The notes beneath the pieces are model-generated. The model was not told the origin of the DNA. It saw nothing but the letters and a program-made list of their open reading frames with translations, and did not search any database. Both the position numbers and the translations under genes were made by a program. Source: Chryseobacterium indicum (GTDB lineage Bacteria; Bacteroidota; Bacteroidia; Flavobacteriales; Weeksellaceae). From it: a DNA stretch of 64,000 bases. The stretch lies in NCBI RefSeq assembly GCF_021504595.1, contig NZ_JACSGT010000001.1, positions 1 through 64,000 of the forward strand, written 5' to 3'. This document shows positions 1 through 64,000 of the stretch, one piece after another (position 1 is the stretch's first letter; every line of letters begins with the position of its first letter).

Positions 1-28
1 GTTTTCTAATCCTGTTTTTAAAAATAAA

Positions 29-262
29 TTAAATAGTGGGTTTTGTTAAGGAACGACTATCTATTGTAACTACTTTTAAAATAATATCGTATTTCATATC
101 TAATTCGTCCGAAAAAGTTTTTCCAAATTCATCTCGTGGAATTTCGGATATTCTTAACTCTTCTTCAAAAGAGTTAGCCATGACATATTTTGACTTATCA
201 TATTGTCCAAAAACTAAATTTTGGAAAAAGCAAAATAGAAGAATTAAAGTTAATTTTTTCAT
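29..262 (-). CDS. Small exported protein of unknown function
   Basis: A 77-residue reading frame starts with a clear signal peptide (Lys-Lys, a hydrophobic stretch and FGQ at the cleavage region). The mature part is only about 58 residues and is rich in charged residues, with no domain I recognise. The start ATG is preceded by an A-rich stretch, as is usual in flavobacteria. It may be a full small secreted protein or the remnant of a longer one. The gene lies at the window edge, so its neighbour on the other side is unseen. Confidence 0.5.
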   Translation of the reverse strand: MKKLTLILLFCFFQNLVFGQYDKSKYVMANSFEEELRISEIPRDEFGKTFSDELDMKYDIILKVVTIDSRSLTKPTI

Positions 263-457
263 GTTTTATTTAGTTTTGATTATTAGTTTGTGTTTTTCAA
301 TAAAATTACTGCCAACACTCTAATTTACGCATTGCATCAAATTCACATTTATAACATGCGTCCATTCATTTTATAATCAACTCAATAATATTGATTAAAT
401 CGCTGATTTAAAGACATATGAGGTATACTTTTTTGAGGTTTTATTTTTTTTGTATGG

Positions 458-1333
458 GTGAAGTTTTATATATTTGATGAAAACATAACCATGGAAATTA
501 TTTCGCTTGTAAATTCTTACAAAGAGAAATTAATTATTCAAAGATACAGTTCATCGTCTGTGAAAAACTATTCAAGTGCTCTTCAGAATTTTTTGAGTAT
601 GGCTTCTCAAAAGTATACAGATCCGCTTGATATTTCTTTAGAAGATGTTGAAAAGTTTATCTTTTGGAAAATTAATAAACATCATATTTCTGCATCGCAT
701 CAAAGCATTATTCTTTCGAGTATTTTTAAATTTTACAAATTATTATTTGGTAAGGATATTAATCTTAAACATCTGTATCCTAAAAGAAGAGAAGCAAAGC
801 TGCCTAAATTTCTTACCAGGAACGAAGTAAAAAAGATTCTTGAATGTACCGAAAATGTAAAGCATAAAGCTCTCCTTACTACAATTTATTCGTGTGGTCT
901 GAGATTAAGTGAAGTTCTGGAACTGAAAATATCGGATATAAAATCTCAGGAATCTGTTCTTTTAATCAGACAGGGAAAAGGGAAGAAGGACAGAATTGTA
1001 AACCTCTCTCCCAAATTGCTGGAATTATTGAGAGTTTATTTTAAAATGTATCAGCCGAAAACGTATTTGTTTGAAGGTCAAAATACAGAACAATACTCAA
1101 AAAGAAGTGTGCAGCAGGTATTGAAAAACTCATTGAAAAGGGCAAACATCAGTTCTCCCGCAACTGTTCATACATTGCGCCATTCTTACGCAATGCATCT
1201 TTTGGAAAACGGTACAGATATCAGAATAATTAAAGAACTTTTAGGGCATAATGATATTAAAACCACAGAAATTTACACCCATATTACAGATATTTCCAAA
1301 AGTAAAGTCAAAAGTCCTTTAGATTATTTGTAA
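458..1333 (+). CDS. Tyrosine recombinase / integrase (XerC/D-like)
   Basis: This is a 291-residue phage-integrase-family protein with an N-terminal SAM-like core-binding domain (about residues 15-100) and a C-terminal catalytic domain. The expected catalytic residues are visible: R149 in CGLRLSEV, a Lys in GKGKKDR, H238-x-x-R241 in HTLRHSY, H264 in LLGHND and the nucleophile Y273 in EIYTH. The listed start is GTG; an ATG at 491 would give 280 residues and is equally plausible. It sits beside an arsenic operon and repeat-rich DNA, which suggests it is the recombinase of an integrated element or a Xer paralogue, not the housekeeping dif enzyme. I saw no convincing attachment-site pair. Confidence 0.88.
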   Translation: MKFYIFDENITMEIISLVNSYKEKLIIQRYSSSSVKNYSSALQNFLSMASQKYTDPLDISLEDVEKFIFWKINKHHISASHQSIILSSIFKFYKLLFGKDINLKHLYPKRREAKLPKFLTRNEVKKILECTENVKHKALLTTIYSCGLRLSEVLELKISDIKSQESVLLIRQGKGKKDRIVNLSPKLLELLRVYFKMYQPKTYLFEGQNTEQYSKRSVQQVLKNSLKRANISSPATVHTLRHSYAMHLLENGTDIRIIKELLGHNDIKTTEIYTHITDISKSKVKSPLDYL

Positions 1334-1366
1334 AAAAACGCTTCACAAAAGCAGTATAATTCTCCC

Positions 1367-1444
1367 GATGTCGCAGATTTGCAATCTGTAACTTTAATTT
1401 CCATATTGTAAAATCGCGAAACCGGGCTATAAATTATCTGCGAC
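1367..1444. repeat. Degenerate copy of the dispersed terminal-inverted-repeat element
   Basis: The left end (1367-1411) matches the left half of the complete copy at 7183-7301: GATGTCGC, then GATTTGCAATC, then the TTTAATTT and CATATT blocks. The right half is degenerate and runs into the 3' end of arsC, ending near CTGCGAC. Confidence 0.5.
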
Positions 1445-1849
1445 AAACTGTTGGCAATAGTCTTTTATTTGTTGTCTTACTTTTCTAAACTCCTCTTTAA
1501 TCTCTTCTTCTTTTCCGGTAACCTTTGCAGGATCTGGAAAGTTTTGATGAAATTTTTTTGCCTTGCTCGGAAAATAGGGACAACGTTCTTTTGCGTTGTC
1601 ACAAACTGTAATTACAAAATCAAACTCAATGTCGGAATATTCTTTAATATTATTTGAAGTGTGTTTTGAAATATCAATGTTATCTTCCTGCATTGTGGCA
1701 ACGGCTTTGGGGTTCACCCCGTGTGTTTCAACCCCTGCACTGTAAATATCTGCTTTATTATTTGCAAAATACCTCAGATATCCTTCTGCAATTTGGCTTC
1801 TGCAGCTATTGCCCGTGCAAAGCACCAGAATTTTCTTTCTATATGTCAT
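1427..1849 (-). CDS. arsC: Arsenate reductase, low-molecular-weight phosphatase type
   Basis: About 140 residues of the LMW tyrosine phosphatase-like ArsC family, which reduces arsenate to arsenite in the cytoplasm. The P-loop is C11-TGNSC-R17-S, counted from the ATG at 1849, and the late FPDPAK motif supplies the catalytic Asp. Further cysteines occur in TVCDNAKERCPYFP, consistent with a Cys-relay mechanism of the thioredoxin-dependent type. An ATG 12 bases upstream (1861) is an alternative start. It is the last gene of arsR - DUF6428 - arsC on this strand; the gap of about 120 bases to the DUF6428 gene suggests co-transcription. No ArsB or Acr3 exporter follows. Confidence 0.87.
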   Translation of the reverse strand: MTYRKKILVLCTGNSCRSQIAEGYLRYFANNKADIYSAGVETHGVNPKAVATMQEDNIDISKHTSNNIKEYSDIEFDFVITVCDNAKERCPYFPSKAKKFHQNFPDPAKVTGKEEEIKEEFRKVRQQIKDYCQQFVADNL

Positions 1850-1970
1850 ACGAATAACCAAATGATGTTTATGATGAAAAATTTCGGATCAAAACCGAAT
1901 ATGAGCTGTAACACAATAACCGAAGTTGTTATAATAATTGGCTTTTTGTGTTTTATGAAAAAAGATTTCA

Positions 1971-2507
1971 TCAGCAGCAAGCATTTTTGTCGGAACTTAC
2001 AGTTTCATCAACATTGGCGTTACAGCCGCAATTATTTTTAACGTTTTCCGATGAAACGGTACAGCAAGCCGATTGCGTTGTGAGATCAGATAAATTTACT
2101 TTTTGTTTTTCCTGCGGAATTCCGCATTTGTCATTTGCCAGACAAGCCGTTGTTTTGTTTTGCAAAATAAAATTTACCCCGTCAAAAGCCAGCCCGTATT
2201 TTCCGATTGTATTGCTTTGATATTCAACTTCAATTTCAGTATCCTCAATGTTCAATTGCTTTTCCGAAAGCTCGATGATGTTTAAAAGCTTTATGGGTTT
2301 CAAACGATGTTCGAGGTCGTTTGCATTCCACAACTGAAAGTTTACCATTTTTTCTTGGCGTATTGTTCCGCCGCAATCGATGAAGTTTTTAGTAACCATT
2401 CCGATTTCGGTAACGTGAAAATGTTCAGGAACGAAAGTTCCGTTTTCCAATTTAAACGTAACATTGTCTAATGTAGGCAAAAGTGCTTTTACTTGTGATA
2501 ATTTCAT
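1971..2507 (-). CDS. DUF6428 family protein of the arsenic operon, Cys-rich tail
   Basis: A 178-residue protein that I recognise as the DUF6428 type often found between arsR and arsC in Bacteroidota. The first 115 residues form a compact soluble domain (FVPEHFHVTEIG and KNFIDCGGTIRQEK are characteristic). The C-terminal third is rich in cysteine: single Cys in TACLANDKCG, then SACC, NCGCN and a terminal NACC. Such clustered cysteines could bind arsenite or another soft metal; this is inference. The biochemical role of the family is unknown to me. It follows arsR by 17 bases and is certainly in the same transcript. Confidence 0.75.
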   Translation of the reverse strand: MKLSQVKALLPTLDNVTFKLENGTFVPEHFHVTEIGMVTKNFIDCGGTIRQEKMVNFQLWNANDLEHRLKPIKLLNIIELSEKQLNIEDTEIEVEYQSNTIGKYGLAFDGVNFILQNKTTACLANDKCGIPQEKQKVNLSDLTTQSACCTVSSENVKNNCGCNANVDETVSSDKNACC

Positions 2508-2524
2508 TTTTATTTGTTTTTAGT

Positions 2525-2857
2525 TCAACAGCAGTTGTTTTTCTTGTTAGAAAGTTTTATTGAAATGTTGGCGAAATAATTTTGCAGCTTCTCGATAGCT
2601 TCTTCTTCAATGCAATAACAGATTGAATTTCCCTCAATGCTACCTTTTATCAGCCCTGCATTTTTGAGTTCTTTCAGGTGTTGTGAAACAGTAGGCTGTG
2701 CAAGTGGCAGTTCGTTTACAATATCACCACAAATACAAGTATCAACTTTCATTAAATATTCTATAATTGCCACCCTTGCAGGATGCCCCAACGCTTTTAA
2801 AAGTGTTGCAACCGTATTTTGTTGGTCTGTAAAATGGTCTGTTTTAGTTGCTCCCAT
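2525..2857 (-). CDS. arsR: ArsR/SmtB-family arsenic-responsive repressor
   Basis: A winged-helix repressor of about 110 residues. It carries the arsenite-sensing box DTCICGD (C41, C43), followed by the recognition helix [16 protein letters not shown] and the wing [11 protein letters not shown] further Cys pair closes the protein (NNCC). The frame could extend to an ATG at 2884, but that would place the start inside the palindromic operator at 2876-2895, so the ATG at 2857 is preferred. It heads the operon arsR - DUF6428 - arsC and should be autoregulated, with arsenite releasing it from DNA. Confidence 0.87.
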
Positions 2858-2875
2858 TTTTTTTTCTTTAATTTT

Positions 2876-2895
2876 ATATTGCAATATTACGATAT
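2876..2895 (-). promoter_or_regulatory. Likely ArsR operator
   Basis: The 20-base sequence ATATTGCAATATTACGATAT is an imperfect palindrome (16 of 20 positions match its own reverse complement). It lies 19 bases upstream of the chosen arsR start. The position and the AT-rich dyad with central AATATT fit autoregulation by ArsR. Confidence 0.6.
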
Positions 2896-2982
2896 AGATT
2901 TTAAACTTACAAACTTTTATTATCTTTCTTGTATGAATAAAGACAACCTATGTCACAATCCATGCTATCGTCATCTCAGCTA

Positions 2983-3314
2983 GTTCCAAACAAGGTTGTT
3001 TTAGATTTCCGGAGTACTCCGGAGATCTTGCGCAACTTGCGGGAAACCAAACACGGTCGCAGGAGATTCCAAACAAGGTTGTTTTACATTTCCGGAGTAC
3101 TCCGGAGGTCTTGCGCAACTTGCGGGAAACCAAATACGTTTGCAGGAGATTACAAACAGGGTTGTTTTAAACTTCCGGAGTACTCCGGAAGTCTTGCGCA
3201 ACTTGCGGGAAACCAAATACGGTCGCAGGAGTTTACAAACAGGGTTGTTTTACATTGCCTGCAAACGCAGGAAGTCTCGCGCAGTCTGCGGGAAACGAAA
3301 TGCATTTTCAGATT
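2983..3314. repeat. Four tandem 83-bp repeats with conserved hairpins
   Basis: Units occupy 2983-3065, 3066-3148, 3149-3231 and 3232-3314. Units 1-3 each contain the perfect 16-base palindrome TCCGGAGTACTCCGGA (3008-3023, 3091-3106, 3174-3189) and a second hairpin CGCAA-C-TTGCG (first at 3031-3041). Unit 4 is diverged, yet both hairpins are kept by different bases: CCTGC-AAAC-GCAGG at 3258-3271 and CGCAG-T-CTGCG at 3280-3290. The array fills the space between the arsR promoter and the end of the symE-like gene. It has no spacers and is not a CRISPR array. Confidence 0.85.
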
Positions 3315-3317
3315 ATG

Positions 3318-3497
3318 CTAGTTCGCAACAGTAATGGTGAGCTTCTTTTTCTTTTGCTGGATGTGTATAGTTTTTCCTTTTCCGAAACCCAGTTCATCAA
3401 GCCATTTTCCTCTGAGGCGGATTTCCGGAACGATAATAAGTTGATTGCTGCTTTTCTGAAATCTTGAATGGATTTTAAGTTTTCTTGAATTCATCAT
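3318..3497 (-). CDS. SymE-like toxin-family protein, copy 1
   Basis: A 59-residue protein starting MMNSRKLKIHSRF. The core PEIRLRGKWLDELGFGKGK followed by an alternating strand (LTITV) matches the SymE toxin domain, an AbrB/MazE-type fold. In E. coli, SymE is an SOS-induced toxin controlled by the antisense RNA SymR. The paralogue at 12458-12640 is about 70 percent identical, and homology continues upstream into the non-coding leader but stops at the start of each HTH array. An in-frame ATG far upstream (3608) is rejected because it would swallow the conserved leader. It is divergent from the HTH gene at 3805. Function here is inferred from the family only. Confidence 0.75.
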   Translation of the reverse strand: MMNSRKLKIHSRFQKSSNQLIIVPEIRLRGKWLDELGFGKGKTIHIQQKKKKLTITVAN

Positions 3498-3652
3498 GGT
3501 GTTTTTGTTATCTGATAAATTTGGTTTTTGGTTATTTGTTTTTACATTTTTCTGGCTGTACAGGAGGAAGCTGTAAAAATACCTGAACTTCCTGCCTATA
3601 CAAACCAAGGGTATATGATAAATTGTGTTTTTTATCTCTAAATAAGCAATTA
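3498..3652 (-). promoter_or_regulatory. Conserved 5' leader of SymE-like gene 1
   Basis: This stretch of about 155 bases is nearly identical to 12641-12793 upstream of the second symE-like gene, at least as well conserved as the coding part. Read on the minus strand it contains AGGAAG...CTTCCT, able to form a stem with a 17-base loop, in both copies. On the plus strand a TAAATTTG box at 3516-3523 matches the Bacteroidota -7 consensus and would drive an RNA antisense to the leader. Both the hairpin and the antisense promoter are conserved between copies. Confidence 0.5.
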
Positions 3653-3738
3653 TTTGTTTATTAATTTTTGGCGATTCTATATCAGAATCTTTTTAGTATT
3701 CTGAATAATAATCTTTTTCAAATATACGAAATTTACTA

Positions 3739-3804
3739 TTTGTTATAAGTTCTTGTAACAAAATTTATAAAAAAAATTACGCCCTTTGTGTAAACTGCTT
3801 ACAA
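3739..3804 (+). promoter_or_regulatory. Two candidate operators upstream of HTH array 1
   Basis: TTTGTTA-N10-TAACAAA at 3739-3762 is an exact inverted repeat. A second dyad, TTGTGTAAACTGCTTACAA at 3786-3804, abuts the ATG at 3805. Xre-type regulators usually bind such dyads near their own promoter, so autoregulation is likely. The rest of 3653-3738 is AT-rich with nothing I recognise. Confidence 0.45.
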
Positions 3805-4038
3805 ATGGACGTTTTACAAGATGAAATACTAAAAAAATTTGGAGAACACGTTAAAAATTTAAGGCTCAAATCTGGGCTTACGCAAGATGATGTTGTTCTT
3901 AACAGCTCCAAAATTACTAAAGCTACAATAAGTGATATAGAAAATGGAAAAAGAAACTTTGCATTTACTACATTAATTGATTTGGCGAAAGGTCTGAATG
4001 TACCGCCTAAAGATTTATTAGATATTAATTTTGATTAA
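3805..4038 (+). CDS. Xre-family HTH protein, array 1 gene 1
   Basis: A 77-residue protein that is essentially one Cro/C1-type helix-turn-helix domain: FGEHVKNLRLKSGLTQDDVV, then ITKATISDIENGKRNF and TLIDLAKGLNVPPKDLLDINFD. There is no effector domain, so it should act as a small DNA-binding regulator. It is the first of four such genes in the same orientation with gaps of 37-54 bases and is divergent from the SymE-like gene. A palindrome touches its start codon. Confidence 0.8.
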   Translation: MDVLQDEILKKFGEHVKNLRLKSGLTQDDVVLNSSKITKATISDIENGKRNFAFTTLIDLAKGLNVPPKDLLDINFD

Positions 4039-4075
4039 AAAAAGTTGGAAGCTTTGAATAACTACGTCAACATTT

Positions 4076-4363
4076 ATGCATGATTCTTTAGACGAAATGG
4101 AACGATATATAATTTCAAAGGTGAAAGAAATAAGAGAACAACGAGGGATTAGTCAAACTTCTCTTTCTTTGGCTATCGGCAAGAGTACGAGCTATATTTC
4201 AGACATTGAAGCACATTCCAAAACCGCTAAATATAATATTAAAAGTTTAAACTTAATATCAAAAGCTTTGGGTTGCTCTCCCAAAGACTTTTGGCCTGAA
4301 CAGCCAATTTTAGAGGATAAATATGAGTTTGTAAGAGAAATCGAAATAAAGAGAAAATCTTAA
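4076..4363 (+). CDS. Xre-family HTH protein, array 1 gene 2
   Basis: A 95-residue single-domain Cro/C1-type HTH protein (IISKVKEIREQRGISQTSLSLAIGKS, then YISDIEA and LNLISKALGCSPKDFWPEQP) with a short charged tail. It is clearly paralogous to the gene at 13003-13284: both start M-x-x-SLDE-x-ER and share ISxIEAxSKxAKYN. This pairing of families across the two arrays shows that the arrays are related modules. It probably lies in one transcript with 3805 and 4406. Confidence 0.8.
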   Translation: MHDSLDEMERYIISKVKEIREQRGISQTSLSLAIGKSTSYISDIEAHSKTAKYNIKSLNLISKALGCSPKDFWPEQPILEDKYEFVREIEIKRKS

Positions 4364-4405
4364 CAACAGCATTAAATTTCAAAATTGCTGTTAATTCTAA
4401 AAATA

Positions 4406-4666
4406 ATGGATAGCAAAGACGTTTTAAAATTGTATATGAAGAGTTTTTCTGAACATCTCAAGGAGATTAGGAAGGAGAAATACAATTCTATGGACGCTGT
4501 TGCTGAAAATTCCGTTTTCGATTCCAGTAATTATAATAAGTTTGAAAACGGTAAAGGAAATCCAACCATTGAAACTATTCTTAAAATGGCTTCAGCCTTT
4601 AAAATTCCGCCAAAAGAATTATTCGATTTTGACTTTGATATAGAAAAATATAAAATTGATGAATAA
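4406..4666 (+). CDS. Xre-family HTH protein, array 1 gene 3
   Basis: An 86-residue HTH protein from the ATG at 4406 (an in-frame ATG at 4385 adds seven residues of poor quality). The HTH core is FSEHLKEIRKEKYNSMDAVAEN, followed by SSNYNKFENGKGNPTIETILKMASAFKIPPKE. Its last 17 residues (KELFDFDFDIEKYKIDE) are identical to those of the gene at 13708-13959, so this is another family shared by both arrays. A dyad (TTAACAACAGCA ... TGCTGTTAA) lies just upstream around 4361-4395 and could be an operator or weak terminator. Confidence 0.78.
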   Translation: MDSKDVLKLYMKSFSEHLKEIRKEKYNSMDAVAENSVFDSSNYNKFENGKGNPTIETILKMASAFKIPPKELFDFDFDIEKYKIDE

Positions 4667-4720
4667 ATTCTGAGAACAGATGGAAACTTTCTAAATCACA
4701 ACGTTAACATTTACAATGGA

Positions 4721-4945
4721 ATGGATAGAATTGAATTTCGGATAGCTTTTGGGAAAAGAATTGAAAAATTTAGAAAAAAATTGGGATTAAGCTATCGGGA
4801 ATTAGCTCAAAAATGCGATGTCGACCATAGTAATATCAGCAAAATTGAAAAAGGAGAAGTTGATGTTAGAATTTCTACCATACAGGAATTAGCGAAAGGC
4901 TTAGAAGTACATCCGCAAGAATTGTTTGATTTTGAAGTAGGGTAG
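4721..4945 (+). CDS. Xre-family HTH protein, array 1 gene 4
   Basis: A 74-residue Cro/C1-type HTH domain (AFGKRIEKFRKKLGLSYRELAQKC, then DHSNISKIEKGEVDVRISTIQELAKGLEVHPQELFDF). It is the last gene of the array. The sequence before its ATG, AACGTTAACATTTA, resembles that before gene 2 (ACGTCAACATTTA), hinting at a repeated control site. No effector domain is present. Confidence 0.78.
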   Translation: MDRIEFRIAFGKRIEKFRKKLGLSYRELAQKCDVDHSNISKIEKGEVDVRISTIQELAKGLEVHPQELFDFEVG

Positions 4946-4995
4946 AGGTTTTGAGGGGAGGAAGAGGTTTTTAGCTAATAGAATAACGTTTTTGG

Positions 4996-5113
4996 GTTTG
5001 GCAGGTGGAGGCTAGAAGGGACTAAAGCTCAAATTTAGTACAAGTACTAATAAAAATACAAATGTTCAGTCTATCACTAAAGCCCGCTTTTGTCAATACC
5101 CTTGTTGGGCGTT
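4996..5113. other. Possible cassette-boundary recombination sequence
   Basis: Just beyond the stop codon of the S41 protease gene lies GCCCGCTTTTGTCAATACCC then TTGTTGGGCG, containing GTTGGGC (5104-5110) facing GCCC (5081-5084). A hairpin TTAGTAC-AA-GTACTAA occurs at 5035-5050 and ACTAAAGC is repeated at 5021 and 5076. The style is like attC-type sites and like multi-copy boundary sequences I recall in flavobacterial genomes, but a full attC with both core sites is not visible. Confidence 0.3.
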
Positions 5114-5116
5114 CGT

Positions 5117-6559
5117 TCATTTATTCTCTTCAATTATTTTTATTACATAATCCATTTGTCTGTCAAATTTTGTTTTTAAGTCATTTGGTTTTATTTGTAT
5201 TTCAATATCTGGTTTTATTCCTTTTGGGTCATATTGAAAATTGGGTGTCTTCATTTTGTATTGAAAAGTGGGTATCCAAACTAATGTTTTTGAATAAGGC
5301 AAAACAAAGGCTTGCCCACCTGAATTACTATAATTACTTCCTTGCGAATATTCACCGTAAAATTTTCCAATTTTATATTCTCTCATTAGTGCTAATAAAT
5401 GTCCTGTGGTTGAAAAACATCCACCATTAATTAGAACACTTATTTTACCTTTATAATAATTTGGTTTGTTCTGCTGTTGTTCAAACCACCAATAATCCGC
5501 AGCATCTGTTGCTGTATAGCAATTCAGTTCGTATTTTTGTTTTGTTTCGTTCAAATTTATTTCCTCAATATTTTCAGGATATTGAGCAAAGTGTTTCCAT
5601 TCTTTTACCGTATTATATTTTGCTCCCACATAGTCAAAATAGTAAAATGTTTTATCTGTCAGGTATGAAAAAAGGTAGTTTGCCATTTCTGCTGCTCCAC
5701 CACTATTATCTCGTAAATCAATTATTAAATTTCTAGTTTTTAAACTTTCTAACTGTATAAAAAAATCATCTAATTGTTTTTCTGCAATTTTTCTATCTTT
5801 TTCATTATAGCCATTTTCAAATGAATGAAATTTTAGAATTGCCAAATTATTAGTTCTAAATTCAGTTGTTAAAGGTTCAATTTTTTCAGAAATGTTTTGG
5901 GTATGGGTTTCAAAAGTTATTCCGTTGAATTTTTGTTTTTTCTTATGATTATTTTGGTCTAAATATTCTATTTCAAATTGGTTGGTTTGATTTAAAACAA
6001 AATAGTAAAAAGGGAAGTTTTTGAATCGAGTATTCAATCCTGTTTCATTTCTGCCTTCAAGGTGAATAAATTTTTCAATCTCTTTCACTACAGATTTTAT
6101 CTCTTTTCCATTTATTTTTAACACTTGCAAACCAATAAAATCTTTGTTGGTATCTGTGGTTTTACCTAAATAATAATTGTCATTAATCTTATAAATACTG
6201 AATGGAAATACTAATCTTTCTTTAAGCAAAGAAATAATTTGAGCTCTATCAACTGCTGTATGTCCGTCTTTAATTTTTGCCATTAAAGTTGCTGTCAATT
6301 TGTAATATTCAATAATAGATAAATCTGTTTTGATGCTCTTTTTTAATGATAAATAAGTTTTGTTAAATTCATTTTTTGTACAGAACATAAACTGTCCTGG
6401 ATGGATAGTATTTGTCAAATTATAAAGTTCAGAAAATTCAACAAGGATGCTGTCTTTTTTCAATGTTTTATCAAACAATAGATTTTCTGTCTTTGTGTTT
6501 TGTGCAAAAACAGAATTAATTATAAAAAATAGTAAAGGCAGTAATAATTTTAAATTCAT
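5117..6559 (-). CDS. S41-family (C-terminal processing-like) serine peptidase, exported
   Basis: A 480-residue protein with a signal peptide (MNLKLLLPLLFFIINSVFAQ). The C-terminal half is an S41 peptidase/tail-protease domain: RNLIIDLRDNSGGAAEMANYL is the typical core, and INGGCFSTTGHLLALM carries the nucleophile Ser. GEYSQGSNYSNSGGQAFVLPYSK matches the later conserved block. No PDZ domain is evident, so it resembles the periplasmic or secreted S41 proteins common in Bacteroidota. The natural substrate cannot be told. A possible cassette boundary follows its stop, and a SMI1/KNR4 gene lies 47 bases upstream on the same strand. Confidence 0.82.
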   Translation of the reverse strand: MNLKLLLPLLFFIINSVFAQNTKTENLLFDKTLKKDSILVEFSELYNLTNTIHPGQFMFCTKNEFNKTYLSLKKSIKTDLSIIEYYKLTATLMAKIKDGHTAVDRAQIISLLKERLVFPFSIYKINDNYYLGKTTDTNKDFIGLQVLKINGKEIKSVVKEIEKFIHLEGRNETGLNTRFKNFPFYYFVLNQTNQFEIEYLDQNNHKKKQKFNGITFETHTQNISEKIEPLTTEFRTNNLAILKFHSFENGYNEKDRKIAEKQLDDFFIQLESLKTRNLIIDLRDNSGGAAEMANYLFSYLTDKTFYYFDYVGAKYNTVKEWKHFAQYPENIEEINLNETKQKYELNCYTATDAADYWWFEQQQNKPNYYKGKISVLINGGCFSTTGHLLALMREYKIGKFYGEYSQGSNYSNSGGQAFVLPYSKTLVWIPTFQYKMKTPNFQYDPKGIKPDIEIQIKPNDLKTKFDRQMDYVIKIIEENK

Positions 6560-6606
6560 CGTTTTTTTTCTTTATAATACGGTCTTTTTTGAATGACATC
6601 TGGTTT

Positions 6607-7110
6607 TTATTCTCCCCATTCTACTGTGTCAAATGGTTCAAAATCTCTTTCCACAAAAGGTTCTGTCAAGATGCCTGTCGAACATAGCCAAGTTATCATT
6701 TCGTCTAATGTTTTTCCAATTTTGTAAATTTTTTCGCTATGTCTTGGTAAAATATAATAGTAGCTTTTATAAAGTATGAGTTCATCCCCGTCAAATGTGT
6801 CGCCAACCCGTACTGAATTTAATACTTCATGTTTTGTCAAAATGTCTTTCCCCTCGTCCCAAAACCAATACTCCGTTATTCTGTTTTTCCATTTTGATAA
6901 TGTATTCATAATCCTTTTCGGTAAGTACATTCTTATATAGGTTCCACCAAGAATTCCATTACCAAATGTCAAAACATAATCTTTATAATCGTCATCAAAT
7001 TCTATAGCTAAAGTTTTTTCACATAGTTCGATTTCTTGTTCTGTAGCTAAGAACAGGTCTGTTTTATTGGTATTATAATTTGGTATAATGCTGTAATTTT
7101 CAAAATTCAT
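6607..7110 (-). CDS. SMI1/KNR4-family protein (possible immunity protein)
   Basis: A 167-residue soluble protein. The N-terminal part, ATEQEIELCEKTLAIEFDDDYKDYVLTFGNGILGG, is the characteristic opening of the SMI1/KNR4 (SUKH) fold. In bacteria SUKH proteins are often immunity proteins against nuclease or other polymorphic toxins, but many stand alone. No toxin gene is adjacent here, so this may be an orphan immunity gene. It lies upstream of the S41 gene on the same strand and next to a MITE-like element. Confidence 0.7.
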   Translation of the reverse strand: MNFENYSIIPNYNTNKTDLFLATEQEIELCEKTLAIEFDDDYKDYVLTFGNGILGGTYIRMYLPKRIMNTLSKWKNRITEYWFWDEGKDILTKHEVLNSVRVGDTFDGDELILYKSYYYILPRHSEKIYKIGKTLDEMITWLCSTGILTEPFVERDFEPFDTVEWGE

Positions 7111-7182
7111 ATTTGTCAGCTATATTTTTATTTGTTTACTTTATTAAATTCTGTAACATAGTCAAAACCAAGACCGATGTCC

Positions 7183-7301
7183 GATGTCGCGGATTTGTAA
7201 TCCGTGATTTAAATTTTCATATTCTGAAACTATAGAGTGCAAATTTTTTGCGAAGGATTTTTTTTGTAGGTAAACGTAACGGATTGCAAATCCGCGACAT
7301 C
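7183..7301. repeat. MITE-like element with about 21-bp terminal inverted repeats (best copy)
   Basis: The left end GATGTCGCGGATTTGTAATCC and the right end GGATTGCAAATCCGCGACATC are inverted complements with one mismatch. Each end is itself a small palindrome (GGATTTGTAATCC). The 119-bp element has no coding capacity. Related copies lie at 13965-14079 (complete), 1367-1444 (left end) and 11373-11411 (right end). Confidence 0.75.
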
Positions 7302-7318
7302 TGATAACTTTTCATTCC

Positions 7319-7759
7319 TCAATTTATACCTCTCGGTAGTACAATTGTCTCAAGTAATTTCAATGCATCTTCAATAATGAGTGGGCTTGTACTTTCTTTA
7401 GGTTTCCAATCTTTTTGAAGAAAATATCTGGTGAGTTCTTCTATAACGGCAGGACGATTTAAATTGATGTCAATCGTTTGTTGCTGATCATGTAAATACG
7501 GCTCATTTTTAGATAACCAAATCACTCCATCATCAGGATAACCTACACACCATTTTTCTTTTTCAATATCCGTTTTGATAGTTAAATTATCTTCTTCTCT
7601 AAATAATAGTTGAAGAGGTGAGTCTTTGTATCCTTCAAGATAAATTACAACTTTTTCAACGCATTTAGAATGCTTGAATTCTGTCAAATGAAGATGATTC
7701 CTCTTCCATAAATAGGTCTCATTCTCTATTTTTATTTTTCTTAATTTATTTTTTGCCAT
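7319..7759 (-). CDS. Hypothetical soluble protein
   Basis: A 146-residue protein of unknown family. It has a basic N-terminus (MAKNKLRKIKIENETYLWKR), a motif WCVGYPDDGVIWLSKNEPY, and a closing helical part (RPAVIEELTRYFLQKDWKPKES). There is no signal peptide or membrane segment. Its position beside a SMI1/KNR4 gene and its size would suit an immunity or accessory-island protein, but this is only context. A MITE-like element abuts its stop codon. Confidence 0.6.
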   Translation of the reverse strand: MAKNKLRKIKIENETYLWKRNHLHLTEFKHSKCVEKVVIYLEGYKDSPLQLLFREEDNLTIKTDIEKEKWCVGYPDDGVIWLSKNEPYLHDQQQTIDINLNRPAVIEELTRYFLQKDWKPKESTSPLIIEDALKLLETIVLPRGIN

Positions 7760-7842
7760 TCGATGAATCGGCTTTGTTTCGGATTAAATTTTAGTCTCAG
7801 AGCTTCAATTGTTGCAAGGCTCTCATCTTCAACAAATCAATT

Positions 7843-8922
7843 CTAGCTCCCATAGTTTTCTTTCAGCTTTCTCATCAAAAGTCTCACGCCCTGTTGTGTA
7901 TCGGGATTAAAAGAGTTGGTTAAAATAATATATGCTTTGTTCTTTAATCTGTCGATATGAACAAGGCTGTAATACGTTCCTGCTGTACCGGAATGGGTAG
8001 AAAGCTCCTTTCCGTTCTCGTAAATGTTAAACCATCCCATCGAATAATTCGGAATTCCTTTGTGGATAAAAGTATACGTTTTGGCTTTCAGGTAATTGTT
8101 TTTTCCTTCAAGCCCCTGAATATTAAGCTGAATGAATTTGATGTAATCTTTCAGTTTTATATTGATATCTCCCGAAGGTTCTGTATAATCCAGATGATAA
8201 TCAAATGTGGAAGGAACAGGCTGTAGTTTGCCATCTTCAGTAAAATGTCCCCAAGTGTCTTTCTGCTTCTGATTTTCCGGCCATGATAATTGTACGTTTA
8301 GCTTTAAATCTTTATTGAAGACCAGATCAACAAGCTGTTCCCAGCTTTTGCCCGTTACTTTTTCTGCCATTAATGTTGCCAGAGTATATCCTGCATTGGA
8401 ATAGATAAACGGATGCTGTTCGTCTGTCTTTACAGGTTCTAACGTCAGTACAAACTCTCCGAACTGTTTTCTTTTTTCCTGATGCGTTCCTTTAAAATCC
8501 GGAATTTTGGGATCGTCTTCTCCCTGAAACGGCTGAATTCCTGCTTTATGAGAAAGGAGATCCTGTAAGGTAATATTGGCGTATCCGGGTTTGCTTTTCG
8601 GCTTCCATTCGGGAAATAAATCGAAAAATTTAGTCGTCCATTTTAATTTTCCGTTTTCAACATATTTGGCAATGATAAATGCAGTCATTGCTTTGGTATT
8701 GGAACCGATATGAAATCTGTCGTTTAAAGTTGCCGTGTCCGGAAGATCAACAGCGTGTTTTCCTAATGCCGCAATTTCCAGTGTAGATTTGCTGTCGATG
8801 ACTGCGTAGCTTATTTCCGGAATGCGATAAGCTCTCCGGATTGAATCCGCAAAATGAACGGTTTTCTGCCCAAAACAGATAATTGACAGTATTAAGAACA
8901 GGAGGGAGGTTATTTTTTTCAT
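7843..8922 (-). CDS. Serine hydrolase, class C beta-lactamase/DD-peptidase fold, exported
   Basis: A 359-residue protein with a signal peptide ending FGQ. The SxxK motif is S74-NTK77, the second motif is Y174-SN, and HSGTAG near residue 317 replaces the KTG triad element. These mark the beta-lactamase-related (PF00144) family, which includes esterases, DD-peptidases and peptide hydrolases. Whether it acts on cell-wall peptides, esters or beta-lactams cannot be told from sequence. It appears monocistronic. Confidence 0.85.
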   Translation of the reverse strand: MKKITSLLFLILSIICFGQKTVHFADSIRRAYRIPEISYAVIDSKSTLEIAALGKHAVDLPDTATLNDRFHIGSNTKAMTAFIIAKYVENGKLKWTTKFFDLFPEWKPKSKPGYANITLQDLLSHKAGIQPFQGEDDPKIPDFKGTHQEKRKQFGEFVLTLEPVKTDEQHPFIYSNAGYTLATLMAEKVTGKSWEQLVDLVFNKDLKLNVQLSWPENQKQKDTWGHFTEDGKLQPVPSTFDYHLDYTEPSGDINIKLKDYIKFIQLNIQGLEGKNNYLKAKTYTFIHKGIPNYSMGWFNIYENGKELSTHSGTAGTYYSLVHIDRLKNKAYIILTNSFNPDTQQGVRLLMRKLKENYGS

Positions 8923-8987
8923 CGGTTTTTTGCTGTAACATCATTATATTTTTGTAACACGCAGGCAAATTTTAACACTTTGGAAAT

Positions 8988-11162
8988 CTATTCTTTTTCA
9001 TTGTTTTCAATTTCGTCTTTTTGTTCTGATATTTTTTGTCCACAATATGGACAAAATTTATGAAGTTTTTCTAATTGGCTGAAACAAGTGCTGCACAGGA
9101 TTACCTTATCAAAAACCTGTTTAATTTTGTTTGTAGTTCGAACTGTGTATGCAGTTGGAATTTCTTTTAAGAAACTCGATTCATTTCCCTTTTGAGTAAT
9201 TAAAAAAAGCTTTTCTTTGGCTCTGGTAATAGCAACATAAAATAGACGTCTTTCTTCTTCCATAAGCAGATCGTGATTTGCTTGTTTTATCACTTGGAAA
9301 ATCCTGTCTTCAAGCCAAATATCCGGAAATCCACCATTGCCTTCCGTTAAACCAATAATGAAAACAACTTTTGCTTCAAGTCCTTTGGATGCATGTATTG
9401 TCTTACTCTGAACACGAATATTTTCATTTTTAAATCTGAAAAAATAAGGCGTAAACATCTTACTTCGTCTGTACAGAAATAAAATTTCATCATTGTTTAT
9501 CCCGTCTTCTAACAGCTCTTTTACTTTATCTGTACAAAATTGCAGATTTTCATCTTCTGTATTTCCTGCGAAAACAACGATCTTATGTTCGGATTTTTTT
9601 GATGCCTGAACGTCTTTTTCTACCTTAAATTTGTTGTGTTTAATAACTTCGTTGCTTGCACCAACAATATTTTGTGTGCTACGATAATTTAGATTGAGTT
9701 TTATTGTTTTTGCATTTGCAAAGTGTTTTTCAAATTCTACAATATAGCTCACATTTGATCCTCTGAAACCGTAAATACTCTGCCAATCATCACCAACGCA
9801 GAATAACTGGGTATTGTCGGTAAGTAATAATTTAATAAGCTCTACTTGTAAATTGTTTACGTCTTGAAACTCATCAACCAAAATATATTGAAATTTTCCT
9901 TTGTATTTGTTTGCTATATCTTCGTGATTTTGAAACAATGAAGCTGTTCGTGAAATTAAATCGTTAAAGTCAAGGTAAGATTTGTTTGTACAATAATGAA
10001 TATATTTTTTCACAATGGGAATTGCCAACTCATAAAAAAAGCGTACACGTTCGTGTTGATCTTTCCCAGCGTTTTCTGAAACTTTATCTATGCAGATGTT
10101 TTCAACCTTTATCATATCCGTAATTCTTAAGATTTGTAGAATAAAATCTTTCACGTTTTCATGATAGCCATTAAATTCTTCTTTAAAGTTTATGGAAATA
10201 TTTTGGTGATAATCTGATGGTAAACGATTTTTAACAATTTTGTCGAGCGTGTGATTGAACAAAGCAGAATCTTTTGTCATACTTTCAAAAGTCCTGATTA
10301 GCAAAAGATTTCCTATTTTAAACTGTTCTTCTTTATCTTTTGTTGAGTAACTTTTATTGCTAACGTGCTCAAGGTAAAGATTTGCATTCGGGATATAAAA
10401 ATCAGGAGTAAAAGTAAAATCTTTAATGTTTAGCAAAGGTTCATATTCGAATTTTATGCTGTGGCGATAAAACCAATCTGCAATAAATTGTTCTGATTTC
10501 GAACGTACTTTTGTTCCGTTAAGTGTAGTAAAATATTTCCCGTCTTTGGGTATATATTTAGGATCTATTTGTTTTAAATGGATTTTGTCTATGATATAAT
10601 CCAGAATATAGCGTTTTAGCTTTAACAGGTATTCTGTGTTTTCACATTCGTCTATCAGTAATTTATGCATTACTTCAAAAGCCGTTTCGGGAGCAATGTG
10701 TTTTGAAAGTTCACTCTCGTCGTCGCGCTTTTCGTCTCCTATTATTTTGAATTTGTTATCAAACTCATTTACACCATAATTACGTAAAACACTGTAACAG
10801 AAGCTATGAAAAGTTTTAATGGTAAGTCCGTCGATCCAGGTGTATTTCTTCTGTTGTAAAAATCTTTCTTTTTCTTTGTCTGCAATACTTTTTTGCTTGT
10901 CAAAAAGTTGTTTCTCGTATTCACCACTTTCGTCTGCAGAAATGATAAGCCGGTCAATCATCTCATTTGTTGCGTTTTTTGTAAAAGTAATCGCAAGAAT
11001 ACCGGAAGGATTCACATTTTTTTCTTCAATTAAGTAAATGAGTTTTTGCAAAAGTGTTTTGGTCTTTCCTGAACCTGCTCCTGCAAGAACTAAAAGTCTC
11101 TTATCTTCGCTAATAACAGCATCTTGCTGTTTCTCATTTAAAGCACTTAAATTTGTTTTCAC
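8988..11162 (-). CDS. UvrD/Rep-type helicase with inserted nuclease-like domain and C-terminal zinc ribbon
   Basis: A 724-residue superfamily 1A DNA helicase. Visible motifs are Walker A AGAGSGKT (27-34), TFTKNAT (Ia), LDFNDLI, Walker B VDEFQD (429-433), GDDWQSIYGFRG (III), LNYRST (IV), IHASKGLEAKVVFI (V) and ERRLFYVAITRAKEKL (VI). Residues about 215-295 carry VRSKSEQFIADWF, IKFEYEP, TPDFYIP and LYLEH, a PD-(D/E)XK-like insertion as in helicase IV (HelD). Near the C-terminus CSTC...CPYC forms a zinc ribbon. Likely roles are recombination repair or defence against foreign DNA. It stands alone between accessory genes. Confidence 0.85.
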   Translation of the reverse strand: MKTNLSALNEKQQDAVISEDKRLLVLAGAGSGKTKTLLQKLIYLIEEKNVNPSGILAITFTKNATNEMIDRLIISADESGEYEKQLFDKQKSIADKEKERFLQQKKYTWIDGLTIKTFHSFCYSVLRNYGVNEFDNKFKIIGDEKRDDESELSKHIAPETAFEVMHKLLIDECENTEYLLKLKRYILDYIIDKIHLKQIDPKYIPKDGKYFTTLNGTKVRSKSEQFIADWFYRHSIKFEYEPLLNIKDFTFTPDFYIPNANLYLEHVSNKSYSTKDKEEQFKIGNLLLIRTFESMTKDSALFNHTLDKIVKNRLPSDYHQNISINFKEEFNGYHENVKDFILQILRITDMIKVENICIDKVSENAGKDQHERVRFFYELAIPIVKKYIHYCTNKSYLDFNDLISRTASLFQNHEDIANKYKGKFQYILVDEFQDVNNLQVELIKLLLTDNTQLFCVGDDWQSIYGFRGSNVSYIVEFEKHFANAKTIKLNLNYRSTQNIVGASNEVIKHNKFKVEKDVQASKKSEHKIVVFAGNTEDENLQFCTDKVKELLEDGINNDEILFLYRRSKMFTPYFFRFKNENIRVQSKTIHASKGLEAKVVFIIGLTEGNGGFPDIWLEDRIFQVIKQANHDLLMEEERRLFYVAITRAKEKLFLITQKGNESSFLKEIPTAYTVRTTNKIKQVFDKVILCSTCFSQLEKLHKFCPYCGQKISEQKDEIENNEKE

Positions 11163-11372
11163 TTTTTTGTTTTTAGTTTTTTATTGATTATCGCCTTATT
11201 TATAACGGTTCTTTATATTCCCGAACTTCAAGCGAGCTGCAATAGTTTAAATATAGTAAAAAAGTTTAATAAAATCGGTATAGTGTATTTGTAATCTGAT
11301 TAATTTCAGGACTTATAGTAAAGTGAAAAATATTCTGATATTAGTTTTTAGGTATTTTTACGATCGAGGTTC

Positions 11373-11411
11373 TTGGGTAGGGAAATGTCACAGATTTCAA
11401 ATCCGCTGCAT
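11373..11411. repeat. Right-end fragment of the MITE-like element
   Basis: The block GGGTAGGGAAATGTCACAG and the following ATTTCAAATCCGCTGCATC match the right end of the copy at 13965-14079 (GGTAGGGAATGTCACGGATT...). No left end is clear. The rest of 11163-11372 holds nothing recognised. Confidence 0.5.
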
Positions 11412-11431
11412 CTTTTTAAATTTTAATAAAG

Positions 11432-12331
11432 TTATTCTCTTTTTCTGCTAATGATTTCTTCAAGTCCGGGTTTACAGGTTAATAAATGCCATCCGCCAAA
11501 AACAATAAATATTCTGTCGTTGCTGTCTAATAATTTATCAACGGTACTTAGTAAAAACTGGTCGCGTATTTCTTTGGATTTTCTTCCGATTTCCTGAAAT
11601 TTCCCCACTGGTTCAAAGGGATTCGTAGGTTCAAGTTCCAAAATGTCGAAAGGACGTTTCAACAGCTGCTCATAACCGGATTTATAGAAACTGAACGTCT
11701 GTTCGGACTTGGATAATGCTACACCGCCTTTTTTAATGATATAGTTTTCTATAAATGTATTGTATCTTTTTTCTATTTCGCGGAGGTCTGTAATGTGCTG
11801 TCCTTTAAGTCCCCACATAAGGCGTTCTGTAATGATGTACGCCAAGAATTCTTTTTTAGAATAGCTTTTAAGTAATTCTTTAAACTCGAAAGAAACTGGC
11901 GGATCTCCGTCAACTGTTTTTATTTTTAAACTGTCACTCAGTATTTTAGTTAATCCAATTTCGCCATCTTTTAATAAGGCATCCTGTTTAGAAGTATAAA
12001 TTTTCTTTGAGATGTCGCCTCCTTCATTAATGGCAATATTGGGTATGAAAGCAAAAAATTTCTGTTCAATTTCTGCAAACATTGGATTTTCAATATCCGA
12101 ATCGTCTGTGAGATGAGCTACACCGCAAAACACCACTGTTTTTTTACCGTTTGTAAATTCCAGAATGTACGGATTGGAAGGTAGTTGTTTGTTAGAATCC
12201 AGCTTTATGTCGAGATAACTTGTTGTAGGATAAGCAGGCGCAATATCGTCACCTGTTTTTTTATTGAGATTTGAAGCGCTGCAACTTACAAGCAACACAG
12301 AAATAAAAATGCAGATCAAGAGATGTTTCAT
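11432..12331 (-). CDS. Lipoprotein with TraB/GumN-like (Tiki-type) domain
   Basis: A 299-residue protein with a lipoprotein signal (VLLVSCSAS; Cys near residue 17), so it should be membrane-anchored outside the cytoplasm. The motifs VVFCGVAHLTDDSD near the N-terminus and RIFIVFGGWHLLTCKPGLEEII near the C-terminus resemble the paired GxxH blocks of the TraB/PrgY/GumN superfamily, whose members include metal-dependent proteases. AINEGG may supply the acidic residue between them. Family assignment is by motif only. It is alone on its strand, upstream of the second SymE-like gene. Confidence 0.55.
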   Translation of the reverse strand: MKHLLICIFISVLLVSCSASNLNKKTGDDIAPAYPTTSYLDIKLDSNKQLPSNPYILEFTNGKKTVVFCGVAHLTDDSDIENPMFAEIEQKFFAFIPNIAINEGGDISKKIYTSKQDALLKDGEIGLTKILSDSLKIKTVDGDPPVSFEFKELLKSYSKKEFLAYIITERLMWGLKGQHITDLREIEKRYNTFIENYIIKKGGVALSKSEQTFSFYKSGYEQLLKRPFDILELEPTNPFEPVGKFQEIGRKSKEIRDQFLLSTVDKLLDSNDRIFIVFGGWHLLTCKPGLEEIISRKRE

Positions 12332-12457
12332 AGTGGTTTTAATTCATTGCGGCTGACTTTCAAATTTACACATTCGTAGATTGTATGCATACACAAACCA
12401 TTGTTTTTCTTCACGTCTTTTTTAGAAAGTTAATAATTTTGTAGATATTACGATGAT

Positions 12458-12640
12458 TTATAATTTATCCACCGTAATGATAATTTTGTTTTTCTTCTGC
12501 TGAATATTCACCATTTTTCCTTCTCCGAAGCCTATTTCATCAAGCCATTTTCCTCTGAGGCGGATTTCCGGAACGATAATGAGTTTGTTGCTGCTTTTCT
12601 GAAATCTTGAATAAATTTTAAGTTTTCTTGAATTCATCAT
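12458..12640 (-). CDS. SymE-like toxin-family protein, copy 2
   Basis: A 60-residue paralogue of the gene at 3318-3497. It shares MMNSRKLKI-x-SRFQKSSN, then LIIVPEIRLRGKWLDE and the GFG-x-GK turn, with divergence only in the last strands. The SymE domain belongs to the AbrB/MazE-like fold. It is divergent from a second HTH array starting at 13003. The conserved unit is therefore SymE-like gene plus leader, with Xre genes reading away from it. No 83-bp repeats follow this copy. Confidence 0.75.
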   Translation of the reverse strand: MMNSRKLKIYSRFQKSSNKLIIVPEIRLRGKWLDEIGFGEGKMVNIQQKKNKIIITVDKL

Positions 12641-12793
12641 GTTGTTTTTGTTATCTGATAAATTTGGTTTTTGGTTATTTGTCTTTAAATTTTTTCTGGC
12701 TGTACAGGAGGAAGTTTTAAAAATGCCTGAACTTCCTGCCTATACAAACCAAGGGTATATGATAAATTGTGTTTTTAATCTCTAAATAAGCAA
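12641..12793 (-). promoter_or_regulatory. Conserved 5' leader of SymE-like gene 2
   Basis: Nearly identical to 3498-3652, with few substitutions. The stem AGGAAGT...ACTTCCT is kept, and in this copy it is one pair longer. The plus-strand TAAATTTG box is also kept. Similarity ends abruptly after AAATAAGCAATT in both copies. Confidence 0.5.
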
Positions 12794-12920
12794 TTTTTTA
12801 CGCCATATTTTCAATTTCTTTTGTTGTCTTGTATACTAAAAATTACCAGTTTTCGAATCGAGATTCTAAGCAATAGCTTTTATATTCTTTGAAGTATCGC
12901 AAAGGTATTTTTAGCGTAAC

Positions 12921-12969
12921 TTGTTTTACAAATATAAAACAATTCTTGAAATATGTACTATAGTACATA
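12921..12969 (+). promoter_or_regulatory. Two palindromic operator candidates upstream of HTH array 2
   Basis: TTGTTTTA-N6-TAAAACAA (12921-12942) is an exact 8-bp inverted repeat. TATGTACTATAGTACATA (12952-12969) is a perfect 18-base palindrome. Both lie within 85 bases of the first HTH start (13003), the expected place for binding by Xre-type dimers. The sequences differ from those of array 1. Confidence 0.5.
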
Positions 12970-13002
12970 ATTTTTTTTAATGTTTTTCATTCACTTTGAC
13001 TT

Positions 13003-13284
13003 ATGAATGAATCATTAGACGAAATAGAAAGATTTGTTATAAAACGTATAAAAGAAATACGTGAAACAAAAGGTATTACCCAAGAAGAGTTATCTCTTTC
13101 GATTGGTAAGAACATAGGATTCATTTCACAAATTGAAGCACCTTCTAAAAAAGCTAAATATAACTTAATTCATTTAAATTTAATCGCCATTGCATTAGGT
13201 TGTTCTATTAAAGATTTCTTTCCCAATGAACCAATTAAAGAGACGAAATACGATATTAAAGAAATTAAAACGAATAAGTCCTGA
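13003..13284 (+). CDS. Xre-family HTH protein, array 2 gene 1
   Basis: A 93-residue Cro/C1-type HTH protein (VIKRIKEIRETKGITQEELSLSIGKN, then FISQIEAPSKKAKYN). It is a clear paralogue of the gene at 4076-4363. Its stop codon overlaps the start of the next gene (TGATG at 13282-13286), so translation of the two is coupled. Two palindromes lie just upstream. Confidence 0.8.
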   Translation: MNESLDEIERFVIKRIKEIRETKGITQEELSLSIGKNIGFISQIEAPSKKAKYNLIHLNLIAIALGCSIKDFFPNEPIKETKYDIKEIKTNKS

Positions 13285-13630
13285 TGAAGTTTGAAAATTT
13301 TAAAAAGTCTAAAATTTATCCCATGTATAAATGGGAGATTGAAGAATTAAAATTCCAAATTGGTAAGCTTATTCAATTGCATAGGTTAAAGAGAAGTCTT
13401 TCACAGTTCCAACTTGGAAATGAACTTAATCTATCAAGTAATCATGTTGGTAGAATTGAGCGAGCCGAAACTAATCCAACAATAGAAAACCTTGTTAAAT
13501 TCTGCAATTTTTTGAAATTGATATGTTATTTTTATTTGCTAAGCTAACTGATAAAGAATTGAAGGATATTGAAAGTGAGATTGAATACCTACAAAAAGAA
13601 TTTAAAAATAAAAATAAAACAAAATCCTAA
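13284..13630 (+). pseudogene. Xre-family HTH protein with a likely frameshift in a T tract
   Basis: The open frame runs 13284-13547 and gives an HTH domain (IGKLIQLHRLKRSLSQFQLGNEL, then NHVGRIERAETNPTIENLVKFCNF) followed by an odd hydrophobic end. One base inserted in the T6 run near 13512-13517 restores a sensible C-terminus: FEIDMLFLFAKL, then TDKELKDIESEIEYLQKEF and a Lys-rich end stopping at 13630. The repaired protein would have about 115 residues with a coiled-coil tail. It is either a recent frameshift, a phase-variable gene or a sequencing error. Confidence 0.65.
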
Positions 13631-13707
13631 CGAGAGTTGGGATTTGCTTTTATTATACCAATAATATTTATTTTTATAAATGCAATTTAATTGAAAACAT
13701 AGTATTA

Positions 13708-13959
13708 ATGGATTTTCACAAAGACCTGCAAATTTTGATAGGAAAGCGTATTTCTGAAATTAGAATGAAAAATAACCAAACTCAACAAGATTTGGAATTT
13801 TTAACAGGTATTGATTCGGCAGAAGTAAGTAAATATGAAAAAGGAAAAAGAAATCTAACTTTGAAAACTATGATAAAGTTTGCCGTAGCATTACAAATTC
13901 ATCCAAAAGAATTATTTGATTTTGACTTTGATATAGAAAAGTATAAAATTGATGAGTAA
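13708..13959 (+). CDS. Xre-family HTH protein, array 2 last gene
   Basis: An 83-residue single-domain HTH protein (LIGKRISEIRMKNNQTQQDLEFLTGI, then DSAEVSKYEKGKRNLTLKTMIKFA). The C-terminal end PKELFDFDFDIEKYKIDE is identical to that of the gene at 4406-4666, although the rest has diverged. The sharply conserved tail suggests a functional contact, for example with a partner protein, or recent recombination. A MITE-like element starts six bases after the stop. Confidence 0.78.
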   Translation: MDFHKDLQILIGKRISEIRMKNNQTQQDLEFLTGIDSAEVSKYEKGKRNLTLKTMIKFAVALQIHPKELFDFDFDIEKYKIDE

Positions 13960-13964
13960 ACCTC

Positions 13965-14079
13965 GATATCGTAGATTTGCAATCCGTGATTTAAATTTTT
14001 ATATTGTATAAGCGTAGATTGGAAATTTTTTGAATGAGGATTTGGTAGGGAATGTCACGGATTATAAATCCGCGCTGTC
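13965..14079. repeat. MITE-like element, second complete copy
   Basis: The left end GATATCGTAGATTTGCAATCC and the right end GGATTATAAATCCGCGCTGTC are imperfect inverted complements. The internal blocks GTGATTTAAATTT and AAATTTTTTG match the copy at 7183-7301. It separates the last HTH gene from the membrane protein gene at 14102. Confidence 0.65.
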
Positions 14080-14101
14080 AGGTTAGCTTGTGAGGTTATT
14101 T

Positions 14102-14932
14102 TTAAAGTGTTTTTACGTCATTTATATTATTTTCTTCAATCCAATTCAAATATTCTTGACCCAAGTTTGTTATATGTATCTTTTCATCGTTTTTAACAAT
14201 TAAAATATTAGAAAATAGATAAACTAAATATTTTTTCACATCCCAACCAGAAAATGAATTTGCAAATTCATCTTTTACATTTTCAAAGTAATCTTCGATT
14301 TCTTTTTTAGTAAAGCCTTCAGGTGCAATTAAATTTAATTCATGTAAAAGATTTAATTGACTTCCAAATATATACTTATGTATTCGCTCGAACCCTAATA
14401 GTAATTGAGTTCCAGCTAAATGTCTTATTAATACGGTTGATGTTTCAGAAGTTGTATCTAACCCTTTAGTAATCAATGTGGTTTTTATGTTTTTTTCCAT
14501 AGATTCAATTACAATTGAGTTTCCAATTTGATCAAGTAATTCTTGGACATTCTTTTCGTTGTCTATTTTCTTTTGTTTATTAGGTCTCTCTGTATAATAA
14601 TCTCCAAAAACATTCGTACTAGATTGTTTCTGTTCATTACTTGTTATTGAGATTAGTTGGTTTATTAATTGTGCGTTTTTCTTTTCTAATTTTTCATTTT
14701 CATTTTTAGATTCTTCAAGTTTTCTGCTTATTGTAAGATATTTACCTATTGAAAAATTATCGAATGATTCACTTAGAATGATAATTAGTATAATAGCAAT
14801 TAGTATTAGATTATTATTTTTTAACACTCCAATTGGCTCAACAAAAATAAAATTATAACCAATCATTAATGCCAATAAAAAAGCAAAAAATGCTATTAAA
14901 AATCTTGAAAAAGTTGAATGCTTTCTCTCCAT
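14102..14932 (-). CDS. Membrane-anchored coiled-coil protein of unknown function
   Basis: A 276-residue protein with two membrane segments (about residues 9-30 and 40-58). A coiled coil follows (KLEESKNENEKLEKKNAQLINQ with continuing heptads). The C-terminal cytoplasmic part of about 160 residues ends in a winged-helix-like segment (KKYLVYLFSNILIVKNDEKIHITNLGQEYLNW). I do not recognise a named family. The layout, a membrane anchor with a soluble sensor or effector domain in an accessory region, is common among stress or defence proteins, but no function can be assigned. Confidence 0.65.
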   Translation of the reverse strand: MERKHSTFSRFLIAFFAFLLALMIGYNFIFVEPIGVLKNNNLILIAIILIIILSESFDNFSIGKYLTISRKLEESKNENEKLEKKNAQLINQLISITSNEQKQSSTNVFGDYYTERPNKQKKIDNEKNVQELLDQIGNSIVIESMEKNIKTTLITKGLDTTSETSTVLIRHLAGTQLLLGFERIHKYIFGSQLNLLHELNLIAPEGFTKKEIEDYFENVKDEFANSFSGWDVKKYLVYLFSNILIVKNDEKIHITNLGQEYLNWIEENNINDVKTL

Positions 14933-15017
14933 AAAATTTTATTAAAGACATTCTATCCTATATCTAAATTTACACATATCAATATTAACAATATCACAAA
15001 CTAATGTAACAAAAAGT

Positions 15018-15548
15018 TTAATTGGCATTTCCAATCCAATTCGAATTATTTTCGAATACTATAAAACCTCCATTACTATCTTTTACGTATTGTCCGATTA
15101 CTTTTCTATTAAGATCAAATATTATATAGCCTTCTTTTGAATTTTTGATTCCATATTTAATTTGACTTTTTGATTGTATGTCATAAATTAAAATGTAGTT
15201 TTCTGAAGCTTGTATAGTAAACTCGATTAGTTGATTCTTCCTATTAAAAATATAAAGTCCGGGAATTGATTGATTGTAAATAGGATTAATTAAGTGATTG
15301 TATACTAAATTAATGGAATGATTATAAACTGGATTAATAGAATGGTTATATATTGGATTGACAGAATGATTATATATTGGATTAATAGAATGATTGTAAA
15401 TAGGATTAATAGAGTGATTATAAATTGGATTGATAGAGTGATTGTATATTGGATTTACTGAATGATTGTATATCGGATTTATTGAATGATTATAAATCGG
15501 ATTAATACTGTTATTGTAAACAGGATTTCTGTTATTGGCTATTATCAT
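15018..15548 (-). CDS. Octapeptide-repeat protein (NPIYNHSI) with a beta-rich C-terminal domain
   Basis: A 176-residue protein. Residues 8-95 are eleven tandem copies of NP[IV]YN[HNQ]S[IV], the tenth slightly diverged (NLVYNHLI). Residues 96-176 form a different, beta-rich region with a repeated pattern (GLYIFNRKNQLIEF, then YILIYD, EGYIIFDLNRKVIGQYV and GGFIVFENNSNWIGNA). Its three blocks look like short beta hairpins. There is no signal peptide. Similar YNxSINP-repeat proteins occur in Bacteroidota to my recollection, but no function is known to me. It could be a beta-solenoid or a repeat-based binding surface. Confidence 0.7.
   Translation of the reverse strand: MIIANNRNPVYNNSINPIYNHSINPIYNHSVNPIYNHSINPIYNHSINPIYNHSINPIYNHSVNPIYNHSINPVYNHSINLVYNHLINPIYNQSIPGLYIFNRKNQLIEFTIQASENYILIYDIQSKSQIKYGIKNSKEGYIIFDLNRKVIGQYVKDSNGGFIVFENNSNWIGNAN
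15264..15527 (-). repeat. Eleven 24-bp coding tandem repeats
   Basis: The repeats encode the octapeptide array of the gene at 15018-15548. Units differ mainly at synonymous third positions, so the amino-acid pattern is kept while the DNA has drifted. This argues for selection on the protein, not merely recent slippage. Confidence 0.85.
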
Positions 15549-15651
15549 AATTAATTATTTTTGTTATTAGTTTACTAATAAACTAAGTTACTGCTTTGCT
15601 AAATTAAAAACAAATATTTTAAACTTTTTACGGAAAACCATAAAAACAAAA

Positions 15652-15676
15652 AACCGCTCTGAAAATCAGAACGGTT
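15652..15676 (-). terminator. Rho-independent terminator after groEL
   Basis: The hairpin CCG-C-TCTGA / TCAGA-A-CGG has flanking A and T tracts on both sides, so it can work in both directions. It lies 37 bases beyond the groEL stop. Confidence 0.75.
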
Positions 15677-15712
15677 TTATATATTAATTTGCCTCGGTCG
15701 CTGACCGCGCTG

Positions 15713-17414
<1,702 letters not shown>

Positions 17415-17434
17415 TACATTTTACTTTTTACGAA

Positions 17435-17713
17435 TTAACCGATTATTCCTAGTAAATCTCCCTCTTTTACAATTAAATAATCCTTTCCTTCCAATTTCAA
17501 TTCAGAACCTGAATATTTCCCGTAAAGAACTTTGTCACCCACTTGTACAGTTGTAGGCTCATCTTTTTTGCCCGGACCAACTGCCACAACAGTACCTTCC
17601 TGAGGTTTTTCTTTTGCGGTGTCCGGAATAATAATACCTGAAGCTGTTTTAGTTTCTGCAGCGATCGGTTCGATCAAAACTCTGTCTGCTAATGGTTTAA
17701 AGTTTACTGACAT
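17435..17713 (-). CDS. groS: Co-chaperonin GroES (10 kDa)
   Basis: The 92-residue GroES heptamer lid of the chaperonin. Typical motifs are [27 protein letters not shown] (mobile loop) and [12 protein letters not shown], then [23 protein letters not shown]. It is the first gene of the groES-groEL operon. Repeated CTGCCAAAATTT motifs lie upstream. Confidence 0.97.
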
Positions 17714-17765
17714 AATATATTTAATTTTTTAATTATTTCTGTCTTGAAATTCTCTAATTGTATGC

Positions 17766-17824
17766 CAACACAGGCAAAAGAAAATTTTGGCAGACTAATT
17801 TTTTTTGAACGGAAATTTTGGCAG
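17766..17824 (-). promoter_or_regulatory. groES upstream region with repeated CTGCCAAAATTT motif
   Basis: On the minus strand TCTGCCAAAATTTCC and TCTGCCAAAATTTTC occur about 31 bases apart (17811-17824 and 17781-17794). They are followed by TTTTGCCTGTGTTGGCATACAATT closer to the gene. The regular spacing suggests a protein-binding control region for the heat-shock operon; the binding factor is unknown. Confidence 0.45.
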
Positions 17825-17829
17825 AAAAA

Positions 17830-17855
17830 AAGTCACTTCAAAAATGAGGTGACTT
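17830..17855. terminator. Rho-independent terminator, mainly for the gene at 17861
   Basis: AAGTCAC-T-TC ... GA-GGTGACTT forms a stem with an AAAAAT loop. An A tract on the left acts as a U tract for minus-strand transcription arriving from 17861. Confidence 0.65.
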
Positions 17856-17860
17856 GTATT

Positions 17861-18751
17861 TTATTGATGACAAGAATCTTCATAATCGTCAATCAGTTTT
17901 TTATAAATATCAGTGTATATTGCTGATTTATATTTCATATTTATTTTTGATGCTTCAGCTCCTCTTTTACCTTTAAGTGCTGCTTTTCTTTCATCATCTG
18001 TTGCTCTTTTCTTTTCCTTAAAAGTTTTATTGGAAAAATAATCGTTCTGTCTTGCTTCATCTACTTTTTTCAGAAACTCCGGACAGTCTGCTCCTACCAT
18101 TTCATAGGCTGTATAGAATTTTTTGTATAATGTTTTAAGGTTAAATAAATCTAAGGGACTTAAGGAAGGATAATCTACCGGCGCAATGGCAACGGTGTCG
18201 CCTGGTTTGCTTAAATAAACCATTACATAAGTTAACTGACAATCGTTTTCGTTTCCATTGGAAGCTGCGGAATAATTATTTCCAAAATCTGCCTTGCACA
18301 TCATGCTTCTGTAACCATAAAGATTTATCAGTCCTTTTTCCATTAAAGGAAGCATCAGTACTTTTCCTTCGGATTCCAGTTCCTGATCTTTGTTGATTTC
18401 TTTTACCAGACGTTTGTCCAGTTGAAATTGCTCCTGGGTTTCTTCATTTGTATACAATAAACTTTTAATATCAGAAACAGGGATTAATTGTACTTGGGTA
18501 TCGCTTTTTGAAGATTTAAATTTTACTTCTTTTCTGTCTAAATTGGCATATTTAGGTCCTTTTCCCATGAAACTGAATGTTGCAACATCAGGAAGCATAA
18601 AGTCTTGCGCAAATCCTTTTTTCGTACTGCCGTCTTCCATTAGAATTTCTATGGGAATGAAATCCCTTTTTCCTGTATAAAATTGTAGAGATTGTGCAAA
18701 GAAGTTTTGTGCTGAAAGAATAAACACCAATAAAAGGCTAAGTTTTTTCAT
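17861..18751 (-). CDS. Exported protein of unknown function
   Basis: A 296-residue protein with a signal peptide (MKKLSLLLVFILSAQNFFAQ). The mature part begins FYTGKRDFIPIEILMEDGSTKKGFAQDF, a small beta-barrel-like opening often seen in flavobacterial periplasmic proteins. Two Cys pairs could form disulfides (MMCKADF with ENDCQLTY; ADCPEF with DSCHQ). A Lys-rich helical stretch (KTFKEKKRATDDERKAALKGKRG) lies near the end. No family is recognised. It is followed by a terminator and probably monocistronic. Confidence 0.72.
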   Translation of the reverse strand: MKKLSLLLVFILSAQNFFAQSLQFYTGKRDFIPIEILMEDGSTKKGFAQDFMLPDVATFSFMGKGPKYANLDRKEVKFKSSKSDTQVQLIPVSDIKSLLYTNEETQEQFQLDKRLVKEINKDQELESEGKVLMLPLMEKGLINLYGYRSMMCKADFGNNYSAASNGNENDCQLTYVMVYLSKPGDTVAIAPVDYPSLSPLDLFNLKTLYKKFYTAYEMVGADCPEFLKKVDEARQNDYFSNKTFKEKKRATDDERKAALKGKRGAEASKINMKYKSAIYTDIYKKLIDDYEDSCHQ

Positions 18752-18790
18752 GGATATTTTTAAAGTTTTTTATCAGGTGCAAATCTAAAA

Positions 18791-18816
18791 AAAGTATCCA
18801 GATTCTGAATACTTTT
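18791..18816 (-). terminator. Terminator after the gene at 18831
   Basis: AAGTAT-C-CAGA TT CTG-A-ATACTT forms a stem-loop. The flanking A run reads as a U tract on the minus strand. It lies 15 bases beyond the stop codon. Confidence 0.6.
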
Positions 18817-18830
18817 AAAGAATAATCTTT

Positions 18831-19553
18831 TTATTTTACAGATTCCATAACCATTTTTCTTCCGTCGGAATCTATTTCCTGTTTTAAAACCTTCCTTGTG
18901 GAAGAATCAATATAATACGTGACTACAGACTTTCTGTCCTGAATATCATCCGTGGTTTTTACGATCCATACTTTTTTACCGTTAAGATCTCCTTGGGTTA
19001 CATTTTCCACATAGGCTTTTATAACGCCTTTTTTAGCAGCCGGATTATAATCGAAAATCGGCATTTCTGCGGATATATTTTCTTTTAAAGGCATAAATCT
19101 TATGATTGCGAGATACGCATTGCTGTCGAAATATTCAGTGGAAATTTTTTCGTTAATAACGTCTTTTTTCTGTGCTTTTTTATCGAAATAATATCCTGTT
19201 GCTTTATTTTTTTCAAACTTAATCACCATGTCTCTCATCATGTTGTAGGAAGAATGATACATCGGCTGAAAATCTGAAATTCTTACCACCGTAGAATCTG
19301 TCCATGGTTTGTCCGGAGCCTGATTCATCTTTACCGTAGTTTTAAGAAGAAGTCTGTTTTTGTCTAGCTTTTTTACCTCGGAGGTTATTTTCCCGATTTC
19401 CATTTTCTGGTCACCTTTTGCAGCGTACCATACTGCATCGGATATTTCATCTTTAATGTATTGGGATTCAAGCTTTACATTACCCGGAGTAACAGTTTTC
19501 TGAGCAAAAATTTGGGCACTGCTCATTATTAAAAGGATCAGAAATAGTCTCAT
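18831..19553 (-). CDS. Exported protein of unknown function, LolA/outer-membrane-lipoprotein-like size
   Basis: A 240-residue protein with a signal peptide (MRLFLILLIMSSAQIFAQ). The mature part is beta-rich, with phrases such as KNRLLLKTTVKMNQAPDKPWTDSTVVRISD, KVWIVKTTDDIQDRKSVVTYYIDSSTRKVLKQEI. This resembles periplasmic proteins that report on hydrolysis or lipid carriage (DUF3108-like), but the match is by pattern only. It may be periplasmic or surface exposed. It has its own terminator. Confidence 0.68.
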   Translation of the reverse strand: MRLFLILLIMSSAQIFAQKTVTPGNVKLESQYIKDEISDAVWYAAKGDQKMEIGKITSEVKKLDKNRLLLKTTVKMNQAPDKPWTDSTVVRISDFQPMYHSSYNMMRDMVIKFEKNKATGYYFDKKAQKKDVINEKISTEYFDSNAYLAIIRFMPLKENISAEMPIFDYNPAAKKGVIKAYVENVTQGDLNGKKVWIVKTTDDIQDRKSVVTYYIDSSTRKVLKQEIDSDGRKMVMESVK

Positions 19554-19602
19554 GAATTTTTTTAATAATTAGTTGTACCCTTTGTGTAAAAGTTACAGTA
19601 TT

Positions 19603-19896
19603 TTAGTCATTTGTGTTCTTAAATTTCACAAGCCATTTGTTAAAAAAATATTGCAGCAATAAAGCAACGGGTAGATAAATTATAGTATTTCCGATAACAA
19701 ATAAACCCTGAATATTTCCACATCTTGATTTTTGATCTGCAAAGTTCAGAAAATCCTCCAAAGAGAATAGCAAAAAAGGGTATATCAAAATAATAAATGT
19801 GGTAAATAAATAGGTTAAAGATTTCTTTGTTAACATTAATTTTTTAAACAAAAGAGCGATAAAAAACGGTACTAAAATGTACGTTAACAGTTCCAA
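19603..19896 (-). CDS. Small membrane protein of unknown function
   Basis: A 97-residue protein with three predicted membrane helices (about residues 3-20, 27-45 and 64-85). Charged ends suggest an inner-membrane location. The start ATG lies 11 bases from the stop of the Tic20-like gene, so the two are probably one transcript. No family recognised. Confidence 0.6.
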   Translation of the reverse strand: MELLTYILVPFFIALLFKKLMLTKKSLTYLFTTFIILIYPFLLFSLEDFLNFADQKSRCGNIQGLFVIGNTIIYLPVALLLQYFFNKWLVKFKNTND

Positions 19897-19907
19897 ACTC
19901 CTGTTAT

Positions 19908-20234
19908 TTATTTGATGAAATTAAATTTATCTTCAAATAACCTGCCGATCATAGGAATTGGCTTTTCTACTGAATTTACAACATTAATGATTCCGAAAAT
20001 CCATAATATCAAAAATACAATTGCAAAATAGTTGATAAATGATAATGATGGCATTATCGAAGTGAGAATGCCTGCGGCAATACCAAAAGCAAATTGTGAA
20101 ATAATAAGCCCTAAAGACTGTTTCAAATGATATTTTACAAAAGAATCTCTTTTGTCGCTGTTTGTAATCAGATACGCAATCAGCCATCCGATGATGGTGA
20201 GGTAAGAAATGATTGCTGCATTTTTTCTGTCCAT
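19908..20234 (-). CDS. DUF4870/Tic20-like small membrane protein
   Basis: A 108-residue protein with three to four membrane helices. The opening NAAIISYLTIIGWLIAYLITNSDKRDSFVKYHLKQSLGL is typical of DUF4870 proteins, with a conserved K/R-x-F-v-x-x-H-x-x-Q motif between the first two helices. Homologues are related to Tic20 and sometimes annotated as import components. The function in bacteria is uncertain. It is followed directly by another small membrane protein. Confidence 0.7.
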   Translation of the reverse strand: MDRKNAAIISYLTIIGWLIAYLITNSDKRDSFVKYHLKQSLGLIISQFAFGIAAGILTSIMPSLSFINYFAIVFLILWIFGIINVVNSVEKPIPMIGRLFEDKFNFIK

Positions 20235-20347
20235 GATGAAATTATTTTTAGATGATTAATAAAATTGTGATTTGGTTAAAACAACACTGCGTGAATGGAA
20301 ATTTACTTTTATTATTGATTTGTGTTTTTAAAGTGTAAGGTTTTTAT

Positions 20348-21235
20348 TTAAAACTTAGAAATTATGATCCAGTTATTTCCGTCACTTTGTACAGAAATAC
20401 CTCTTCCTCCGTCAGAATTGTTAAGCGTATAGGAATTAAATATATTTCCGTTCAATCTGAAATTTCCTGAAACAGTTTGTGGGGCGGATGTATCGTTAAT
20501 AAGATAATATATACGTCTTATGTTGGCGGAACTTGCAGCAGGCAGACTTACAGAACCCTGAACCAATAGCGTGAAATCATTATCTGCAACAGTTCCCGAA
20601 GACAAAGCTCTGATATTTCCGCCCACAGAACCTTTTACGTCCAAAGTGCTTACCGGAGCAAGATTTCCCACATTGTTTACAATCCCCATCCCTACATTTC
20701 CGGAAGCCGTCATCGTAGTAATTGTTCTGGAGTTGATTACAAAATAGTGGCTTCCTCCTACAGTGCTTCTTAGCTCATGGCTAATGTTGTCTCCGTTGGA
20801 AAAGTAAACCCCCAGATTAGCGTAAGGTATTCCATCTCCTCTGGTTCCCGTATAAGATCCGTCAAAAGTTGTGACCTGGGTTTCCTTTCCCTGAAAATTA
20901 GCCACTCTTAGAGTAGATTTTTCCTGTAAAGATCCCGGAATCATATAAATATCCGCACTTGCTTCCTGAATGTTTGGAATCTGATTGGTAGGACCCACAA
21001 TTTCCAGCATATGACCGGAGCCTATCGTTGTCGTTCCTATTCCTACTTTTCCTGTTTTGGTCACAATAAAATCATTGGATTGCTGATCTGTTGTCGGAAT
21101 TCCGGATGATGGATTGTCTTTTCCGCCGTCAACATGAAAAGTGTCTAACGGATTAGAGGTATTAATACCGATCTGTGCTGTTGCAAGACCCGAAATGAAT
21201 ATAAGAAATAATTTTGCCGTCTTTTTTGTGTTCAT
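20348..21235 (-). CDS. Exported protein with tail-fibre-like repeats
   Basis: A 295-residue protein with a signal peptide (KLFLIFISGLATAQ). After it comes IGINTSNPLDTFHVDGGKDN and later GKVGIGTTTIGSGHMLEI and STLDVKGSVGGNI, the pattern IG(I/V)GT..P...L.V seen in Bacteroidota surface proteins that resemble phage tail-fibre shafts. The C-terminal part (NDFTLLVQGSVSLPAASSANIRRIYYLIND) is a beta-rich cap. Such proteins are abundant in Chryseobacterium and are assumed to be exported surface proteins; no T9SS sorting domain is visible here. Confidence 0.72.
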   Translation of the reverse strand: MNTKKTAKLFLIFISGLATAQIGINTSNPLDTFHVDGGKDNPSSGIPTTDQQSNDFIVTKTGKVGIGTTTIGSGHMLEIVGPTNQIPNIQEASADIYMIPGSLQEKSTLRVANFQGKETQVTTFDGSYTGTRGDGIPYANLGVYFSNGDNISHELRSTVGGSHYFVINSRTITTMTASGNVGMGIVNNVGNLAPVSTLDVKGSVGGNIRALSSGTVADNDFTLLVQGSVSLPAASSANIRRIYYLINDTSAPQTVSGNFRLNGNIFNSYTLNNSDGGRGISVQSDGNNWIIISKF

Positions 21236-21661
21236 TATTTAAAAGCTGTTATTTATTGGTTTGCATTTTTTTATTTAAAATCTTAATGCAAAACTCTTTT
21301 AAATTGTCAGCGGAACAATAAAAAAGGATACCACAAAACGGCTACCTTTAGTAAAAGGCGTGACTACAAAGTGACTACATAATTTTTAAATTGCTGATGT
21401 TTAGTTTTTTAGAAGTGCTTTGAAATTGTATTCGATTTCATTATCTGTTCCTAAATAATATAATTTTGTAACATGAAAAACTATAAGCAGGTACATGATT
21501 AGCCATCTTCTGTCAAAAGCAAAAAAAAAAGGAATTATAAAGACTGAATTATTGCTCTTTTGCGGAAAAAATATGCTGAACTTTCCTGTTGCTACTGATA
21601 TCATTTCCTGAAGCTAATCGGATTAAATGCTGAAGTTTTTCATTACATTTTAAAACCCAAT
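21236..21661. other. 426-base intergenic region without a convincing gene
   Basis: AT-rich sequence between divergent genes. A direct repeat GTGACTACAAA / GTGACTACATA occurs at about 21360-21381. A 67-codon minus-strand frame (21401-21604) lacks a signal peptide, domain or normal codon pattern and is not called. Confidence 0.5.
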
Positions 21662-23455
21662 ATGAAGAAAATTATTTTTTTAATACTGATCCTTTTGAAC
21701 GTATTTTATCTGCAGGCACAGGTGAAAGATATAAAAGTTGTAAAACTTCTGAAAGATGCCGAACTTTCAAGATTAAATGAGGATTTTTCAACGTCTTTAA
21801 GACTTATAAATAAAGCAATTTCAATATCAGAGCCTAAAAATGATGATGTTGCTCTGGCGTACGAATATGCCTCTCTAAGCAAGATCTTCACGTTTAATGA
21901 CAATGTAAAAGCGGCTAAAAATGCGATAAGCAAATCATTATATTTTGCTGAAAAATCGAAAGATGATCTCGCAAATGCTGTGGCTTTAACAGCAAGTTCC
22001 TACTTCTATAAACACAATGAAATACTGGACTTGTCCATCCGCGATGCACAGAAAGGAATTCATTTTCTTAAAATTAAAAAAGATTACAGACTGTTGTCTT
22101 TGCTGTACTGGGATATGTATTATGCCTATGAACAGTGGGGAAAACAGGATAAGGTAAAAATATATGCTCATCTGGCATTGAAGAATGCAGAAAAATCGAA
22201 AAATGTTAATTGTATAATAGATGCATATGACGCAGAAATGCATTATTACGATCATATGGAATTTGCAACCAAAAGCAAAAAATACAAAGACAGTGTATTT
22301 TATTTTGCAGAGAAAATAAATAACCTCTGCGAAAAATATCCGGAAGAGATTGGCTACACTGCCTATTCCAGAATGAACATTAATCTAGCCACCTTTTCTT
22401 TAGCTTATCTTCCTCAAAATAATGATACTAAAAGAAAAATAGGCCATTATTTACAGATAGTAGAACAAACAGTAAAAAATCATCCTCTCAAATATGATTA
22501 TCTCACCAATGTATACGGAATAAAAGGTGCATATGCGGAAAATGAAGGCGACTTGGCAGAGGCAGAGAAATATTATCTTTTGGCAGAAGAAAAAATGCTT
22601 CAGAAAAATCCTCCCTATTACTATACCTGGATGAATGATTATCAGGCTTTGGTCAATTTATATGAGAAAAAGAAAAATTTCAACAAAGCATTTGTCTATC
22701 AAAAAAAACTGCAGGATGTTATTGGAAAAATCAATAATCAGGAACAAATAAAAAATGCCCAGAAATTAGAGATCCAATACGAAGTAGAGAAGAAAAATAC
22801 AGAATTGGCAACATTGAAGGAAAGGGCAGAGAGCAGGACGCTGCAAAATTATCTTTATCTTGGAATTTTTGGGGTTACTTTAGCGGGATTGGGATTCATG
22901 TTCCGTTCTTATCATTACAAACTTAAATACTCTACACAAAGAGCAAAAGAACTGGAAGCCAAAAAGCAGGAAGCCGAACTGCAGGCAAAATTCGAAAAAG
23001 AAGAAAAAGCAAGGCTTAATCTGGAGCATGAACTCTTAGCCGTAAAACAAAGCCAGCTTCAAAAAGAAATGATAGCAAGCAGTTTGCAGCTTTCTAAAAA
23101 AAATGAAATGCTTCAGCAGATTAAAGCCAAAGCCAACGAAGGAGAAACCCAGCAGATCAATAAGCTCATCAAAGAAGAAATGCTCAGAGATCATGATTTT
23201 GCCGAAATAAAATCTCAGGTACAGCAACTACATCCGGATTTTTTTAACTTACTCCATGATAAATCTGTGCAGAAACTTTCGCAGTTAGACATGAAATACT
23301 GCGCCTGTCTTCATTTACAGATGAATACGAAGCAGATTGCAGGTTTATTTCATATAGAAGCCAAAAGTGTAAGAGTGGCAAAATACAGAATTAAGCAGAA
23401 ATTGGGGTTGGGAAAAGAAGATGATCTGGACCTTTTTCTACAGAAAATAAGATAA
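21662..23455 (+). CDS. TPR-containing membrane sensor with C-terminal HTH (regulator)
   Basis: A 597-residue protein with a signal peptide (MKKIIFLILILLNVFYLQAQ). An array of tetratricopeptide-like helices follows (about residues 25-370). One membrane helix (YLYLGIFGVTLAGLGFMF, about residue 400) precedes a long coiled coil (KELEAKKQEAELQAKFEKEE and onward) and a C-terminal HTH of LuxR/sigma-70 region 4 type (CLHLQMNTKQIAGLFHIEAKSVRVAKYRIKQKLGL). This is the one-component periplasmic-TPR/cytoplasmic-HTH design common in Flavobacteriia. The TPR part probably senses a periplasmic partner. The target genes are not evident from the neighbourhood. Confidence 0.82.
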   Translation: MKKIIFLILILLNVFYLQAQVKDIKVVKLLKDAELSRLNEDFSTSLRLINKAISISEPKNDDVALAYEYASLSKIFTFNDNVKAAKNAISKSLYFAEKSKDDLANAVALTASSYFYKHNEILDLSIRDAQKGIHFLKIKKDYRLLSLLYWDMYYAYEQWGKQDKVKIYAHLALKNAEKSKNVNCIIDAYDAEMHYYDHMEFATKSKKYKDSVFYFAEKINNLCEKYPEEIGYTAYSRMNINLATFSLAYLPQNNDTKRKIGHYLQIVEQTVKNHPLKYDYLTNVYGIKGAYAENEGDLAEAEKYYLLAEEKMLQKNPPYYYTWMNDYQALVNLYEKKKNFNKAFVYQKKLQDVIGKINNQEQIKNAQKLEIQYEVEKKNTELATLKERAESRTLQNYLYLGIFGVTLAGLGFMFRSYHYKLKYSTQRAKELEAKKQEAELQAKFEKEEKARLNLEHELLAVKQSQLQKEMIASSLQLSKKNEMLQQIKAKANEGETQQINKLIKEEMLRDHDFAEIKSQVQQLHPDFFNLLHDKSVQKLSQLDMKYCACLHLQMNTKQIAGLFHIEAKSVRVAKYRIKQKLGLGKEDDLDLFLQKIR

Positions 23456-23458
23456 AAT

Positions 23459-23525
23459 AAAACAGATACTTTTTGAAAAGAAAGAAAAATAAATAAATCT
23501 TACATTTTCAGAAAATATCTGTTTT
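23459..23525. other. Wide inverted repeat between convergent genes
   Basis: AAAACAGATA (23459-23468) and TATCTGTTTT (23516-23525) are exact complements separated by 47 AT-rich bases. The location between convergent genes suits a weak bidirectional terminator. Confidence 0.35.
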
Positions 23526-23570
23526 AAAAATATAACTTTTACAGTTATGGATATGTTTTCATAGAAAATT

Positions 23571-25955
23571 TTATTTTTTACCTGCAGCCTGCATCGGATT
23601 TACTTTTCCGTTAGAAGCGCCCCTTGCATTTCCTGTCTCTTTCTGTTTGAACAGATCAAATTTGGAAACCTGTGCCGTTCCGCCGTCGTTGCTCCAGAAA
23701 TTGTTGGAAGTATCAATATCGGCAGTTTCTCTCATCGGATCAAGCTGAACAGATTTTAATTTCTTTTCAAAATAATACGTTTTAGAAACTTTCTGCTCGT
23801 TCATTCTCCAGATCTGTGCAGAAGATTTGTCGGTAAGTTTTGTTCCGTCTTCAAAAGTAAATTCTAAAATAATCGGCATTACCAAACCTCCTTTGTTCAC
23901 GAAATCAATCTGATAAGCGGTAAGATTTTTAAATTTATCTTTTTCTTTCTGCGTTAAAGGTTCGGTTCCGTCGAATTTAGAAACGTATTCCTTATCGTTA
24001 TCCACTTTTTCCTGACCTCTGTCATATCTGTAATAGAAATCCTGAGCTTCCTTGTCTTTATCTACGTAGAAAGTAATATTTTTATCTTCTCTGTTTCTGA
24101 TTTTTGAAATGTCTTCAAATTCGTTCAGGGCAGGTTTATCAACTTTATATTTATTTTCTTTGGCTTCTCTTGGAGCAGTATTCAGATCCGGAGTTGCAAT
24201 CGTCACTTTATCAATCGCGATATCTACAGGGTCAGTTCCGTAGAACCATCCTCTCCAGAACCAGTCCAGATCTTCACCGCTTGCGTCTTCCATCGTTCTG
24301 AAAAAATCTGCAGGTTCAGGATGTCTGAAAGCCCATCTTTTAGCATAGGTTTTAAAAGCTTTATCAAAAAGTTCTCTTCCCATGATCGTTTCACGAAGAA
24401 TATTTAATCCGGTTGCCGGTTTGGAATACGCGTTCGGACCAAACTGAATAATATTTTCAGAATTACTCATAATTGGCTCCAGTTGATCTTTCGGAAGTTT
24501 CATGTAATCCACAATTGTCCATGCCGGACCTCTTTTTGAAGGGAATTTGTTGTCCCATTTTTCTTCGGTAAGATATTCCACGAAAGTATTTAAACCTTCA
24601 TCCATCCAGCTCCATTGTCTTTCGTCCGAATTAATAATCATCGGGAAAAAGTTATGTCCCACTTCGTGAATTACAACGCCTAACATTCCGTTTTTAATTC
24701 CTTCGGAATAGGTTCCGTCTTTTTCCGTTCTTCCGTAGTTGAAGCAGATCATCGGATATTCCATTCCGTTTGCCGCTTCTACAGATTGTGCGACAGGATA
24801 TGGATAAGGAATGGTGAATTCTGAATAGGTTTTAATGGTATGCGCAACTGCTTTGGTTGAATATTTTCTGTATAACCCATAAGCTTCTTTCGGGTAAAAG
24901 CTCATTGCCATTACTTTATTGTTGTTTTCAGGAATCGTAACGCCCATTCCGTCCCACACAAATTTTCTTGATGAAGTCCATGCGAAATCTCTTACGTCAT
25001 TCGCTTCAAACGTCCATGTTTTTCTCTGCTTGGAATGATTTTTCTCCGCTTTTTTAGCTTCATCCAGAGTCACGATTTCTACAGGTTCCGTAGAAGTTTT
25101 AGACTTGTTGTATCTTGCTAATTGCTCAGATGTTAAGACCTGATCGTAGTTTTTACATTCGCCTGTTCCTCCCACCACATGATCTGCGGGAACATTCATC
25201 GAAACTTTAAAATTTCCGAAAACCAGAGCAAATTCTCCTCTTCCTGTAAACTGGTGATTCTGCCATCCGTGGAAATCACTGTAAACACACATTCTCGGAT
25301 ACCATTGCGTCATGGTATAAAGATCGTTTCTTTCTTCAGGGAAGTTTTCGTAACCGCCACGACCGCCCATTTTCATTCGGTTCGGGATGTTGTAGTTCCA
25401 GTCTACTTTGAAAACCAGTTTTTCTCCTTTTTTCAGAACTTTAGGAAGATCAATACGCATCATGGTTTTATTGACGGTATATTTCAAAGGATTTCCTGAA
25501 GCATCGGTTACTTTTTCAAGATTTACTCCATATCCGTTATCAACTGCCGGAACTTCAGAAGCTTTCAACTGTTGGTCTGTTGCCGCTTTCGGAAGGGTAG
25601 AAGAGAAAGGGAAGTCCGCTTTCTTTACAGTTGACTGTTGATTCTCATCAAGCTGAAGCCAGATATAATCAAGATCGTCCGGAGAATTATTGTAATACGT
25701 AATGGTTTCAGAACCTTTTAAATTTCTTTTGTCTTCATCAAGGTAAGCATTGATCTCGTAATCGGCTCTGTTTTGCCAATAGCCGTGACCGGGAGCTCCG
25801 GAAGCGGTTCTGTAGATATTAGGCGTAGGAAGAATGGTTCCTAACTGTTCGAATTTATTTCCGTGGTTGCTTCCCGGATTATTCTGAATATTCTGTGCGG
25901 TGAAACCTGTATACGCAAATACAGAAAGAGAAAGTATGGCAACTTTTAGTTTCAT
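23571..25955 (-). CDS. M1-family zinc metallopeptidase, exported
   Basis: About 794 residues from the ATG at 25955 (an ATG at 25982 adds nine). The signal peptide is MKLKVAILSLSVFAYTGFTAQ. The gluzincin motif HEVGH-x18-E is visible in VIHEVGHNFFPM and QWSWMDEGLNTF, and NGMEYPM corresponds to the GxMEN exopeptidase loop, altered. The domain order is an N-terminal beta saddle, the catalytic domain and a C-terminal region. It should be a periplasmic or outer-surface aminopeptidase. HupE/UreJ-like and DUF6702 genes lie upstream, a neighbourhood I recall in other flavobacteria. Confidence 0.9.
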   Translation of the reverse strand: MKLKVAILSLSVFAYTGFTAQNIQNNPGSNHGNKFEQLGTILPTPNIYRTASGAPGHGYWQNRADYEINAYLDEDKRNLKGSETITYYNNSPDDLDYIWLQLDENQQSTVKKADFPFSSTLPKAATDQQLKASEVPAVDNGYGVNLEKVTDASGNPLKYTVNKTMMRIDLPKVLKKGEKLVFKVDWNYNIPNRMKMGGRGGYENFPEERNDLYTMTQWYPRMCVYSDFHGWQNHQFTGRGEFALVFGNFKVSMNVPADHVVGGTGECKNYDQVLTSEQLARYNKSKTSTEPVEIVTLDEAKKAEKNHSKQRKTWTFEANDVRDFAWTSSRKFVWDGMGVTIPENNNKVMAMSFYPKEAYGLYRKYSTKAVAHTIKTYSEFTIPYPYPVAQSVEAANGMEYPMICFNYGRTEKDGTYSEGIKNGMLGVVIHEVGHNFFPMIINSDERQWSWMDEGLNTFVEYLTEEKWDNKFPSKRGPAWTIVDYMKLPKDQLEPIMSNSENIIQFGPNAYSKPATGLNILRETIMGRELFDKAFKTYAKRWAFRHPEPADFFRTMEDASGEDLDWFWRGWFYGTDPVDIAIDKVTIATPDLNTAPREAKENKYKVDKPALNEFEDISKIRNREDKNITFYVDKDKEAQDFYYRYDRGQEKVDNDKEYVSKFDGTEPLTQKEKDKFKNLTAYQIDFVNKGGLVMPIILEFTFEDGTKLTDKSSAQIWRMNEQKVSKTYYFEKKLKSVQLDPMRETADIDTSNNFWSNDGGTAQVSKFDLFKQKETGNARGASNGKVNPMQAAGKK

Positions 25956-26023
25956 AACCGAAATTGTTTTAAAGATTTTCAAATATAATAATAAGTAGCT
26001 GAAAATTTAAAAATGTTTCAGCG

Positions 26024-26602
26024 TTAAAAAGGAATTCTTTCTAATGTCATTTTTAAGGATAAAGCAAATACGCCGGAAGAGACAAAAAGAATCCAGTCTT
26101 TCTGGTTTACTTTGAATAGTTTAAGCAAAATAAAGAGCAGCATTAAAATCCCGAAAACAATCGCGATCTGCCCCAATTCCAAACCGATATTGAAGCCTAA
26201 AAGAGGAATGGCAATACTCTGGCTTTTGGCAATCATCACTCTTGCGGTATTCGCAAAGCCCATTCCGTGGATCAATCCGAAAATTAAGGCTAAATAATAA
26301 TTGGCGTTATTCTGAGACTGTTTTTTATTTCGGATGAGAATATTATTCAGCGAAGTTAAAACAATCGTCAGCGGAATAAGAAATTCCACCCAGTCTGAAT
26401 TGATTCTTATGATATCAAAAGTGCTTAATGCCAAAGTAATGGAATGACCGATGGTAAAAGCGGTGACAAGAATTAAAACTTTCTTGAGATCGCTAAAAGA
26501 ATATACCGCAATTAAAGCCAGAACAAAAAGCTGATGATCGAGTGCATCCAAAGAAATAATGTGTTCCCAGCCGAGGTTCAGATAGAATAAAAAATCCTGC
26601 AT
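26024..26602 (-). CDS. HupE/UreJ-family membrane protein
   Basis: About 192 residues from the ATG at 26602; the longer frame to 26683 would overlap the promoter of the divergent toxin-antitoxin pair and has a poor N-terminus. Six membrane helices are likely. DALDHQLFVLALIAVYSF, AFTIGHSITLALS and GLIHGMGFANT are the His-containing family motifs (HupE_UreJ_2 type). The family is linked to nickel or other metal uptake, but this subgroup lies next to metallopeptidase and DUF6702 genes and its cargo is unproven. Confidence 0.82.
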   Translation of the reverse strand: MQDFLFYLNLGWEHIISLDALDHQLFVLALIAVYSFSDLKKVLILVTAFTIGHSITLALSTFDIIRINSDWVEFLIPLTIVLTSLNNILIRNKKQSQNNANYYLALIFGLIHGMGFANTARVMIAKSQSIAIPLLGFNIGLELGQIAIVFGILMLLFILLKLFKVNQKDWILFVSSGVFALSLKMTLERIPF

Positions 26603-26646
26603 TTTTCCAATATTATTTTTGAAACGCGATGATACAAAATTTATTT

Positions 26647-26654
26647 TAACTTTG
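26647..26654 (+). promoter_or_regulatory. -7 box of the toxin-antitoxin pair
   Basis: TAACTTTG matches the Bacteroidota TAnnTTTG consensus exactly, 15 bases before the antitoxin ATG. A TTG lies at 26619-26621, spaced slightly more than usual. Confidence 0.5.
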
Positions 26655-26669
26655 TGTAAAATCAATACA

Positions 26670-26912
26670 ATGAACCTTACCATAGAAATAGATAATAAAG
26701 AAGATTATTTTTTCGTTAAGCAGCTTTTAGAAAGACTGAAAGGAGTAAGAATTGTAGAAAATAATTATGAAATGGTTGAAGGTCTGCCTTCTCATATTTT
26801 TGAAGAGATTGAAAAATATGGGGAATCTATGAAAGATGAAGACATGATCTCGAAAAAGGATTTCTTTAAGTTTATTGATGAAGAAATATGCAGATTGAAT
26901 TCTCAGAAATAG
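26670..26912 (+). CDS. Antitoxin of a RelE/ParE-type toxin-antitoxin pair
   Basis: An 80-residue acidic protein from the ATG at 26670; the upstream ATG at 26619 would extend over the promoter. It has a beta-strand start (MNLTIEIDNKEDYFFVKQLLERLKGVRIVEN) and an acidic helical C-terminus (KKDFFKFIDEE). This layout is common for antitoxins paired with RelE/ParE toxins in Bacteroidota. The toxin start overlaps its end by 25 bases, so the pair is translationally coupled. Confidence 0.75.
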   Translation: MNLTIEIDNKEDYFFVKQLLERLKGVRIVENNYEMVEGLPSHIFEEIEKYGESMKDEDMISKKDFFKFIDEEICRLNSQK

Positions 26913-27190
26913 CAAAAAAAACTTTAGCCGAAAATATCGAATTTCTTAAGAGAGTCTGGACCAATCGTGAAGTTGTTATTTTCTTAGAAGATGTGAAAAG
27001 AATAACAAATGATCTTGAAAATGGAAAATATTCTCAGTTTCAAAGTTCCTTTCACAAGACGAAAAGTGTTTTAATCGGCAAAAAACACATAAGAATGTTC
27101 TTCCGAAAAGAAAGCGAGACTAAAATTAAAGTTCTACTGTTCTTCGATATGCGACAAGACCCACAAAAAATCCTTGAATTATTACAATGA
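26888..27190 (+). CDS. RelE/ParE-superfamily toxin
   Basis: A 100-residue protein. EFSEIAKKTLAENIEFLKRVWTNREVVIFLEDVKR and the later strands KHIRMFFRKESETKIKVLLFFDMRQDP are the typical RelE/ParE fold (two helices then a beta sheet ending in F-D-x-R-Q-x-P). Members either cleave ribosome-bound mRNA or inhibit gyrase; sequence alone does not decide. Its stop codon overlaps the ATG of the DUF6702 gene (ATGA at 27187-27190), an unusual coupling of a toxin gene to a downstream core gene. Confidence 0.8.
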   Translation: MQIEFSEIAKKTLAENIEFLKRVWTNREVVIFLEDVKRITNDLENGKYSQFQSSFHKTKSVLIGKKHIRMFFRKESETKIKVLLFFDMRQDPQKILELLQ

Positions 27191-27687
27191 AAAAACTGTT
27201 TTTCTTCTTTACCGTTTTACTTATATTTTTCTCTTTTACAAAGGCAAAACATCCTTATCATGTAGGTTCTGTAGAAATTAATTATAACCAGAAATCCAAA
27301 ACGTTTGAAATTACAGGGCGTTTTTTTCTGGATGATCTGGAAAACGGACTGAACAATAAATACAGCAAATCGCTTCATTTCAACGATCCGAAATTCAAAG
27401 CACAGCTCAACGAATCTCTTAAAAATTATTCCGCGGAATATTTTAAACTAAAAGGCAATAATAAATTTCTGAATGTTAATTATGTAGGCTATGAAGAAGA
27501 TCATGAATCGGTAAATATTTACCTTGAATCTGAAAAAATCGACAACCCGAAAAAAGTAGAAGCAGCAGTAAGTTTTCTGTATAACTTATTTGACGATCAG
27601 ATCAATATTGTTCACATCATCGTTAACGGAAACCGAAAAAGTGAAAAACTAACCTATCCGAATCGTTATTTGTTTCAGCAGTTTTAA
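27187..27687 (+). CDS. DUF6702 family exported protein
   Basis: A 166-residue protein with a signal peptide (MKKLFFFFTVLLIFFSFTKA). The mature start KHPYHVGSVEINYNQKSKTFEITGRFFLDDLENGL is the family signature. The fold appears beta-sandwich-like. Members usually occur near M1 metallopeptidase and HupE/UreJ genes, as here, but the role is unknown. The ATG overlaps the toxin stop by four bases, so it may be expressed from the toxin-antitoxin promoter. Confidence 0.75.
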   Translation: MKKLFFFFTVLLIFFSFTKAKHPYHVGSVEINYNQKSKTFEITGRFFLDDLENGLNNKYSKSLHFNDPKFKAQLNESLKNYSAEYFKLKGNNKFLNVNYVGYEEDHESVNIYLESEKIDNPKKVEAAVSFLYNLFDDQINIVHIIVNGNRKSEKLTYPNRYLFQQF

Positions 27688-27690
27688 AAA

Positions 27691-28284
27691 TTAATTTTCG
27701 AGCTGTAAAAGTGCATTGATTCCTTTGGCATGTTCCAATAAATCAAGAAAAAAATCATCATAACATTCCTGAAGAAAATCTTTATTCTTTAAAAAAGCTT
27801 CGTGAACGGGAATATCAATGTTTAAATATTTTGCCTTGTTCAAAACGTTTCTCATACTGTAGCCGATGTTTTTCTCGAAGCGGTAGTTGTAAAGCCAATC
27901 GCCTTCTTCCATTTTTTCAAGCATGATTCTGAAGTTTTCAGGAAGAAATTCATAATTTTCATTCAAAACACGATAAACTTTTCGGGAATGATTTTTCCAG
28001 CCTTCCAGAGAATTCAGACTTAAATCATTTGCTACAAAATAATCCATAGAAACATCCACAAAAGCTCCGGCATACAATCTTACCAAAGGTGCAAAAACTT
28101 TTTTTGCTTCATGAATGGCAGGATGACCGTCTGTAAAAGTATCAATAGCGCGGTGTAAAGTGATCCCGTCCTGAATATCTTTCGGAAAAGAATAACGGTC
28201 TCTGTTTTTAATGAAATCTTCCAAAAACTGACCGACAATCTGTCCGTCTGTAAAAGTAAGAAAGGAATGCGCCAAATAATTCAT
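27691..28284 (-). CDS. acpH: Acyl carrier protein phosphodiesterase
   Basis: A 197-residue protein. MNYLAHSFLTF, QFLEDFIKNRDRYSFPKDIQDGITLHRAIDTFTDGHP and AGAFVDVSMDYFVANDL carry the conserved Asp/His of the AcpH (DUF479) family, an HD-related fold. It removes 4'-phosphopantetheine from ACP. The start overlaps the VanW gene by four bases, placing it in an operon with vanW and a methyltransferase. Confidence 0.85.
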   Translation of the reverse strand: MNYLAHSFLTFTDGQIVGQFLEDFIKNRDRYSFPKDIQDGITLHRAIDTFTDGHPAIHEAKKVFAPLVRLYAGAFVDVSMDYFVANDLSLNSLEGWKNHSRKVYRVLNENYEFLPENFRIMLEKMEEGDWLYNYRFEKNIGYSMRNVLNKAKYLNIDIPVHEAFLKNKDFLQECYDDFFLDLLEHAKGINALLQLEN

Positions 28285-28988
28285 AAACGAATATAGAAAT
28301 TTTTAAGCAAAACTTTACCGTTCTGTAAAGTTTCAACCCAGACTCCGTTTTCTGTTTCAGAATAGTTAAAATCAATTGTATTCAAAACGATTTCTTTCGG
28401 TGAAAGAAAACAGACATAAAGTTCTTCATCATTCACAAAATATTGCAACTGAACCGGAAATGAAAAAGTATTCTGAAACTGTAAATCTTTATAACCGTAA
28501 ACCACGGTACAATCTGAACCTAAAGGCGTAAAACGCTCATAATCCTTATAAATGTCTATGGAATGAGGAAATCTTTCAATGATTTTTAAGCCTGACTGTA
28601 ATGCCAAAAAGTATAAAATTGAAGAAAACTGACAGATTCCGCCTCCAAAATCACTCGAAATATTGTTTTTAATTAAATTTCTTCCTTCTTTAAAATTATT
28701 TTTCTCATTCGGTTTTCCGATCAGTTTCCAGAAAGAAAAAACTTCGTTGGGATAAATAATCAGATGGTTGATTTTTTCTCCGACAATCTTCAGATTATGA
28801 AGTTTGTTCTCATAAAATTCTCCTTTCCTGATGATTTGCCGAAGCTCAATTTTATATTCTCCGATGTTTTCGGAACTGTAGTCTTTTGAATAAACATATT
28901 TTGTTTTTCGTTCACCGAAATACCGCTGCAATAATCTCAACTGCAATTTCCAATGATGGGGAATCCATTTTTTTATCTGCTGTTTCAT
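28281..28988 (-). CDS. VanW family protein
   Basis: A 235-residue protein. The VanW core is visible as IYPNEVFSFWKLIGKPNEKNNFKEGRNL, then FGGGICQFSSILYFLALQSGLKIIERFPHSIDIY. The family is found with vancomycin-resistance clusters in Gram-positives and widely elsewhere, and its function is unknown. Here it is without a signal peptide and overlaps both neighbours by four bases, so translation is coupled with the methyltransferase and AcpH. Confidence 0.85.
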   Translation of the reverse strand: MKQQIKKWIPHHWKLQLRLLQRYFGERKTKYVYSKDYSSENIGEYKIELRQIIRKGEFYENKLHNLKIVGEKINHLIIYPNEVFSFWKLIGKPNEKNNFKEGRNLIKNNISSDFGGGICQFSSILYFLALQSGLKIIERFPHSIDIYKDYERFTPLGSDCTVVYGYKDLQFQNTFSFPVQLQYFVNDEELYVCFLSPKEIVLNTIDFNYSETENGVWVETLQNGKVLLKNFYIRL

Positions 28989-29656
28989 CGTTTTTCTAAA
29001 ACAGCAATTTGATAGGAAGCCCAGTTTTTCAGAACGGTTTTACACAGAAAAATATCCAGAGACAGAAAATATCTTCTCAGTTTTTTCGGAATTCTGTGAA
29101 TGGGGAACAGTAAAACTCCTGCTGTATTTTTAATCTTCCATTGGTTTTGAGACAGCTTAAAAATTTCTTCCGGGGTAAAACTGTTACCAGCGTGCCAATC
29201 TTCTTGAGGAGAAACAACTTTTCGTCTGTTTTTCGTAGGATAATCGAAAATTAAAGTTCCGTTTTTGGTTAATTTCGAAAAGCATTCATCTAAAAAAGCT
29301 TCCGTTTCCTTTCTGTTTTGATGCATGATGACATGGAAACAGAAAATACAGTCAAATTCATCCGCGAAAGGGATTTTTGAAATTTCTCCTTTCGTTAAAA
29401 TTTTTTCAGGATATTTTTTTCGGGCAATATTCAGCATTTCTTCACTGAAATCTGCGCCATGAGTGGCAAAATTCAGCAGACGACCTGTTCCGCAACCTAA
29501 ATCCAGAATTTTTGAATAACTTTTATTTTTAAAAAAGGAATTTAAAAATGCTCTTTCCTGTTCATCGATGTATTTTCCGTAGGAATTCCCGAAACGGTTT
29601 TCGTCATAGGTTTTTGCAAGATGGTTATAGTAATTGAGGATGCTGGTTTTCATCAT
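28985..29656 (-). CDS. Class I SAM-dependent methyltransferase
   Basis: A 223-residue methyltransferase. Motif I is ILDLGCGTGRLLNFA, followed by ADFSEEMLNIARKKYP and FDCIFCFHVIMH. The substrate is unknown. The C-terminal part (IHRIPKKLRRYFLSLDIFLCK) may contact a lipid or polymer. It is the first gene of the overlapping trio with vanW and acpH; radA lies 19 bases upstream, so it may be the same transcript. Confidence 0.82.
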   Translation of the reverse strand: MMKTSILNYYNHLAKTYDENRFGNSYGKYIDEQERAFLNSFFKNKSYSKILDLGCGTGRLLNFATHGADFSEEMLNIARKKYPEKILTKGEISKIPFADEFDCIFCFHVIMHQNRKETEAFLDECFSKLTKNGTLIFDYPTKNRRKVVSPQEDWHAGNSFTPEEIFKLSQNQWKIKNTAGVLLFPIHRIPKKLRRYFLSLDIFLCKTVLKNWASYQIAVLEKR

Positions 29657-29675
29657 TTAATTTTGTGTGTTTTAA

Positions 29676-31028
29676 TTAAAATAACCTCTCGTGAAAATCC
29701 TCAATTTTGCTTACTTCTTCTATTTTAATCCCGAATTTTTTCTTCGGAAGTTTATTTAAATTAGAAATGAAAATCTTTTCGTAGCCTAATTTTTCCGCTT
29801 CGGTAATTCTCTGTTCCGCCTGTGCAATCGGACGGATTTCGCCACTTAAACCAATTTCTCCCGCAAAACAATAATGTTCGGAAATGGCAATATCTTCATT
29901 GGATGAAAGAATGGAAGCGACAACCGCTAAATCTAAAGCCGGATCATCGGTTTTTATTCCGCCGGTAATATTTAAGAAAACGTCTTTTGCTCCGAGCTGG
30001 AAACCTGCTCTTTTTTCCAGAACTGCAAGAAGCATATTCAATCTTTTGGCATCAAAACCTGTGGAACTTCTTTGTGGTGTTCCGTAAACTGCGGTACTTA
30101 CCAAAGCCTGAATTTCTAAAAGCATCGGACGGTTTCCTTCCAAAGTTACAGCTACAGAATTTCCGGAAAGTTCTTCAAATTTTTTGGTGATTAAGATTTC
30201 CGATGGATTTTTAATTTCCTTTAAACCCTGAGAAATCATTTCATAAATTCCGATCTCGGAAGTCGATCCGAAACGGTTTTTGTTGGCTCTCAATAATCTG
30301 AAAAGATGATTTCTGTCGCCGTCGAAATTCAAAACCACATCGACCATGTGTTCCAGAACTTTTGGACCTGCAATTTGACCGTCTTTGGTGATGTGACCTA
30401 CCAAAAACACAGGAACGTTGTTTTCTTTGGCGTATTTAATAATTTCATTGGAGCATTCGCGGATCTGGGAAACGGTTCCGGGAGAACTTTCAATCAGTTG
30501 GGACTGCAATGTCTGAATGGAATCGATAATCACAAAATCGGGCTCCAGTTTTTTAGCTTCATGAAGAATTTTTTCCAGATTGGTTTCTGTGAATAAAAAA
30601 CAGTTGGGATTTTGAATGTCAGTCAGACGGTCGGCTCTCATTTTAATTTGAGAAGCACTTTCTTCTCCCGAAACATAGAAGACTTTTTTCTTCATTTTCA
30701 GAGCCAGTTGAAGAAGCAGGGTAGACTTACCGATTCCCGGCTCTCCGCCGATCAGCGTAACGGATCCTAAAACAATTCCGCCTCCCAAAACCCTGTTGAG
30801 TTCTTCGGAAGGTGTTTTTATTCTCGGTTCTTCATTGGTTTCAACTTCTACGATATTGATGACGTGCTGTTTGGTCTTCGAAAAGGGTGGTGTTTTGTGT
30901 GAAGTTGTTTTTTCCACGACTTCTTCCACCAAAGTATTCCATTGTCCGCAGTTTTTGCACTGTCCCATCCATTGGGAATACTGGGTTCCGCAGTTCTGAC
31001 AGAAATATGCTGTTTTGAGTTTTGCCAT
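29676..31028 (-). CDS. radA: DNA repair protein RadA
   Basis: The 450-residue RecA-like branch-migration protein. Features in order are a C4 zinc finger (C9-QNC12 and CKNC), Walker A GGEPGIGKSTLLLQ, the RadA motif RANKNRFGS and a C-terminal Lon-like domain (VFLNITGGIKTDDPALDLAVVASI). It acts in recombinational repair with RecA. Length and start are normal. Confidence 0.96.
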   Translation of the reverse strand: MAKLKTAYFCQNCGTQYSQWMGQCKNCGQWNTLVEEVVEKTTSHKTPPFSKTKQHVINIVEVETNEEPRIKTPSEELNRVLGGGIVLGSVTLIGGEPGIGKSTLLLQLALKMKKKVFYVSGEESASQIKMRADRLTDIQNPNCFLFTETNLEKILHEAKKLEPDFVIIDSIQTLQSQLIESSPGTVSQIRECSNEIIKYAKENNVPVFLVGHITKDGQIAGPKVLEHMVDVVLNFDGDRNHLFRLLRANKNRFGSTSEIGIYEMISQGLKEIKNPSEILITKKFEELSGNSVAVTLEGNRPMLLEIQALVSTAVYGTPQRSSTGFDAKRLNMLLAVLEKRAGFQLGAKDVFLNITGGIKTDDPALDLAVVASILSSNEDIAISEHYCFAGEIGLSGEIRPIAQAEQRITEAEKLGYEKIFISNLNKLPKKKFGIKIEEVSKIEDFHERLF

Positions 31029-31098
31029 ACTGCGAAGTTCTGAAATATTTTTTAAGTGTCAATAAGATAAAATTTTAAATTTGTTTAAAAATTTAACC

Positions 31099-31524
31099 AT
31101 GAAAATTTCAAAAAGCGCAATTTTTTTTGCCGGTATGTTCGTCGGGCATTTTATCATTTCTCCTATAAAAGATGGTCGGGCTAAAAGATTATATGATAAA
31201 CTGACTGATTCTGAAGTGAATTTTAAAGATTATCATCAGACGTCAAATAAATTTAATTATAATTCAGACACGTATCGTGATGACAAAGATTATAGTTTTG
31301 ATAATGAAGTTTCGGGATATTCCAAAGCTAATATCAACAATCGTTCTAATCAAATGAATTCAAACAATAACGCCTATTGGAGAAGTAGAGGGCATAATGA
31401 AAGACCTGATAATTGGCAAAATGCGGGAGGAAACAGTGGATATTCAAAGGCTGAGCTAGATAATCACGCTAACCAAATGAATCCTAATAATGAAGCTTAT
31501 CATTCCAGTAGAGGAAATAAGTAA
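31099..31524 (+). CDS. Small protein with two copies of a GYSKAxxxNxxNQMNxNNxAYxxSRG motif
   Basis: About 141 residues from the ATG at 31099. A short hydrophobic N-terminus (SAIFFAGMFVGHFIIS) may anchor it in the membrane. Two diverged blocks follow near residues 74-100 and 117-140: GYSKANINNRSNQMNSNNN and GYSKAELDNHANQMNPNNE, each ending SRG. I recall this LDNHANQxNPNN motif from other bacteria and some eukaryotes, without a known role. The protein is polar and low-complexity between the blocks. Confidence 0.65.
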   Translation: MKISKSAIFFAGMFVGHFIISPIKDGRAKRLYDKLTDSEVNFKDYHQTSNKFNYNSDTYRDDKDYSFDNEVSGYSKANINNRSNQMNSNNNAYWRSRGHNERPDNWQNAGGNSGYSKAELDNHANQMNPNNEAYHSSRGNK

Positions 31525-31610
31525 TTTTACAAAATCGAAAAACTAATCAGGGCTTGTTTTACGTTATAATAGATTACTTTTACTTTAGAATTAATTCAAA
31601 ATAATATATA

Positions 31611-32180
31611 ATGAAAAAGGTATTTTTAACTTTCGTATTTACTCTGCTCAATATTTTTAGTTTTGCGCAGACAGACTGGGCGGTAGATCCGATGCATTCT
31701 TCTGTTAATTTCAACATCAAACACATGGGAATCAGCTTTGTGCAGGGAAGATTTGATAAGTTTGACGGTAAAGCTTCCACAAAAGGCAATACTTTAGAAA
31801 ATGCAGACCTTAATTTTACGGTTGAGGTAAACACTATTAATACGGGAGTTGAAATGAGGGATAAGCATTTGAAAAGCGAAGATTTTTTTAGTGCAGAAAA
31901 ATATCCAACGATGAGTTTCGTAACAACTTCCATGAAGAAGGATAAAAATAACACCTACATTCTGAAAGGAAAATTAACCATAAAAGATGTTACGAGAGAT
32001 ATCACTGTTCCCGTAACTTTTGGCGGAATCGCGAAAAATCAGCAGGGGAAAGAAGTGATGGGTTTCCAGACAAGTTTTACCATAAATCGTCTGGATTACG
32101 ATATTAAATATGATCCTACAGGAACAGGAGTTGCTAAAGACGTGGATGTTAATCTGTATTTTGAAATGACCAAAATATAA
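31611..32180 (+). CDS. YceI-family periplasmic protein
   Basis: A 189-residue protein with a signal peptide ending SFAQ. TDWAVDPMHSSVNFNIKHMGISFVQGRFDKFDG is the family start, and TIKDVTRDITVPVTFGG the second conserved block. YceI proteins form a lipocalin-like barrel that can bind isoprenoids. The gene is monocistronic and followed by a terminator. Confidence 0.92.
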   Translation: MKKVFLTFVFTLLNIFSFAQTDWAVDPMHSSVNFNIKHMGISFVQGRFDKFDGKASTKGNTLENADLNFTVEVNTINTGVEMRDKHLKSEDFFSAEKYPTMSFVTTSMKKDKNNTYILKGKLTIKDVTRDITVPVTFGGIAKNQQGKEVMGFQTSFTINRLDYDIKYDPTGTGVAKDVDVNLYFEMTKI

Positions 32181-32205
32181 TTTGTATAACTATATATATT
32201 AATAG

Positions 32206-32236
32206 AAGGTTTTCAGTTTTGGAAACCTTTTTTATT
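32206..32236 (+). terminator. Terminator after the YceI gene
   Basis: AAGGTTT ... AAACCTT stem followed by a T tract, 26 bases after the stop. Confidence 0.65.
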
Positions 32237-32406
32237 ATTTTGGAGAAAGAAGGATTTATGTATCAATTTTTAATGAAATTTTAATTTGCTAAAGATTTAT
32301 TAAATTAATTACTCTGAAAAGCCTTTTCAAGCAGTAAAAATTAAAACGATTTTTGGATTTTTAATTTTATTATCAAATAAACATTTGGATTAAACTTCAT
32401 CCAAAA

Positions 32407-32437
32407 TTGCTTTGTATTTCTTTTTCCCCTAACTTTG
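32407..32437 (+). promoter_or_regulatory. Promoter of pyrG
   Basis: TTG at 32407-32409 and TAACTTTG at 32430-32437 are separated by 20 bases, matching the Bacteroidota sigma-ABfr consensus. The ATG follows 15 bases later. The rest of 32237-32406 is AT-rich with nothing else seen. Confidence 0.7.
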
Positions 32438-32452
32438 CACAAACCTAATCTA

Positions 32453-34060
32453 ATGAGTAAAAAGAATACAAAGTACATCTTTGTGACAGGAGGTGTAACT
32501 TCATCTTTGGGAAAGGGAATCGTTTCAGCTTCTCTTGGACTTCTACTAAAATCGCGTGGCTTCAACGTAACTATTCAAAAGCTTGATCCTTATATTAATA
32601 TTGATCCGGGAACTTTGAATCCTTATGAACACGGAGAATGCTACGTAACCGAAGATGGTGCGGAGACGGATCTGGATTTAGGACACTATGAGCGTTATCT
32701 TGATGCGCCGACTTCCCAAAACAACAACGTTACAACAGGAAAAATTTACCAGACGGTAATCGAAAAGGAAAGAAAAGGAGACTTCCTCGGAAAAACGGTT
32801 CAGGTAATTCCTCATATTACGAACGAAATCAAACGCAGAATTAAAATCTTATCTAAACAGAACTACGATATCATTATTACGGAGATCGGCGGAACTGTGG
32901 GAGATATAGAATCTTTGCCTTATATTGAAACGGTTCGTCAGTTGAAGTGGGAGCTGGGTGAAAATAATTCTATGGTAATTCACCTTACTTTATTGCCATA
33001 TCTGGCTTCAAGCGGAGAATTAAAAACAAAACCTTCTCAGCATTCTGTTCGTCAGTTGATGGAGAGCGGAATTATGGCAGATGTTTTGGTTTGCCGTACA
33101 GAACATAAGATCCCGAAAGATCAGAGAGCGAAACTGGCTCAGTTCTGTAACGTTCCTTTAGATAATGTAATTGAATGTAAAGATCTGGATACAATTTATG
33201 AAGTTCCAATGTACCTTCAGAAACAAAATTTTGACGATGTGGTTCTTAAAGAATTGGATCTAAAAAGTGATAAAGAAGCGGATCTTAAAGACTGGAAGTC
33301 ATTCCTTAAAAAATTCCAGAATCCTAAAAAATCTATCGAAATTGCGTTGGTTGGAAAATATGTTTCTCTTCAGGACTCTTATATTTCCATTGCTGAGGCT
33401 TTCAAACATGCCGGAGCAGATCTTGAAACGGAAGTGAAGGTGAGATGGGTTTATAGTGGAGATTTAACTTCTGAAAATATTAAAGAAACTTTATCCGGAG
33501 TTAGCGGAATTTTGGTCGCACCGGGTTTTGGCGACAGAGGAATTGAAGGAAAAGTTCTTACGGCTCAATATGCAAGAGAAAATAAAATTCCGATGTTGGG
33601 AATTTGTCTGGGAATGCAGATCATGACGATTGAATTTGCAAGAAATGTTTTAGGATACACTAAAGCGAACTCTATGGAATTCGATACTTCTACGGAACAT
33701 CCTGTAATTTCTTTAATGGAAGAACAGAAAAATGTAGTAGACAAAGGAGGAACCATGCGTCTTGGAGCATGGAAATGTTCTTTGAAAAACGGTTCTAAAT
33801 TAAACGAAATCTACGGAGCAAAAAATATTACGGAAAGACACCGTCACAGATATGAATTCAACAGTGATTACATTGGAGAATTCGAGAAAAACGGTTTCCT
33901 AGCGACAGGAACAAACCCTGAAACCGGATTGGTGGAAGCGTTGGAAATGCCGGATCATCCGTTTTATGTAGGAGTTCAGTATCACCCGGAATACAAGAGT
34001 ACGGTGGCTACACCGCATCCTTTATTCAGAGCTTTTATTAAAGCCTGTACTTCAAAATAA
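32453..34060 (+). CDS. pyrG: CTP synthase
   Basis: A 535-residue enzyme converting UTP and glutamine to CTP. The synthetase domain opens KYIFVTGGVTSSLGKGIVSASLG, with GTVGDIESLPYIE. The glutaminase domain carries the nucleophile Cys in MLGICLGMQIM and the late His-x-Glu in VQYHPEYKS. An upstream ATG (32435) lies on the promoter and is rejected. Length is normal. Confidence 0.97.
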   Translation: MSKKNTKYIFVTGGVTSSLGKGIVSASLGLLLKSRGFNVTIQKLDPYINIDPGTLNPYEHGECYVTEDGAETDLDLGHYERYLDAPTSQNNNVTTGKIYQTVIEKERKGDFLGKTVQVIPHITNEIKRRIKILSKQNYDIIITEIGGTVGDIESLPYIETVRQLKWELGENNSMVIHLTLLPYLASSGELKTKPSQHSVRQLMESGIMADVLVCRTEHKIPKDQRAKLAQFCNVPLDNVIECKDLDTIYEVPMYLQKQNFDDVVLKELDLKSDKEADLKDWKSFLKKFQNPKKSIEIALVGKYVSLQDSYISIAEAFKHAGADLETEVKVRWVYSGDLTSENIKETLSGVSGILVAPGFGDRGIEGKVLTAQYARENKIPMLGICLGMQIMTIEFARNVLGYTKANSMEFDTSTEHPVISLMEEQKNVVDKGGTMRLGAWKCSLKNGSKLNEIYGAKNITERHRHRYEFNSDYIGEFEKNGFLATGTNPETGLVEALEMPDHPFYVGVQYHPEYKSTVATPHPLFRAFIKACTSK

Positions 34061-34090
34061 AGTAATTTGAAAATTACAAACGTCATAAAT

Positions 34091-34122
34091 AAACTCAGAC
34101 TGATTATTCTCAGCCTGAGTTT
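34091..34122 (+). terminator. Terminator after pyrG
   Basis: AAACTCAG-A-CTGA ... TCAG-C-CTGAGTTT forms a strong stem with a TTATTC loop, 31 bases after the stop. Confidence 0.75.
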
Positions 34123-34241
34123 ATTATATAGTAATATATTATAGCATAGAGTTTTGATAAAAAAACAGTATTTTTGTCGACTCGAAAATGTATAGTGTTT
34201 ACTATATATTATTTAATAGGTAAAATTTTAATTAAAATAAA

Positions 34242-36062
34242 ATGCAACAGAACAACGGACTCGATAAAAGTCAGATTATTAGTTTTGCGGTTTTATGCTT
34301 AGTTCTTTTTGGTTTCATGTTTTATTTCCAAAACAAGCAATCAAAGGAAGATGCAGTAAAAGCTCAGCAGCAGAAAACTGAACAGGCTAAAAATGCCGTA
34401 AAACAGACTCAGGCAACCAATATCAATCCAAATGTAACTCCCGGCTCAATTCAGACGGCAACGCTTGCAAACAATGAATTGAAAATTGAATTCAACAGTT
34501 TAGGAGGGCAGGTTTCTAAAGTGGAACTTGCAAAATACAAAGCATACGATCATAAAACGGATAATGCAGATCTTCCGCTTTACCTGATTACAAAAAACAA
34601 CTCTAACTACGGTTTTCAGTTTAAAGACAAGACGGGGAAAATTATTAATACTAAAGATTTAGTTTTTGCTCCTGTTGTCAATGGAAATGTTGCAACCTTA
34701 ACGGCGAATTACAATGGCGCAATTATTCAGTTTGTATATTCATTAAATAATAATCCAAAAGCAGAACTGAAAGATCAGTATGCTTTAGATTTTAAAGTAA
34801 GAACTCAGGGTCTTGCTAAAATTACTTCCGACAATAAGGCAGACTTCATTTGGGATTACAGCGTAAGAAACCTTGAGAAGGGTAGAGCGCAGGAACAGTC
34901 TCACTCCGAATTCTCATATGCTTTCAATAATTATAAAGACTATGATTATGATGGAAGAACAACGATGACTGAGGATAAAGAGACGCTTAACTGGATCGGG
35001 GTTAAACAGCAGTTTTTTGCTTCTGTGATTGAATCTAAAACAGGGTTTACCCAAAGTAAAGGAAATCAGGAAGCCATTGAAGAAGGAGAATATCTGAAAA
35101 AATTAAACTATGAAGGTTTTGTTCAGATGACAGGAAGTGAGCTGAATCAGGATTTCACATGGTATTTCATGCCTTTGGATTTACCATTATTAAAAACATA
35201 TGATAAAAACTTTGATGAAATTCTTCCTTTAGGATGGTCTTTCATCGGATGGATGAACAGAGGGTTCTTTATTCCTATCTATAACTTTATCGCATCTTGG
35301 GGATTAACTGCAGGTTGGGCAATTTTTTTACTGACCATCTTGGTTAAATTAATCTTATCGCCGATTATGTACAAACAGCACAAATTAAGCGCGATGATGA
35401 GAGTAATCCGTCCGGAAATTGATGAGGTAAATGCTAAATTTAAGGATGCAGATCCGATGAAAAAGCAGCAGGCTACAATGGAGGTCTATCGAAAAGCCGG
35501 AGTTAATCAGATGGCGGGATGTTTGCCGGCGTTGGTGCAGATTCCTATTTTCTATGCATTATTCCGTTTCTTCCCGAATTTTATAGATTTAAGAGGTAAA
35601 GGATTCTGGTTTGCAAAAGATTTAACGGCTTATGATGATTTAATTAAATTGCCATTTAAAGTGCCTTTCTTGGGAGATCACTTAAGTATTTTTGCTTTGG
35701 CCTGTACTGTTGTGATTTTAATTTATACTGTAATGACTTCAGGAAATATGCAGCAGCCGCAACAGGAAGGAATGCCTAATATGAAGGTATTAATGTATAT
35801 CTTCCCGGTTACCTTCTTATTCTTCCTGAATACTTCGGCATCCGGTCTTTCATGGTATTATTTTGTTTCGAATGCGATTAACATTTTAATTATATTAGTG
35901 ATTAAATATGTAATTCTCGATGAAAAGAAAATCCATGCACAGATTCAGGCGAATAAAGAAAAGCCGAAAACAGAAGGGAAGTTCCAGAAGAGAATGAGAG
36001 AAATGATGGAGAAAGCTCAGGAGCAGCAAAAATACCAGGAGCAGCAGAAGAAAAAGAAATAA
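34242..36062 (+). CDS. yidC: Membrane protein insertase YidC
   Basis: A 606-residue Oxa1/Alb3-family insertase of the Gram-negative type. It has an N-terminal membrane anchor (QIISFAVLCLVLFGFMFYF), a large periplasmic domain and then the insertase core (GWAIFLLTILVKLILSPIMYKQH, QMAGCLPALVQIPIFYALFRFFP). The C-terminal tail is rich in Lys and Gln. It inserts inner-membrane proteins, alone or with SecYEG. TATTTTTG at 34169-34176 may be its -7 box. Confidence 0.96.
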   Translation: MQQNNGLDKSQIISFAVLCLVLFGFMFYFQNKQSKEDAVKAQQQKTEQAKNAVKQTQATNINPNVTPGSIQTATLANNELKIEFNSLGGQVSKVELAKYKAYDHKTDNADLPLYLITKNNSNYGFQFKDKTGKIINTKDLVFAPVVNGNVATLTANYNGAIIQFVYSLNNNPKAELKDQYALDFKVRTQGLAKITSDNKADFIWDYSVRNLEKGRAQEQSHSEFSYAFNNYKDYDYDGRTTMTEDKETLNWIGVKQQFFASVIESKTGFTQSKGNQEAIEEGEYLKKLNYEGFVQMTGSELNQDFTWYFMPLDLPLLKTYDKNFDEILPLGWSFIGWMNRGFFIPIYNFIASWGLTAGWAIFLLTILVKLILSPIMYKQHKLSAMMRVIRPEIDEVNAKFKDADPMKKQQATMEVYRKAGVNQMAGCLPALVQIPIFYALFRFFPNFIDLRGKGFWFAKDLTAYDDLIKLPFKVPFLGDHLSIFALACTVVILIYTVMTSGNMQQPQQEGMPNMKVLMYIFPVTFLFFLNTSASGLSWYYFVSNAINILIILVIKYVILDEKKIHAQIQANKEKPKTEGKFQKRMREMMEKAQEQQKYQEQQKKKK

Positions 36063-36080
36063 AATTTCTGAGAATAAAAA

Positions 36081-36112
36081 AAGAGAGGTAAATTTAAATT
36101 TTGCCTCTCTTT
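36081..36112. terminator. Bidirectional terminator between yidC and rnhB
   Basis: AAGAGAGG ... CCTCTCTT with A and T tracts on both sides, between convergent genes. Confidence 0.8.
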
Positions 36113-36132
36113 TTTATTTTAAATCCTTAATA

Positions 36133-36717
36133 TTAATCATATTTCAACCTGAAAGACTGCCTGTGATATTTTGTCGGTCCGAATTTTATCAGCGCTTCCT
36201 GATGTTTTTTAGTAGCATAGCCAAAATTTGTGTTCCAACCGTATTCAGGATGCTCTTCATGAAGTTCGATCATTAATTTGTCTCTGTAATTTTTTGCTAA
36301 AATAGAAGCAGCAGCAATAGACAAGACTTTAGAATCTCCTTTGATAATACATTCATGAGGAATAAAATTGTATGGATGAAATCTATTTCCGTCTACTAAA
36401 ATCAGCTCCGGTCTGATGATTAGTTTATCCAAAGCCTGATGCATTGCATGGATACTCGCATTCAATATATTGTGCTGATCTATAAATGCGGGAGAAAGTT
36501 CTGCAATTGCGTAATCTTTTACATTATCTTTGATATAGCTGTCAAGATCCATTCTAGTCTTAAAATTTAACTTTTTAGAATCGTTAACCAAATTTTGGTT
36601 AAAATTCTCATCTAAAATTACTGCAGCAGCGACCACAGGTCCGGATAAACAGCCTCGACCCACTTCATCGCAACCTGCCTCAACATAAAAAATCGACCAT
36701 TTTTTTATTAAATCCAT
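36133..36717 (-). CDS. rnhB: Ribonuclease HII
   Basis: A 194-residue RNase HII that cuts RNA-DNA hybrids and single ribonucleotides. The catalytic block is EAGCDEVGRGCLSGPVVAAAVIL with the DEVGRG motif; LVDGNRF and AAASILAKNYRD provide the later Asp residues. Length is normal. It is convergent with yidC. Confidence 0.95.
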   Translation of the reverse strand: MDLIKKWSIFYVEAGCDEVGRGCLSGPVVAAAVILDENFNQNLVNDSKKLNFKTRMDLDSYIKDNVKDYAIAELSPAFIDQHNILNASIHAMHQALDKLIIRPELILVDGNRFHPYNFIPHECIIKGDSKVLSIAAASILAKNYRDKLMIELHEEHPEYGWNTNFGYATKKHQEALIKFGPTKYHRQSFRLKYD

Positions 36718-36775
36718 AATTTTCGCTATTTCACCAAAGTAAAATCATGCAATATTAAAGATTTTTAACAAAATA

Positions 36776-36807
36776 TTTGGTTACTTTAAGAAAGTTTTAC
36801 ATATTTG
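36776..36807 (+). promoter_or_regulatory. Promoter of the first SusC gene
   Basis: TTTG (36776-36779), then a 20-base spacer, then CATATTTG (36800-36807). The same CATATTTG box with a 19-base spacer precedes the second SusC gene. Confidence 0.6.
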
Positions 36808-36835
36808 CAAATAATAAAAAATAATCAATTTAAAT

Positions 36836-39820
36836 ATGAAGAAATTAACAACCAGTATTTTGATTGTTGCTTTGACTTCTCCTTTTGTTGTCATAAAAGC
36901 ACAAAAAAAATCTAGTGATACTCTAACTAGAACACAAGACATAACTGAAGTAGTTATGACGGGTGCAATGAATAAAAGAGTGAAATTGGATGCTGCTACT
37001 TCAACTGCAGCAGTGGTTAGTAAGGAAAAATTAGTACAGGCAGGTGCTCCAAACGCAATTGCTGCTTTAGCAAGTAAAGTTCCTGGATTAACAATTAATA
37101 AGACTAACAGTAGTGTTGATGGTACCTATGACATAAAAATTAGGGGTACAAGAACATTAACTGGTAGTACATCACCATTAATTGTTATTGATGGAGTTAT
37201 ATCTTCACAAACAATTCTACAGGCATTGCCTGCTGACGTAATTGAGTCTACTACGACTTTATTAGGTTTGCAAGGCGCAGCATTATATGGATCACAAGGA
37301 GTTAACGGGGCGATTATTGTTACAACAAAAAAAGGTAGTGGAAGTAAAAAGCCTAGAATTACCTTCAATAGTAACATAGAATTTGATAATGTGCTTTTTA
37401 CTCCTGCAAGACAGAGACAGTATGGACAAGGATGGTATGGTGACAGAATTCACGTGGAGAATGGAGCTTGGGGACCGTCATTTAGTGATCCAAAATATGC
37501 GGGACAAAATGTAGCAATCGGTGTTCCCTTTTATGATGTTGATGGGGATGGTGTAATTTCTATTAATGCGGATGGAGATGTGCCTACAAATGATGCTGCA
37601 TCTTCAATTTATGCTCCGTATTCTCCATTGAAAAATAACGTTAAAGACTTTTTTCAGACAGGATTGAACTTAAATAATACTTTGACTATTCAGGCCGGTA
37701 ATGAAGGAGCATATGCAGGTTTATCCATTAACCGTCAAGATAGGGAGTTTATAATTGCTGATGATAAGTTGAAGAAAACGTCTGTAACTTTAAATGGTGG
37801 ATTTAAGTTAGGGAAATTATCACTAGATGGATCAGCGACTTATATTAATAGATCAGTATCAACAACAACTTCTGATCTATATACAAATTTGCTTCAAACT
37901 TCAGTTGAAATTCCAATTACAGCTTTTAAAAATAGCCCTCATCCTTATGGATCGAATAAGTATTATCAGAATCCATATTGGACCATGCGAAATATAAGAA
38001 ACAATTCTAAAGTTGATATTCTTAATGGTACTGTATCCTTAGGATATAAGATCAATGATCATATTTCCATTACAAATACTGGAACAGCACAAATAACGTC
38101 TACTGATGTATTGAACTATAATAATGGATACGTTGCTAATCAGGCAACTCCAATAATTAACTCTTCTGTAGCCGCTATTACATCGTCATTGGCGCAATCT
38201 AATTCTATTGTCCGTTATTTTTACAATGATTTAATGGCTAACTTAAATTATGATCTTACTAGTGATATTAATTTTAAATTAAACGTAGGATATAACGTTC
38301 AGCAAAATGAAAGTAAAATAACATCAGTAAGTGGTACTGGAATAAGAATACCTGGTATATATCAATATTGGAATCTTACTAATTTAACTATTCCATATAA
38401 CTTAAATAATAGAAGATTTGTTGATAATCGATATGCGTATTTTGCAAATATGGATCTATCATACAAAGATTATTTATTTGTTAATTTGACTGGTAGATAT
38501 GAAAATTCTTCTAAATTACTTCACTCAGATGACAATATTGCAAGTAAACCTCACTATTTCTACTATTCCGGGGGTGTTTCATTCATGCCTTTGAAAGCTT
38601 TTAATATAGAAAGTAACACAATCAGTAGATTTGTTGTAAAAGGTTCTCATTCTAGAGTAGGTAATGACCCTGTAGCTGTTTATGGTATTGAAGATACCGT
38701 TGTTTTAGGAACAGGTTATCCTTTTAGTGCTACAAGTCCTTTAAGTTTTGTTAATAATCAAACACCAACAGATACAAATATTAGACCTGAAATAGTTACA
38801 GGAGAAGAAATCAGTGTTGGTTTAGGATTCTTTAAAAATAGACTTACATTAGATGCAAGTGCATATCTTCAGACTACCAAAGATCTAATCACAAGTCAAA
38901 CAACATCTTCCGCTTCAGGAATTAGATTTACTCCTGTTAATATTGGTGATATCAGAAACAAAGGTATGGAAGTGACTTTAGGAGCGACGCCAATCAGAAG
39001 TACAGATTTTTCTTGGGACTTTAGTTTAGCTTGGTCTATTAACAGAACGAAAGTAATAGAACTAGCAAATGGGCAGGATGAAGTGAACCTTTCTACTGGT
39101 GGTAACGCAGGAATATACGCCATTAAAGGTCAGGAATTCCCAATGTTGAAAGCAACGGCTTACATGAGAGACGAACAAGGTAGAATTATTATAAATCCGG
39201 ATAATGGAAATCCTTATATTACAAATAATTATGTTAACTTTGGTAGAGTGACACCAAATTATACATTAATGTTTAACACAAACTTCAAGTATAAAAACTT
39301 TGGACTGTATGCTGTATTAGACTATAGAAATGGAGGAGTTCTATATTCAGGAGCTATGCAGGGAATGGCATTTAGTGGTCAGTTAGAGCAATCAGCTTCT
39401 TTTGACAGAACACAAGGAGGTTATATTATCCCAAATTCCGTATACATGAATTCAGCAGGGCAATATGTTGCAAATACCTCAATCAAATCTGGAGGTACAA
39501 GCTATGCTGATTTACCAGATTATTATGGTGGAGTATATTCTAGAGTTGGAGAAAACTTTATTTTAAGTGGTACGGCTTTTAGAGTGAGAGAATTAGGTGT
39601 TTCTTATACATTAGATACTGATACGGCAAGATCTATCGGATTATCTGGGCTAAGTTTCAGTGTATATGCAAGAAATCCATTCTACAAATTTGCAAAAGAG
39701 AACAAAGGATATGCTGACCCTGAAGCATCATTTACCACAGGAAATATTTCCGGTATTACAAACTCAAACCAATATCCATCAACTAGAACAGTAGGTTTCA
39801 CTACTACGATTAATTTTTAA
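36836..39820 (+). CDS. SusC/RagA-type TonB-dependent outer-membrane transporter, module 1
   Basis: A 994-residue transporter with a signal peptide. The mature protein starts almost directly with a TonB box (TQDITEVVMTG), so the carboxypeptidase-like N-terminal extension of many SusC proteins is missing. The plug domain contains IRGTRTLTGSTSPLIVIDGV and GAALYGSQGVNGAIIVTTKKG; the remainder is the beta barrel, ending in a terminal Phe (TTINF). It pairs with the SusD gene 10 bases downstream. No glycosidase or sulfatase lies nearby, so the substrate is open; a glycan-utilisation role is not supported by context. Confidence 0.92.
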   Translation: MKKLTTSILIVALTSPFVVIKAQKKSSDTLTRTQDITEVVMTGAMNKRVKLDAATSTAAVVSKEKLVQAGAPNAIAALASKVPGLTINKTNSSVDGTYDIKIRGTRTLTGSTSPLIVIDGVISSQTILQALPADVIESTTTLLGLQGAALYGSQGVNGAIIVTTKKGSGSKKPRITFNSNIEFDNVLFTPARQRQYGQGWYGDRIHVENGAWGPSFSDPKYAGQNVAIGVPFYDVDGDGVISINADGDVPTNDAASSIYAPYSPLKNNVKDFFQTGLNLNNTLTIQAGNEGAYAGLSINRQDREFIIADDKLKKTSVTLNGGFKLGKLSLDGSATYINRSVSTTTSDLYTNLLQTSVEIPITAFKNSPHPYGSNKYYQNPYWTMRNIRNNSKVDILNGTVSLGYKINDHISITNTGTAQITSTDVLNYNNGYVANQATPIINSSVAAITSSLAQSNSIVRYFYNDLMANLNYDLTSDINFKLNVGYNVQQNESKITSVSGTGIRIPGIYQYWNLTNLTIPYNLNNRRFVDNRYAYFANMDLSYKDYLFVNLTGRYENSSKLLHSDDNIASKPHYFYYSGGVSFMPLKAFNIESNTISRFVVKGSHSRVGNDPVAVYGIEDTVVLGTGYPFSATSPLSFVNNQTPTDTNIRPEIVTGEEISVGLGFFKNRLTLDASAYLQTTKDLITSQTTSSASGIRFTPVNIGDIRNKGMEVTLGATPIRSTDFSWDFSLAWSINRTKVIELANGQDEVNLSTGGNAGIYAIKGQEFPMLKATAYMRDEQGRIIINPDNGNPYITNNYVNFGRVTPNYTLMFNTNFKYKNFGLYAVLDYRNGGVLYSGAMQGMAFSGQLEQSASFDRTQGGYIIPNSVYMNSAGQYVANTSIKSGGTSYADLPDYYGGVYSRVGENFILSGTAFRVRELGVSYTLDTDTARSIGLSGLSFSVYARNPFYKFAKENKGYADPEASFTTGNISGITNSNQYPSTRTVGFTTTINF

Positions 39821-39830
39821 ATAAAAAATA

Positions 39831-41441
39831 ATGAAAAAGTTATTAATACCTATATTTGGAATGACTGTATTGACATTTTTTAATTCATGCAGTGATGATT
39901 TCATAGACGTAAATAAAAACGTAAACGAAGCATATACAAATCAGACGTCTCCCAAGGACAGGTTATCTGCCGCTGAAACTGTAATTTATAGAACGCAGGC
40001 TGTTACTATGAATAGATTTGGTAATTTGATGATGAATGCGTGGGCTGGAAATATTTACTTTTTCGCTTCACCATATGGAGATGAATTCAGAATGAGAGCG
40101 GATTCTCAATTCTATAATGGAATTTGGGATAATTTATATTTAGGCATAGCTAATTATCAGGCAATTATAGACCATCCAGATGCTGCTAATTATCCGCATC
40201 ATGTTGCTATCGCCAAAATTATGAAAGCCTATTACATGCAGATGATTGTAGATCTTTACAATGATGCTCCCTACAGTGAAGCTTTCAAAGGACAGGCTTT
40301 AAAAAATCCTAAATATGATAAAGGTAAAGATATTTATAAGGCATTAATAGGTGAGCTTAAGCAATCTATGACTCTACTTAATCAAACTCCTACAAAGTCT
40401 ACTTATAATTTAATTGCTGCAGAAGATCCTATTTTTTCAGCTAGTTCTGCTACACCAACCAGCTTGGATAACTGGAGAAAAATGGCTAATACTGTAAAAC
40501 TTAAAATGTTGGTAAGGCTTTCTAAGTGTACCGATCCCGAAGTTATTACATGGAGAAATGCAGAACTTCAGACAATGTCTTCTTCTCCGGCAGATTATAT
40601 TTCAGCTGATGTAAGAATTAATCCAGGTTATAATGCAGCATCTTCTGTTCAGAGAAATCCATATTATCAATCATATGGAAGGATTGATATCGATGCTAAT
40701 GACTACAACCCAACATGGAGACAAACATTTGCTTCTGATCATATTATTAAATCTTTAACAGGTCAAACTTCTTTGACATCAGGTGTTACAGACGCAAGAT
40801 TAGGTAGATTATTTATAGCTAATGCGATGAGTTCTCCTAATATTTCTCCAGCTAACTATGTAGGTCAAGTTCAGGGCGGAGGCAAGATTGCTGGTGCTGA
40901 TGAAGGAACATTTGCAATGTTAGGTTTATTCATGAGTTATAATAGTGGAGCAAATACCCCTACCGTTTTATCTCAACTACCTGGATATGTATTAACTTTA
41001 TCTGAAGTTAAATTCCTACAAGCTGAAGCAGCTCTTGTTTATCCAACTTATTTAACATTTAATGCACAAACTAGTTTTAATGATGCTGTAACAGCTTCGT
41101 TTGTGACATTTGGTTCTACCACTGCTGCTGCGACAAGTTATTTAGCTGCGGTATCAACGAAGCCAGGTGTTGGTTGGGCTGCTACAACGGATAAGATTCA
41201 GGCGATTCAATATCAAAAATGGATTGCATTGACAAACATTAATCCTACAGAAACTTATATCAGTTACACAAAAACTGGATACCCTGTATTGCCAATGCCT
41301 GTTGGATCATATTATCCAACTAGACCAAAAAGATTGATGTACGCACAATCAGAATTTATTTCAAATACGGCTAATGTACCAAACCCAAGTATTGATGATA
41401 TGTATTCAATAAATCAATACTCACCTTTCTGGTTAAAATAA
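39831..41441 (+). CDS. SusD/RagB-type nutrient-binding lipoprotein, module 1
   Basis: A 536-residue lipoprotein (lipobox TFFNSCSDDF). The conserved N-terminal segment YNGIWDNLYLGIANYQAII and the helix YYMQMIVDLYNDAPYSEAF, followed by YDKGKDIYKALIGELKQ, mark the SusD_2-like branch. It forms the lid of the SusC channel at the cell surface. It is co-transcribed with the SusC gene; a UUCG terminator follows. Confidence 0.9.
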   Translation: MKKLLIPIFGMTVLTFFNSCSDDFIDVNKNVNEAYTNQTSPKDRLSAAETVIYRTQAVTMNRFGNLMMNAWAGNIYFFASPYGDEFRMRADSQFYNGIWDNLYLGIANYQAIIDHPDAANYPHHVAIAKIMKAYYMQMIVDLYNDAPYSEAFKGQALKNPKYDKGKDIYKALIGELKQSMTLLNQTPTKSTYNLIAAEDPIFSASSATPTSLDNWRKMANTVKLKMLVRLSKCTDPEVITWRNAELQTMSSSPADYISADVRINPGYNAASSVQRNPYYQSYGRIDIDANDYNPTWRQTFASDHIIKSLTGQTSLTSGVTDARLGRLFIANAMSSPNISPANYVGQVQGGGKIAGADEGTFAMLGLFMSYNSGANTPTVLSQLPGYVLTLSEVKFLQAEAALVYPTYLTFNAQTSFNDAVTASFVTFGSTTAAATSYLAAVSTKPGVGWAATTDKIQAIQYQKWIALTNINPTETYISYTKTGYPVLPMPVGSYYPTRPKRLMYAQSEFISNTANVPNPSIDDMYSINQYSPFWLK

Positions 41442-41464
41442 TAAATAAATTTTATTATACACAA

Positions 41465-41486
41465 AAAACCGCCTTCGGGCGGTTTT
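41465..41486 (+). terminator. Terminator after SusCD module 1
   Basis: AAAACCGCC-TTCG-GGCGGTTTT with a T tract. The same CCGCCTTCGGGCGG hairpin closes module 2 at 46264. The rest of 41487-41797 is AT-rich with no gene seen. Confidence 0.9.
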
Positions 41487-41796
41487 TTTATTTTTAAGTG
41501 TTAAAATTTAATTTATGTTAAAATTTAAAAATATGCATGGCATGGTATGTTCTTTTTTATTTTGAAGATTATATCTTAAATTTAAAATGTAAGTGTTTCA
41601 ATATCAGTTATTAAAAATTTATTGCCTTAATTTCAGATAATATTTTGACTTATAACTTTTTTTTAAAGTAAACTGAATTTAAACGTAATCAATTTAATTA
41701 ATATTTGTTAAATATTTTCATTTTAACGTTTTTTATTAATTTATTTGTCTATATCGTTGCGATTAATTAGTAAAGTGATAAATTCTGCTATATTTA

Positions 41797-41828
41797 TTTT
41801 GTATTGAATGTAAAATTTCACATATTTG
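41797..41828 (+). promoter_or_regulatory. Promoter of the second SusC gene
   Basis: TTTTG (41797-41801), a 19-base spacer and CATATTTG (41821-41828), followed 21 bases later by the ATG. Confidence 0.6.
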
Positions 41829-41849
41829 TGATAGTAAATATAATTTGAT

Positions 41850-44798
41850 ATGAAGAAATTAACAGCAGGAGTACTTATACTGGTATTGTCCTCATCTCTA
41901 GCTGTATCAAATGCTCAGCAAAAGAAGAGTGATACAGTAAGAACACAGGAAATTGAAGGTGTGGTTGTAACTGCACTTGGTATTAAGAGGGACAAAAAAT
42001 CATTAGGCTATTCTACACAGCAGATCAAAGCTGATGCAATTACGGACGGAGTTAATACCGGTAACATAGCCAATCAGCTAGTCGGTAAAGCAGCAGGTTT
42101 GAATGTTTCTACAACAACGAACTTTGGAGGCTCTGCCAACATTGTGATTAGAGGTAATAAATCAATTGTATCTAATAATCAGGCACTGATTGTTATTGAT
42201 GGTGTACCGATTGATAATAGAAACAATTTTAGTGAAAGATATGATTATGGTAATAACCTTTCGGATATCAATCAGGCCGATATTGAAAGTGTCAACGTTT
42301 TGAAAGGTGCCGCAGCTTCAGCACTTTATGGTGAGCGAGCAGGAAATGGTGTTATCTTAATTACAACTAAAAAAGGACGTTCAAGAAACGGAAGAGTTGG
42401 TATTACACTTTCTTCTGAAATTCAGGTAGGTTCAATCGATAAAAATACCTTTGCAAAATATCAGGATAAATATGGAGCTGGATATGGTCAGTATTTTGAT
42501 CAGGATGCTGCAGGTAATCTATACGCTCCTTTTTACGATGATGCTTCTCTAGGAAATGCATTTAATCCGAATTTAATGGTTTATCAGTGGGATTCTTATG
42601 ATCCTAATTCTCCTAATTTTGGAAAAGCGTATGCTTGGCAGGCTGCAAAACATACCCCCGCAGATTTTTTTGAAACAGCTACCAATTATGTAAATACAGT
42701 AAGTTTGGAATCTGGTAATAATGATTCAAATATTTTGGTGAATTATACCAATTTCCTTTCAAATGGGGTACTTCCAAATTCTGAGCAGAAGAAAAATACC
42801 ATTTCAGCAAAGTTTAATCATAAATTTAATGGTAAATTTGACATTACAACTTACGCCTCCCTTACATTACAGGATACCAAAGGAAGAAACTCTACTGGGT
42901 ATGGAGACAATATCATCACAGGATTCAGACAATGGTGGCAGAATAACGTAGACATTTACTCTCTAAGAGACGCTTATTCTAACTCAGGAGGGCAAAATGT
43001 TACCTGGAACAGAGTAAGTGCTGATGACGGAAGTCCGAAATACTGGAATAATCCGTACTTTGACAGATATCAGAATTATCAGACCGATAAAAGAAATCGA
43101 TTTTTTGGATATTTGATGTTGAACTATAAAGTGACTCCTGATTTAACCATCACAGGAAGAATGTCATCAGATACCTACGATCAGAAGAATGAAACAAGAA
43201 AGCAATTGGGAAGTATGCCTGAATCTTTCGGGTTGTCTGGCAAATCTGTTTCGTCAGGTTATGAACTTGAAAATATTCGTTCTTCAGAGATTAACTTTGA
43301 TGTTTACGGTGCTTACAATAAAAAGTTTGATGATTTAAGTGTAACAGGTTTATTGGGAACAAGTTACAGAAGAAATTATATTGAAGCAGTGAAAAACTCT
43401 ACAGAAGGAGGACTAATTTTACCAAATGTTTGGGCACTGAACAATACTGCAGAAGCTCCGTTACCTGCACAGGAAGATTTGGCTAAGAATGTAACAATGG
43501 GAGCTTACGCACAAGCTTCATTAGGTTATAAAGATACTTATTTCGTAGAAGGCTCTTATCGTGTGGATAAGTCATCAAACTTAGCTCAGAACAGTAATGT
43601 ATATGGTTATCCGTCAGTATCTGCATCGGTAATTCTATCCAATCTCATTGATCAGGATTGGCTGTCATTCTTGAAGCTTAGAGGAAATTATGCTAAAGTA
43701 GGTAAGTCTACAGACAATTACAGATTGTTCGACCAATATACCATCTTAGGTATTTTCGGTAAAATTCCAATGGTAAGTGCAAATACAGTAAAAAATAATC
43801 CCAATCTAAAGCCTGAATCGTCAAATGAATATGAATTCGGTCTGGAAGGTAGCTTCCTGAAAAACAGAATAGGTTTTGACGTAGCTTATTATGACACCCG
43901 TACAATTAACCAGATTGTTAGAGCGGATGTTTCCAACTCGACAGGTTATGCCTCTCAGTGGCTGAATGCTGGCGAAATCCAAAATAAAGGTGTAGAAGTT
44001 TCTTTAAATTTAACTCCTTTTAAATCTAAAAATTTCTCTTGGGACATAAATTTAAACTGGTCTAAAAACAAAAGCAGTGTACTTAAGTTAACCGAGGGAT
44101 TAGACAATTTATTATTGCAAAGTGTGCAGGGAGAGGTTTCCTATAATGCATTTGTAGGACAGCCATTTGGAATTATTAAGGGAACGGATTATGTATATTT
44201 GAATGGTCAGCCAGTTGTAGAAAACGGAGTTTACGCCAGATCCGAAGATCAGGTTATTGGAAATATTAACCCGGATTGGATTGGCGGTATCAGAAATACA
44301 ATCAATTATAAAGGAGTGAGTTTAAGCTTCCTGATTGATGGACAAAAAGGAGGGGATATTTTCTCAACCGACTTATATTATGGGTTAGGAACAGGGATTT
44401 ATCCGGAAACCGCTTTCCCAGACAGAAACAACGTTATTTTAGCAGGGGTAAATCCTGACGGAACTCCTAATACGACTCCGATTCCTTTAGCAGATACTGG
44501 AGAATTGATGGGAGGAATTTCTGTAATGCCGGCAAAAGCATTCGTCTATGATGCTTCTTTCATTAAATTAAGAGAAGCTTCTTTAACTTTCAATTTACCG
44601 AAAGACTGGTACAGCGGAACATTTATCAATGACATGAAATTCTCTATCATCGGAAGAAATCTTTGGATCATTCACAAGAATTTACCATATGCAGATCCTG
44701 AATCAGGATTGAGAGCAGGTTTACTTTCAAGAGGCTATTCAGTAGGAGCAATGCCCACTGTAAGAACTTTCGGATTTAATTTTACAGCTAAATTTTAA
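41850..44798 (+). CDS. SusC/RagA-type TonB-dependent outer-membrane transporter, module 2
   Basis: A 982-residue transporter. After the signal peptide it has the same short layout as module 1: a TonB box (TQEIEGVVVTALGIKRDKKSLGYSTQ), then plug motifs IRGNKSIVSNNQALIVIDGV and AASALYGERAGNGVILITTKKG, then barrel, terminal AKF. The carboxypeptidase-like extension is again absent. The N-terminus is similar to module 1 (MKKLT start, Ala-Gln cleavage, KKSDT), but the barrels differ strongly. It is followed nine bases later by its SusD partner. The substrate is unknown. Confidence 0.93.
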   Translation: MKKLTAGVLILVLSSSLAVSNAQQKKSDTVRTQEIEGVVVTALGIKRDKKSLGYSTQQIKADAITDGVNTGNIANQLVGKAAGLNVSTTTNFGGSANIVIRGNKSIVSNNQALIVIDGVPIDNRNNFSERYDYGNNLSDINQADIESVNVLKGAAASALYGERAGNGVILITTKKGRSRNGRVGITLSSEIQVGSIDKNTFAKYQDKYGAGYGQYFDQDAAGNLYAPFYDDASLGNAFNPNLMVYQWDSYDPNSPNFGKAYAWQAAKHTPADFFETATNYVNTVSLESGNNDSNILVNYTNFLSNGVLPNSEQKKNTISAKFNHKFNGKFDITTYASLTLQDTKGRNSTGYGDNIITGFRQWWQNNVDIYSLRDAYSNSGGQNVTWNRVSADDGSPKYWNNPYFDRYQNYQTDKRNRFFGYLMLNYKVTPDLTITGRMSSDTYDQKNETRKQLGSMPESFGLSGKSVSSGYELENIRSSEINFDVYGAYNKKFDDLSVTGLLGTSYRRNYIEAVKNSTEGGLILPNVWALNNTAEAPLPAQEDLAKNVTMGAYAQASLGYKDTYFVEGSYRVDKSSNLAQNSNVYGYPSVSASVILSNLIDQDWLSFLKLRGNYAKVGKSTDNYRLFDQYTILGIFGKIPMVSANTVKNNPNLKPESSNEYEFGLEGSFLKNRIGFDVAYYDTRTINQIVRADVSNSTGYASQWLNAGEIQNKGVEVSLNLTPFKSKNFSWDINLNWSKNKSSVLKLTEGLDNLLLQSVQGEVSYNAFVGQPFGIIKGTDYVYLNGQPVVENGVYARSEDQVIGNINPDWIGGIRNTINYKGVSLSFLIDGQKGGDIFSTDLYYGLGTGIYPETAFPDRNNVILAGVNPDGTPNTTPIPLADTGELMGGISVMPAKAFVYDASFIKLREASLTFNLPKDWYSGTFINDMKFSIIGRNLWIIHKNLPYADPESGLRAGLLSRGYSVGAMPTVRTFGFNFTAKF

Positions 44799-44807
44799 AA
44801 AAAATTC

Positions 44808-46232
44808 ATGAAAAAAATATTTTTAATTATAGGAAGCGCTTTGTTGATGTTAACATCTTGTGAAGACATAGAATCTCTGAACGTCGATCCAAAAGCACCC
44901 GTTGACAATCCGCCAAGCGGATATCTTTTCTCATCAGGCGTAGTTACAGGACTAAACCAGATGAACACTTTGAATGTTAACAGAAGTATATTCAGACATT
45001 TAACACAACAGCTTGCCGATGTTACATACAGAGAAGGAACAAGATATTCTTTCAGAAGGAGAGATGTTGCAGATGCACATTGGAATCAGATATTTTATGC
45101 TTTGAATTCTCTTAATAAATCTAAAGAAATTGTTGCTAAAGAAACTTTGGATGCTAAAGTAAAAGCAAACAGACTGGCGATGATTGATGCGATGCAGGTT
45201 TATTTCTTTCAGATTTTGGTAGACAGTTATGGGAATGTTCCTTATTCTCAGGCTTTACAGATTGAGCAGTTTCTCTCTCCGAAATATGACGACGGAAAAA
45301 CAATTTATCAGGATCTGATTAAAAGAATTAATACAGACATCAGCGCATTAGATAATAGTGCTGCAGGATTTGGTTCGGATGATGTAGTGTACGGAGGAGA
45401 TTTGGTTAAATGGAGAAAGTTTATGAATTCCCTTAAGTTGAAACTGGGAATGAATTTAGCGGATGTAGATGCATCACTTGCAAAAAGTACAGTAGAATCT
45501 GCTTACAGTGCAGGAGTTTTTTCTTCTAATACAGATAGTGCAATCATTCAGTATCAGTCAACAGGATTGTTTACCTCACCTTTGTATGAAGATCTTGTGC
45601 TTTCCGGAAGGGTAGATTTCTGTGCAACAAATCTTATCATCAACTATCTGAAGACCAATAATGACCCAAGGATTTCTAAATATTTTACAACTGCTTTAAG
45701 CGGTCCGAATGCCGGACAGTACGTTGGAGGAACTTTTGGACTTAATCCTTCTGCGGCTCAGACTTTATCTTTAATTAATCCATCAATATCTGTTGCGAAC
45801 GGATTGGGATATTTAACAGATTATGTAGAAATAGAATTTTTATTGGCTGAAGCTGCAGCAAGAGGATATTCTGTAGGTTCAATAGCAACTCATTTCAATG
45901 CCGGAATAGGAGCGTCTATGGACCACTGGAAAGTTAGCGCTACAGATAAAGCAGCATACTTAGCCACACACAATTATGCAGTACAGTCGGCGACAGGTAA
46001 TCCTTGGAAAAAAATTATCGGTGACGAAGCGTGGATCGCTATGTACAACAGAGGATTTGAAGCGTGGACGTTCAACAGAAGGTTAGACAACAGAACGTAT
46101 TCGCCAACTCCGCCTGTAAGAGTTTTATATCCAATCAAAGAATATTCAATCAACAGTTCAAATGTAGCCGCTGCATCTATAGCAATTGGTGGAGACGAGC
46201 AGACGACCAAAATATTTTGGGATGTAAATTAA
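44808..46232 (+). CDS. SusD/RagB-type nutrient-binding lipoprotein, module 2
   Basis: A 474-residue lipoprotein (lipobox LMLTSCEDIE). LNVDPKAPVDNPPSGYLFSSG, QVYFFQILVDSYGNVPYSQAL and YDDGKTIYQDLIKRI are SusD_2-branch features. It partners the SusC gene upstream in one operon. A UUCG hairpin terminates the transcript. The ligand is unknown. Confidence 0.9.
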   Translation: MKKIFLIIGSALLMLTSCEDIESLNVDPKAPVDNPPSGYLFSSGVVTGLNQMNTLNVNRSIFRHLTQQLADVTYREGTRYSFRRRDVADAHWNQIFYALNSLNKSKEIVAKETLDAKVKANRLAMIDAMQVYFFQILVDSYGNVPYSQALQIEQFLSPKYDDGKTIYQDLIKRINTDISALDNSAAGFGSDDVVYGGDLVKWRKFMNSLKLKLGMNLADVDASLAKSTVESAYSAGVFSSNTDSAIIQYQSTGLFTSPLYEDLVLSGRVDFCATNLIINYLKTNNDPRISKYFTTALSGPNAGQYVGGTFGLNPSAAQTLSLINPSISVANGLGYLTDYVEIEFLLAEAAARGYSVGSIATHFNAGIGASMDHWKVSATDKAAYLATHNYAVQSATGNPWKKIIGDEAWIAMYNRGFEAWTFNRRLDNRTYSPTPPVRVLYPIKEYSINSSNVAAASIAIGGDEQTTKIFWDVN

Positions 46233-46263
46233 TATTCAAAATAGTTAATCATTCATATTTATT

Positions 46264-46284
46264 CCGCCTTCGGGCGGTTTTTTT
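46264..46284 (+). terminator. Terminator after SusCD module 2
   Basis: CCGCC-TTCG-GGCGG followed by a seven-T run; the same hairpin as after module 1. Confidence 0.88.
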
Positions 46285-46291
46285 ATTTCCG

Positions 46292-46299
46292 TATATTTG
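46292..46299 (+). promoter_or_regulatory. -7 box of argS
   Basis: TATATTTG fits the TAnnTTTG consensus, 42 bases before the argS ATG. No clear upstream TTG is present because the terminator occupies that space. Confidence 0.4.
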
Positions 46300-46341
46300 C
46301 AGAGCAGAAAAAAGACTCATTCGTTTTTTAAATAACAGACA

Positions 46342-48456
46342 ATGAATATTAAAAATATAATAGAAGAAAAACTTTCGGAAGTTATTTTAAATGTTTTTCA
46401 ACTGAAAGACATTACTCTGGAAGTTCAGGAAAATAAAACAGAATTTGAAGGAGATTTCACGATTGTAACGTTTCCTTTGGTTAAGCAGCTTAAGAAAAAG
46501 CCCGAACTTATCGGGGTAGAATTAGGAGAAGCTTTAACAGAACAGACTGATTTACTGGAAAGTTTTAACGTGGTAAAAGGGTTCCTGAATATTAAAATCA
46601 GAAATCAGTTTTTTGTAGACAATTTTACATCTGCTTATAATGATTTCGATACTGTAGCAAGTAAAAATGCTACGGTAATGGTAGAATATTCTTCTCCCAA
46701 TACCAATAAGCCCCTTCACTTAGGACACGTAAGAAATAATTTATTAGGTTTTTCCGTTGCTCAGATCTTGAAAGAAGCGGGATATGATGTCATTAAAACG
46801 CAGATCATTAACGACAGAGGAATTCATATCTGTAAATCTATGCTTGCTTGGGAAAAGTTCGGGAAAAATGAAACTCCTGAATCTACCAATACAAAAGGAG
46901 ATCATTTCGTAGGAAAATATTATGTAGAGTTTGATAAGGAATTGAAAAATCAGACCAATATTATCTTCAATGATTTCAGAATAAATAAATTTGATCAGTT
47001 TGACACTCCTAAAAAAGAGGAAGTTAAAGCATTAAACGAAAAAATAAATACTCTTGAAGCTAAGAGAAAAGAATTGCTTCAGACAGTTGATCTCTCTGAA
47101 CTTTCTGCATTGCATGAAGAGTTCGAAAAACAGTTTGAAGAAGCTTTAAATAATGATTCTTTGATTTCTGCTGTTCCTAAAAAGGTGGAAGAAATCATTT
47201 CCAAAAAGAATAAGGAAGAAAATATTTCTGACGAAAAAGAGCTGGAAACCATTAAATCTCAGACCAAAGTTTTTCAGAATATTTTTAAGGAAGTATTGGA
47301 AGTTGAAGGCAAACTTGAAGCTGAAAAGTCCAACCTGAAAGAGATCTGTAAACCGGTAACCGAAATCATGAAAGAAGCGCAACAAATGCTTCTGGATTGG
47401 GAAAACGGTGACGAAAAAGTAAGAAACCTCTGGAACGAGATGAACTCTTGGGTTTACAAAGGATTCAACGAAACATACAACAGATTGGGAGTGGATTTCG
47501 ATCAGGTTCAGTATGAAAGCAATACCTATATTTTAGGAAAAGATTTGATTCAGGAAGGTTTGGATAAAGAAGTGCTGTATCAGAAAGAAGATGGTTCGGT
47601 ATGGTGCGATCTTACCGACGAAGGTCTGGATCAGAAATTACTGCTTCGTTCAGATGGAACTTCCGTGTATATGACTCAGGATTTGGGAACTGCGGTAGAG
47701 CGTTTCAAGCAGAATGATATTCAGAAACTGATTTACACCGTTGGAAACGAGCAGGATTATCATTTTCAGGTTTTATTTAAAATTTTAGGAAAATTAGGAT
47801 ATTCATGGGCAGATCAGCTGTATCATTTATCTTACGGGATGGTGGAACTTCCGAACGGAAAAATGAAATCCCGTGAAGGAACCGTAGTAGATGCAGATGA
47901 TTTAATGCAGGAAATGTACAAGGAAGCTAAAGCAATTACCACTGAACTAGGAAAACTGGAAGGTCTTACCGACGAGGAGAAAGAAGCTTCTTACGAAATT
48001 ATCGGGCAGGCTGCGTTAAAATATTTCATGCTGAAAGTAGATCCTAAGAAAAAAATGCTGTTCAATCCGGATGAAAGTGTAGAATTTGCAGGGAATACAG
48101 GACCTTTCGTTTTATATACTTATGCACGTATACAATCCGTTTTGTCTAAAGCTCATTTTGAATTTAAAGCAACTTCAGATCTGGTTTTGAATGAATATGA
48201 AAAGGAACTGATTATGCTTTTAGCAAACTACAAAGGCACGGTAGAGAAAGCTGCCGAATTATTAAGTCCGGCGTTCATTGCCAATTATGTGTATGATTTG
48301 GTTAAATCTTATAATTCATTCTATCAGAGCAATCCGATTATCAGTCAGGAAGACGAAAATCTGAAACAGTTCCGATTGAATTTATCAGATCTTACGGCAA
48401 AAACCATAAAAAAATCATTAGGTTTACTCGGAATAAAAACCGTAAACAGAATGTAA
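46342..48456 (+). CDS. argS: Arginyl-tRNA synthetase with a long coiled-coil insertion
   Basis: A 704-residue class I synthetase charging tRNA-Arg. The N-terminal tRNA-binding domain is followed by the HIGH-like motif H126-LGH in KPLHLGHVRNN, the catalytic domain with MNSWVYKGFNETYNRLGVDFD and KMKSREGTVV, and a C-terminal DALR domain ending TVNRM. Residues about 222-345 form a strongly charged, coiled-coil-like insertion (EVKALNEKINTLEAKRKELL and onward) before MLLDWENGD. Typical ArgS proteins have 550-600 residues, so about 100 are extra. The essential motifs are intact. Confidence 0.95.
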   Translation: MNIKNIIEEKLSEVILNVFQLKDITLEVQENKTEFEGDFTIVTFPLVKQLKKKPELIGVELGEALTEQTDLLESFNVVKGFLNIKIRNQFFVDNFTSAYNDFDTVASKNATVMVEYSSPNTNKPLHLGHVRNNLLGFSVAQILKEAGYDVIKTQIINDRGIHICKSMLAWEKFGKNETPESTNTKGDHFVGKYYVEFDKELKNQTNIIFNDFRINKFDQFDTPKKEEVKALNEKINTLEAKRKELLQTVDLSELSALHEEFEKQFEEALNNDSLISAVPKKVEEIISKKNKEENISDEKELETIKSQTKVFQNIFKEVLEVEGKLEAEKSNLKEICKPVTEIMKEAQQMLLDWENGDEKVRNLWNEMNSWVYKGFNETYNRLGVDFDQVQYESNTYILGKDLIQEGLDKEVLYQKEDGSVWCDLTDEGLDQKLLLRSDGTSVYMTQDLGTAVERFKQNDIQKLIYTVGNEQDYHFQVLFKILGKLGYSWADQLYHLSYGMVELPNGKMKSREGTVVDADDLMQEMYKEAKAITTELGKLEGLTDEEKEASYEIIGQAALKYFMLKVDPKKKMLFNPDESVEFAGNTGPFVLYTYARIQSVLSKAHFEFKATSDLVLNEYEKELIMLLANYKGTVEKAAELLSPAFIANYVYDLVKSYNSFYQSNPIISQEDENLKQFRLNLSDLTAKTIKKSLGLLGIKTVNRM

Positions 48457-48461
48457 AAATA

Positions 48462-48490
48462 AAACCTTCAGAACGCTCTGGAGGTTTTTT
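48462..48490. terminator. Bidirectional terminator between argS and the YihY gene
   Basis: AAACCT-T-CAGA ACGC TCTG-G-AGGTTT plus T tract, between convergent genes. Confidence 0.75.
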
Positions 48491-48501
48491 ATTTTATCAT
48501 T

Positions 48502-49437
48502 TTAAGCTTTTTCAGCATTCATTTTCTCTTTTAGACTGTCTTCATATAATTTGGCATCACTCCATTTTGCGTGTTTAGAGGGTAAAATCGTATATCCTTT
48601 TTTATAGGCGTAAACTTTCGTGTATTCCGCGCCAAAGAAAATCAGCATACAGGAATAATTAATCCACATCATGATCAGAATCACGGTTCCTGCAGCTCCG
48701 AAAGCGGAAGTAGGTTTAGTGGTTCCGAAATAAAGACTTAGTAAAAATTTACCCAGAGTAAATAATATCGCGGTAAGAAAAGCTCCGTTCCACACCGGTT
48801 TCCAACGCATTCTTACATCAGGAAGAATTTTAAACATCAATGCAAAAAGCAACATGACAATGGCAAAACCGATTCCGAAATTCACAAGCTGAACAATCAG
48901 ATAGGTTTCCAGACCAAAATAATTCGTAATCCAGTTATTCAGAATACTGATCATTGAAGAAAGTACCATCGTGATCATCAGTAAAAAGCCGATAATCAGG
49001 ATCATTCCTAAAGAGTTGGCTCTGTCCAGTAAAAATTTAACGAATGCTTTTTTAGGTGTTGCCTGAACATCCCACAAATTATTAAGCGAATGCTGAAGCT
49101 GAAAGAACAGGGTAGTGGAACCGAAAACCAACGAACCGACTCCCACAGCTTTCATAAAAATATTTTCTCGGTCAATTAAAGCTCCCGCAATCATATCCTG
49201 AATGCTTTTCGCAACATCCTGTCCCATGATTCCGCTGATCTGATTGGTAATTTCTCCGCGAATAGCCTCCTCACCAAAAAAATATCCTGCAATCCAGATG
49301 ATGATAATTAAAAGCCCGGGAATTGAAAAAATAGCGTAATAGGCAAGACTTGCGGCATCACTTGAAGCCGAAGAATTATTCCATTGTCTGAATGATTCTT
49401 TTAATGTTTCCCAGAAAAATTTTAATTGTTCGATCAT
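48502..49437 (-). CDS. YihY/BrkB-family inner-membrane protein
   Basis: A 311-residue protein with six membrane helices. AASLAYYAIFSIPGLLIIIIWI opens the family domain, and the later FGAAGTVILIMMWINYSCMLIFFGAEYTKVYA is the conserved C-terminal signature. Members were once called ribonuclease BN; that assignment is wrong, and function is unknown. It follows tamL by 12 bases and may be co-transcribed with tamB-tamL. Confidence 0.88.
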   Translation of the reverse strand: MIEQLKFFWETLKESFRQWNNSSASSDAASLAYYAIFSIPGLLIIIIWIAGYFFGEEAIRGEITNQISGIMGQDVAKSIQDMIAGALIDRENIFMKAVGVGSLVFGSTTLFFQLQHSLNNLWDVQATPKKAFVKFLLDRANSLGMILIIGFLLMITMVLSSMISILNNWITNYFGLETYLIVQLVNFGIGFAIVMLLFALMFKILPDVRMRWKPVWNGAFLTAILFTLGKFLLSLYFGTTKPTSAFGAAGTVILIMMWINYSCMLIFFGAEYTKVYAYKKGYTILPSKHAKWSDAKLYEDSLKEKMNAEKA

Positions 49438-49449
49438 TGATGGTTTGGT

Positions 49450-51777
49450 TTAGAAAGGATATCCGATGGCGATATTCAGAATAAGATTATCTTTTCTCCA
49501 GCTCGAATCTCCGAAATTAATTTTATCAAATGTCCATCTTTCACCCCTTTCATAATAAGGAACGCGCAATGGCATGGCTAGATCCAGTCTCAGGATCAGG
49601 ATAGAGAAATCAAGTCTCAGACCAAAACCTGCGCCTACAGCTATTTCGCTTAAAAATTCTTTAGAAAATTTAGCTCCCGGTCTTTGAGGATCATCATTAA
49701 TCAGCCATACATTTCCGGCATCGGCAAACAAGGCAACATTTAAAAATTTATAAAGATTAGCTCTGTATTCCGCATTCAGTTCCAGTTTTACATCTCCAGA
49801 CTGATCAAAATAATAGCCGGGTTTAATGGTTCTCGGATCAAAACTTCCCGGTCCTAAAGTTCTTGCACGGAAGGCTCTCACACTGTTGCTTCCTCCGGAG
49901 AAAAACTGTCTGGAAAAAGGAATATACTCCGAATTTCCGTAAGGATAGGCAACTCCCGCAATAGCTCTTGTCGCCAGAGAAGTTTTTTCATTGAATTTAT
50001 GATAGAACCTGAAATCATTTTCGATTTTCGCAAACTGACTGAACGGAACGCCGAAAATTTTTCTTTCTTTATCTTTTTCAACATTCGCTCCTGTAATCAA
50101 ACCGGTTAAATTTCCTGCAAGATCCAAAGTTCCTTTATAATAAAAGGTATTCGGCTTCTGGAGCATCGTGTTGGTATACGTATAGGAATAAATCGGTCCG
50201 AATATCAACTGAGGTTTTACAACTCTGGCTAAAGCATCGTTATTCCTTGAAATTGAATCGTAAAGAGGAGTAATATTTGCCGGAGAAACATAGGTGATGT
50301 CAAAAATCTTCAGATCATGCTCTTTTCTTGCATTTTCTTTCCAGTTGTACCCGAAAGATCCCGTAAAAGTATTCAGGGAATAATATTCTGTTCTGTTCTG
50401 GAATTCGTAGCCAACCGAAATATTGGTTCTCGGAACAAATGCGCTCGAAGAATTAAACCTGAAAGGCGCAACAATCCTCGGAATTGAAAGTTGCGCATTG
50501 GCTCCCGTTCTGAAAATATTTTTCGCGTTTTCCGGACCTCCGATCTGGAAATCAAAAGCACCGTAAACAGAAGCTTTAAACTGTTCGGCGCCGCGGAAAA
50601 AATTACGGTGGGTCCAGTTAAGATTCACTTCACTTCCGGCGTAGTTTGCAGAATTGGTTCTTCCCAAAGCTTCCAGACGAAGCGACTGAAGCTCTCTCGG
50701 AGTCAGAAGATAATACGTGTCAAATTTATGTTGTAAAGAATCGGAAACAATAAATTCATTTTTCACAAATTTGAAGACACCAAGACTGATGAGTCTGTTC
50801 AGCGTAAGATTATGATTCGTTCTGTTGTACAGATCTCCTTTTTTAAAATATAATGCCCTGTCGAAAATTTTTGGTTTAAATTTATTCTGAGGATCAATAA
50901 CATAAATGTCGCCGTGTTCATATTTTTGAAGCGAATCTGTGTTCATCGGGATTGAATATTTTCCCTGTTTTACATCCTGAATACTGTAATTCGGGAAAAC
51001 AATTACTTTATCAATGCTGAATTGTTGCGTAGACAGATCCGGAGTATTATCCTTCAGCTTCACATTCAGTTCCACCTTGTGATTTTTGCTTACCGTACTG
51101 TCTGCCTGAACAATAAGATTATCGGGATGGAAATAATAGAATCCTTTTTCTTTCAGACGGTTATCTATTCTTTCTCTTTCAGCTTTTATCACATCCAGAT
51201 CAAAAGGATTACCCTGCTTCAAAAGCGTGTTGTCTTTCAAATTCTGGATTTCCTGATTTACCAGTGAAGAATCTTTCTGGAATTTTACATTGCTGATCAG
51301 ATATCTTGCTCCCGGTTTCAAAGTATAAATTACTTTGGCTTTTTTGTTTTTGGAAACCGTGTCATACGTAGCTCTTGCATTGAAATATCCTTTGTTTTCA
51401 GAATAATTAACAATGATGTCTTTATTGAATTCGCGGTCTACATCTCCCAGCAAAACAGGTTTTTCTCCCACTTTATATTTCAGCCAGTAATTGAAACCTT
51501 TTTCTTTTTTCGGTTCTTTGGCAATATTATAAAAATACAGTTTAGGTCTTAATCCTAAAAATGAAGAATTCGGTTTAGGAGTCAGCTTATCCTGAAGCGC
51601 GCTTTGAAGATCTTTCTTTTCCTTTTTCGGCAAAGTGTCGTTTTCAATCTTCACTTCTGCACCCGTGTAAAGCATCTGTCCTTTCTTCAGAAATCTTGTA
51701 TTGCTGCAGGAAAGTGTTGCGGAAGCCATTCCGCAGGTGATTAAAAATTTAAAATAGGTCTGATAACTTTTTTTCAT
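49450..51777 (-). CDS. tamL: TamL: lipoprotein form of TamA (BamA/Omp85 family)
   Basis: A 775-residue outer-membrane protein. The lipobox ATLSCSNT makes it a lipoprotein, the known Bacteroidota variant called TamL. Three POTRA-like domains follow (about residues 35-330), then a 16-strand Omp85 barrel with the family motifs QFFSGGSNSVRAFRARTLGPGSF and LFADAGNVW. It works with TamB in moving proteins or lipids to the outer membrane. It directly follows tamB with no gap. Confidence 0.9.
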   Translation of the reverse strand: MKKSYQTYFKFLITCGMASATLSCSNTRFLKKGQMLYTGAEVKIENDTLPKKEKKDLQSALQDKLTPKPNSSFLGLRPKLYFYNIAKEPKKEKGFNYWLKYKVGEKPVLLGDVDREFNKDIIVNYSENKGYFNARATYDTVSKNKKAKVIYTLKPGARYLISNVKFQKDSSLVNQEIQNLKDNTLLKQGNPFDLDVIKAERERIDNRLKEKGFYYFHPDNLIVQADSTVSKNHKVELNVKLKDNTPDLSTQQFSIDKVIVFPNYSIQDVKQGKYSIPMNTDSLQKYEHGDIYVIDPQNKFKPKIFDRALYFKKGDLYNRTNHNLTLNRLISLGVFKFVKNEFIVSDSLQHKFDTYYLLTPRELQSLRLEALGRTNSANYAGSEVNLNWTHRNFFRGAEQFKASVYGAFDFQIGGPENAKNIFRTGANAQLSIPRIVAPFRFNSSSAFVPRTNISVGYEFQNRTEYYSLNTFTGSFGYNWKENARKEHDLKIFDITYVSPANITPLYDSISRNNDALARVVKPQLIFGPIYSYTYTNTMLQKPNTFYYKGTLDLAGNLTGLITGANVEKDKERKIFGVPFSQFAKIENDFRFYHKFNEKTSLATRAIAGVAYPYGNSEYIPFSRQFFSGGSNSVRAFRARTLGPGSFDPRTIKPGYYFDQSGDVKLELNAEYRANLYKFLNVALFADAGNVWLINDDPQRPGAKFSKEFLSEIAVGAGFGLRLDFSILILRLDLAMPLRVPYYERGERWTFDKINFGDSSWRKDNLILNIAIGYPF

Positions 51778-54700
51778 TTACTTAAATTCTACCGCTTGGT
51801 TTTGTTGGTTTTTTCTGGATTCCTTCTGTTTCCTGTTTTTAGATTTTTGGAAGATCTCCCGGAATTTGTCATAATCCAGCGTAATGATAAATCCTACGCC
51901 TGTTTCCACAATCTGCCCCTGAAGCGCAACCTGATATTCATTCTTACGGTACGCTCTAAGCATATATCTTCCGTCTCTGGAAAGGCTGTAATCTACCGTT
52001 ACATCTCCTGCAATATTCGTCATATTTTCATTTTGTCGGGCTTCTCCTTCCAGTGCAAAATTACTTCCCACAGAAACTTTCAGACGGTCGTTCAGCAGTT
52101 TTTTGCTGACTCCGACATTCAAATCAGTTCTTGTATTTTTAGATCCGGTAGAATAATCTTCAGAAGATTCAAGGTCAAAATTCAGATCCACTCCTTTAAT
52201 GAGATCCGACGCAAGATTATTTAACTGCTGGGAAAGAATTTTACTCACACTCTGTCTTGCCAGCATTTCTCCTGAAAGTCCCGCTCCGGATTCGAAAGGA
52301 TTTTCTCCCACAAATCTGTTTAGAAGAAGAAGAGCAAAAACCTGTTTGTTCATTTCAGATTCCTGAGTTCTCAGCTGAGAAAGTTTCTGATCTACAATAT
52401 CTGTAACCGTAGAAGAAACCGCATTATTTTTCTTATCGGTGGTTATATCAAAAGTGATTACCGGCTTCAGCAGTTCGCCTTTCATCTTCAGTAGTGTGCT
52501 GAAAGGAATTCTCTGTTTAAACTGATTGAGTGTAGAAGCCTGTTCTCCGCTGATCTGCTGTTCCACAAGATCAATAGGCGCAGCTTCGGTTTTATAAACA
52601 GCGGTAATATCCAGATTGGCGGTTGTCGGTTCTCCGGTCCAAGTAATCGTACTTCCTTTCTGGATATCAAATTTACGTTTCAGGATGCTTACCGTCATTT
52701 CATAACTTCCGGATTCCACTTCATAAACTCCGACAAGAGTAGTTTTTCCGGAAGGATCGATTCCGCCTGTTAATTCTGCTTCCCCCTGAAGTTTTACAAA
52801 ATCTCCGTTGGCTTTGTCAATCAGTAAAGACATTTTTGCTTTCTTGCTGATCTCAATATTCACATTAACGTCCATTCCCTTAATTTTACTCTGGGAATTT
52901 AAAGAATCTGCTTTTACGGTCTTATTTAAAACAACCTGATCCTGATCGATAAATTCTACAATTCCGTCTCTTTCCTGAAGCGTAGGAGAAGACTGAGGAA
53001 GCACAAATGTAAAGTCTGTGTTGTCTGCAACAGCCAGTCTTCCGTCCACCTTCGGCAAATCTAAATTTCCGCGGATGTGTAATCCTGCATCAATAGAGAG
53101 AACGCCGTACATAATGGCATCGTTGGATTTTTCAGAATTTACCAGTTTAAAATTCTGTGCATCTACATCTAGGTTAAAGGCAAAATCTCTGTATGTCTGC
53201 GTAAGAACCTGTCCGTCCACTCTAAGTGCATTTCCGTCTTTATCGTTAATTTTGAAATTATCAAACTCAATTCCGCGGTTAGTAAAGCTGATTTCGTCAT
53301 TCAGTTTTCTGAAATCGCTTCCTGTTTTGGCAATTTCCAGTCCTACATCATTGAATTTTACTTTGCCTAAGATATTCGGTTTGGATGCTGTTCCTGTAAT
53401 CTTCAGGTTTCCGGAAAGATATCCTTCCGTATTGGTAATCGCATTCATCGAGAATCCCTGTACAGATTTCATCTGAAGCCGATTGATCGCCATATTCATA
53501 TCAAATGTGCTGGAAGAAGTATTGTAATCTCCCAGAATTTTCACATCATTATTATTTCCGGAAAGTGCAATATCCGCATTCAGAAGATTCGGAGCATTGT
53601 TATTGACTTTTACGGCAAGGTTTCCGACAGGATTTCCGTAGACAATCAGATCAGATACATTGAGATCTGAAGTGAAGGTCATATTTTTGGTGATATTTTT
53701 AAGCTGAGCCGTTCCGTTAATGGTTCCTCTTGCCAAAACCGTATCTTTTTTAATTAATTCGGTGATGGTTTCAATTTTAAAATCCTTCAGAGAAACATTC
53801 AGCGGAGCATTGGGAGTCTGGCTTTCGGATTGTAAGGCAATTTCGCTTCCGCCATTGGAAAGTCTGAAATTATCTGCCAAGATTCCGTTTTTGCCGATCT
53901 GTATTTTATTTCCTTCAGAAACCGTCCAGTCAGAATAATTTAATTTTAAACCATTCGGATTTAAAGAAATTTCCGTGATGTCGTTCAGCGATTTTGCATT
54001 TCCGGCAATCAGGAATTGGGTAACTTCTTTCTGGTCTTTCGTGGTGATGTTATAATTAATGATATTATTGGCAACATCTCCTGTAATTCCGACTTTATTC
54101 AGTGCGAAGCTGGAGCTTTTTAACCCTGCAACATAAAGATTATATTGTAAAGCATTATTTTCGTTCGTTACTTTTATGGTGGCATCTTCAATGGAATTTT
54201 CCCCGTAAAGAAGCTGCGGAATCTGTCCGTCGATCTCAATTTTCTGAGAATCTGCATCGTAATTTCCGTTTAAATTAATGGTTTCAAAACTTTTCAGTTC
54301 CGGAATAAATTTTCTGATCAGATCATCATTTTTAATTTTTGCATTGAAGGTGAAAAACTGTCCTGCCTGAATTTTCTGTGCTTTTCCGGGTTTTTGAAAC
54401 TGATAATATTGGTTAATCGTATTCGATAAAGCTCCGAAAATCTGTGTCAGTTTATATTTCCCTTTTAATTCTACATCTGCAATCTGGGAGTTGAACATAA
54501 TTTTGGTGGAATCTGCAGTTGAAGACGCTTTTAAATTCACTTCCTGAATCGGATATACTTCTTTGGTATCCGAAAAAGCGAAGTCTTTTAAATTCAGATA
54601 ACCGTTTAGATTGTCGGGATCAAGATTAGAAAAATCTCCGTCTATTTTTCCGGCAAGAATCATCGGATCTTTATAGAATCCCAGTTTGTTGAGGTCTAAT

Positions 54701-56808
54701 TTTATGACTTCTCCGTTTACTTTTACCGTCGGATTTTTTTCGTTGTACACTCCGGAAGCGGTTAACATCATGTTCGCATTCGGATCTTTTGAATTTAAAA
54801 CAACGTTATACACACCGCGGCGGATTTTTCCGGTAAGATTCATGTTCTGATAACGATAGCCTTTGTAAACAGCCGAAGCAACATGACCTTTAAGATCGGC
54901 ATTGGCATTTTTAAAATCGAAACTTTCTCCTTTCGCGTAAATCTGTGCAGAAATGGCTCCGATCTCTTTATTCTGAATGATTTTCCCCAACTGAAGTCCC
55001 TGAAGATTGGCTTTTACATCATACAACTCTCTATTTTTTCTGCGCATATCCACATTTGCCTTAACGGAAGCATTTCCAAGCGTAGAGTAGAGGTTAAGGT
55101 CTGTTGTAACCACTTTCGTAGTTCCTTTTGCAATTCCTTTGATGCTGAAATTGGAAGGAAGCGAAATATTTTTCGGAATTGTATTTTTGGGAACTAAATT
55201 GTAAATGGTTTTTGCGGATGAAGATAATTCTGCTATTTTCAGATCGTAATACAACTGATCCGGATTTGTTGCATTTTTCACTCTTCCTGATGCGGCAACT
55301 CTTAGCTGATCGATACCTGAAATTTTCAGATTGTCGATCAATAAATCATTGACACTTCCTTTTACATTGGCATTAATATTTAAAACTGCGTTGGGATATT
55401 TGTTGAAAGGTGTGGTATTTCTTAAGGTCGGAACAATATTCAGGATATCCGAAAACCCGATTCTGGAATCTTTGATGTTGGCTGAAATCTGTACGGCTCC
55501 TAAATTAGAACTCAACTGTTCGATTGAATTGTAATTTAAAACCACCTCATCGCGAAGAATAGTTTTCGGAGTCTGCAAATAAAGATCTTTTAAATAAGCC
55601 TGTTTATCATTATACACAAAATCTGTATTGAATTTCTGAATATCCAGTCCTCTTGCTTCCTGAATTTCTGCTGAATTTACGTTTCCTGCAAAAGTGTTGT
55701 CCTGCATTTTAAAGCTTCTGACTTCAAGATTGAGTTTGGAAAAATTCAGATGATTGAAATCCATTCCCTGTTTTGTAGGAGCAATCGCGGTGTTGTTGTA
55801 GGCGACTTTTACATCATTTAAAACAAATTTTCCGAGAAGAAGACTGAGTGCTTTTTCTTTTTCCGAAGGTTTTGAAGCTTCCGGCTCCGTTTTCGGATTG
55901 GCATTTTTCGCAGGAAGATATAAATTGGCGTTAATATCGGCTCCGGAAAGAAACACATTATCCACATTGTAAGCGTTGTTTTCCAGATCGAGTTTATTCA
56001 CTTTCGTGCTTAATTCTTTAAATAAAAATTTAGCGAAAGTTTTGGTATTGTCATCTCCGTAATCGATGTTGAAATTGGTGAGTTTAATTCCTCGTAAGCC
56101 AATCTGCATCGGCTTTTTGTTATTAAGAGAATCTACTTTTTTCTCTACTTTTTTGGAAACTTCTTCTACAAGATCCTGCTTCAGTTTCAGTTTTAAGCCG
56201 TCTAAATTGATGTCGTTGACGGCGTAAGAATTCTTCTGAAGATCAAAGGTTTTTACCCTTGTATCAAAAGATTTAAAGTAAAGCTGAATATCATTTCTGG
56301 TTTGCTGATCGTTGAAGGTAACACCGATGTTTTTCAGATTGATTTTATCTAAAGAAATAATGAACGGTTTGGAAGCACTTTCTTCTTTATCGCTTGTTGC
56401 AAAAGCATCCAGAATATAATCGAAGTTAAATTTTCCGTCGGGTTTTCTCACTACATTGGCTCTTGCTCCTTCCAGATCTACAGACGTAATATCTGCGGTG
56501 GAATTGATGAGTTTAAGCATATTTAAGCCGACATCCAGTTTTTTTACCGCCAAAAGGGTGTCGATATCCTGACCTTTCAGATAAAGGTTTTCCATCACAA
56601 GACTGTTGGGAAAGCCGACGTAGACTCTTTCGAGACTAACTTTTGTTTTGATTTTTTTCTCCAGATAAACAACCAGTTTGTCTTTGATAAAGTTCTGAAC
56701 AACAGGAAGTCTTAAACTAAGTACTAATAACGAAAAAAATACCAGTATGGATATAATGGTAATTGCAAAACGCTTTAAGAGTTTTCTTTTATTGATTTTC
56801 AGTTTCAA
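51778..56808 (-). CDS. tamB: TamB: translocation and assembly module inner-membrane component
   Basis: A 1676-residue AsmA/TamB-type bridge protein. An N-terminal membrane helix (FAITIISILVFFSLLVLSLRL) anchors it; the long body is a beta-taco of repeated strands that can carry lipid, and the C-terminal DUF490 domain (LTGGIDPSGKTTLVGVYEVESGSYEM, then LNQFKQRIPFSTLLKMKGELLKP, then LDYDKFREIFQ) is conserved. The C-terminal tail is Lys- and Gln-rich. It is the first gene of the operon with tamL. Confidence 0.93.
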   Translation of the reverse strand: MKLKINKRKLLKRFAITIISILVFFSLLVLSLRLPVVQNFIKDKLVVYLEKKIKTKVSLERVYVGFPNSLVMENLYLKGQDIDTLLAVKKLDVGLNMLKLINSTADITSVDLEGARANVVRKPDGKFNFDYILDAFATSDKEESASKPFIISLDKINLKNIGVTFNDQQTRNDIQLYFKSFDTRVKTFDLQKNSYAVNDINLDGLKLKLKQDLVEEVSKKVEKKVDSLNNKKPMQIGLRGIKLTNFNIDYGDDNTKTFAKFLFKELSTKVNKLDLENNAYNVDNVFLSGADINANLYLPAKNANPKTEPEASKPSEKEKALSLLLGKFVLNDVKVAYNNTAIAPTKQGMDFNHLNFSKLNLEVRSFKMQDNTFAGNVNSAEIQEARGLDIQKFNTDFVYNDKQAYLKDLYLQTPKTILRDEVVLNYNSIEQLSSNLGAVQISANIKDSRIGFSDILNIVPTLRNTTPFNKYPNAVLNINANVKGSVNDLLIDNLKISGIDQLRVAASGRVKNATNPDQLYYDLKIAELSSSAKTIYNLVPKNTIPKNISLPSNFSIKGIAKGTTKVVTTDLNLYSTLGNASVKANVDMRRKNRELYDVKANLQGLQLGKIIQNKEIGAISAQIYAKGESFDFKNANADLKGHVASAVYKGYRYQNMNLTGKIRRGVYNVVLNSKDPNANMMLTASGVYNEKNPTVKVNGEVIKLDLNKLGFYKDPMILAGKIDGDFSNLDPDNLNGYLNLKDFAFSDTKEVYPIQEVNLKASSTADSTKIMFNSQIADVELKGKYKLTQIFGALSNTINQYYQFQKPGKAQKIQAGQFFTFNAKIKNDDLIRKFIPELKSFETINLNGNYDADSQKIEIDGQIPQLLYGENSIEDATIKVTNENNALQYNLYVAGLKSSSFALNKVGITGDVANNIINYNITTKDQKEVTQFLIAGNAKSLNDITEISLNPNGLKLNYSDWTVSEGNKIQIGKNGILADNFRLSNGGSEIALQSESQTPNAPLNVSLKDFKIETITELIKKDTVLARGTINGTAQLKNITKNMTFTSDLNVSDLIVYGNPVGNLAVKVNNNAPNLLNADIALSGNNNDVKILGDYNTSSSTFDMNMAINRLQMKSVQGFSMNAITNTEGYLSGNLKITGTASKPNILGKVKFNDVGLEIAKTGSDFRKLNDEISFTNRGIEFDNFKINDKDGNALRVDGQVLTQTYRDFAFNLDVDAQNFKLVNSEKSNDAIMYGVLSIDAGLHIRGNLDLPKVDGRLAVADNTDFTFVLPQSSPTLQERDGIVEFIDQDQVVLNKTVKADSLNSQSKIKGMDVNVNIEISKKAKMSLLIDKANGDFVKLQGEAELTGGIDPSGKTTLVGVYEVESGSYEMTVSILKRKFDIQKGSTITWTGEPTTANLDITAVYKTEAAPIDLVEQQISGEQASTLNQFKQRIPFSTLLKMKGELLKPVITFDITTDKKNNAVSSTVTDIVDQKLSQLRTQESEMNKQVFALLLLNRFVGENPFESGAGLSGEMLARQSVSKILSQQLNNLASDLIKGVDLNFDLESSEDYSTGSKNTRTDLNVGVSKKLLNDRLKVSVGSNFALEGEARQNENMTNIAGDVTVDYSLSRDGRYMLRAYRKNEYQVALQGQIVETGVGFIITLDYDKFREIFQKSKNRKQKESRKNQQNQAVEFK

Positions 56809-56886
56809 AAGTGATCGGGTTTATAACAAATATAACAATACTTACCGTACTGTTACTATGTTGTGGTACACTTTTTCTTAATACAA

Positions 56887-57072
56887 AAACCCTGCCTCGA
56901 CTGCCAATTATGGAATTTAGTTTAGTTAATTGTCAAGTGAATAGTTGAAAATGGCAGTCAAGGCTCGGGTTTGGTTTTCTAAAAAGCCCCCTTTTTAATC
57001 ATTTTTCTGTTGAAAAGGTTTAGCAAAAATGAATATTCAAAATATTATGTTAGGTTTATGGATAGGGGGCTT
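56887..57072. repeat. Two adjacent inverted-repeat structures
   Basis: First, AAACCCTGCCTCGACTGCCA (56887-56906) faces TGGCAGTCAAGGCTCGGGTTT (56952-56972) with a few mismatches. Second, AAGCCCCCT (56984-56992) faces AGGGGGCTT (57064-57072) exactly. Both are non-coding and could be remnants of small mobile elements. They fill the gap between tamB and the ccoP gene. Confidence 0.55.
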
Positions 57073-57103
57073 GGCATGGTTTAAGTGTTGAGATAATTAT
57101 TTT

Positions 57104-57991
57104 TTATTCGTTTCCGTTTTCCCATTTCACCAGCTCACCCTGTGGTGCAGCACCGCCTTGAGCCGGAGTAATAGGAGGGGTTTCCTGATTGATATGGTAA
57201 ATATAGGCTGCAATTTTTTCGGCATCTCTTCCTGTAATGGTTCCTTCTTTAATCAGAGGTCTCATCGTAGGATTATTAGGTGAACCGTTTTCCAGCATCC
57301 AGATTACGTTTTTAAACAGGCTTTTCTGTTTTACATTAATCCAGTGTGTGTCTGTAAGGTTAGGACCAATTCCTCCTTTTCCGTTTTCTCCGTGGCAGGT
57401 TACGCAGTTTGTTTTAAATAATTCCTGACCTTCCGCGATGTTATCTGCACTGTATTTTGCATTTTCCAGTGTTACCTGCGGAGCTGTTTTTTCAAATTCT
57501 GCAATGGAAGCCAGCATTGTTTTGGTTTCTGCATTCAGTTCTGCATCCGGATGTGCATAATCTGTGAAGGCAAAAGCGGTAAGATATATGGCGCAGAAAA
57601 TACATCCGAAGTAAAATAAGCCGATCCACCATTTTGGAAGAGAATTGTCCAGTTCGGTAATTCCATCGAATCCATGATCGATAAGAATATCTTTTTCCTC
57701 TGTTGCAGACTGCTTTTTGAATGCCGAATTCCAGAGTTTCTGAAAGTAAGGCGTATTTTTATCTTTAATATAGGCTGCTTTTTCTTCGTCAGATAATTTC
57801 TTAAAATTTTCACCTTCAATTAAATCTCCGATGGAATTCATGATGAGGAGAAGAATAATGGCAATAAGCATTAATCCCCAGAAAAAAGGTGAAGAAAAAT
57901 ATCCTGAATCGTGCGCGAACATTTCGAACGCCATAATCGTTAAACCTACTGTTACGAGAATGTAGATTGAAATCGGGGTTCTTGTTTTCAT
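57104..57991 (-). CDS. ccoP: cbb3 cytochrome c oxidase subunit CcoP (single-haem type)
   Basis: A 295-residue subunit with two or three membrane helices (residues about 10-50 and 125-145) and the N-terminal CcoP domain including ITELDNSLPKWWIGLFYFGCIF. There is only one haem c site, NCVTCH, with the Met ligand later; proteobacterial CcoP has two. It passes electrons from soluble cytochromes to the catalytic subunit. The gene follows ccoNO by 16 bases with no ccoQ between. Confidence 0.9.
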   Translation of the reverse strand: MKTRTPISIYILVTVGLTIMAFEMFAHDSGYFSSPFFWGLMLIAIILLLIMNSIGDLIEGENFKKLSDEEKAAYIKDKNTPYFQKLWNSAFKKQSATEEKDILIDHGFDGITELDNSLPKWWIGLFYFGCIFCAIYLTAFAFTDYAHPDAELNAETKTMLASIAEFEKTAPQVTLENAKYSADNIAEGQELFKTNCVTCHGENGKGGIGPNLTDTHWINVKQKSLFKNVIWMLENGSPNNPTMRPLIKEGTITGRDAEKIAAYIYHINQETPPITPAQGGAAPQGELVKWENGNE

Positions 57992-58007
57992 TTCAATTTA
58001 ATTTAAA

Positions 58008-60287
58008 TTATTCTGCACTTGCAGTTTTAATCTGAGTAGTTTTAATATCGGTTCCCAATCTTTGCAGATAAGCAATCATGGCTACGATTTCTCTTTTTTC
58101 CAGAGGAACGAATGAAGCTCCTTTTGCCGCACGGTCTTTTTCCACCTGATCTTTTACGTCTTTCGCTTCAGAATAAATTCTTTTTACGATAGCACCTGCC
58201 TGATTGTCTGCCCACTGGTTTGCGGAATCTATCTCAGCTTTTGAATAAGGAACGTCAAAGTAATTTTTCATTAATTTCATCTTGTCTACCGTCTTTGTTC
58301 TGTCCAGTGTATTGCTGATCAGCCATGGGAAACGCGGCATGATAGAACCCGCTGAGGTAATTCTTGGATTATACATGTGTTTGAAATGCCATGAATCCGG
58401 GTTTCTTCCGCCTTCTCTCTGCAGATCCGGTCCTGTTCTTTTAGATCCCCAGAGGAAAGGTCTGTCATAAACAAATTCTCCTGCTTTGGAATACTGTCCG
58501 TTTTTGCCTTCAAATCTTACAATTTCATCACGGAAAGGGCGGATCATCTGAGAGTGGCAGGCGTTACAGCCTTCACGGATGTATAGATCTCTTCCTTCAA
58601 GTTCCAATGGTGAGTAAGGTTTTACTGCGGTAATGGTAGGAACACTCTGTTTTAAGGTTAATGTCGGAATAATTTCTACCAAACCTCCGATGGCTACTGT
58701 AATGAAAGCCAATATTGCCATAACTCTCGGAGTTCTTTCGATCCATAAGTGGATTCCTTCGCCTTCTTTTCTTGCAGATCCGATATTTGCCAGTGCCGGA
58801 GCTTCTGCCGGAACGTTTTTCTGGAAAGATCCTGCTTTGATGGTTTTAATAACATTCACCACCATTAAAATGGCTCCTGAAATATAAAACAGACCTCCTA
58901 AGAATCTCATTTTATAGTAAGGAATAATTGCAGTTACGGTATCCAGCCAGTTTTTCCAAACTAAAGTTCCGTCCGGATTAAACTGTTTCCACATTAATCC
59001 CTGAGTAAATCCTGAAATATACATCGGAACAGCGTAGAAGATAATTCCTAAAGTTCCCAGCCAGAAATGCCAGTTGGCTAATTTTCTTGACCAAAGCTGT
59101 GTTCTCCACATTACAGGAATCAGATAATAAACGATACCGAAAGCCATGAAACCATTCCATCCTAATGCTCCGATGTGTACGTGACCGATTACCCAGTCTG
59201 TATAGTGACCAATTTTATTTAAAGATTTTGTTGCTAAAAGCGGACCTTCAAAGGTTGCCATACCGTAGCATGTTACCGCAACAACGAAGAATTTTAAGAT
59301 AGGATTTTCTCTTACTTTATCCCATGCTCCTCTCAGAGTCAGCAATCCGTTCAGCATACCTCCCCAAGACGGAGCGATCAGCATGATGGAGAAACCTGTT
59401 CCCACTGCCTGTGCCCAAGCCGGAAGTGCCGTGTATTGTAAATGGTGTGGTCCTGCCCAAAGGTAAACGAAGATCAGAGACCAGAAGTGAATGATGGATA
59501 ATTTGTATGAAAATACAGGTCGGTCTGCCGCTTTTGGTAAGAAATAATACATTAAACCAAGAACCGGAGTTGTCAGTACGAACGCTACCGCGTTATGACC
59601 GTACCACCATTGAACCAACGCATCTTTAGCTCCTGCGTAGATAGAATAAGATTTCCATGTGGTAAAAGATAACGGAACTTCAAGATTATTGAAGATATGA
59701 AGCATTGCTACAGCAAGCCACGTTCCCATGTAAAACCAGATGGCTACATAAAGATGTCTCACTCTTCTTTTGGCAATGGTTCCGAACATATTGATCCCGA
59801 AAATCACCCACGAAATCGTAATTAAAATATCAATCGGCCATTCGTGTTCTGCATATTCTTTTGAGGTGTTAATTCCCATTAAGAACGTAATTACCACAGA
59901 AACAATCATGATCTGCCATGTCCAGAAGTGAATCCATGACAATGTATCACTATACATTCTTGTTTTAAGAAGTCTCTGCATACTGTAATACGCACCACAG
60001 AAAAAGGAATTACAGACAAATGCGAAAATCACAGCACTCGTATGAAGCATTCTGATTCTCCCGAAACCTAAAGCTCCCTGAGTATTAATAAGCCCCTGAA
60101 TATTACCGGATGCTAAACTTTTAATCGTTGTATCATCGGTTCCGAATAAAAATTCCGGAAGTTCAGGATAAAAAAGCATCAGCGCAGCAGTAAGCCCGAG
60201 TAAAAAACCCACCAAACCGAATGCGATTGTAGCATAGAGGAATGCTCTGACAATATTATTGTCATAATTAAATTTTTGCGTCTCCAT
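58008..60287 (-). CDS. ccoNO: cbb3 cytochrome c oxidase, fused CcoN-CcoO subunit
   Basis: A 759-residue fusion. Residues 1 to about 480 are CcoN: 12 or more membrane helices and the haem/copper His residues in RMLHTSAVIFAF, WWYGHNAVAFVLT, HHLQY and IGHVHIGALGWNGF. A linker follows, then the membrane-anchored CcoO domain with the haem c site EGCNACHSQMIRPF. This fusion is known in Bacteroidota. The enzyme reduces oxygen at low oxygen tension and pumps protons. No ccoS is present upstream. The gene is divergent from a small HTH gene. Confidence 0.95.
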   Translation of the reverse strand: METQKFNYDNNIVRAFLYATIAFGLVGFLLGLTAALMLFYPELPEFLFGTDDTTIKSLASGNIQGLINTQGALGFGRIRMLHTSAVIFAFVCNSFFCGAYYSMQRLLKTRMYSDTLSWIHFWTWQIMIVSVVITFLMGINTSKEYAEHEWPIDILITISWVIFGINMFGTIAKRRVRHLYVAIWFYMGTWLAVAMLHIFNNLEVPLSFTTWKSYSIYAGAKDALVQWWYGHNAVAFVLTTPVLGLMYYFLPKAADRPVFSYKLSIIHFWSLIFVYLWAGPHHLQYTALPAWAQAVGTGFSIMLIAPSWGGMLNGLLTLRGAWDKVRENPILKFFVVAVTCYGMATFEGPLLATKSLNKIGHYTDWVIGHVHIGALGWNGFMAFGIVYYLIPVMWRTQLWSRKLANWHFWLGTLGIIFYAVPMYISGFTQGLMWKQFNPDGTLVWKNWLDTVTAIIPYYKMRFLGGLFYISGAILMVVNVIKTIKAGSFQKNVPAEAPALANIGSARKEGEGIHLWIERTPRVMAILAFITVAIGGLVEIIPTLTLKQSVPTITAVKPYSPLELEGRDLYIREGCNACHSQMIRPFRDEIVRFEGKNGQYSKAGEFVYDRPFLWGSKRTGPDLQREGGRNPDSWHFKHMYNPRITSAGSIMPRFPWLISNTLDRTKTVDKMKLMKNYFDVPYSKAEIDSANQWADNQAGAIVKRIYSEAKDVKDQVEKDRAAKGASFVPLEKREIVAMIAYLQRLGTDIKTTQIKTASAE

Positions 60288-60471
60288 AATTCCTATTGTG
60301 TTGTACTGAAGTTGATATTTTTCTATTAAAGCTTAATTTCACAAACAAATTTTAAGGTAATATTAAATATCATGTAGTGTAATAATGTTTTGACAAAGGT
60401 ATTTACTAACTTTGTGTAAGTCTAATAGATATACTTCTAAAATATACCGAAAACTACTAAAACCGGAAGAC

Positions 60472-60762
60472 ATGAAAATATGTGGACAAAATATCAGAAA
60501 AATAAGACGGAGTAAGGATTTTACTCAGGAATATATGGCTTTTGAGATGGGGATTTCTCAGAAAGCATATTCCGATATTGAAAATTCCAAAGTAAAGATC
60601 AATCTCGATATTCTTACCAGAATTTCGGATATTTTAGAAATTAAACCTTCTGACATATGCAGTATTTCAGATAAGTGCGGTAATGGCTATGAAGATAAAT
60701 ATAATGATCTGGTAGAGTATATGAAGAAAAACGGAATTGAAGTTCCTAAAGAATATTTATAG
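60472..60762 (+). CDS. Xre-family HTH regulator
   Basis: About 96 residues from the ATG at 60472; the longer frame to 60412 lies on a TAACTTTG promoter box (60408-60415). The HTH is NIRKIRRSKDFTQEYMAFEMGISQKAYSDIENSKVKINLDILTRISDILEIKPSDIC, with a charged tail (NDLVEYMKKNGIEVPKEYL). It resembles small regulators of the Bacteroidota ArsR-like Xre group, not the 3.8-kb array proteins. It is divergent from ccoNO. Confidence 0.78.
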   Translation: MKICGQNIRKIRRSKDFTQEYMAFEMGISQKAYSDIENSKVKINLDILTRISDILEIKPSDICSISDKCGNGYEDKYNDLVEYMKKNGIEVPKEYL

Positions 60763-60783
60763 TATTGTTAGATATAAAATCGG

Positions 60784-60811
60784 AAAGGCTGCTTCTTTTG
60801 AGGCAGTCTTT
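60784..60811 (+). terminator. Terminator after the HTH gene
   Basis: AAGGCTGC ... GCAGTCTT (one G-U pair) with a T tract. Confidence 0.7.
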
Positions 60812-60892
60812 TATTTTTTAAAACGAATTAAGCTTGAAGAAAATAAAAATTTATTAAAATAAGTAGACCGGAATTCTTAAAAACAGAAACAA

Positions 60893-60920
60893 AAAACCAC
60901 CCTTGAAAAAGGATGGTTTT
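60893..60920 (-). terminator. Terminator of tRNA-Gln
   Basis: Read on the minus strand, AACCATCCTT TTTC AAGGGTGGTT with a following T run lies just past the tRNA 3' end. Confidence 0.7.
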
Positions 60921-60922
60921 TG

Positions 60923-60993
60923 TAGACTCACAGGGATTCGAACCCCAGATGACTGAACCAAAATCAGTAGTGTTACCGCTACACCATGAGTCT
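60923..60993 (-). tRNA. tRNA-Gln (anticodon TTG)
   Basis: Cloverleaf on the minus strand: acceptor AGACTCA/TGAGTCT, D arm GTGT...ACAC, anticodon arm ACTGA-TTTTGGT-TCAGT (anticodon TTG), T arm with TTCGAAT loop. The 3' CCA is not encoded. Discriminator A at 60923. Confidence 0.93.
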
Positions 60994-61091
60994 CTGTTTG
61001 TTTTTAGTGGTGCAAATTTACAGCTTTTTTTATTACATACAAGAAAATATTAAACTTTTTTTTAAATTTACTGTATATTTTATTCTCGGAA

Positions 61092-62129
61092 ATGATGCAG
61101 ATCGACTTCAATAATCTCAATATTAATCAATTATCCTTTGAAACAGAATTCGAAATCAAGGTGAAGAATTTTCTGAACGAATGGTTCTCGGATTCTGATA
61201 CCGTAAAAGTACAGACTTCCGGTTCTACGGGAACTCCCAAAGTTTTTGATATTGAAAAAAACAGAATGATAAATTCGGCAGAGATGACCTGTGATTTTTT
61301 GAGATTGAAAGAAGGAAATACGGCTTTAATCTGTCTTCCGGTCGAATATATTTCTGGGAAAATGATGATCGTTCGTTCAATGATGAGAAAATTAAAATTA
61401 ATTGTTGTCGATCCTTCGATTAAACCCGTTGAAACTTTAGATCAGCCTGTTGATTTCTGTGCTATGACGCCGCTTCAGGTAGAGAATTCTTTAGATAAAC
61501 TGTATCTGATTAGAAATCTGATTATTGGCGGAGCCGCAGTTTCCGAAGACCTGAAAAAAAAGATGAAGGAAATTTTGAAAAAATCAGATTCTGAAACCTA
61601 TATTTTCGAAACTTACGGAATGTCTGAAACCCTTTCTCATATTGGTTTGAAACAAATTTTGCCAAACCCTGAAGAATATTTTACGGTTTTTGAAAATGTA
61701 GAAATATCTTTGGACGAAAGAAACTGTCTGAGAATTTTTGCCTCCAAATTAAATCCCGAAATTCTTCAAACGAATGATTTAGTTGAAATAAAAAACGAGA
61801 AGCAGTTTAAATTTTTAGGAAGAATTGACAATGTAATCAATTCAGGAGGTGCAAAAATTTTTCCTGAACAGTTGGAGGCTCTGGTAAAAAAAGAAATTTC
61901 GAATGAAGTGGTTTTCTTAGGAATTGATGACGCAAGTCTGGGACAGAAATTGATTGCAGTACTTGAAGGCGGAAAATCGGACGATTTAATTAAAAAAGTA
62001 AGAGAAATTCAATTTGAAAAAAGTTTTCACAAGCCGAAAGAAATTATTTTTGTTGAAAAAATTCCAAGAACGCCCAATGGAAAAATTAATAGAATTGAAC
62101 TGAAAAAACTTTTAAATAACACCATTTAG
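61092..62129 (+). CDS. menE: O-succinylbenzoate-CoA ligase-like AMP-binding protein
   Basis: A 345-residue adenylate-forming enzyme. Motifs are QTSGSTGTPKVFDI (P-loop), FETYGMSETLSHIG, FLGRIDNVINSGGAKIFPEQLE and the catalytic Lys in PNGKINRIELKK. It is shorter than usual acyl-CoA synthetases (about 500), which fits the compact MenE of Bacteroidota, acting in menaquinone synthesis. ATGATG gives two starts three bases apart. No other men genes are in the window, so the assignment rests on sequence and length. Confidence 0.78.
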   Translation: MMQIDFNNLNINQLSFETEFEIKVKNFLNEWFSDSDTVKVQTSGSTGTPKVFDIEKNRMINSAEMTCDFLRLKEGNTALICLPVEYISGKMMIVRSMMRKLKLIVVDPSIKPVETLDQPVDFCAMTPLQVENSLDKLYLIRNLIIGGAAVSEDLKKKMKEILKKSDSETYIFETYGMSETLSHIGLKQILPNPEEYFTVFENVEISLDERNCLRIFASKLNPEILQTNDLVEIKNEKQFKFLGRIDNVINSGGAKIFPEQLEALVKKEISNEVVFLGIDDASLGQKLIAVLEGGKSDDLIKKVREIQFEKSFHKPKEIIFVEKIPRTPNGKINRIELKKLLNNTI

Positions 62130-62132
62130 AAA

Positions 62133-62525
62133 ATGAAAGATTTTACCAGAGAACTAAGCTATAAGACTTCCCGCAGCAGCGGAGCAGGAGGGCAGAATGT
62201 GAATAAGGTGGAGACTTCCGTAACGGTTCTTTGGAATGTGCAGGAATCCGGATTTTTTAATGAATTTCAGAAAAACTTAATTCAGGAAAAACTCAGAAAC
62301 AGGATTAATGCAGAAGGATTTTTATTTTTAACTGTTTCAGAAAGCAGAACGCAGCTTGCCAATAAAAATAAAGCGACGGATAAAATCCTTGAAATCGTGA
62401 ATAAAGCTTTGGTTGTACCCAAAAAGCGTCTTGCCACAAAACCTTCAAAAGCTCAGAAGCAAAAAAGATTAGACACGAAAAAGAAATTATCGGATAAAAA
62501 AGAAAACAGAAAGTTTAAATATTAG
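62133..62525 (+). CDS. arfB: Peptidyl-tRNA hydrolase ArfB (ribosome rescue)
   Basis: A 130-residue release-factor-like protein. The GGQ motif is in SRSSGAGGQNVNKVETSVTVLWN, and the Lys-rich C-terminal tail (KKRLATKPSKAQKQKRLDTKKK) enters the mRNA tunnel of stalled ribosomes. It follows menE by three bases and is probably co-transcribed. Confidence 0.92.
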   Translation: MKDFTRELSYKTSRSSGAGGQNVNKVETSVTVLWNVQESGFFNEFQKNLIQEKLRNRINAEGFLFLTVSESRTQLANKNKATDKILEIVNKALVVPKKRLATKPSKAQKQKRLDTKKKLSDKKENRKFKY

Positions 62526-62600
62526 ACGAATTTCATTATTACGGTTGATTTTTTAAATGTTAAACTTTATTTTCTTTGACATTAATTCACATATTCGTTT

Positions 62601-62608
62601 TATTTTTG
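62601..62608 (+). promoter_or_regulatory. -7 box upstream of the barrel protein gene
   Basis: TATTTTTG matches TAnnTTTG; TTTG at 62575-62578 is 22 bases upstream. The ATG follows at 62627. Confidence 0.5.
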
Positions 62609-62626
62609 CGGCAAATTTTTAAACTA

Positions 62627-63271
62627 ATGATCAAAAAACTATTTGCATTGGGTTTATTCTCAATTTCAGTATTTTCTTTTGCACAAAAGGTTTCTATTTC
62701 TCCATCGGTAGGTTATGCGTGGCGACTGGCAAAAACTCCGGACAATATTCCAAGAGATCAGAAAGAATACATCAAAGGAATAAAAAGCGGTCTTAATTTC
62801 GATGTTGCATTGCGCTACGAAGTAAAAAGAGGGCTTCTTATCGGGTTCAAATATTCCAATTATAGTGCTTCTACAAGCGGAAGATTAAGTGTGACAGACA
62901 ATATGGGAAATATTGTTTCTGCAAATGTAAGTACAAAAGACCAGATTAATTTTTATGGTCCTGAACTTACCCTAACCAATGATGCTCACGAAACAAAGCA
63001 CAAACTGTTTATGGATGTCGCTTTAGGAGCAATGACCTATGCTACAAAAACAGGAACGGTAAAAGGAAAAGGAACAACATTCGGAGCGGAACTGGATTTT
63101 GCCTATCAGTACGAAGTAAGTAAGAACTTTCTAATAGGTCCGAAAATCGGACTTTCCGGAGGAACCCTTAGCAAAATGAGCTTTAACGGACAGTCGGTAG
63201 AATTCGGAGAAGACCAAAAAGAAGGTTTAACGAGACTTTCTTTAAGCGCAGCCGCTACATTCCGTTTTTAA
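62627..63271 (+). CDS. Outer-membrane beta-barrel protein of unknown function
   Basis: About 214 residues from the ATG at 62627, with a signal peptide (LFALGLFSISVFSFAQ). The mature part has eight or so amphipathic strands (KVSISPSVGYAWRLA, LNFDVALRYEVKRGLLIGFKYSNY, KLFMDVALGAMTYA) and ends in a terminal Phe (ATFRF), typical of small flavobacterial OmpA-like or porin-family barrels. An earlier ATG (62576) would place a membrane-like leader in front and lies over the promoter. No partner gene is evident. Confidence 0.78.
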   Translation: MIKKLFALGLFSISVFSFAQKVSISPSVGYAWRLAKTPDNIPRDQKEYIKGIKSGLNFDVALRYEVKRGLLIGFKYSNYSASTSGRLSVTDNMGNIVSANVSTKDQINFYGPELTLTNDAHETKHKLFMDVALGAMTYATKTGTVKGKGTTFGAELDFAYQYEVSKNFLIGPKIGLSGGTLSKMSFNGQSVEFGEDQKEGLTRLSLSAAATFRF

Positions 63272-63275
63272 GTTT

Positions 63276-63283
63276 TATCTTTG
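63276..63283 (+). promoter_or_regulatory. -7 box upstream of the DHS-like gene
   Basis: TATCTTTG fits TAnnTTTG exactly and lies 15 bases before the ATG at 63299. Confidence 0.5.
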
Positions 63284-63298
63284 CAAAAATTATAAAAA

Positions 63299-64000
63299 AT
63301 GAGCAAACCGATAACTGAGTTCATAGAAAAGTACTACCTGCACTTCAACGCAGCTGCATTGGTGGATGCTTCTAAGGGATATGTTGCGCATCTTAAGGAT
63401 GGCGGAAAAATGATGATTACTCTTGCCGGAGCAATGTCTACTGCGGAGTTGGGGAAAATTCTTGCAGAGATGATCCGTCAGGATAAAGTAGATTTCATTT
63501 CTTGTACAGGGGCAAATCTCGAAGAAGATTTAATGAATCTTGTAGCACATTCTCACTATGAAAGAGTTCCTCACTACAGAGATCTTACGCCACAGGAAGA
63601 GTGGGATCTTCTGGAAAGAGGTCTGAACAGAGTTACAGATACCTGTATTCCTGAAGAAGAAGCTTTCAGAAGATTGCAGAAACATATTTTTGAAATCTGG
63701 AAAGATGCAGATGATAAAGGTGAAAGATATTTCCCGCACGAATACATGTACAAAATGATCCTTTCCGGAGTTTTGGAACAGTATTATGAAATCCCGAGAG
63801 AAAACTCATGGATGATTGCTGCTGCGGAGAAAAATTTACCAATCGTCGTTCCGGGATGGGAAGATTCTACAATGGGTAATATTTTTGCTTCTTACTGCAT
63901 CAAAGGAGAACTTAAATTCTCTACGATGAAATCAGGGATCGAGTATATGGCTTATTTAGCAGACTGGTACACTAAAAATTCATCAGGAAAAGGAGTAGGA
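63299..64000 (+). CDS. Deoxyhypusine-synthase-family protein (5' part, cut by window end)
   Basis: The first 234 residues, starting MSKPITEFIEKYYLHFNAA. DGGKMMITLAGAMSTAELGKILAEMIRQDKVDFISCTGANLEEDL is the NAD-binding core typical of the family, and PIVVPGWEDSTMGNIFASYC follows. Bacteria lack eIF5A, so bacterial members are thought to act in polyamine metabolism (homospermidine synthase-like) or on other substrates. The frame is open at the window end. Confidence 0.85.
   Translation, partial: MSKPITEFIEKYYLHFNAAALVDASKGYVAHLKDGGKMMITLAGAMSTAELGKILAEMIRQDKVDFISCTGANLEEDLMNLVAHSHYERVPHYRDLTPQEEWDLLERGLNRVTDTCIPEEEAFRRLQKHIFEIWKDADDKGERYFPHEYMYKMILSGVLEQYYEIPRENSWMIAAAEKNLPIVVPGWEDSTMGNIFASYCIKGELKFSTMKSGIEYMAYLADWYTKNSSGKGVG

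Follow-up and report, generated by a model that had tools for sequence, protein, structure and literature searches.

In the 64-kb stretch of Chryseobacterium indicum DNA that was analysed here (the window), two symE genes each face a divergent array of tiny Xre genes, and each symE is probably the output of a switch that is held off by an exchangeable cassette made up of the proximal Xre gene and its operator. In this model, which rests on comparative sequence analysis, each of the two symE genes would be the output of a switch with two promoters. The single-domain Xre protein encoded closest to symE in divergent orientation would bind a palindrome specific for its family that covers the -33 region of the symE promoter, thereby keeping symE off, and it probably controls its own gene as well. 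The Xre gene, the operator and the promoter would be swapped as one cassette by recombination while the effector stays in place, and an incoming cassette would leave older Xre genes behind without operators, giving rise to the arrays. The same Xre families appear to serve a helical protein of 174 amino acids and, judged by RNA context, SusC-type TonB receptors. The usual module would also contain a pseudoknotted leader RNA of approx. 280 nt, of which the window seems to retain the end hairpin and a remnant.

The two symE modules of the window

The symE genes are located on the minus strand at 3318..3497 (copy 1, 59 amino acids) and 12458..12640 (copy 2, 60 amino acids). Both are ATG-started coding sequences that reach 37.8 and 35.6 bits, respectively, against the Pfam family SymE_toxin (PF08845) and thus exceed its curated cut-off of 29 bits, which bears out their initial annotation as SymE-like. 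Against the equivalog model of E. coli-type SymE (NF010128), they score 20.8 and 27.9 bits, below the NCBIfam cut-off of 132, and the encoded proteins can be regarded only as putative toxins. The two copies are 82% identical and symE plus leader is common to both modules (3328-3655 versus 12471-12799, 87-88% identity), confirming the earlier view of a duplicated symE gene with a divergent Xre array. The genome contains four close symE copies, not two; the additional pair (C1:3234669 and C1:3239196) is sited at the opposite end of the contig, and, judged by the arrangement in Chryseobacterium sp. ZHDP1, the four copies appear to belong to a single tandem region beside groES-groEL. Tandem repeats of 83 bp (2987..3301) lie 3' of symE1 and also occur with some other symE copies. 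The genes between the two window copies, encoding an S41 peptidase, a SUKH-type protein, a beta-lactamase-fold protein and a UvrD helicase, look unrelated, in line with their previous description as accessory cargo. An integron was considered and rejected, because the tyrosine integrase at 458-1333, with 208.6 bits, falls short of the cut-off of 265 set for the integron integrase model. A PADLOC search for anti-phage systems returned HTH and UvrD-type matches and none for symE at E <= 0.001.

All seven small genes of the two arrays are encoded on the plus strand and exceed the Pfam cut-off for HTH_3. In array 1, the symE-proximal XreA (3805..4038) is up to 91% identical to an Xre adjoining the gene for the 174 amino acid protein. 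It is followed by the distal genes XreB (4076..4363; 97% identical to the proximal Xre of locus L169), XreC (4406..4666, ATG at 4406; sharing 98% identity with the Xre nearest to symE at L029 of C. gambrini) and XreD (4721..4945; up to 95% identical to the proximal Xre at 12 loci that carry the 174-aa gene and at two symE loci). In array 2, the symE-proximal Xre2a (13003..13284), which also matches HTH_19, is followed by Xre2b (13284..13547) and Xre2c (13708..13959; sharing 98% identity with the Xre nearest to symE at ZHDP1 locus L030). Xre2b is 76-92% identical over 66-81 amino acids to the proximal Xre proteins of cluster 8, but it is shorter and looks broken by an early end relative to these homologues. 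Taken together, the distal Xre proteins of the window share 76-98% identity with effector-proximal Xre proteins elsewhere. At least two HTH families had been described as shared between the arrays. This holds for the genes starting at 4076 and 13003, which form one family (cluster 5; the latter is approx. 61% identical to XreB-type proteins), whereas those at 4406 and 13708 belong to clusters 12 and 7 and have in common a 131-nt 3' end with 79% identity, so that their likeness reflects the shared end and not a common HTH family.

Association of symE with divergent Xre genes

The census of symE neighbours proposed in the initial annotation was carried out on places de-duplicated by sequence, as was done for the 174-aa gene. 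A divergent Xre-type gene is present within 700 bp at 93 of 111 symE places, a set that excludes some lower-scoring matches missed by the profile, e.g., L122, L129 and L139. An Xre in another orientation within approx. 1.5 kb was found at none of the 111 places, and a rescan detected another Xre nearby in two symE and two 174-aa rows. In the C. indicum genome, the pattern goes beyond chance: all five symE loci have a divergent Xre, and together they contain 10 of the 34 HTH_3 matches. The tie between symE and Xre is real; it is found at 87 of 94 places outside the phylum-only set, and beyond the genus, where 6 of 17 places in the phylum sample show it, the association is weak.

A second effector and a structured leader RNA

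The Xre families are common to two effectors, symE and an unrelated gene for a 174 amino acid protein, and regulator and effector reassort. Where 700 bp or more of upstream sequence are available, the 174-aa gene has a divergent Xre within 1.2 kb at 57 of 61 loci. The protein has no Pfam match under E = 0.02 and no convincing relative among solved structures (best E = 0.14); its AlphaFold model is all-helical with a mean pLDDT of 77.8. Among four of these proteins, PADLOC gave one weak match (E = 0.019), which we do not count as an assignment.

The leader precedes both symE and the 174-aa gene, and most 174-aa modules carry a covarying leader RNA of approx. 280 nt with a pseudoknot and a predicted GTAATAG/CTATTAC helix. 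The alignment started from 53 leaders with the start motif, of which three are without the 3' motif and 47 of the other 50 were aligned. In the RNA core, 97.2% of the cells are paired in comparison to 29-46% when the structure is slid, and covariation amounts to 0.241 versus 0.088, reached in none of 500 shuffles, although the pseudoknotted structure was drawn by eye and counted on the same alignment and is therefore fitted to these sequences. Counts of further pair types are not above the shuffles. The structure proposed by RNAalifold was discarded; it missed the long arm and showed both-sided changes in 3 of 58 pairs.

A model built from 36 distinct core segments of the 47 detects the RNA in 129 of 146 Chryseobacterium genomes and in 45 of 395 phylum genomes sampled, and among the matches listed it is often found 5' of TonB receptor genes. 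For the census of its neighbours, one of 79 mostly best-scoring loci was dropped as a duplicate. Of the 74 divergent ORFs adjoining the RNA, 49 contain HTH_3 and 48 HTH_26 at E <= 0.01; Xre genes beside the RNA were called with a custom profile at a loose E-value, and Pfam agreed for most of them. One of 43 ORFs in RNA context (L252) also matches the 174-aa profile. For the leader RNA of 17 loci, Rfam yielded no matching family at E <= 1, and none at gathering scores in positions 1-20000 of the window. In the window, we find the terminal leader hairpin of copy 1 (3552..3608, minus strand; z = -5.4 against 200 shuffles) and of copy 2 (12696..12752, minus strand; z = -3.6), and a probable remnant of the structured RNA (12814..12874, minus strand), which matches model R1 with E = 0.0014 and is missing most of the model's middle. 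The two intact-length RNA matches of the C. indicum genome are both without a divergent Xre.

Family-specific palindromes at the symE promoters

In both window modules, a palindrome lies over the target promoter. The putative -7 boxes of the two symE promoters are assigned by the Bacteroidota promoter consensus: TATATTTG for symE1 (3719..3726, minus strand) and the corresponding box of symE2 (12929..12936, minus strand). The putative XreA operator is a near-palindrome at 3739..3762 with two mismatches, the putative Xre2a operator (TGTACTATAGTACA) is located at 12954..12967 and recurs in one family of G132, and the centres of both are 24.5 nt away from the respective -7 box.

Palindromes of this kind are specific for the Xre family and not for the effector. 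They are present at 15 of 16 XreG loci, 14 of 14 XreD loci and 6 of 6 XreA loci and at none in other families, although part of this pattern reflects shared descent because each palindrome was picked within its family; all three occur with both effectors. In nine of thirteen Xre families, the palindrome centre is mostly located 24-25 nt before the -7 box. When palindromes are not preselected, the average pairing of 25 families is highest at offsets 25 (0.499) and 24 (0.458), with a background of 0.316 (sd 0.038) and the next highest value of 0.397 at offset 42; 11 of the 25 families reach a pairing of 0.75 at 23-26 nt and 14 do not. Single-locus palindromes are mostly weak when compared to first-order shuffles, and the position test across families is clearer. 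Other spacings are found in a 72-aa family (49-50 nt at 20 loci, including a third symE of C. indicum), in cluster 9 (33 nt) and in cluster 14 (37 nt), while a 69-aa family is mostly without a box. The 134-aa HTH family adjoining a second SymE lineage has no common palindrome (4 of 35).

The window was also scanned for operators of the distal genes, tolerating up to three mismatches for 18-mers and two for 14-mers. Only two operators were found in the 64 kb, and these are the ones of the two proximal Xre genes. The family palindromes of XreB, XreC (GGTAATATATTACC), XreD, Xre2b and Xre2c were not found in the window or in loci L042 and L043.

Probable exchange of the Xre-operator cassette

ZHDP1 locus L035 is 96.8% identical to the window through symE and 97.3-97.8% identical from XreA through the cargo, and between these matching flanks it carries a different Xre and a different promoter. 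In genome G105, three effectors with 96.5-98.3% identity are accompanied by three different Xre families, and when effectors are matched with their nearest relatives, the Xre family agrees in eight of 57 cases, close to the 6.1 obtained by shuffling. Thus, as far as can be judged from these comparisons, Xre and operator behave as an exchangeable cassette, which is new here, and the window arrays give the impression of displaced repressors that have accumulated in a stack rather than of layered control.

Modules of the same genome also tend to differ in their repressors. None of 80 same-genome pairs in 26 genomes has a common Xre family versus 4.8 expected, with a shuffling that ignores phylogeny. 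The test drew on genomes with several matches, using the best ones listed, and on one additional C. indicum locus, and 6 of 80 fetched loci were dropped (four without a divergent ORF and two without the RNA core motif). Exceptions are G074 (L079, L057) and G232 (L121, L135), each with two symE modules that share one Xre family. The reassortment of regulators and effectors speaks against the view that this exclusivity stems solely from fixed orthologous loci, and there seems to be selection for modules of the same cell to differ in their repressors.

Alternative explanations

Prophage repressors confer superinfection immunity, and the distal Xre genes may likewise be retained to silence incoming modules that bear their operators, a conceivable but rather unlikely anti-addiction function. 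Relatives of every window Xre are found next to effectors at other loci, the proximal families are exclusive within genomes, and XreB to XreD together differ from their ZHDP1 counterparts at 8 of 144 synonymous and 8 of 621 non-synonymous sites; they look weakly constrained and hence may not be mere relics. However, exclusivity could also reflect paralogue insulation or loss by recombination, and the distal genes are without operators of their own.

The initial annotation had suggested layered transcriptional control, in which every Xre of an array acts jointly on the adjacent symE. The distal genes are mostly intact with few amino acid changes versus ZHDP1, and XreB, being of the same family as Xre2a, might act on symE2. 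Nevertheless, this possibility is not supported and appears improbable, because operators were found in the window only for the proximal Xre; the distal palindromes are likewise missing from L042 and L043, and at 126 of 150 effector loci, many of them short, there is only one divergent Xre within 2.2 kb.

It is equally improbable that the Xre proteins are antitoxins that bind SymE in a type II toxin-antitoxin system, although pairs of SymE and HTH proteins have been read in the light of HTH antitoxins in the consulted part of Kawano, Aravind and Storz 2007 (PMC1891008). Near-identical SymE proteins are found beside different Xre families and the same families beside an unrelated protein, and at the 93 positive symE places the two genes are divergent and not organized in one operon. 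Slightly less probable still is a type I system, in which symE or its leader would give rise to a SymR-like antisense RNA that serves as antitoxin, with no part played by the Xre genes. E. coli SymE is under SymR control (PMC1891008) and the leader is conserved between the modules, but this leader is also found 5' of an unrelated gene, and it is replaced by the Xre cassette next to symE in L031, L032, L035, L037 and L042 (first copy), which indicates that it is not required. Finally, chance or shared ancestry, with symE and Xre being common accessory genes of one hotspot, is highly implausible: the association beyond the genus is low and common descent links many loci, so that the counts are not independent, but orientation is fixed, operator position is fixed in many families and a second effector occurs with the same families.

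Relation to known systems

A close parallel to the exchange of Xre cassettes is provided by prophage immunity regions, in which repressor and operator diverge and are swapped as a unit ahead of conserved genes. Unlike in prophages, the module contains no phage genes, and the effector position is taken by symE, the 174-aa gene or TonB receptors.

The connection of SymE with HTH proteins had initially been described as an unfamiliar system, but this does not hold in the strict sense: SymE next to Cro/cI-type HTH genes was reported by Kawano, Aravind and Storz 2007 (PMC1891008), and therefore the connection as such is not strictly novel. The available text of that study describes operons and a SymE family that is nearly confined to Proteobacteria, and it also proposes displacement of one regulator by another. 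The modules described here share with it the SymE protein beside a Cro/cI-type transcription factor; they differ from that text by the divergent and sometimes stacked Xre genes, their occurrence in Bacteroidota, the family-specific palindromes and the second effector. For Serratia sp. ATCC 39006, 'SymE/XRE-HTH' pairs are listed (PMC7725324), in which symE adjoins an HTH_3 gene and is duplicated in a genomic island; operator, exchange, second effector and leader RNA go beyond these pairs as described in the accessible part of that paper. E. coli SymE/SymR has in common the SymE protein family and tight control of symE, but in the consulted text this is executed by LexA, the antisense RNA SymR and Lon (PMC1891008), while here a divergent Xre repressor is best supported.

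Conclusions

Beyond the window, we tentatively consider, at slightly less than even chances, a Bacteroidota-wide module that combines an exchangeable Xre-operator cassette, a conserved leader RNA with a pseudoknot and one of several interchangeable effectors, i.e., a SusC-type TonB receptor, the 174-aa protein or SymE. Several such modules would coexist in one cell, usually with different repressors, which would provide each of them with a private switch, and the stacks in the window would either document other modules or confer immunity against them. If modules of the same cell indeed tend to differ in their repressors, they would be the chromosomal equivalent of the immunity groups known from prophages.

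A structured RNA without an Rfam match links a supposed toxin family to surface receptor genes, and repressor-palindrome pairs that have no palindromes in common could serve as orthogonal switches in Bacteroidota. For the odd arrays of small Xre genes, the analysis offers a testable rule: the repressor adjacent to the effector would set the switch, and this repressor would be exchangeable.

Genomic setting of the two modules

The window covers positions 1 to 64,000 of contig C1 in a genome of 4.84 Mb, whose close relatives are Chryseobacterium sp. ZHDP1, C. gambrini and C. mucoviscidosis. Domain matches bore out both symE genes and the seven small HTH genes of the initial annotation: symE1 (3318-3497, minus strand) is divergent from the proximal gene XreA and the distal genes XreB-D, and symE2 (12458-12640, minus strand) from the proximal Xre2a and the distal 2b and 2c. 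SymE1 and SymE2 have 82% identity at the protein level, and symE plus leader is common to both copies (87-88% over ~330 nt). The modules are flanked on one side by what we take to be arsenic-type genes, beside which lies a tyrosine integrase gene (458-1333), and on the other by genes that are presumably groES-groEL (15713-17713). The cargo between them includes a SUKH/SMI1-KNR4-type protein (6607-7110); a UvrD-type helicase (8988-11162) matches Gabija GajB models. An ORF built from 24-bp repeats (NPIYNHSI) lies at 15018-15548.

Five symE genes are present in the genome, four of them close copies and one distant. Every one has a divergent Xre gene, and the five loci hold 10 of the genome's 34 HTH_3 matches. 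In ZHDP1, a span of ~27 kb contains five symE matches, all in the same orientation and one interrupted by stops. Tandem repeats of 83 bp with the palindrome TTCCGGAGTACTCCGGAA are located downstream of symE at 2987-3301 and recur at C1:3238959-3239059 and 1432536-1432635, overall at two symE copies and one further place. REP-like elements whose arms resemble GCGGATTTGTAATCCG are dispersed at 1366-1434, 7182-7304, 11370-11413 and 13964-14080.

Association of symE with Xre genes

SymE matches were found in 65 of 148 genus genomes and in 17 of 345 phylum genomes. A divergent Xre-type gene lies no more than 700 bp away at 93 of the 111 distinct symE places that were scored (a small Xre at 54, a member of a 134-140-aa HTH family at 39). 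Two places have one only beyond 700 bp, and 16 have none, at least four of these 16 being fragments or truncated by the end of the locus. Split by origin, such a gene stands at 6 of 17 places of the phylum sample outside the genus, where the tie is weak, and at 87 of the other 94. A rescan of all loci, limited to places whose upstream sequence spans 700 bp or more and to Xre distances of up to 1.2 kb, detected divergent Xre genes at 91 of 104 symE loci and 57 of 61 loci of the second effector described below. A second SymE lineage in the genus (loci L083, L087, L089 and similar) is paired with the 134-140-aa HTH family.

The symE-Xre tie is genuine and in outline already known. SymE beside Cro/cI HTH genes was reported in 2007 (Kawano, Aravind and Storz, PMC1891008), and pairing with XRE-HTH genes in a Serratia study (PMC7725324). 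Any toxicity of SymE here is putative at most, because an M. tuberculosis SymE-like protein acted as antitoxin in a bench test, as reported in the TASmania paper.

A second effector shares the Xre families

When 146 genus genomes were searched with the leader, 52 gave matches, in some cases only over short stretches. Of 30 leader loci inspected, nine were symE loci and 21 carried a gene of ~174 aa, unrelated to symE, in its place, although not intact in a few. This gene is divergent from Xre types A, B, D, 2b, 2c, the further family XreG and one other. Its family is present in 100 of 146 genomes, with up to 10 matches per genome; a protein search yielded 352 relatives, and those of the 120 listed that carry a name are Chryseobacterium proteins annotated as hypothetical. 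Curated family searches gave no match, and structure prediction suggests an all-helical protein.

The effector-proximal Xre genes of both effectors fall into 22 clusters, some being truncated copies, and seven clusters include both effectors. At 8 of 57 174-aa loci, the nearest relative of the effector is paired with the same Xre family (6.1 by shuffling), and mean effector identity is 76% in pairs of the same Xre family versus 68% in others. One genome (G105) encodes three effectors that are 96.5-98.3% identical, each with a different Xre family. None of 80 within-genome pairs (74 modules, 26 genomes) share an Xre family, with 4.8 expected at a 50% threshold (P = 0.005) and 3.6 at 65% (P = 0.023); two symE genomes, G074 and G232, provide counterexamples.

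Probable cassette exchange and putative operators

Locus L035 of ZHDP1 aligns with the window at 97.3-97.8% identity over the segment that runs from XreA across the cargo, and at 96.8% across symE. Between symE and XreA, however, leader and promoter are replaced by another Xre gene with its own promoter. In C. gambrini (L031), another Xre gene and a repeat element are located between symE and leader-XreA; the element between symE and leader is REP-like, similar to those of the window. In L031, L032, L035, L037 and the first of the L042 copies, homology is interrupted close to the start codon of symE.

Comparing Xre families with their putative operator palindromes gave a nearly diagonal table: the palindrome of XreG occurs at 15 of 16 loci of the family (11 174-aa, 4 symE), that of XreD at 14/14 (12 and 2), of XreA at 6/6 (4 and 2), of XreB/2a at 8/9 and of XreC at 3/3. 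Since each palindrome was chosen inside its own family, this diagonal partly reflects descent. Palindrome position is evidence independent of that choice. Nine of thirteen families have the centre mostly 24-25 nt from the putative -7 box (range 23-27, with the box absent at a few loci); the spacing is 49-50 nt in a 72-aa family and 33 and 37 nt in two others, and a 69-aa family has no regular -7 box. In an unbiased test without chosen palindromes (25 families of RNA modules, 61 offsets), mean pairing was highest at offsets of 25 nt (0.499, z 4.8) and 24 nt (0.458, z 3.7), followed by 42 nt (0.397), and 11 of 25 families reached a pairing of 0.75 at 23-26 nt. For the 134-aa HTH family, a shared palindrome was found at only 4 of 35 loci and none was clear.

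A structured leader RNA

Among the loci collected, the start motif of a ~280-nt leader RNA is present at 50 174-aa loci and three symE loci, the third being the window remnant: copy 2 retains only a remnant of this RNA, while the end hairpin is kept at both copies. Across 47 aligned leader RNAs, mean column identity is 88%. In a structure that includes a crossing helix, 96.2% of cells are paired versus 37-44% when slid, and for the RNA core the values are 97.2% versus 29-46%, with a covariation of 0.241 versus 0.088. Changes on both sides occur in 10 core pairs (7.5 by shuffling); the count of further pair types was not above shuffling. At the loci scanned, the RNA matched no Rfam family.

The core model has matches in 129 of the 146 genomes from the genus and in 45 of the 395 from the phylum, the latter in 20 of 170 genera. 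A divergent Xre-type gene is found at 72 of 78 distinct RNA loci examined, starting 121-147 nt from the core in 64, and 34 of 43 other downstream ORFs scanned encode a TonB plug domain. At Bacteroidota loci L253-L272 and L275-L301, the core has divergent HTH genes on one side and, on the other, often genes for SusC-type TonB receptors. Xre is not a constant companion of the RNA: the two other, weaker matches in the own genome (L302 2802-2928, L303 2907-3043) have no divergent Xre gene. Upstream of both is a gene on the same strand, and downstream are genes for proteins that look secreted.

Distal Xre genes

At least 23 of 150 effector loci, many of them short, have two or more divergent Xre genes within 2.2 kb. 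Each distal Xre protein of the window has an effector-proximal counterpart elsewhere, at identities of 76-98%: XreB 97% (L169), XreC 98% (L029), XreD 95% (L209), 2b up to 92% over 66 aa (L149) and 2c 98% (L030). The operator scan of the window found the palindromes of XreA and Xre2a and of no other array Xre, plus one 3-mismatch match to another family's palindrome at 20937. In L042, only the palindromes of the two symE-proximal Xre genes were found; in L043, a scan omitting the 69-aa family's palindrome found none. An incoming cassette (Xre gene, putative operator and promoter) would displace the older one, whose Xre gene would stay behind as a follower. XreB-D may still be useful, because compared with ZHDP1 they show, in sum, 8 changes at 144 synonymous and 8 at 621 non-synonymous sites.

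Conclusions

Judged from sequence comparison, the proximal Xre gene probably functions as an exchangeable repressor-operator switch of symE. This reading is likely; it is tempered slightly by the operator spacing, which does not hold in four of thirteen families, and by the weak tie in the phylum sample beyond the genus. In the open-access literature on SymE-Xre, SusC-Xre and structured leader RNAs, we recognised no description of the present module. New within the literature searched are a cassette of operator and repressor that can be exchanged, a second effector that uses the same Xre families, a leader RNA found across the phylum, and Xre families that are nearly exclusive within genomes.
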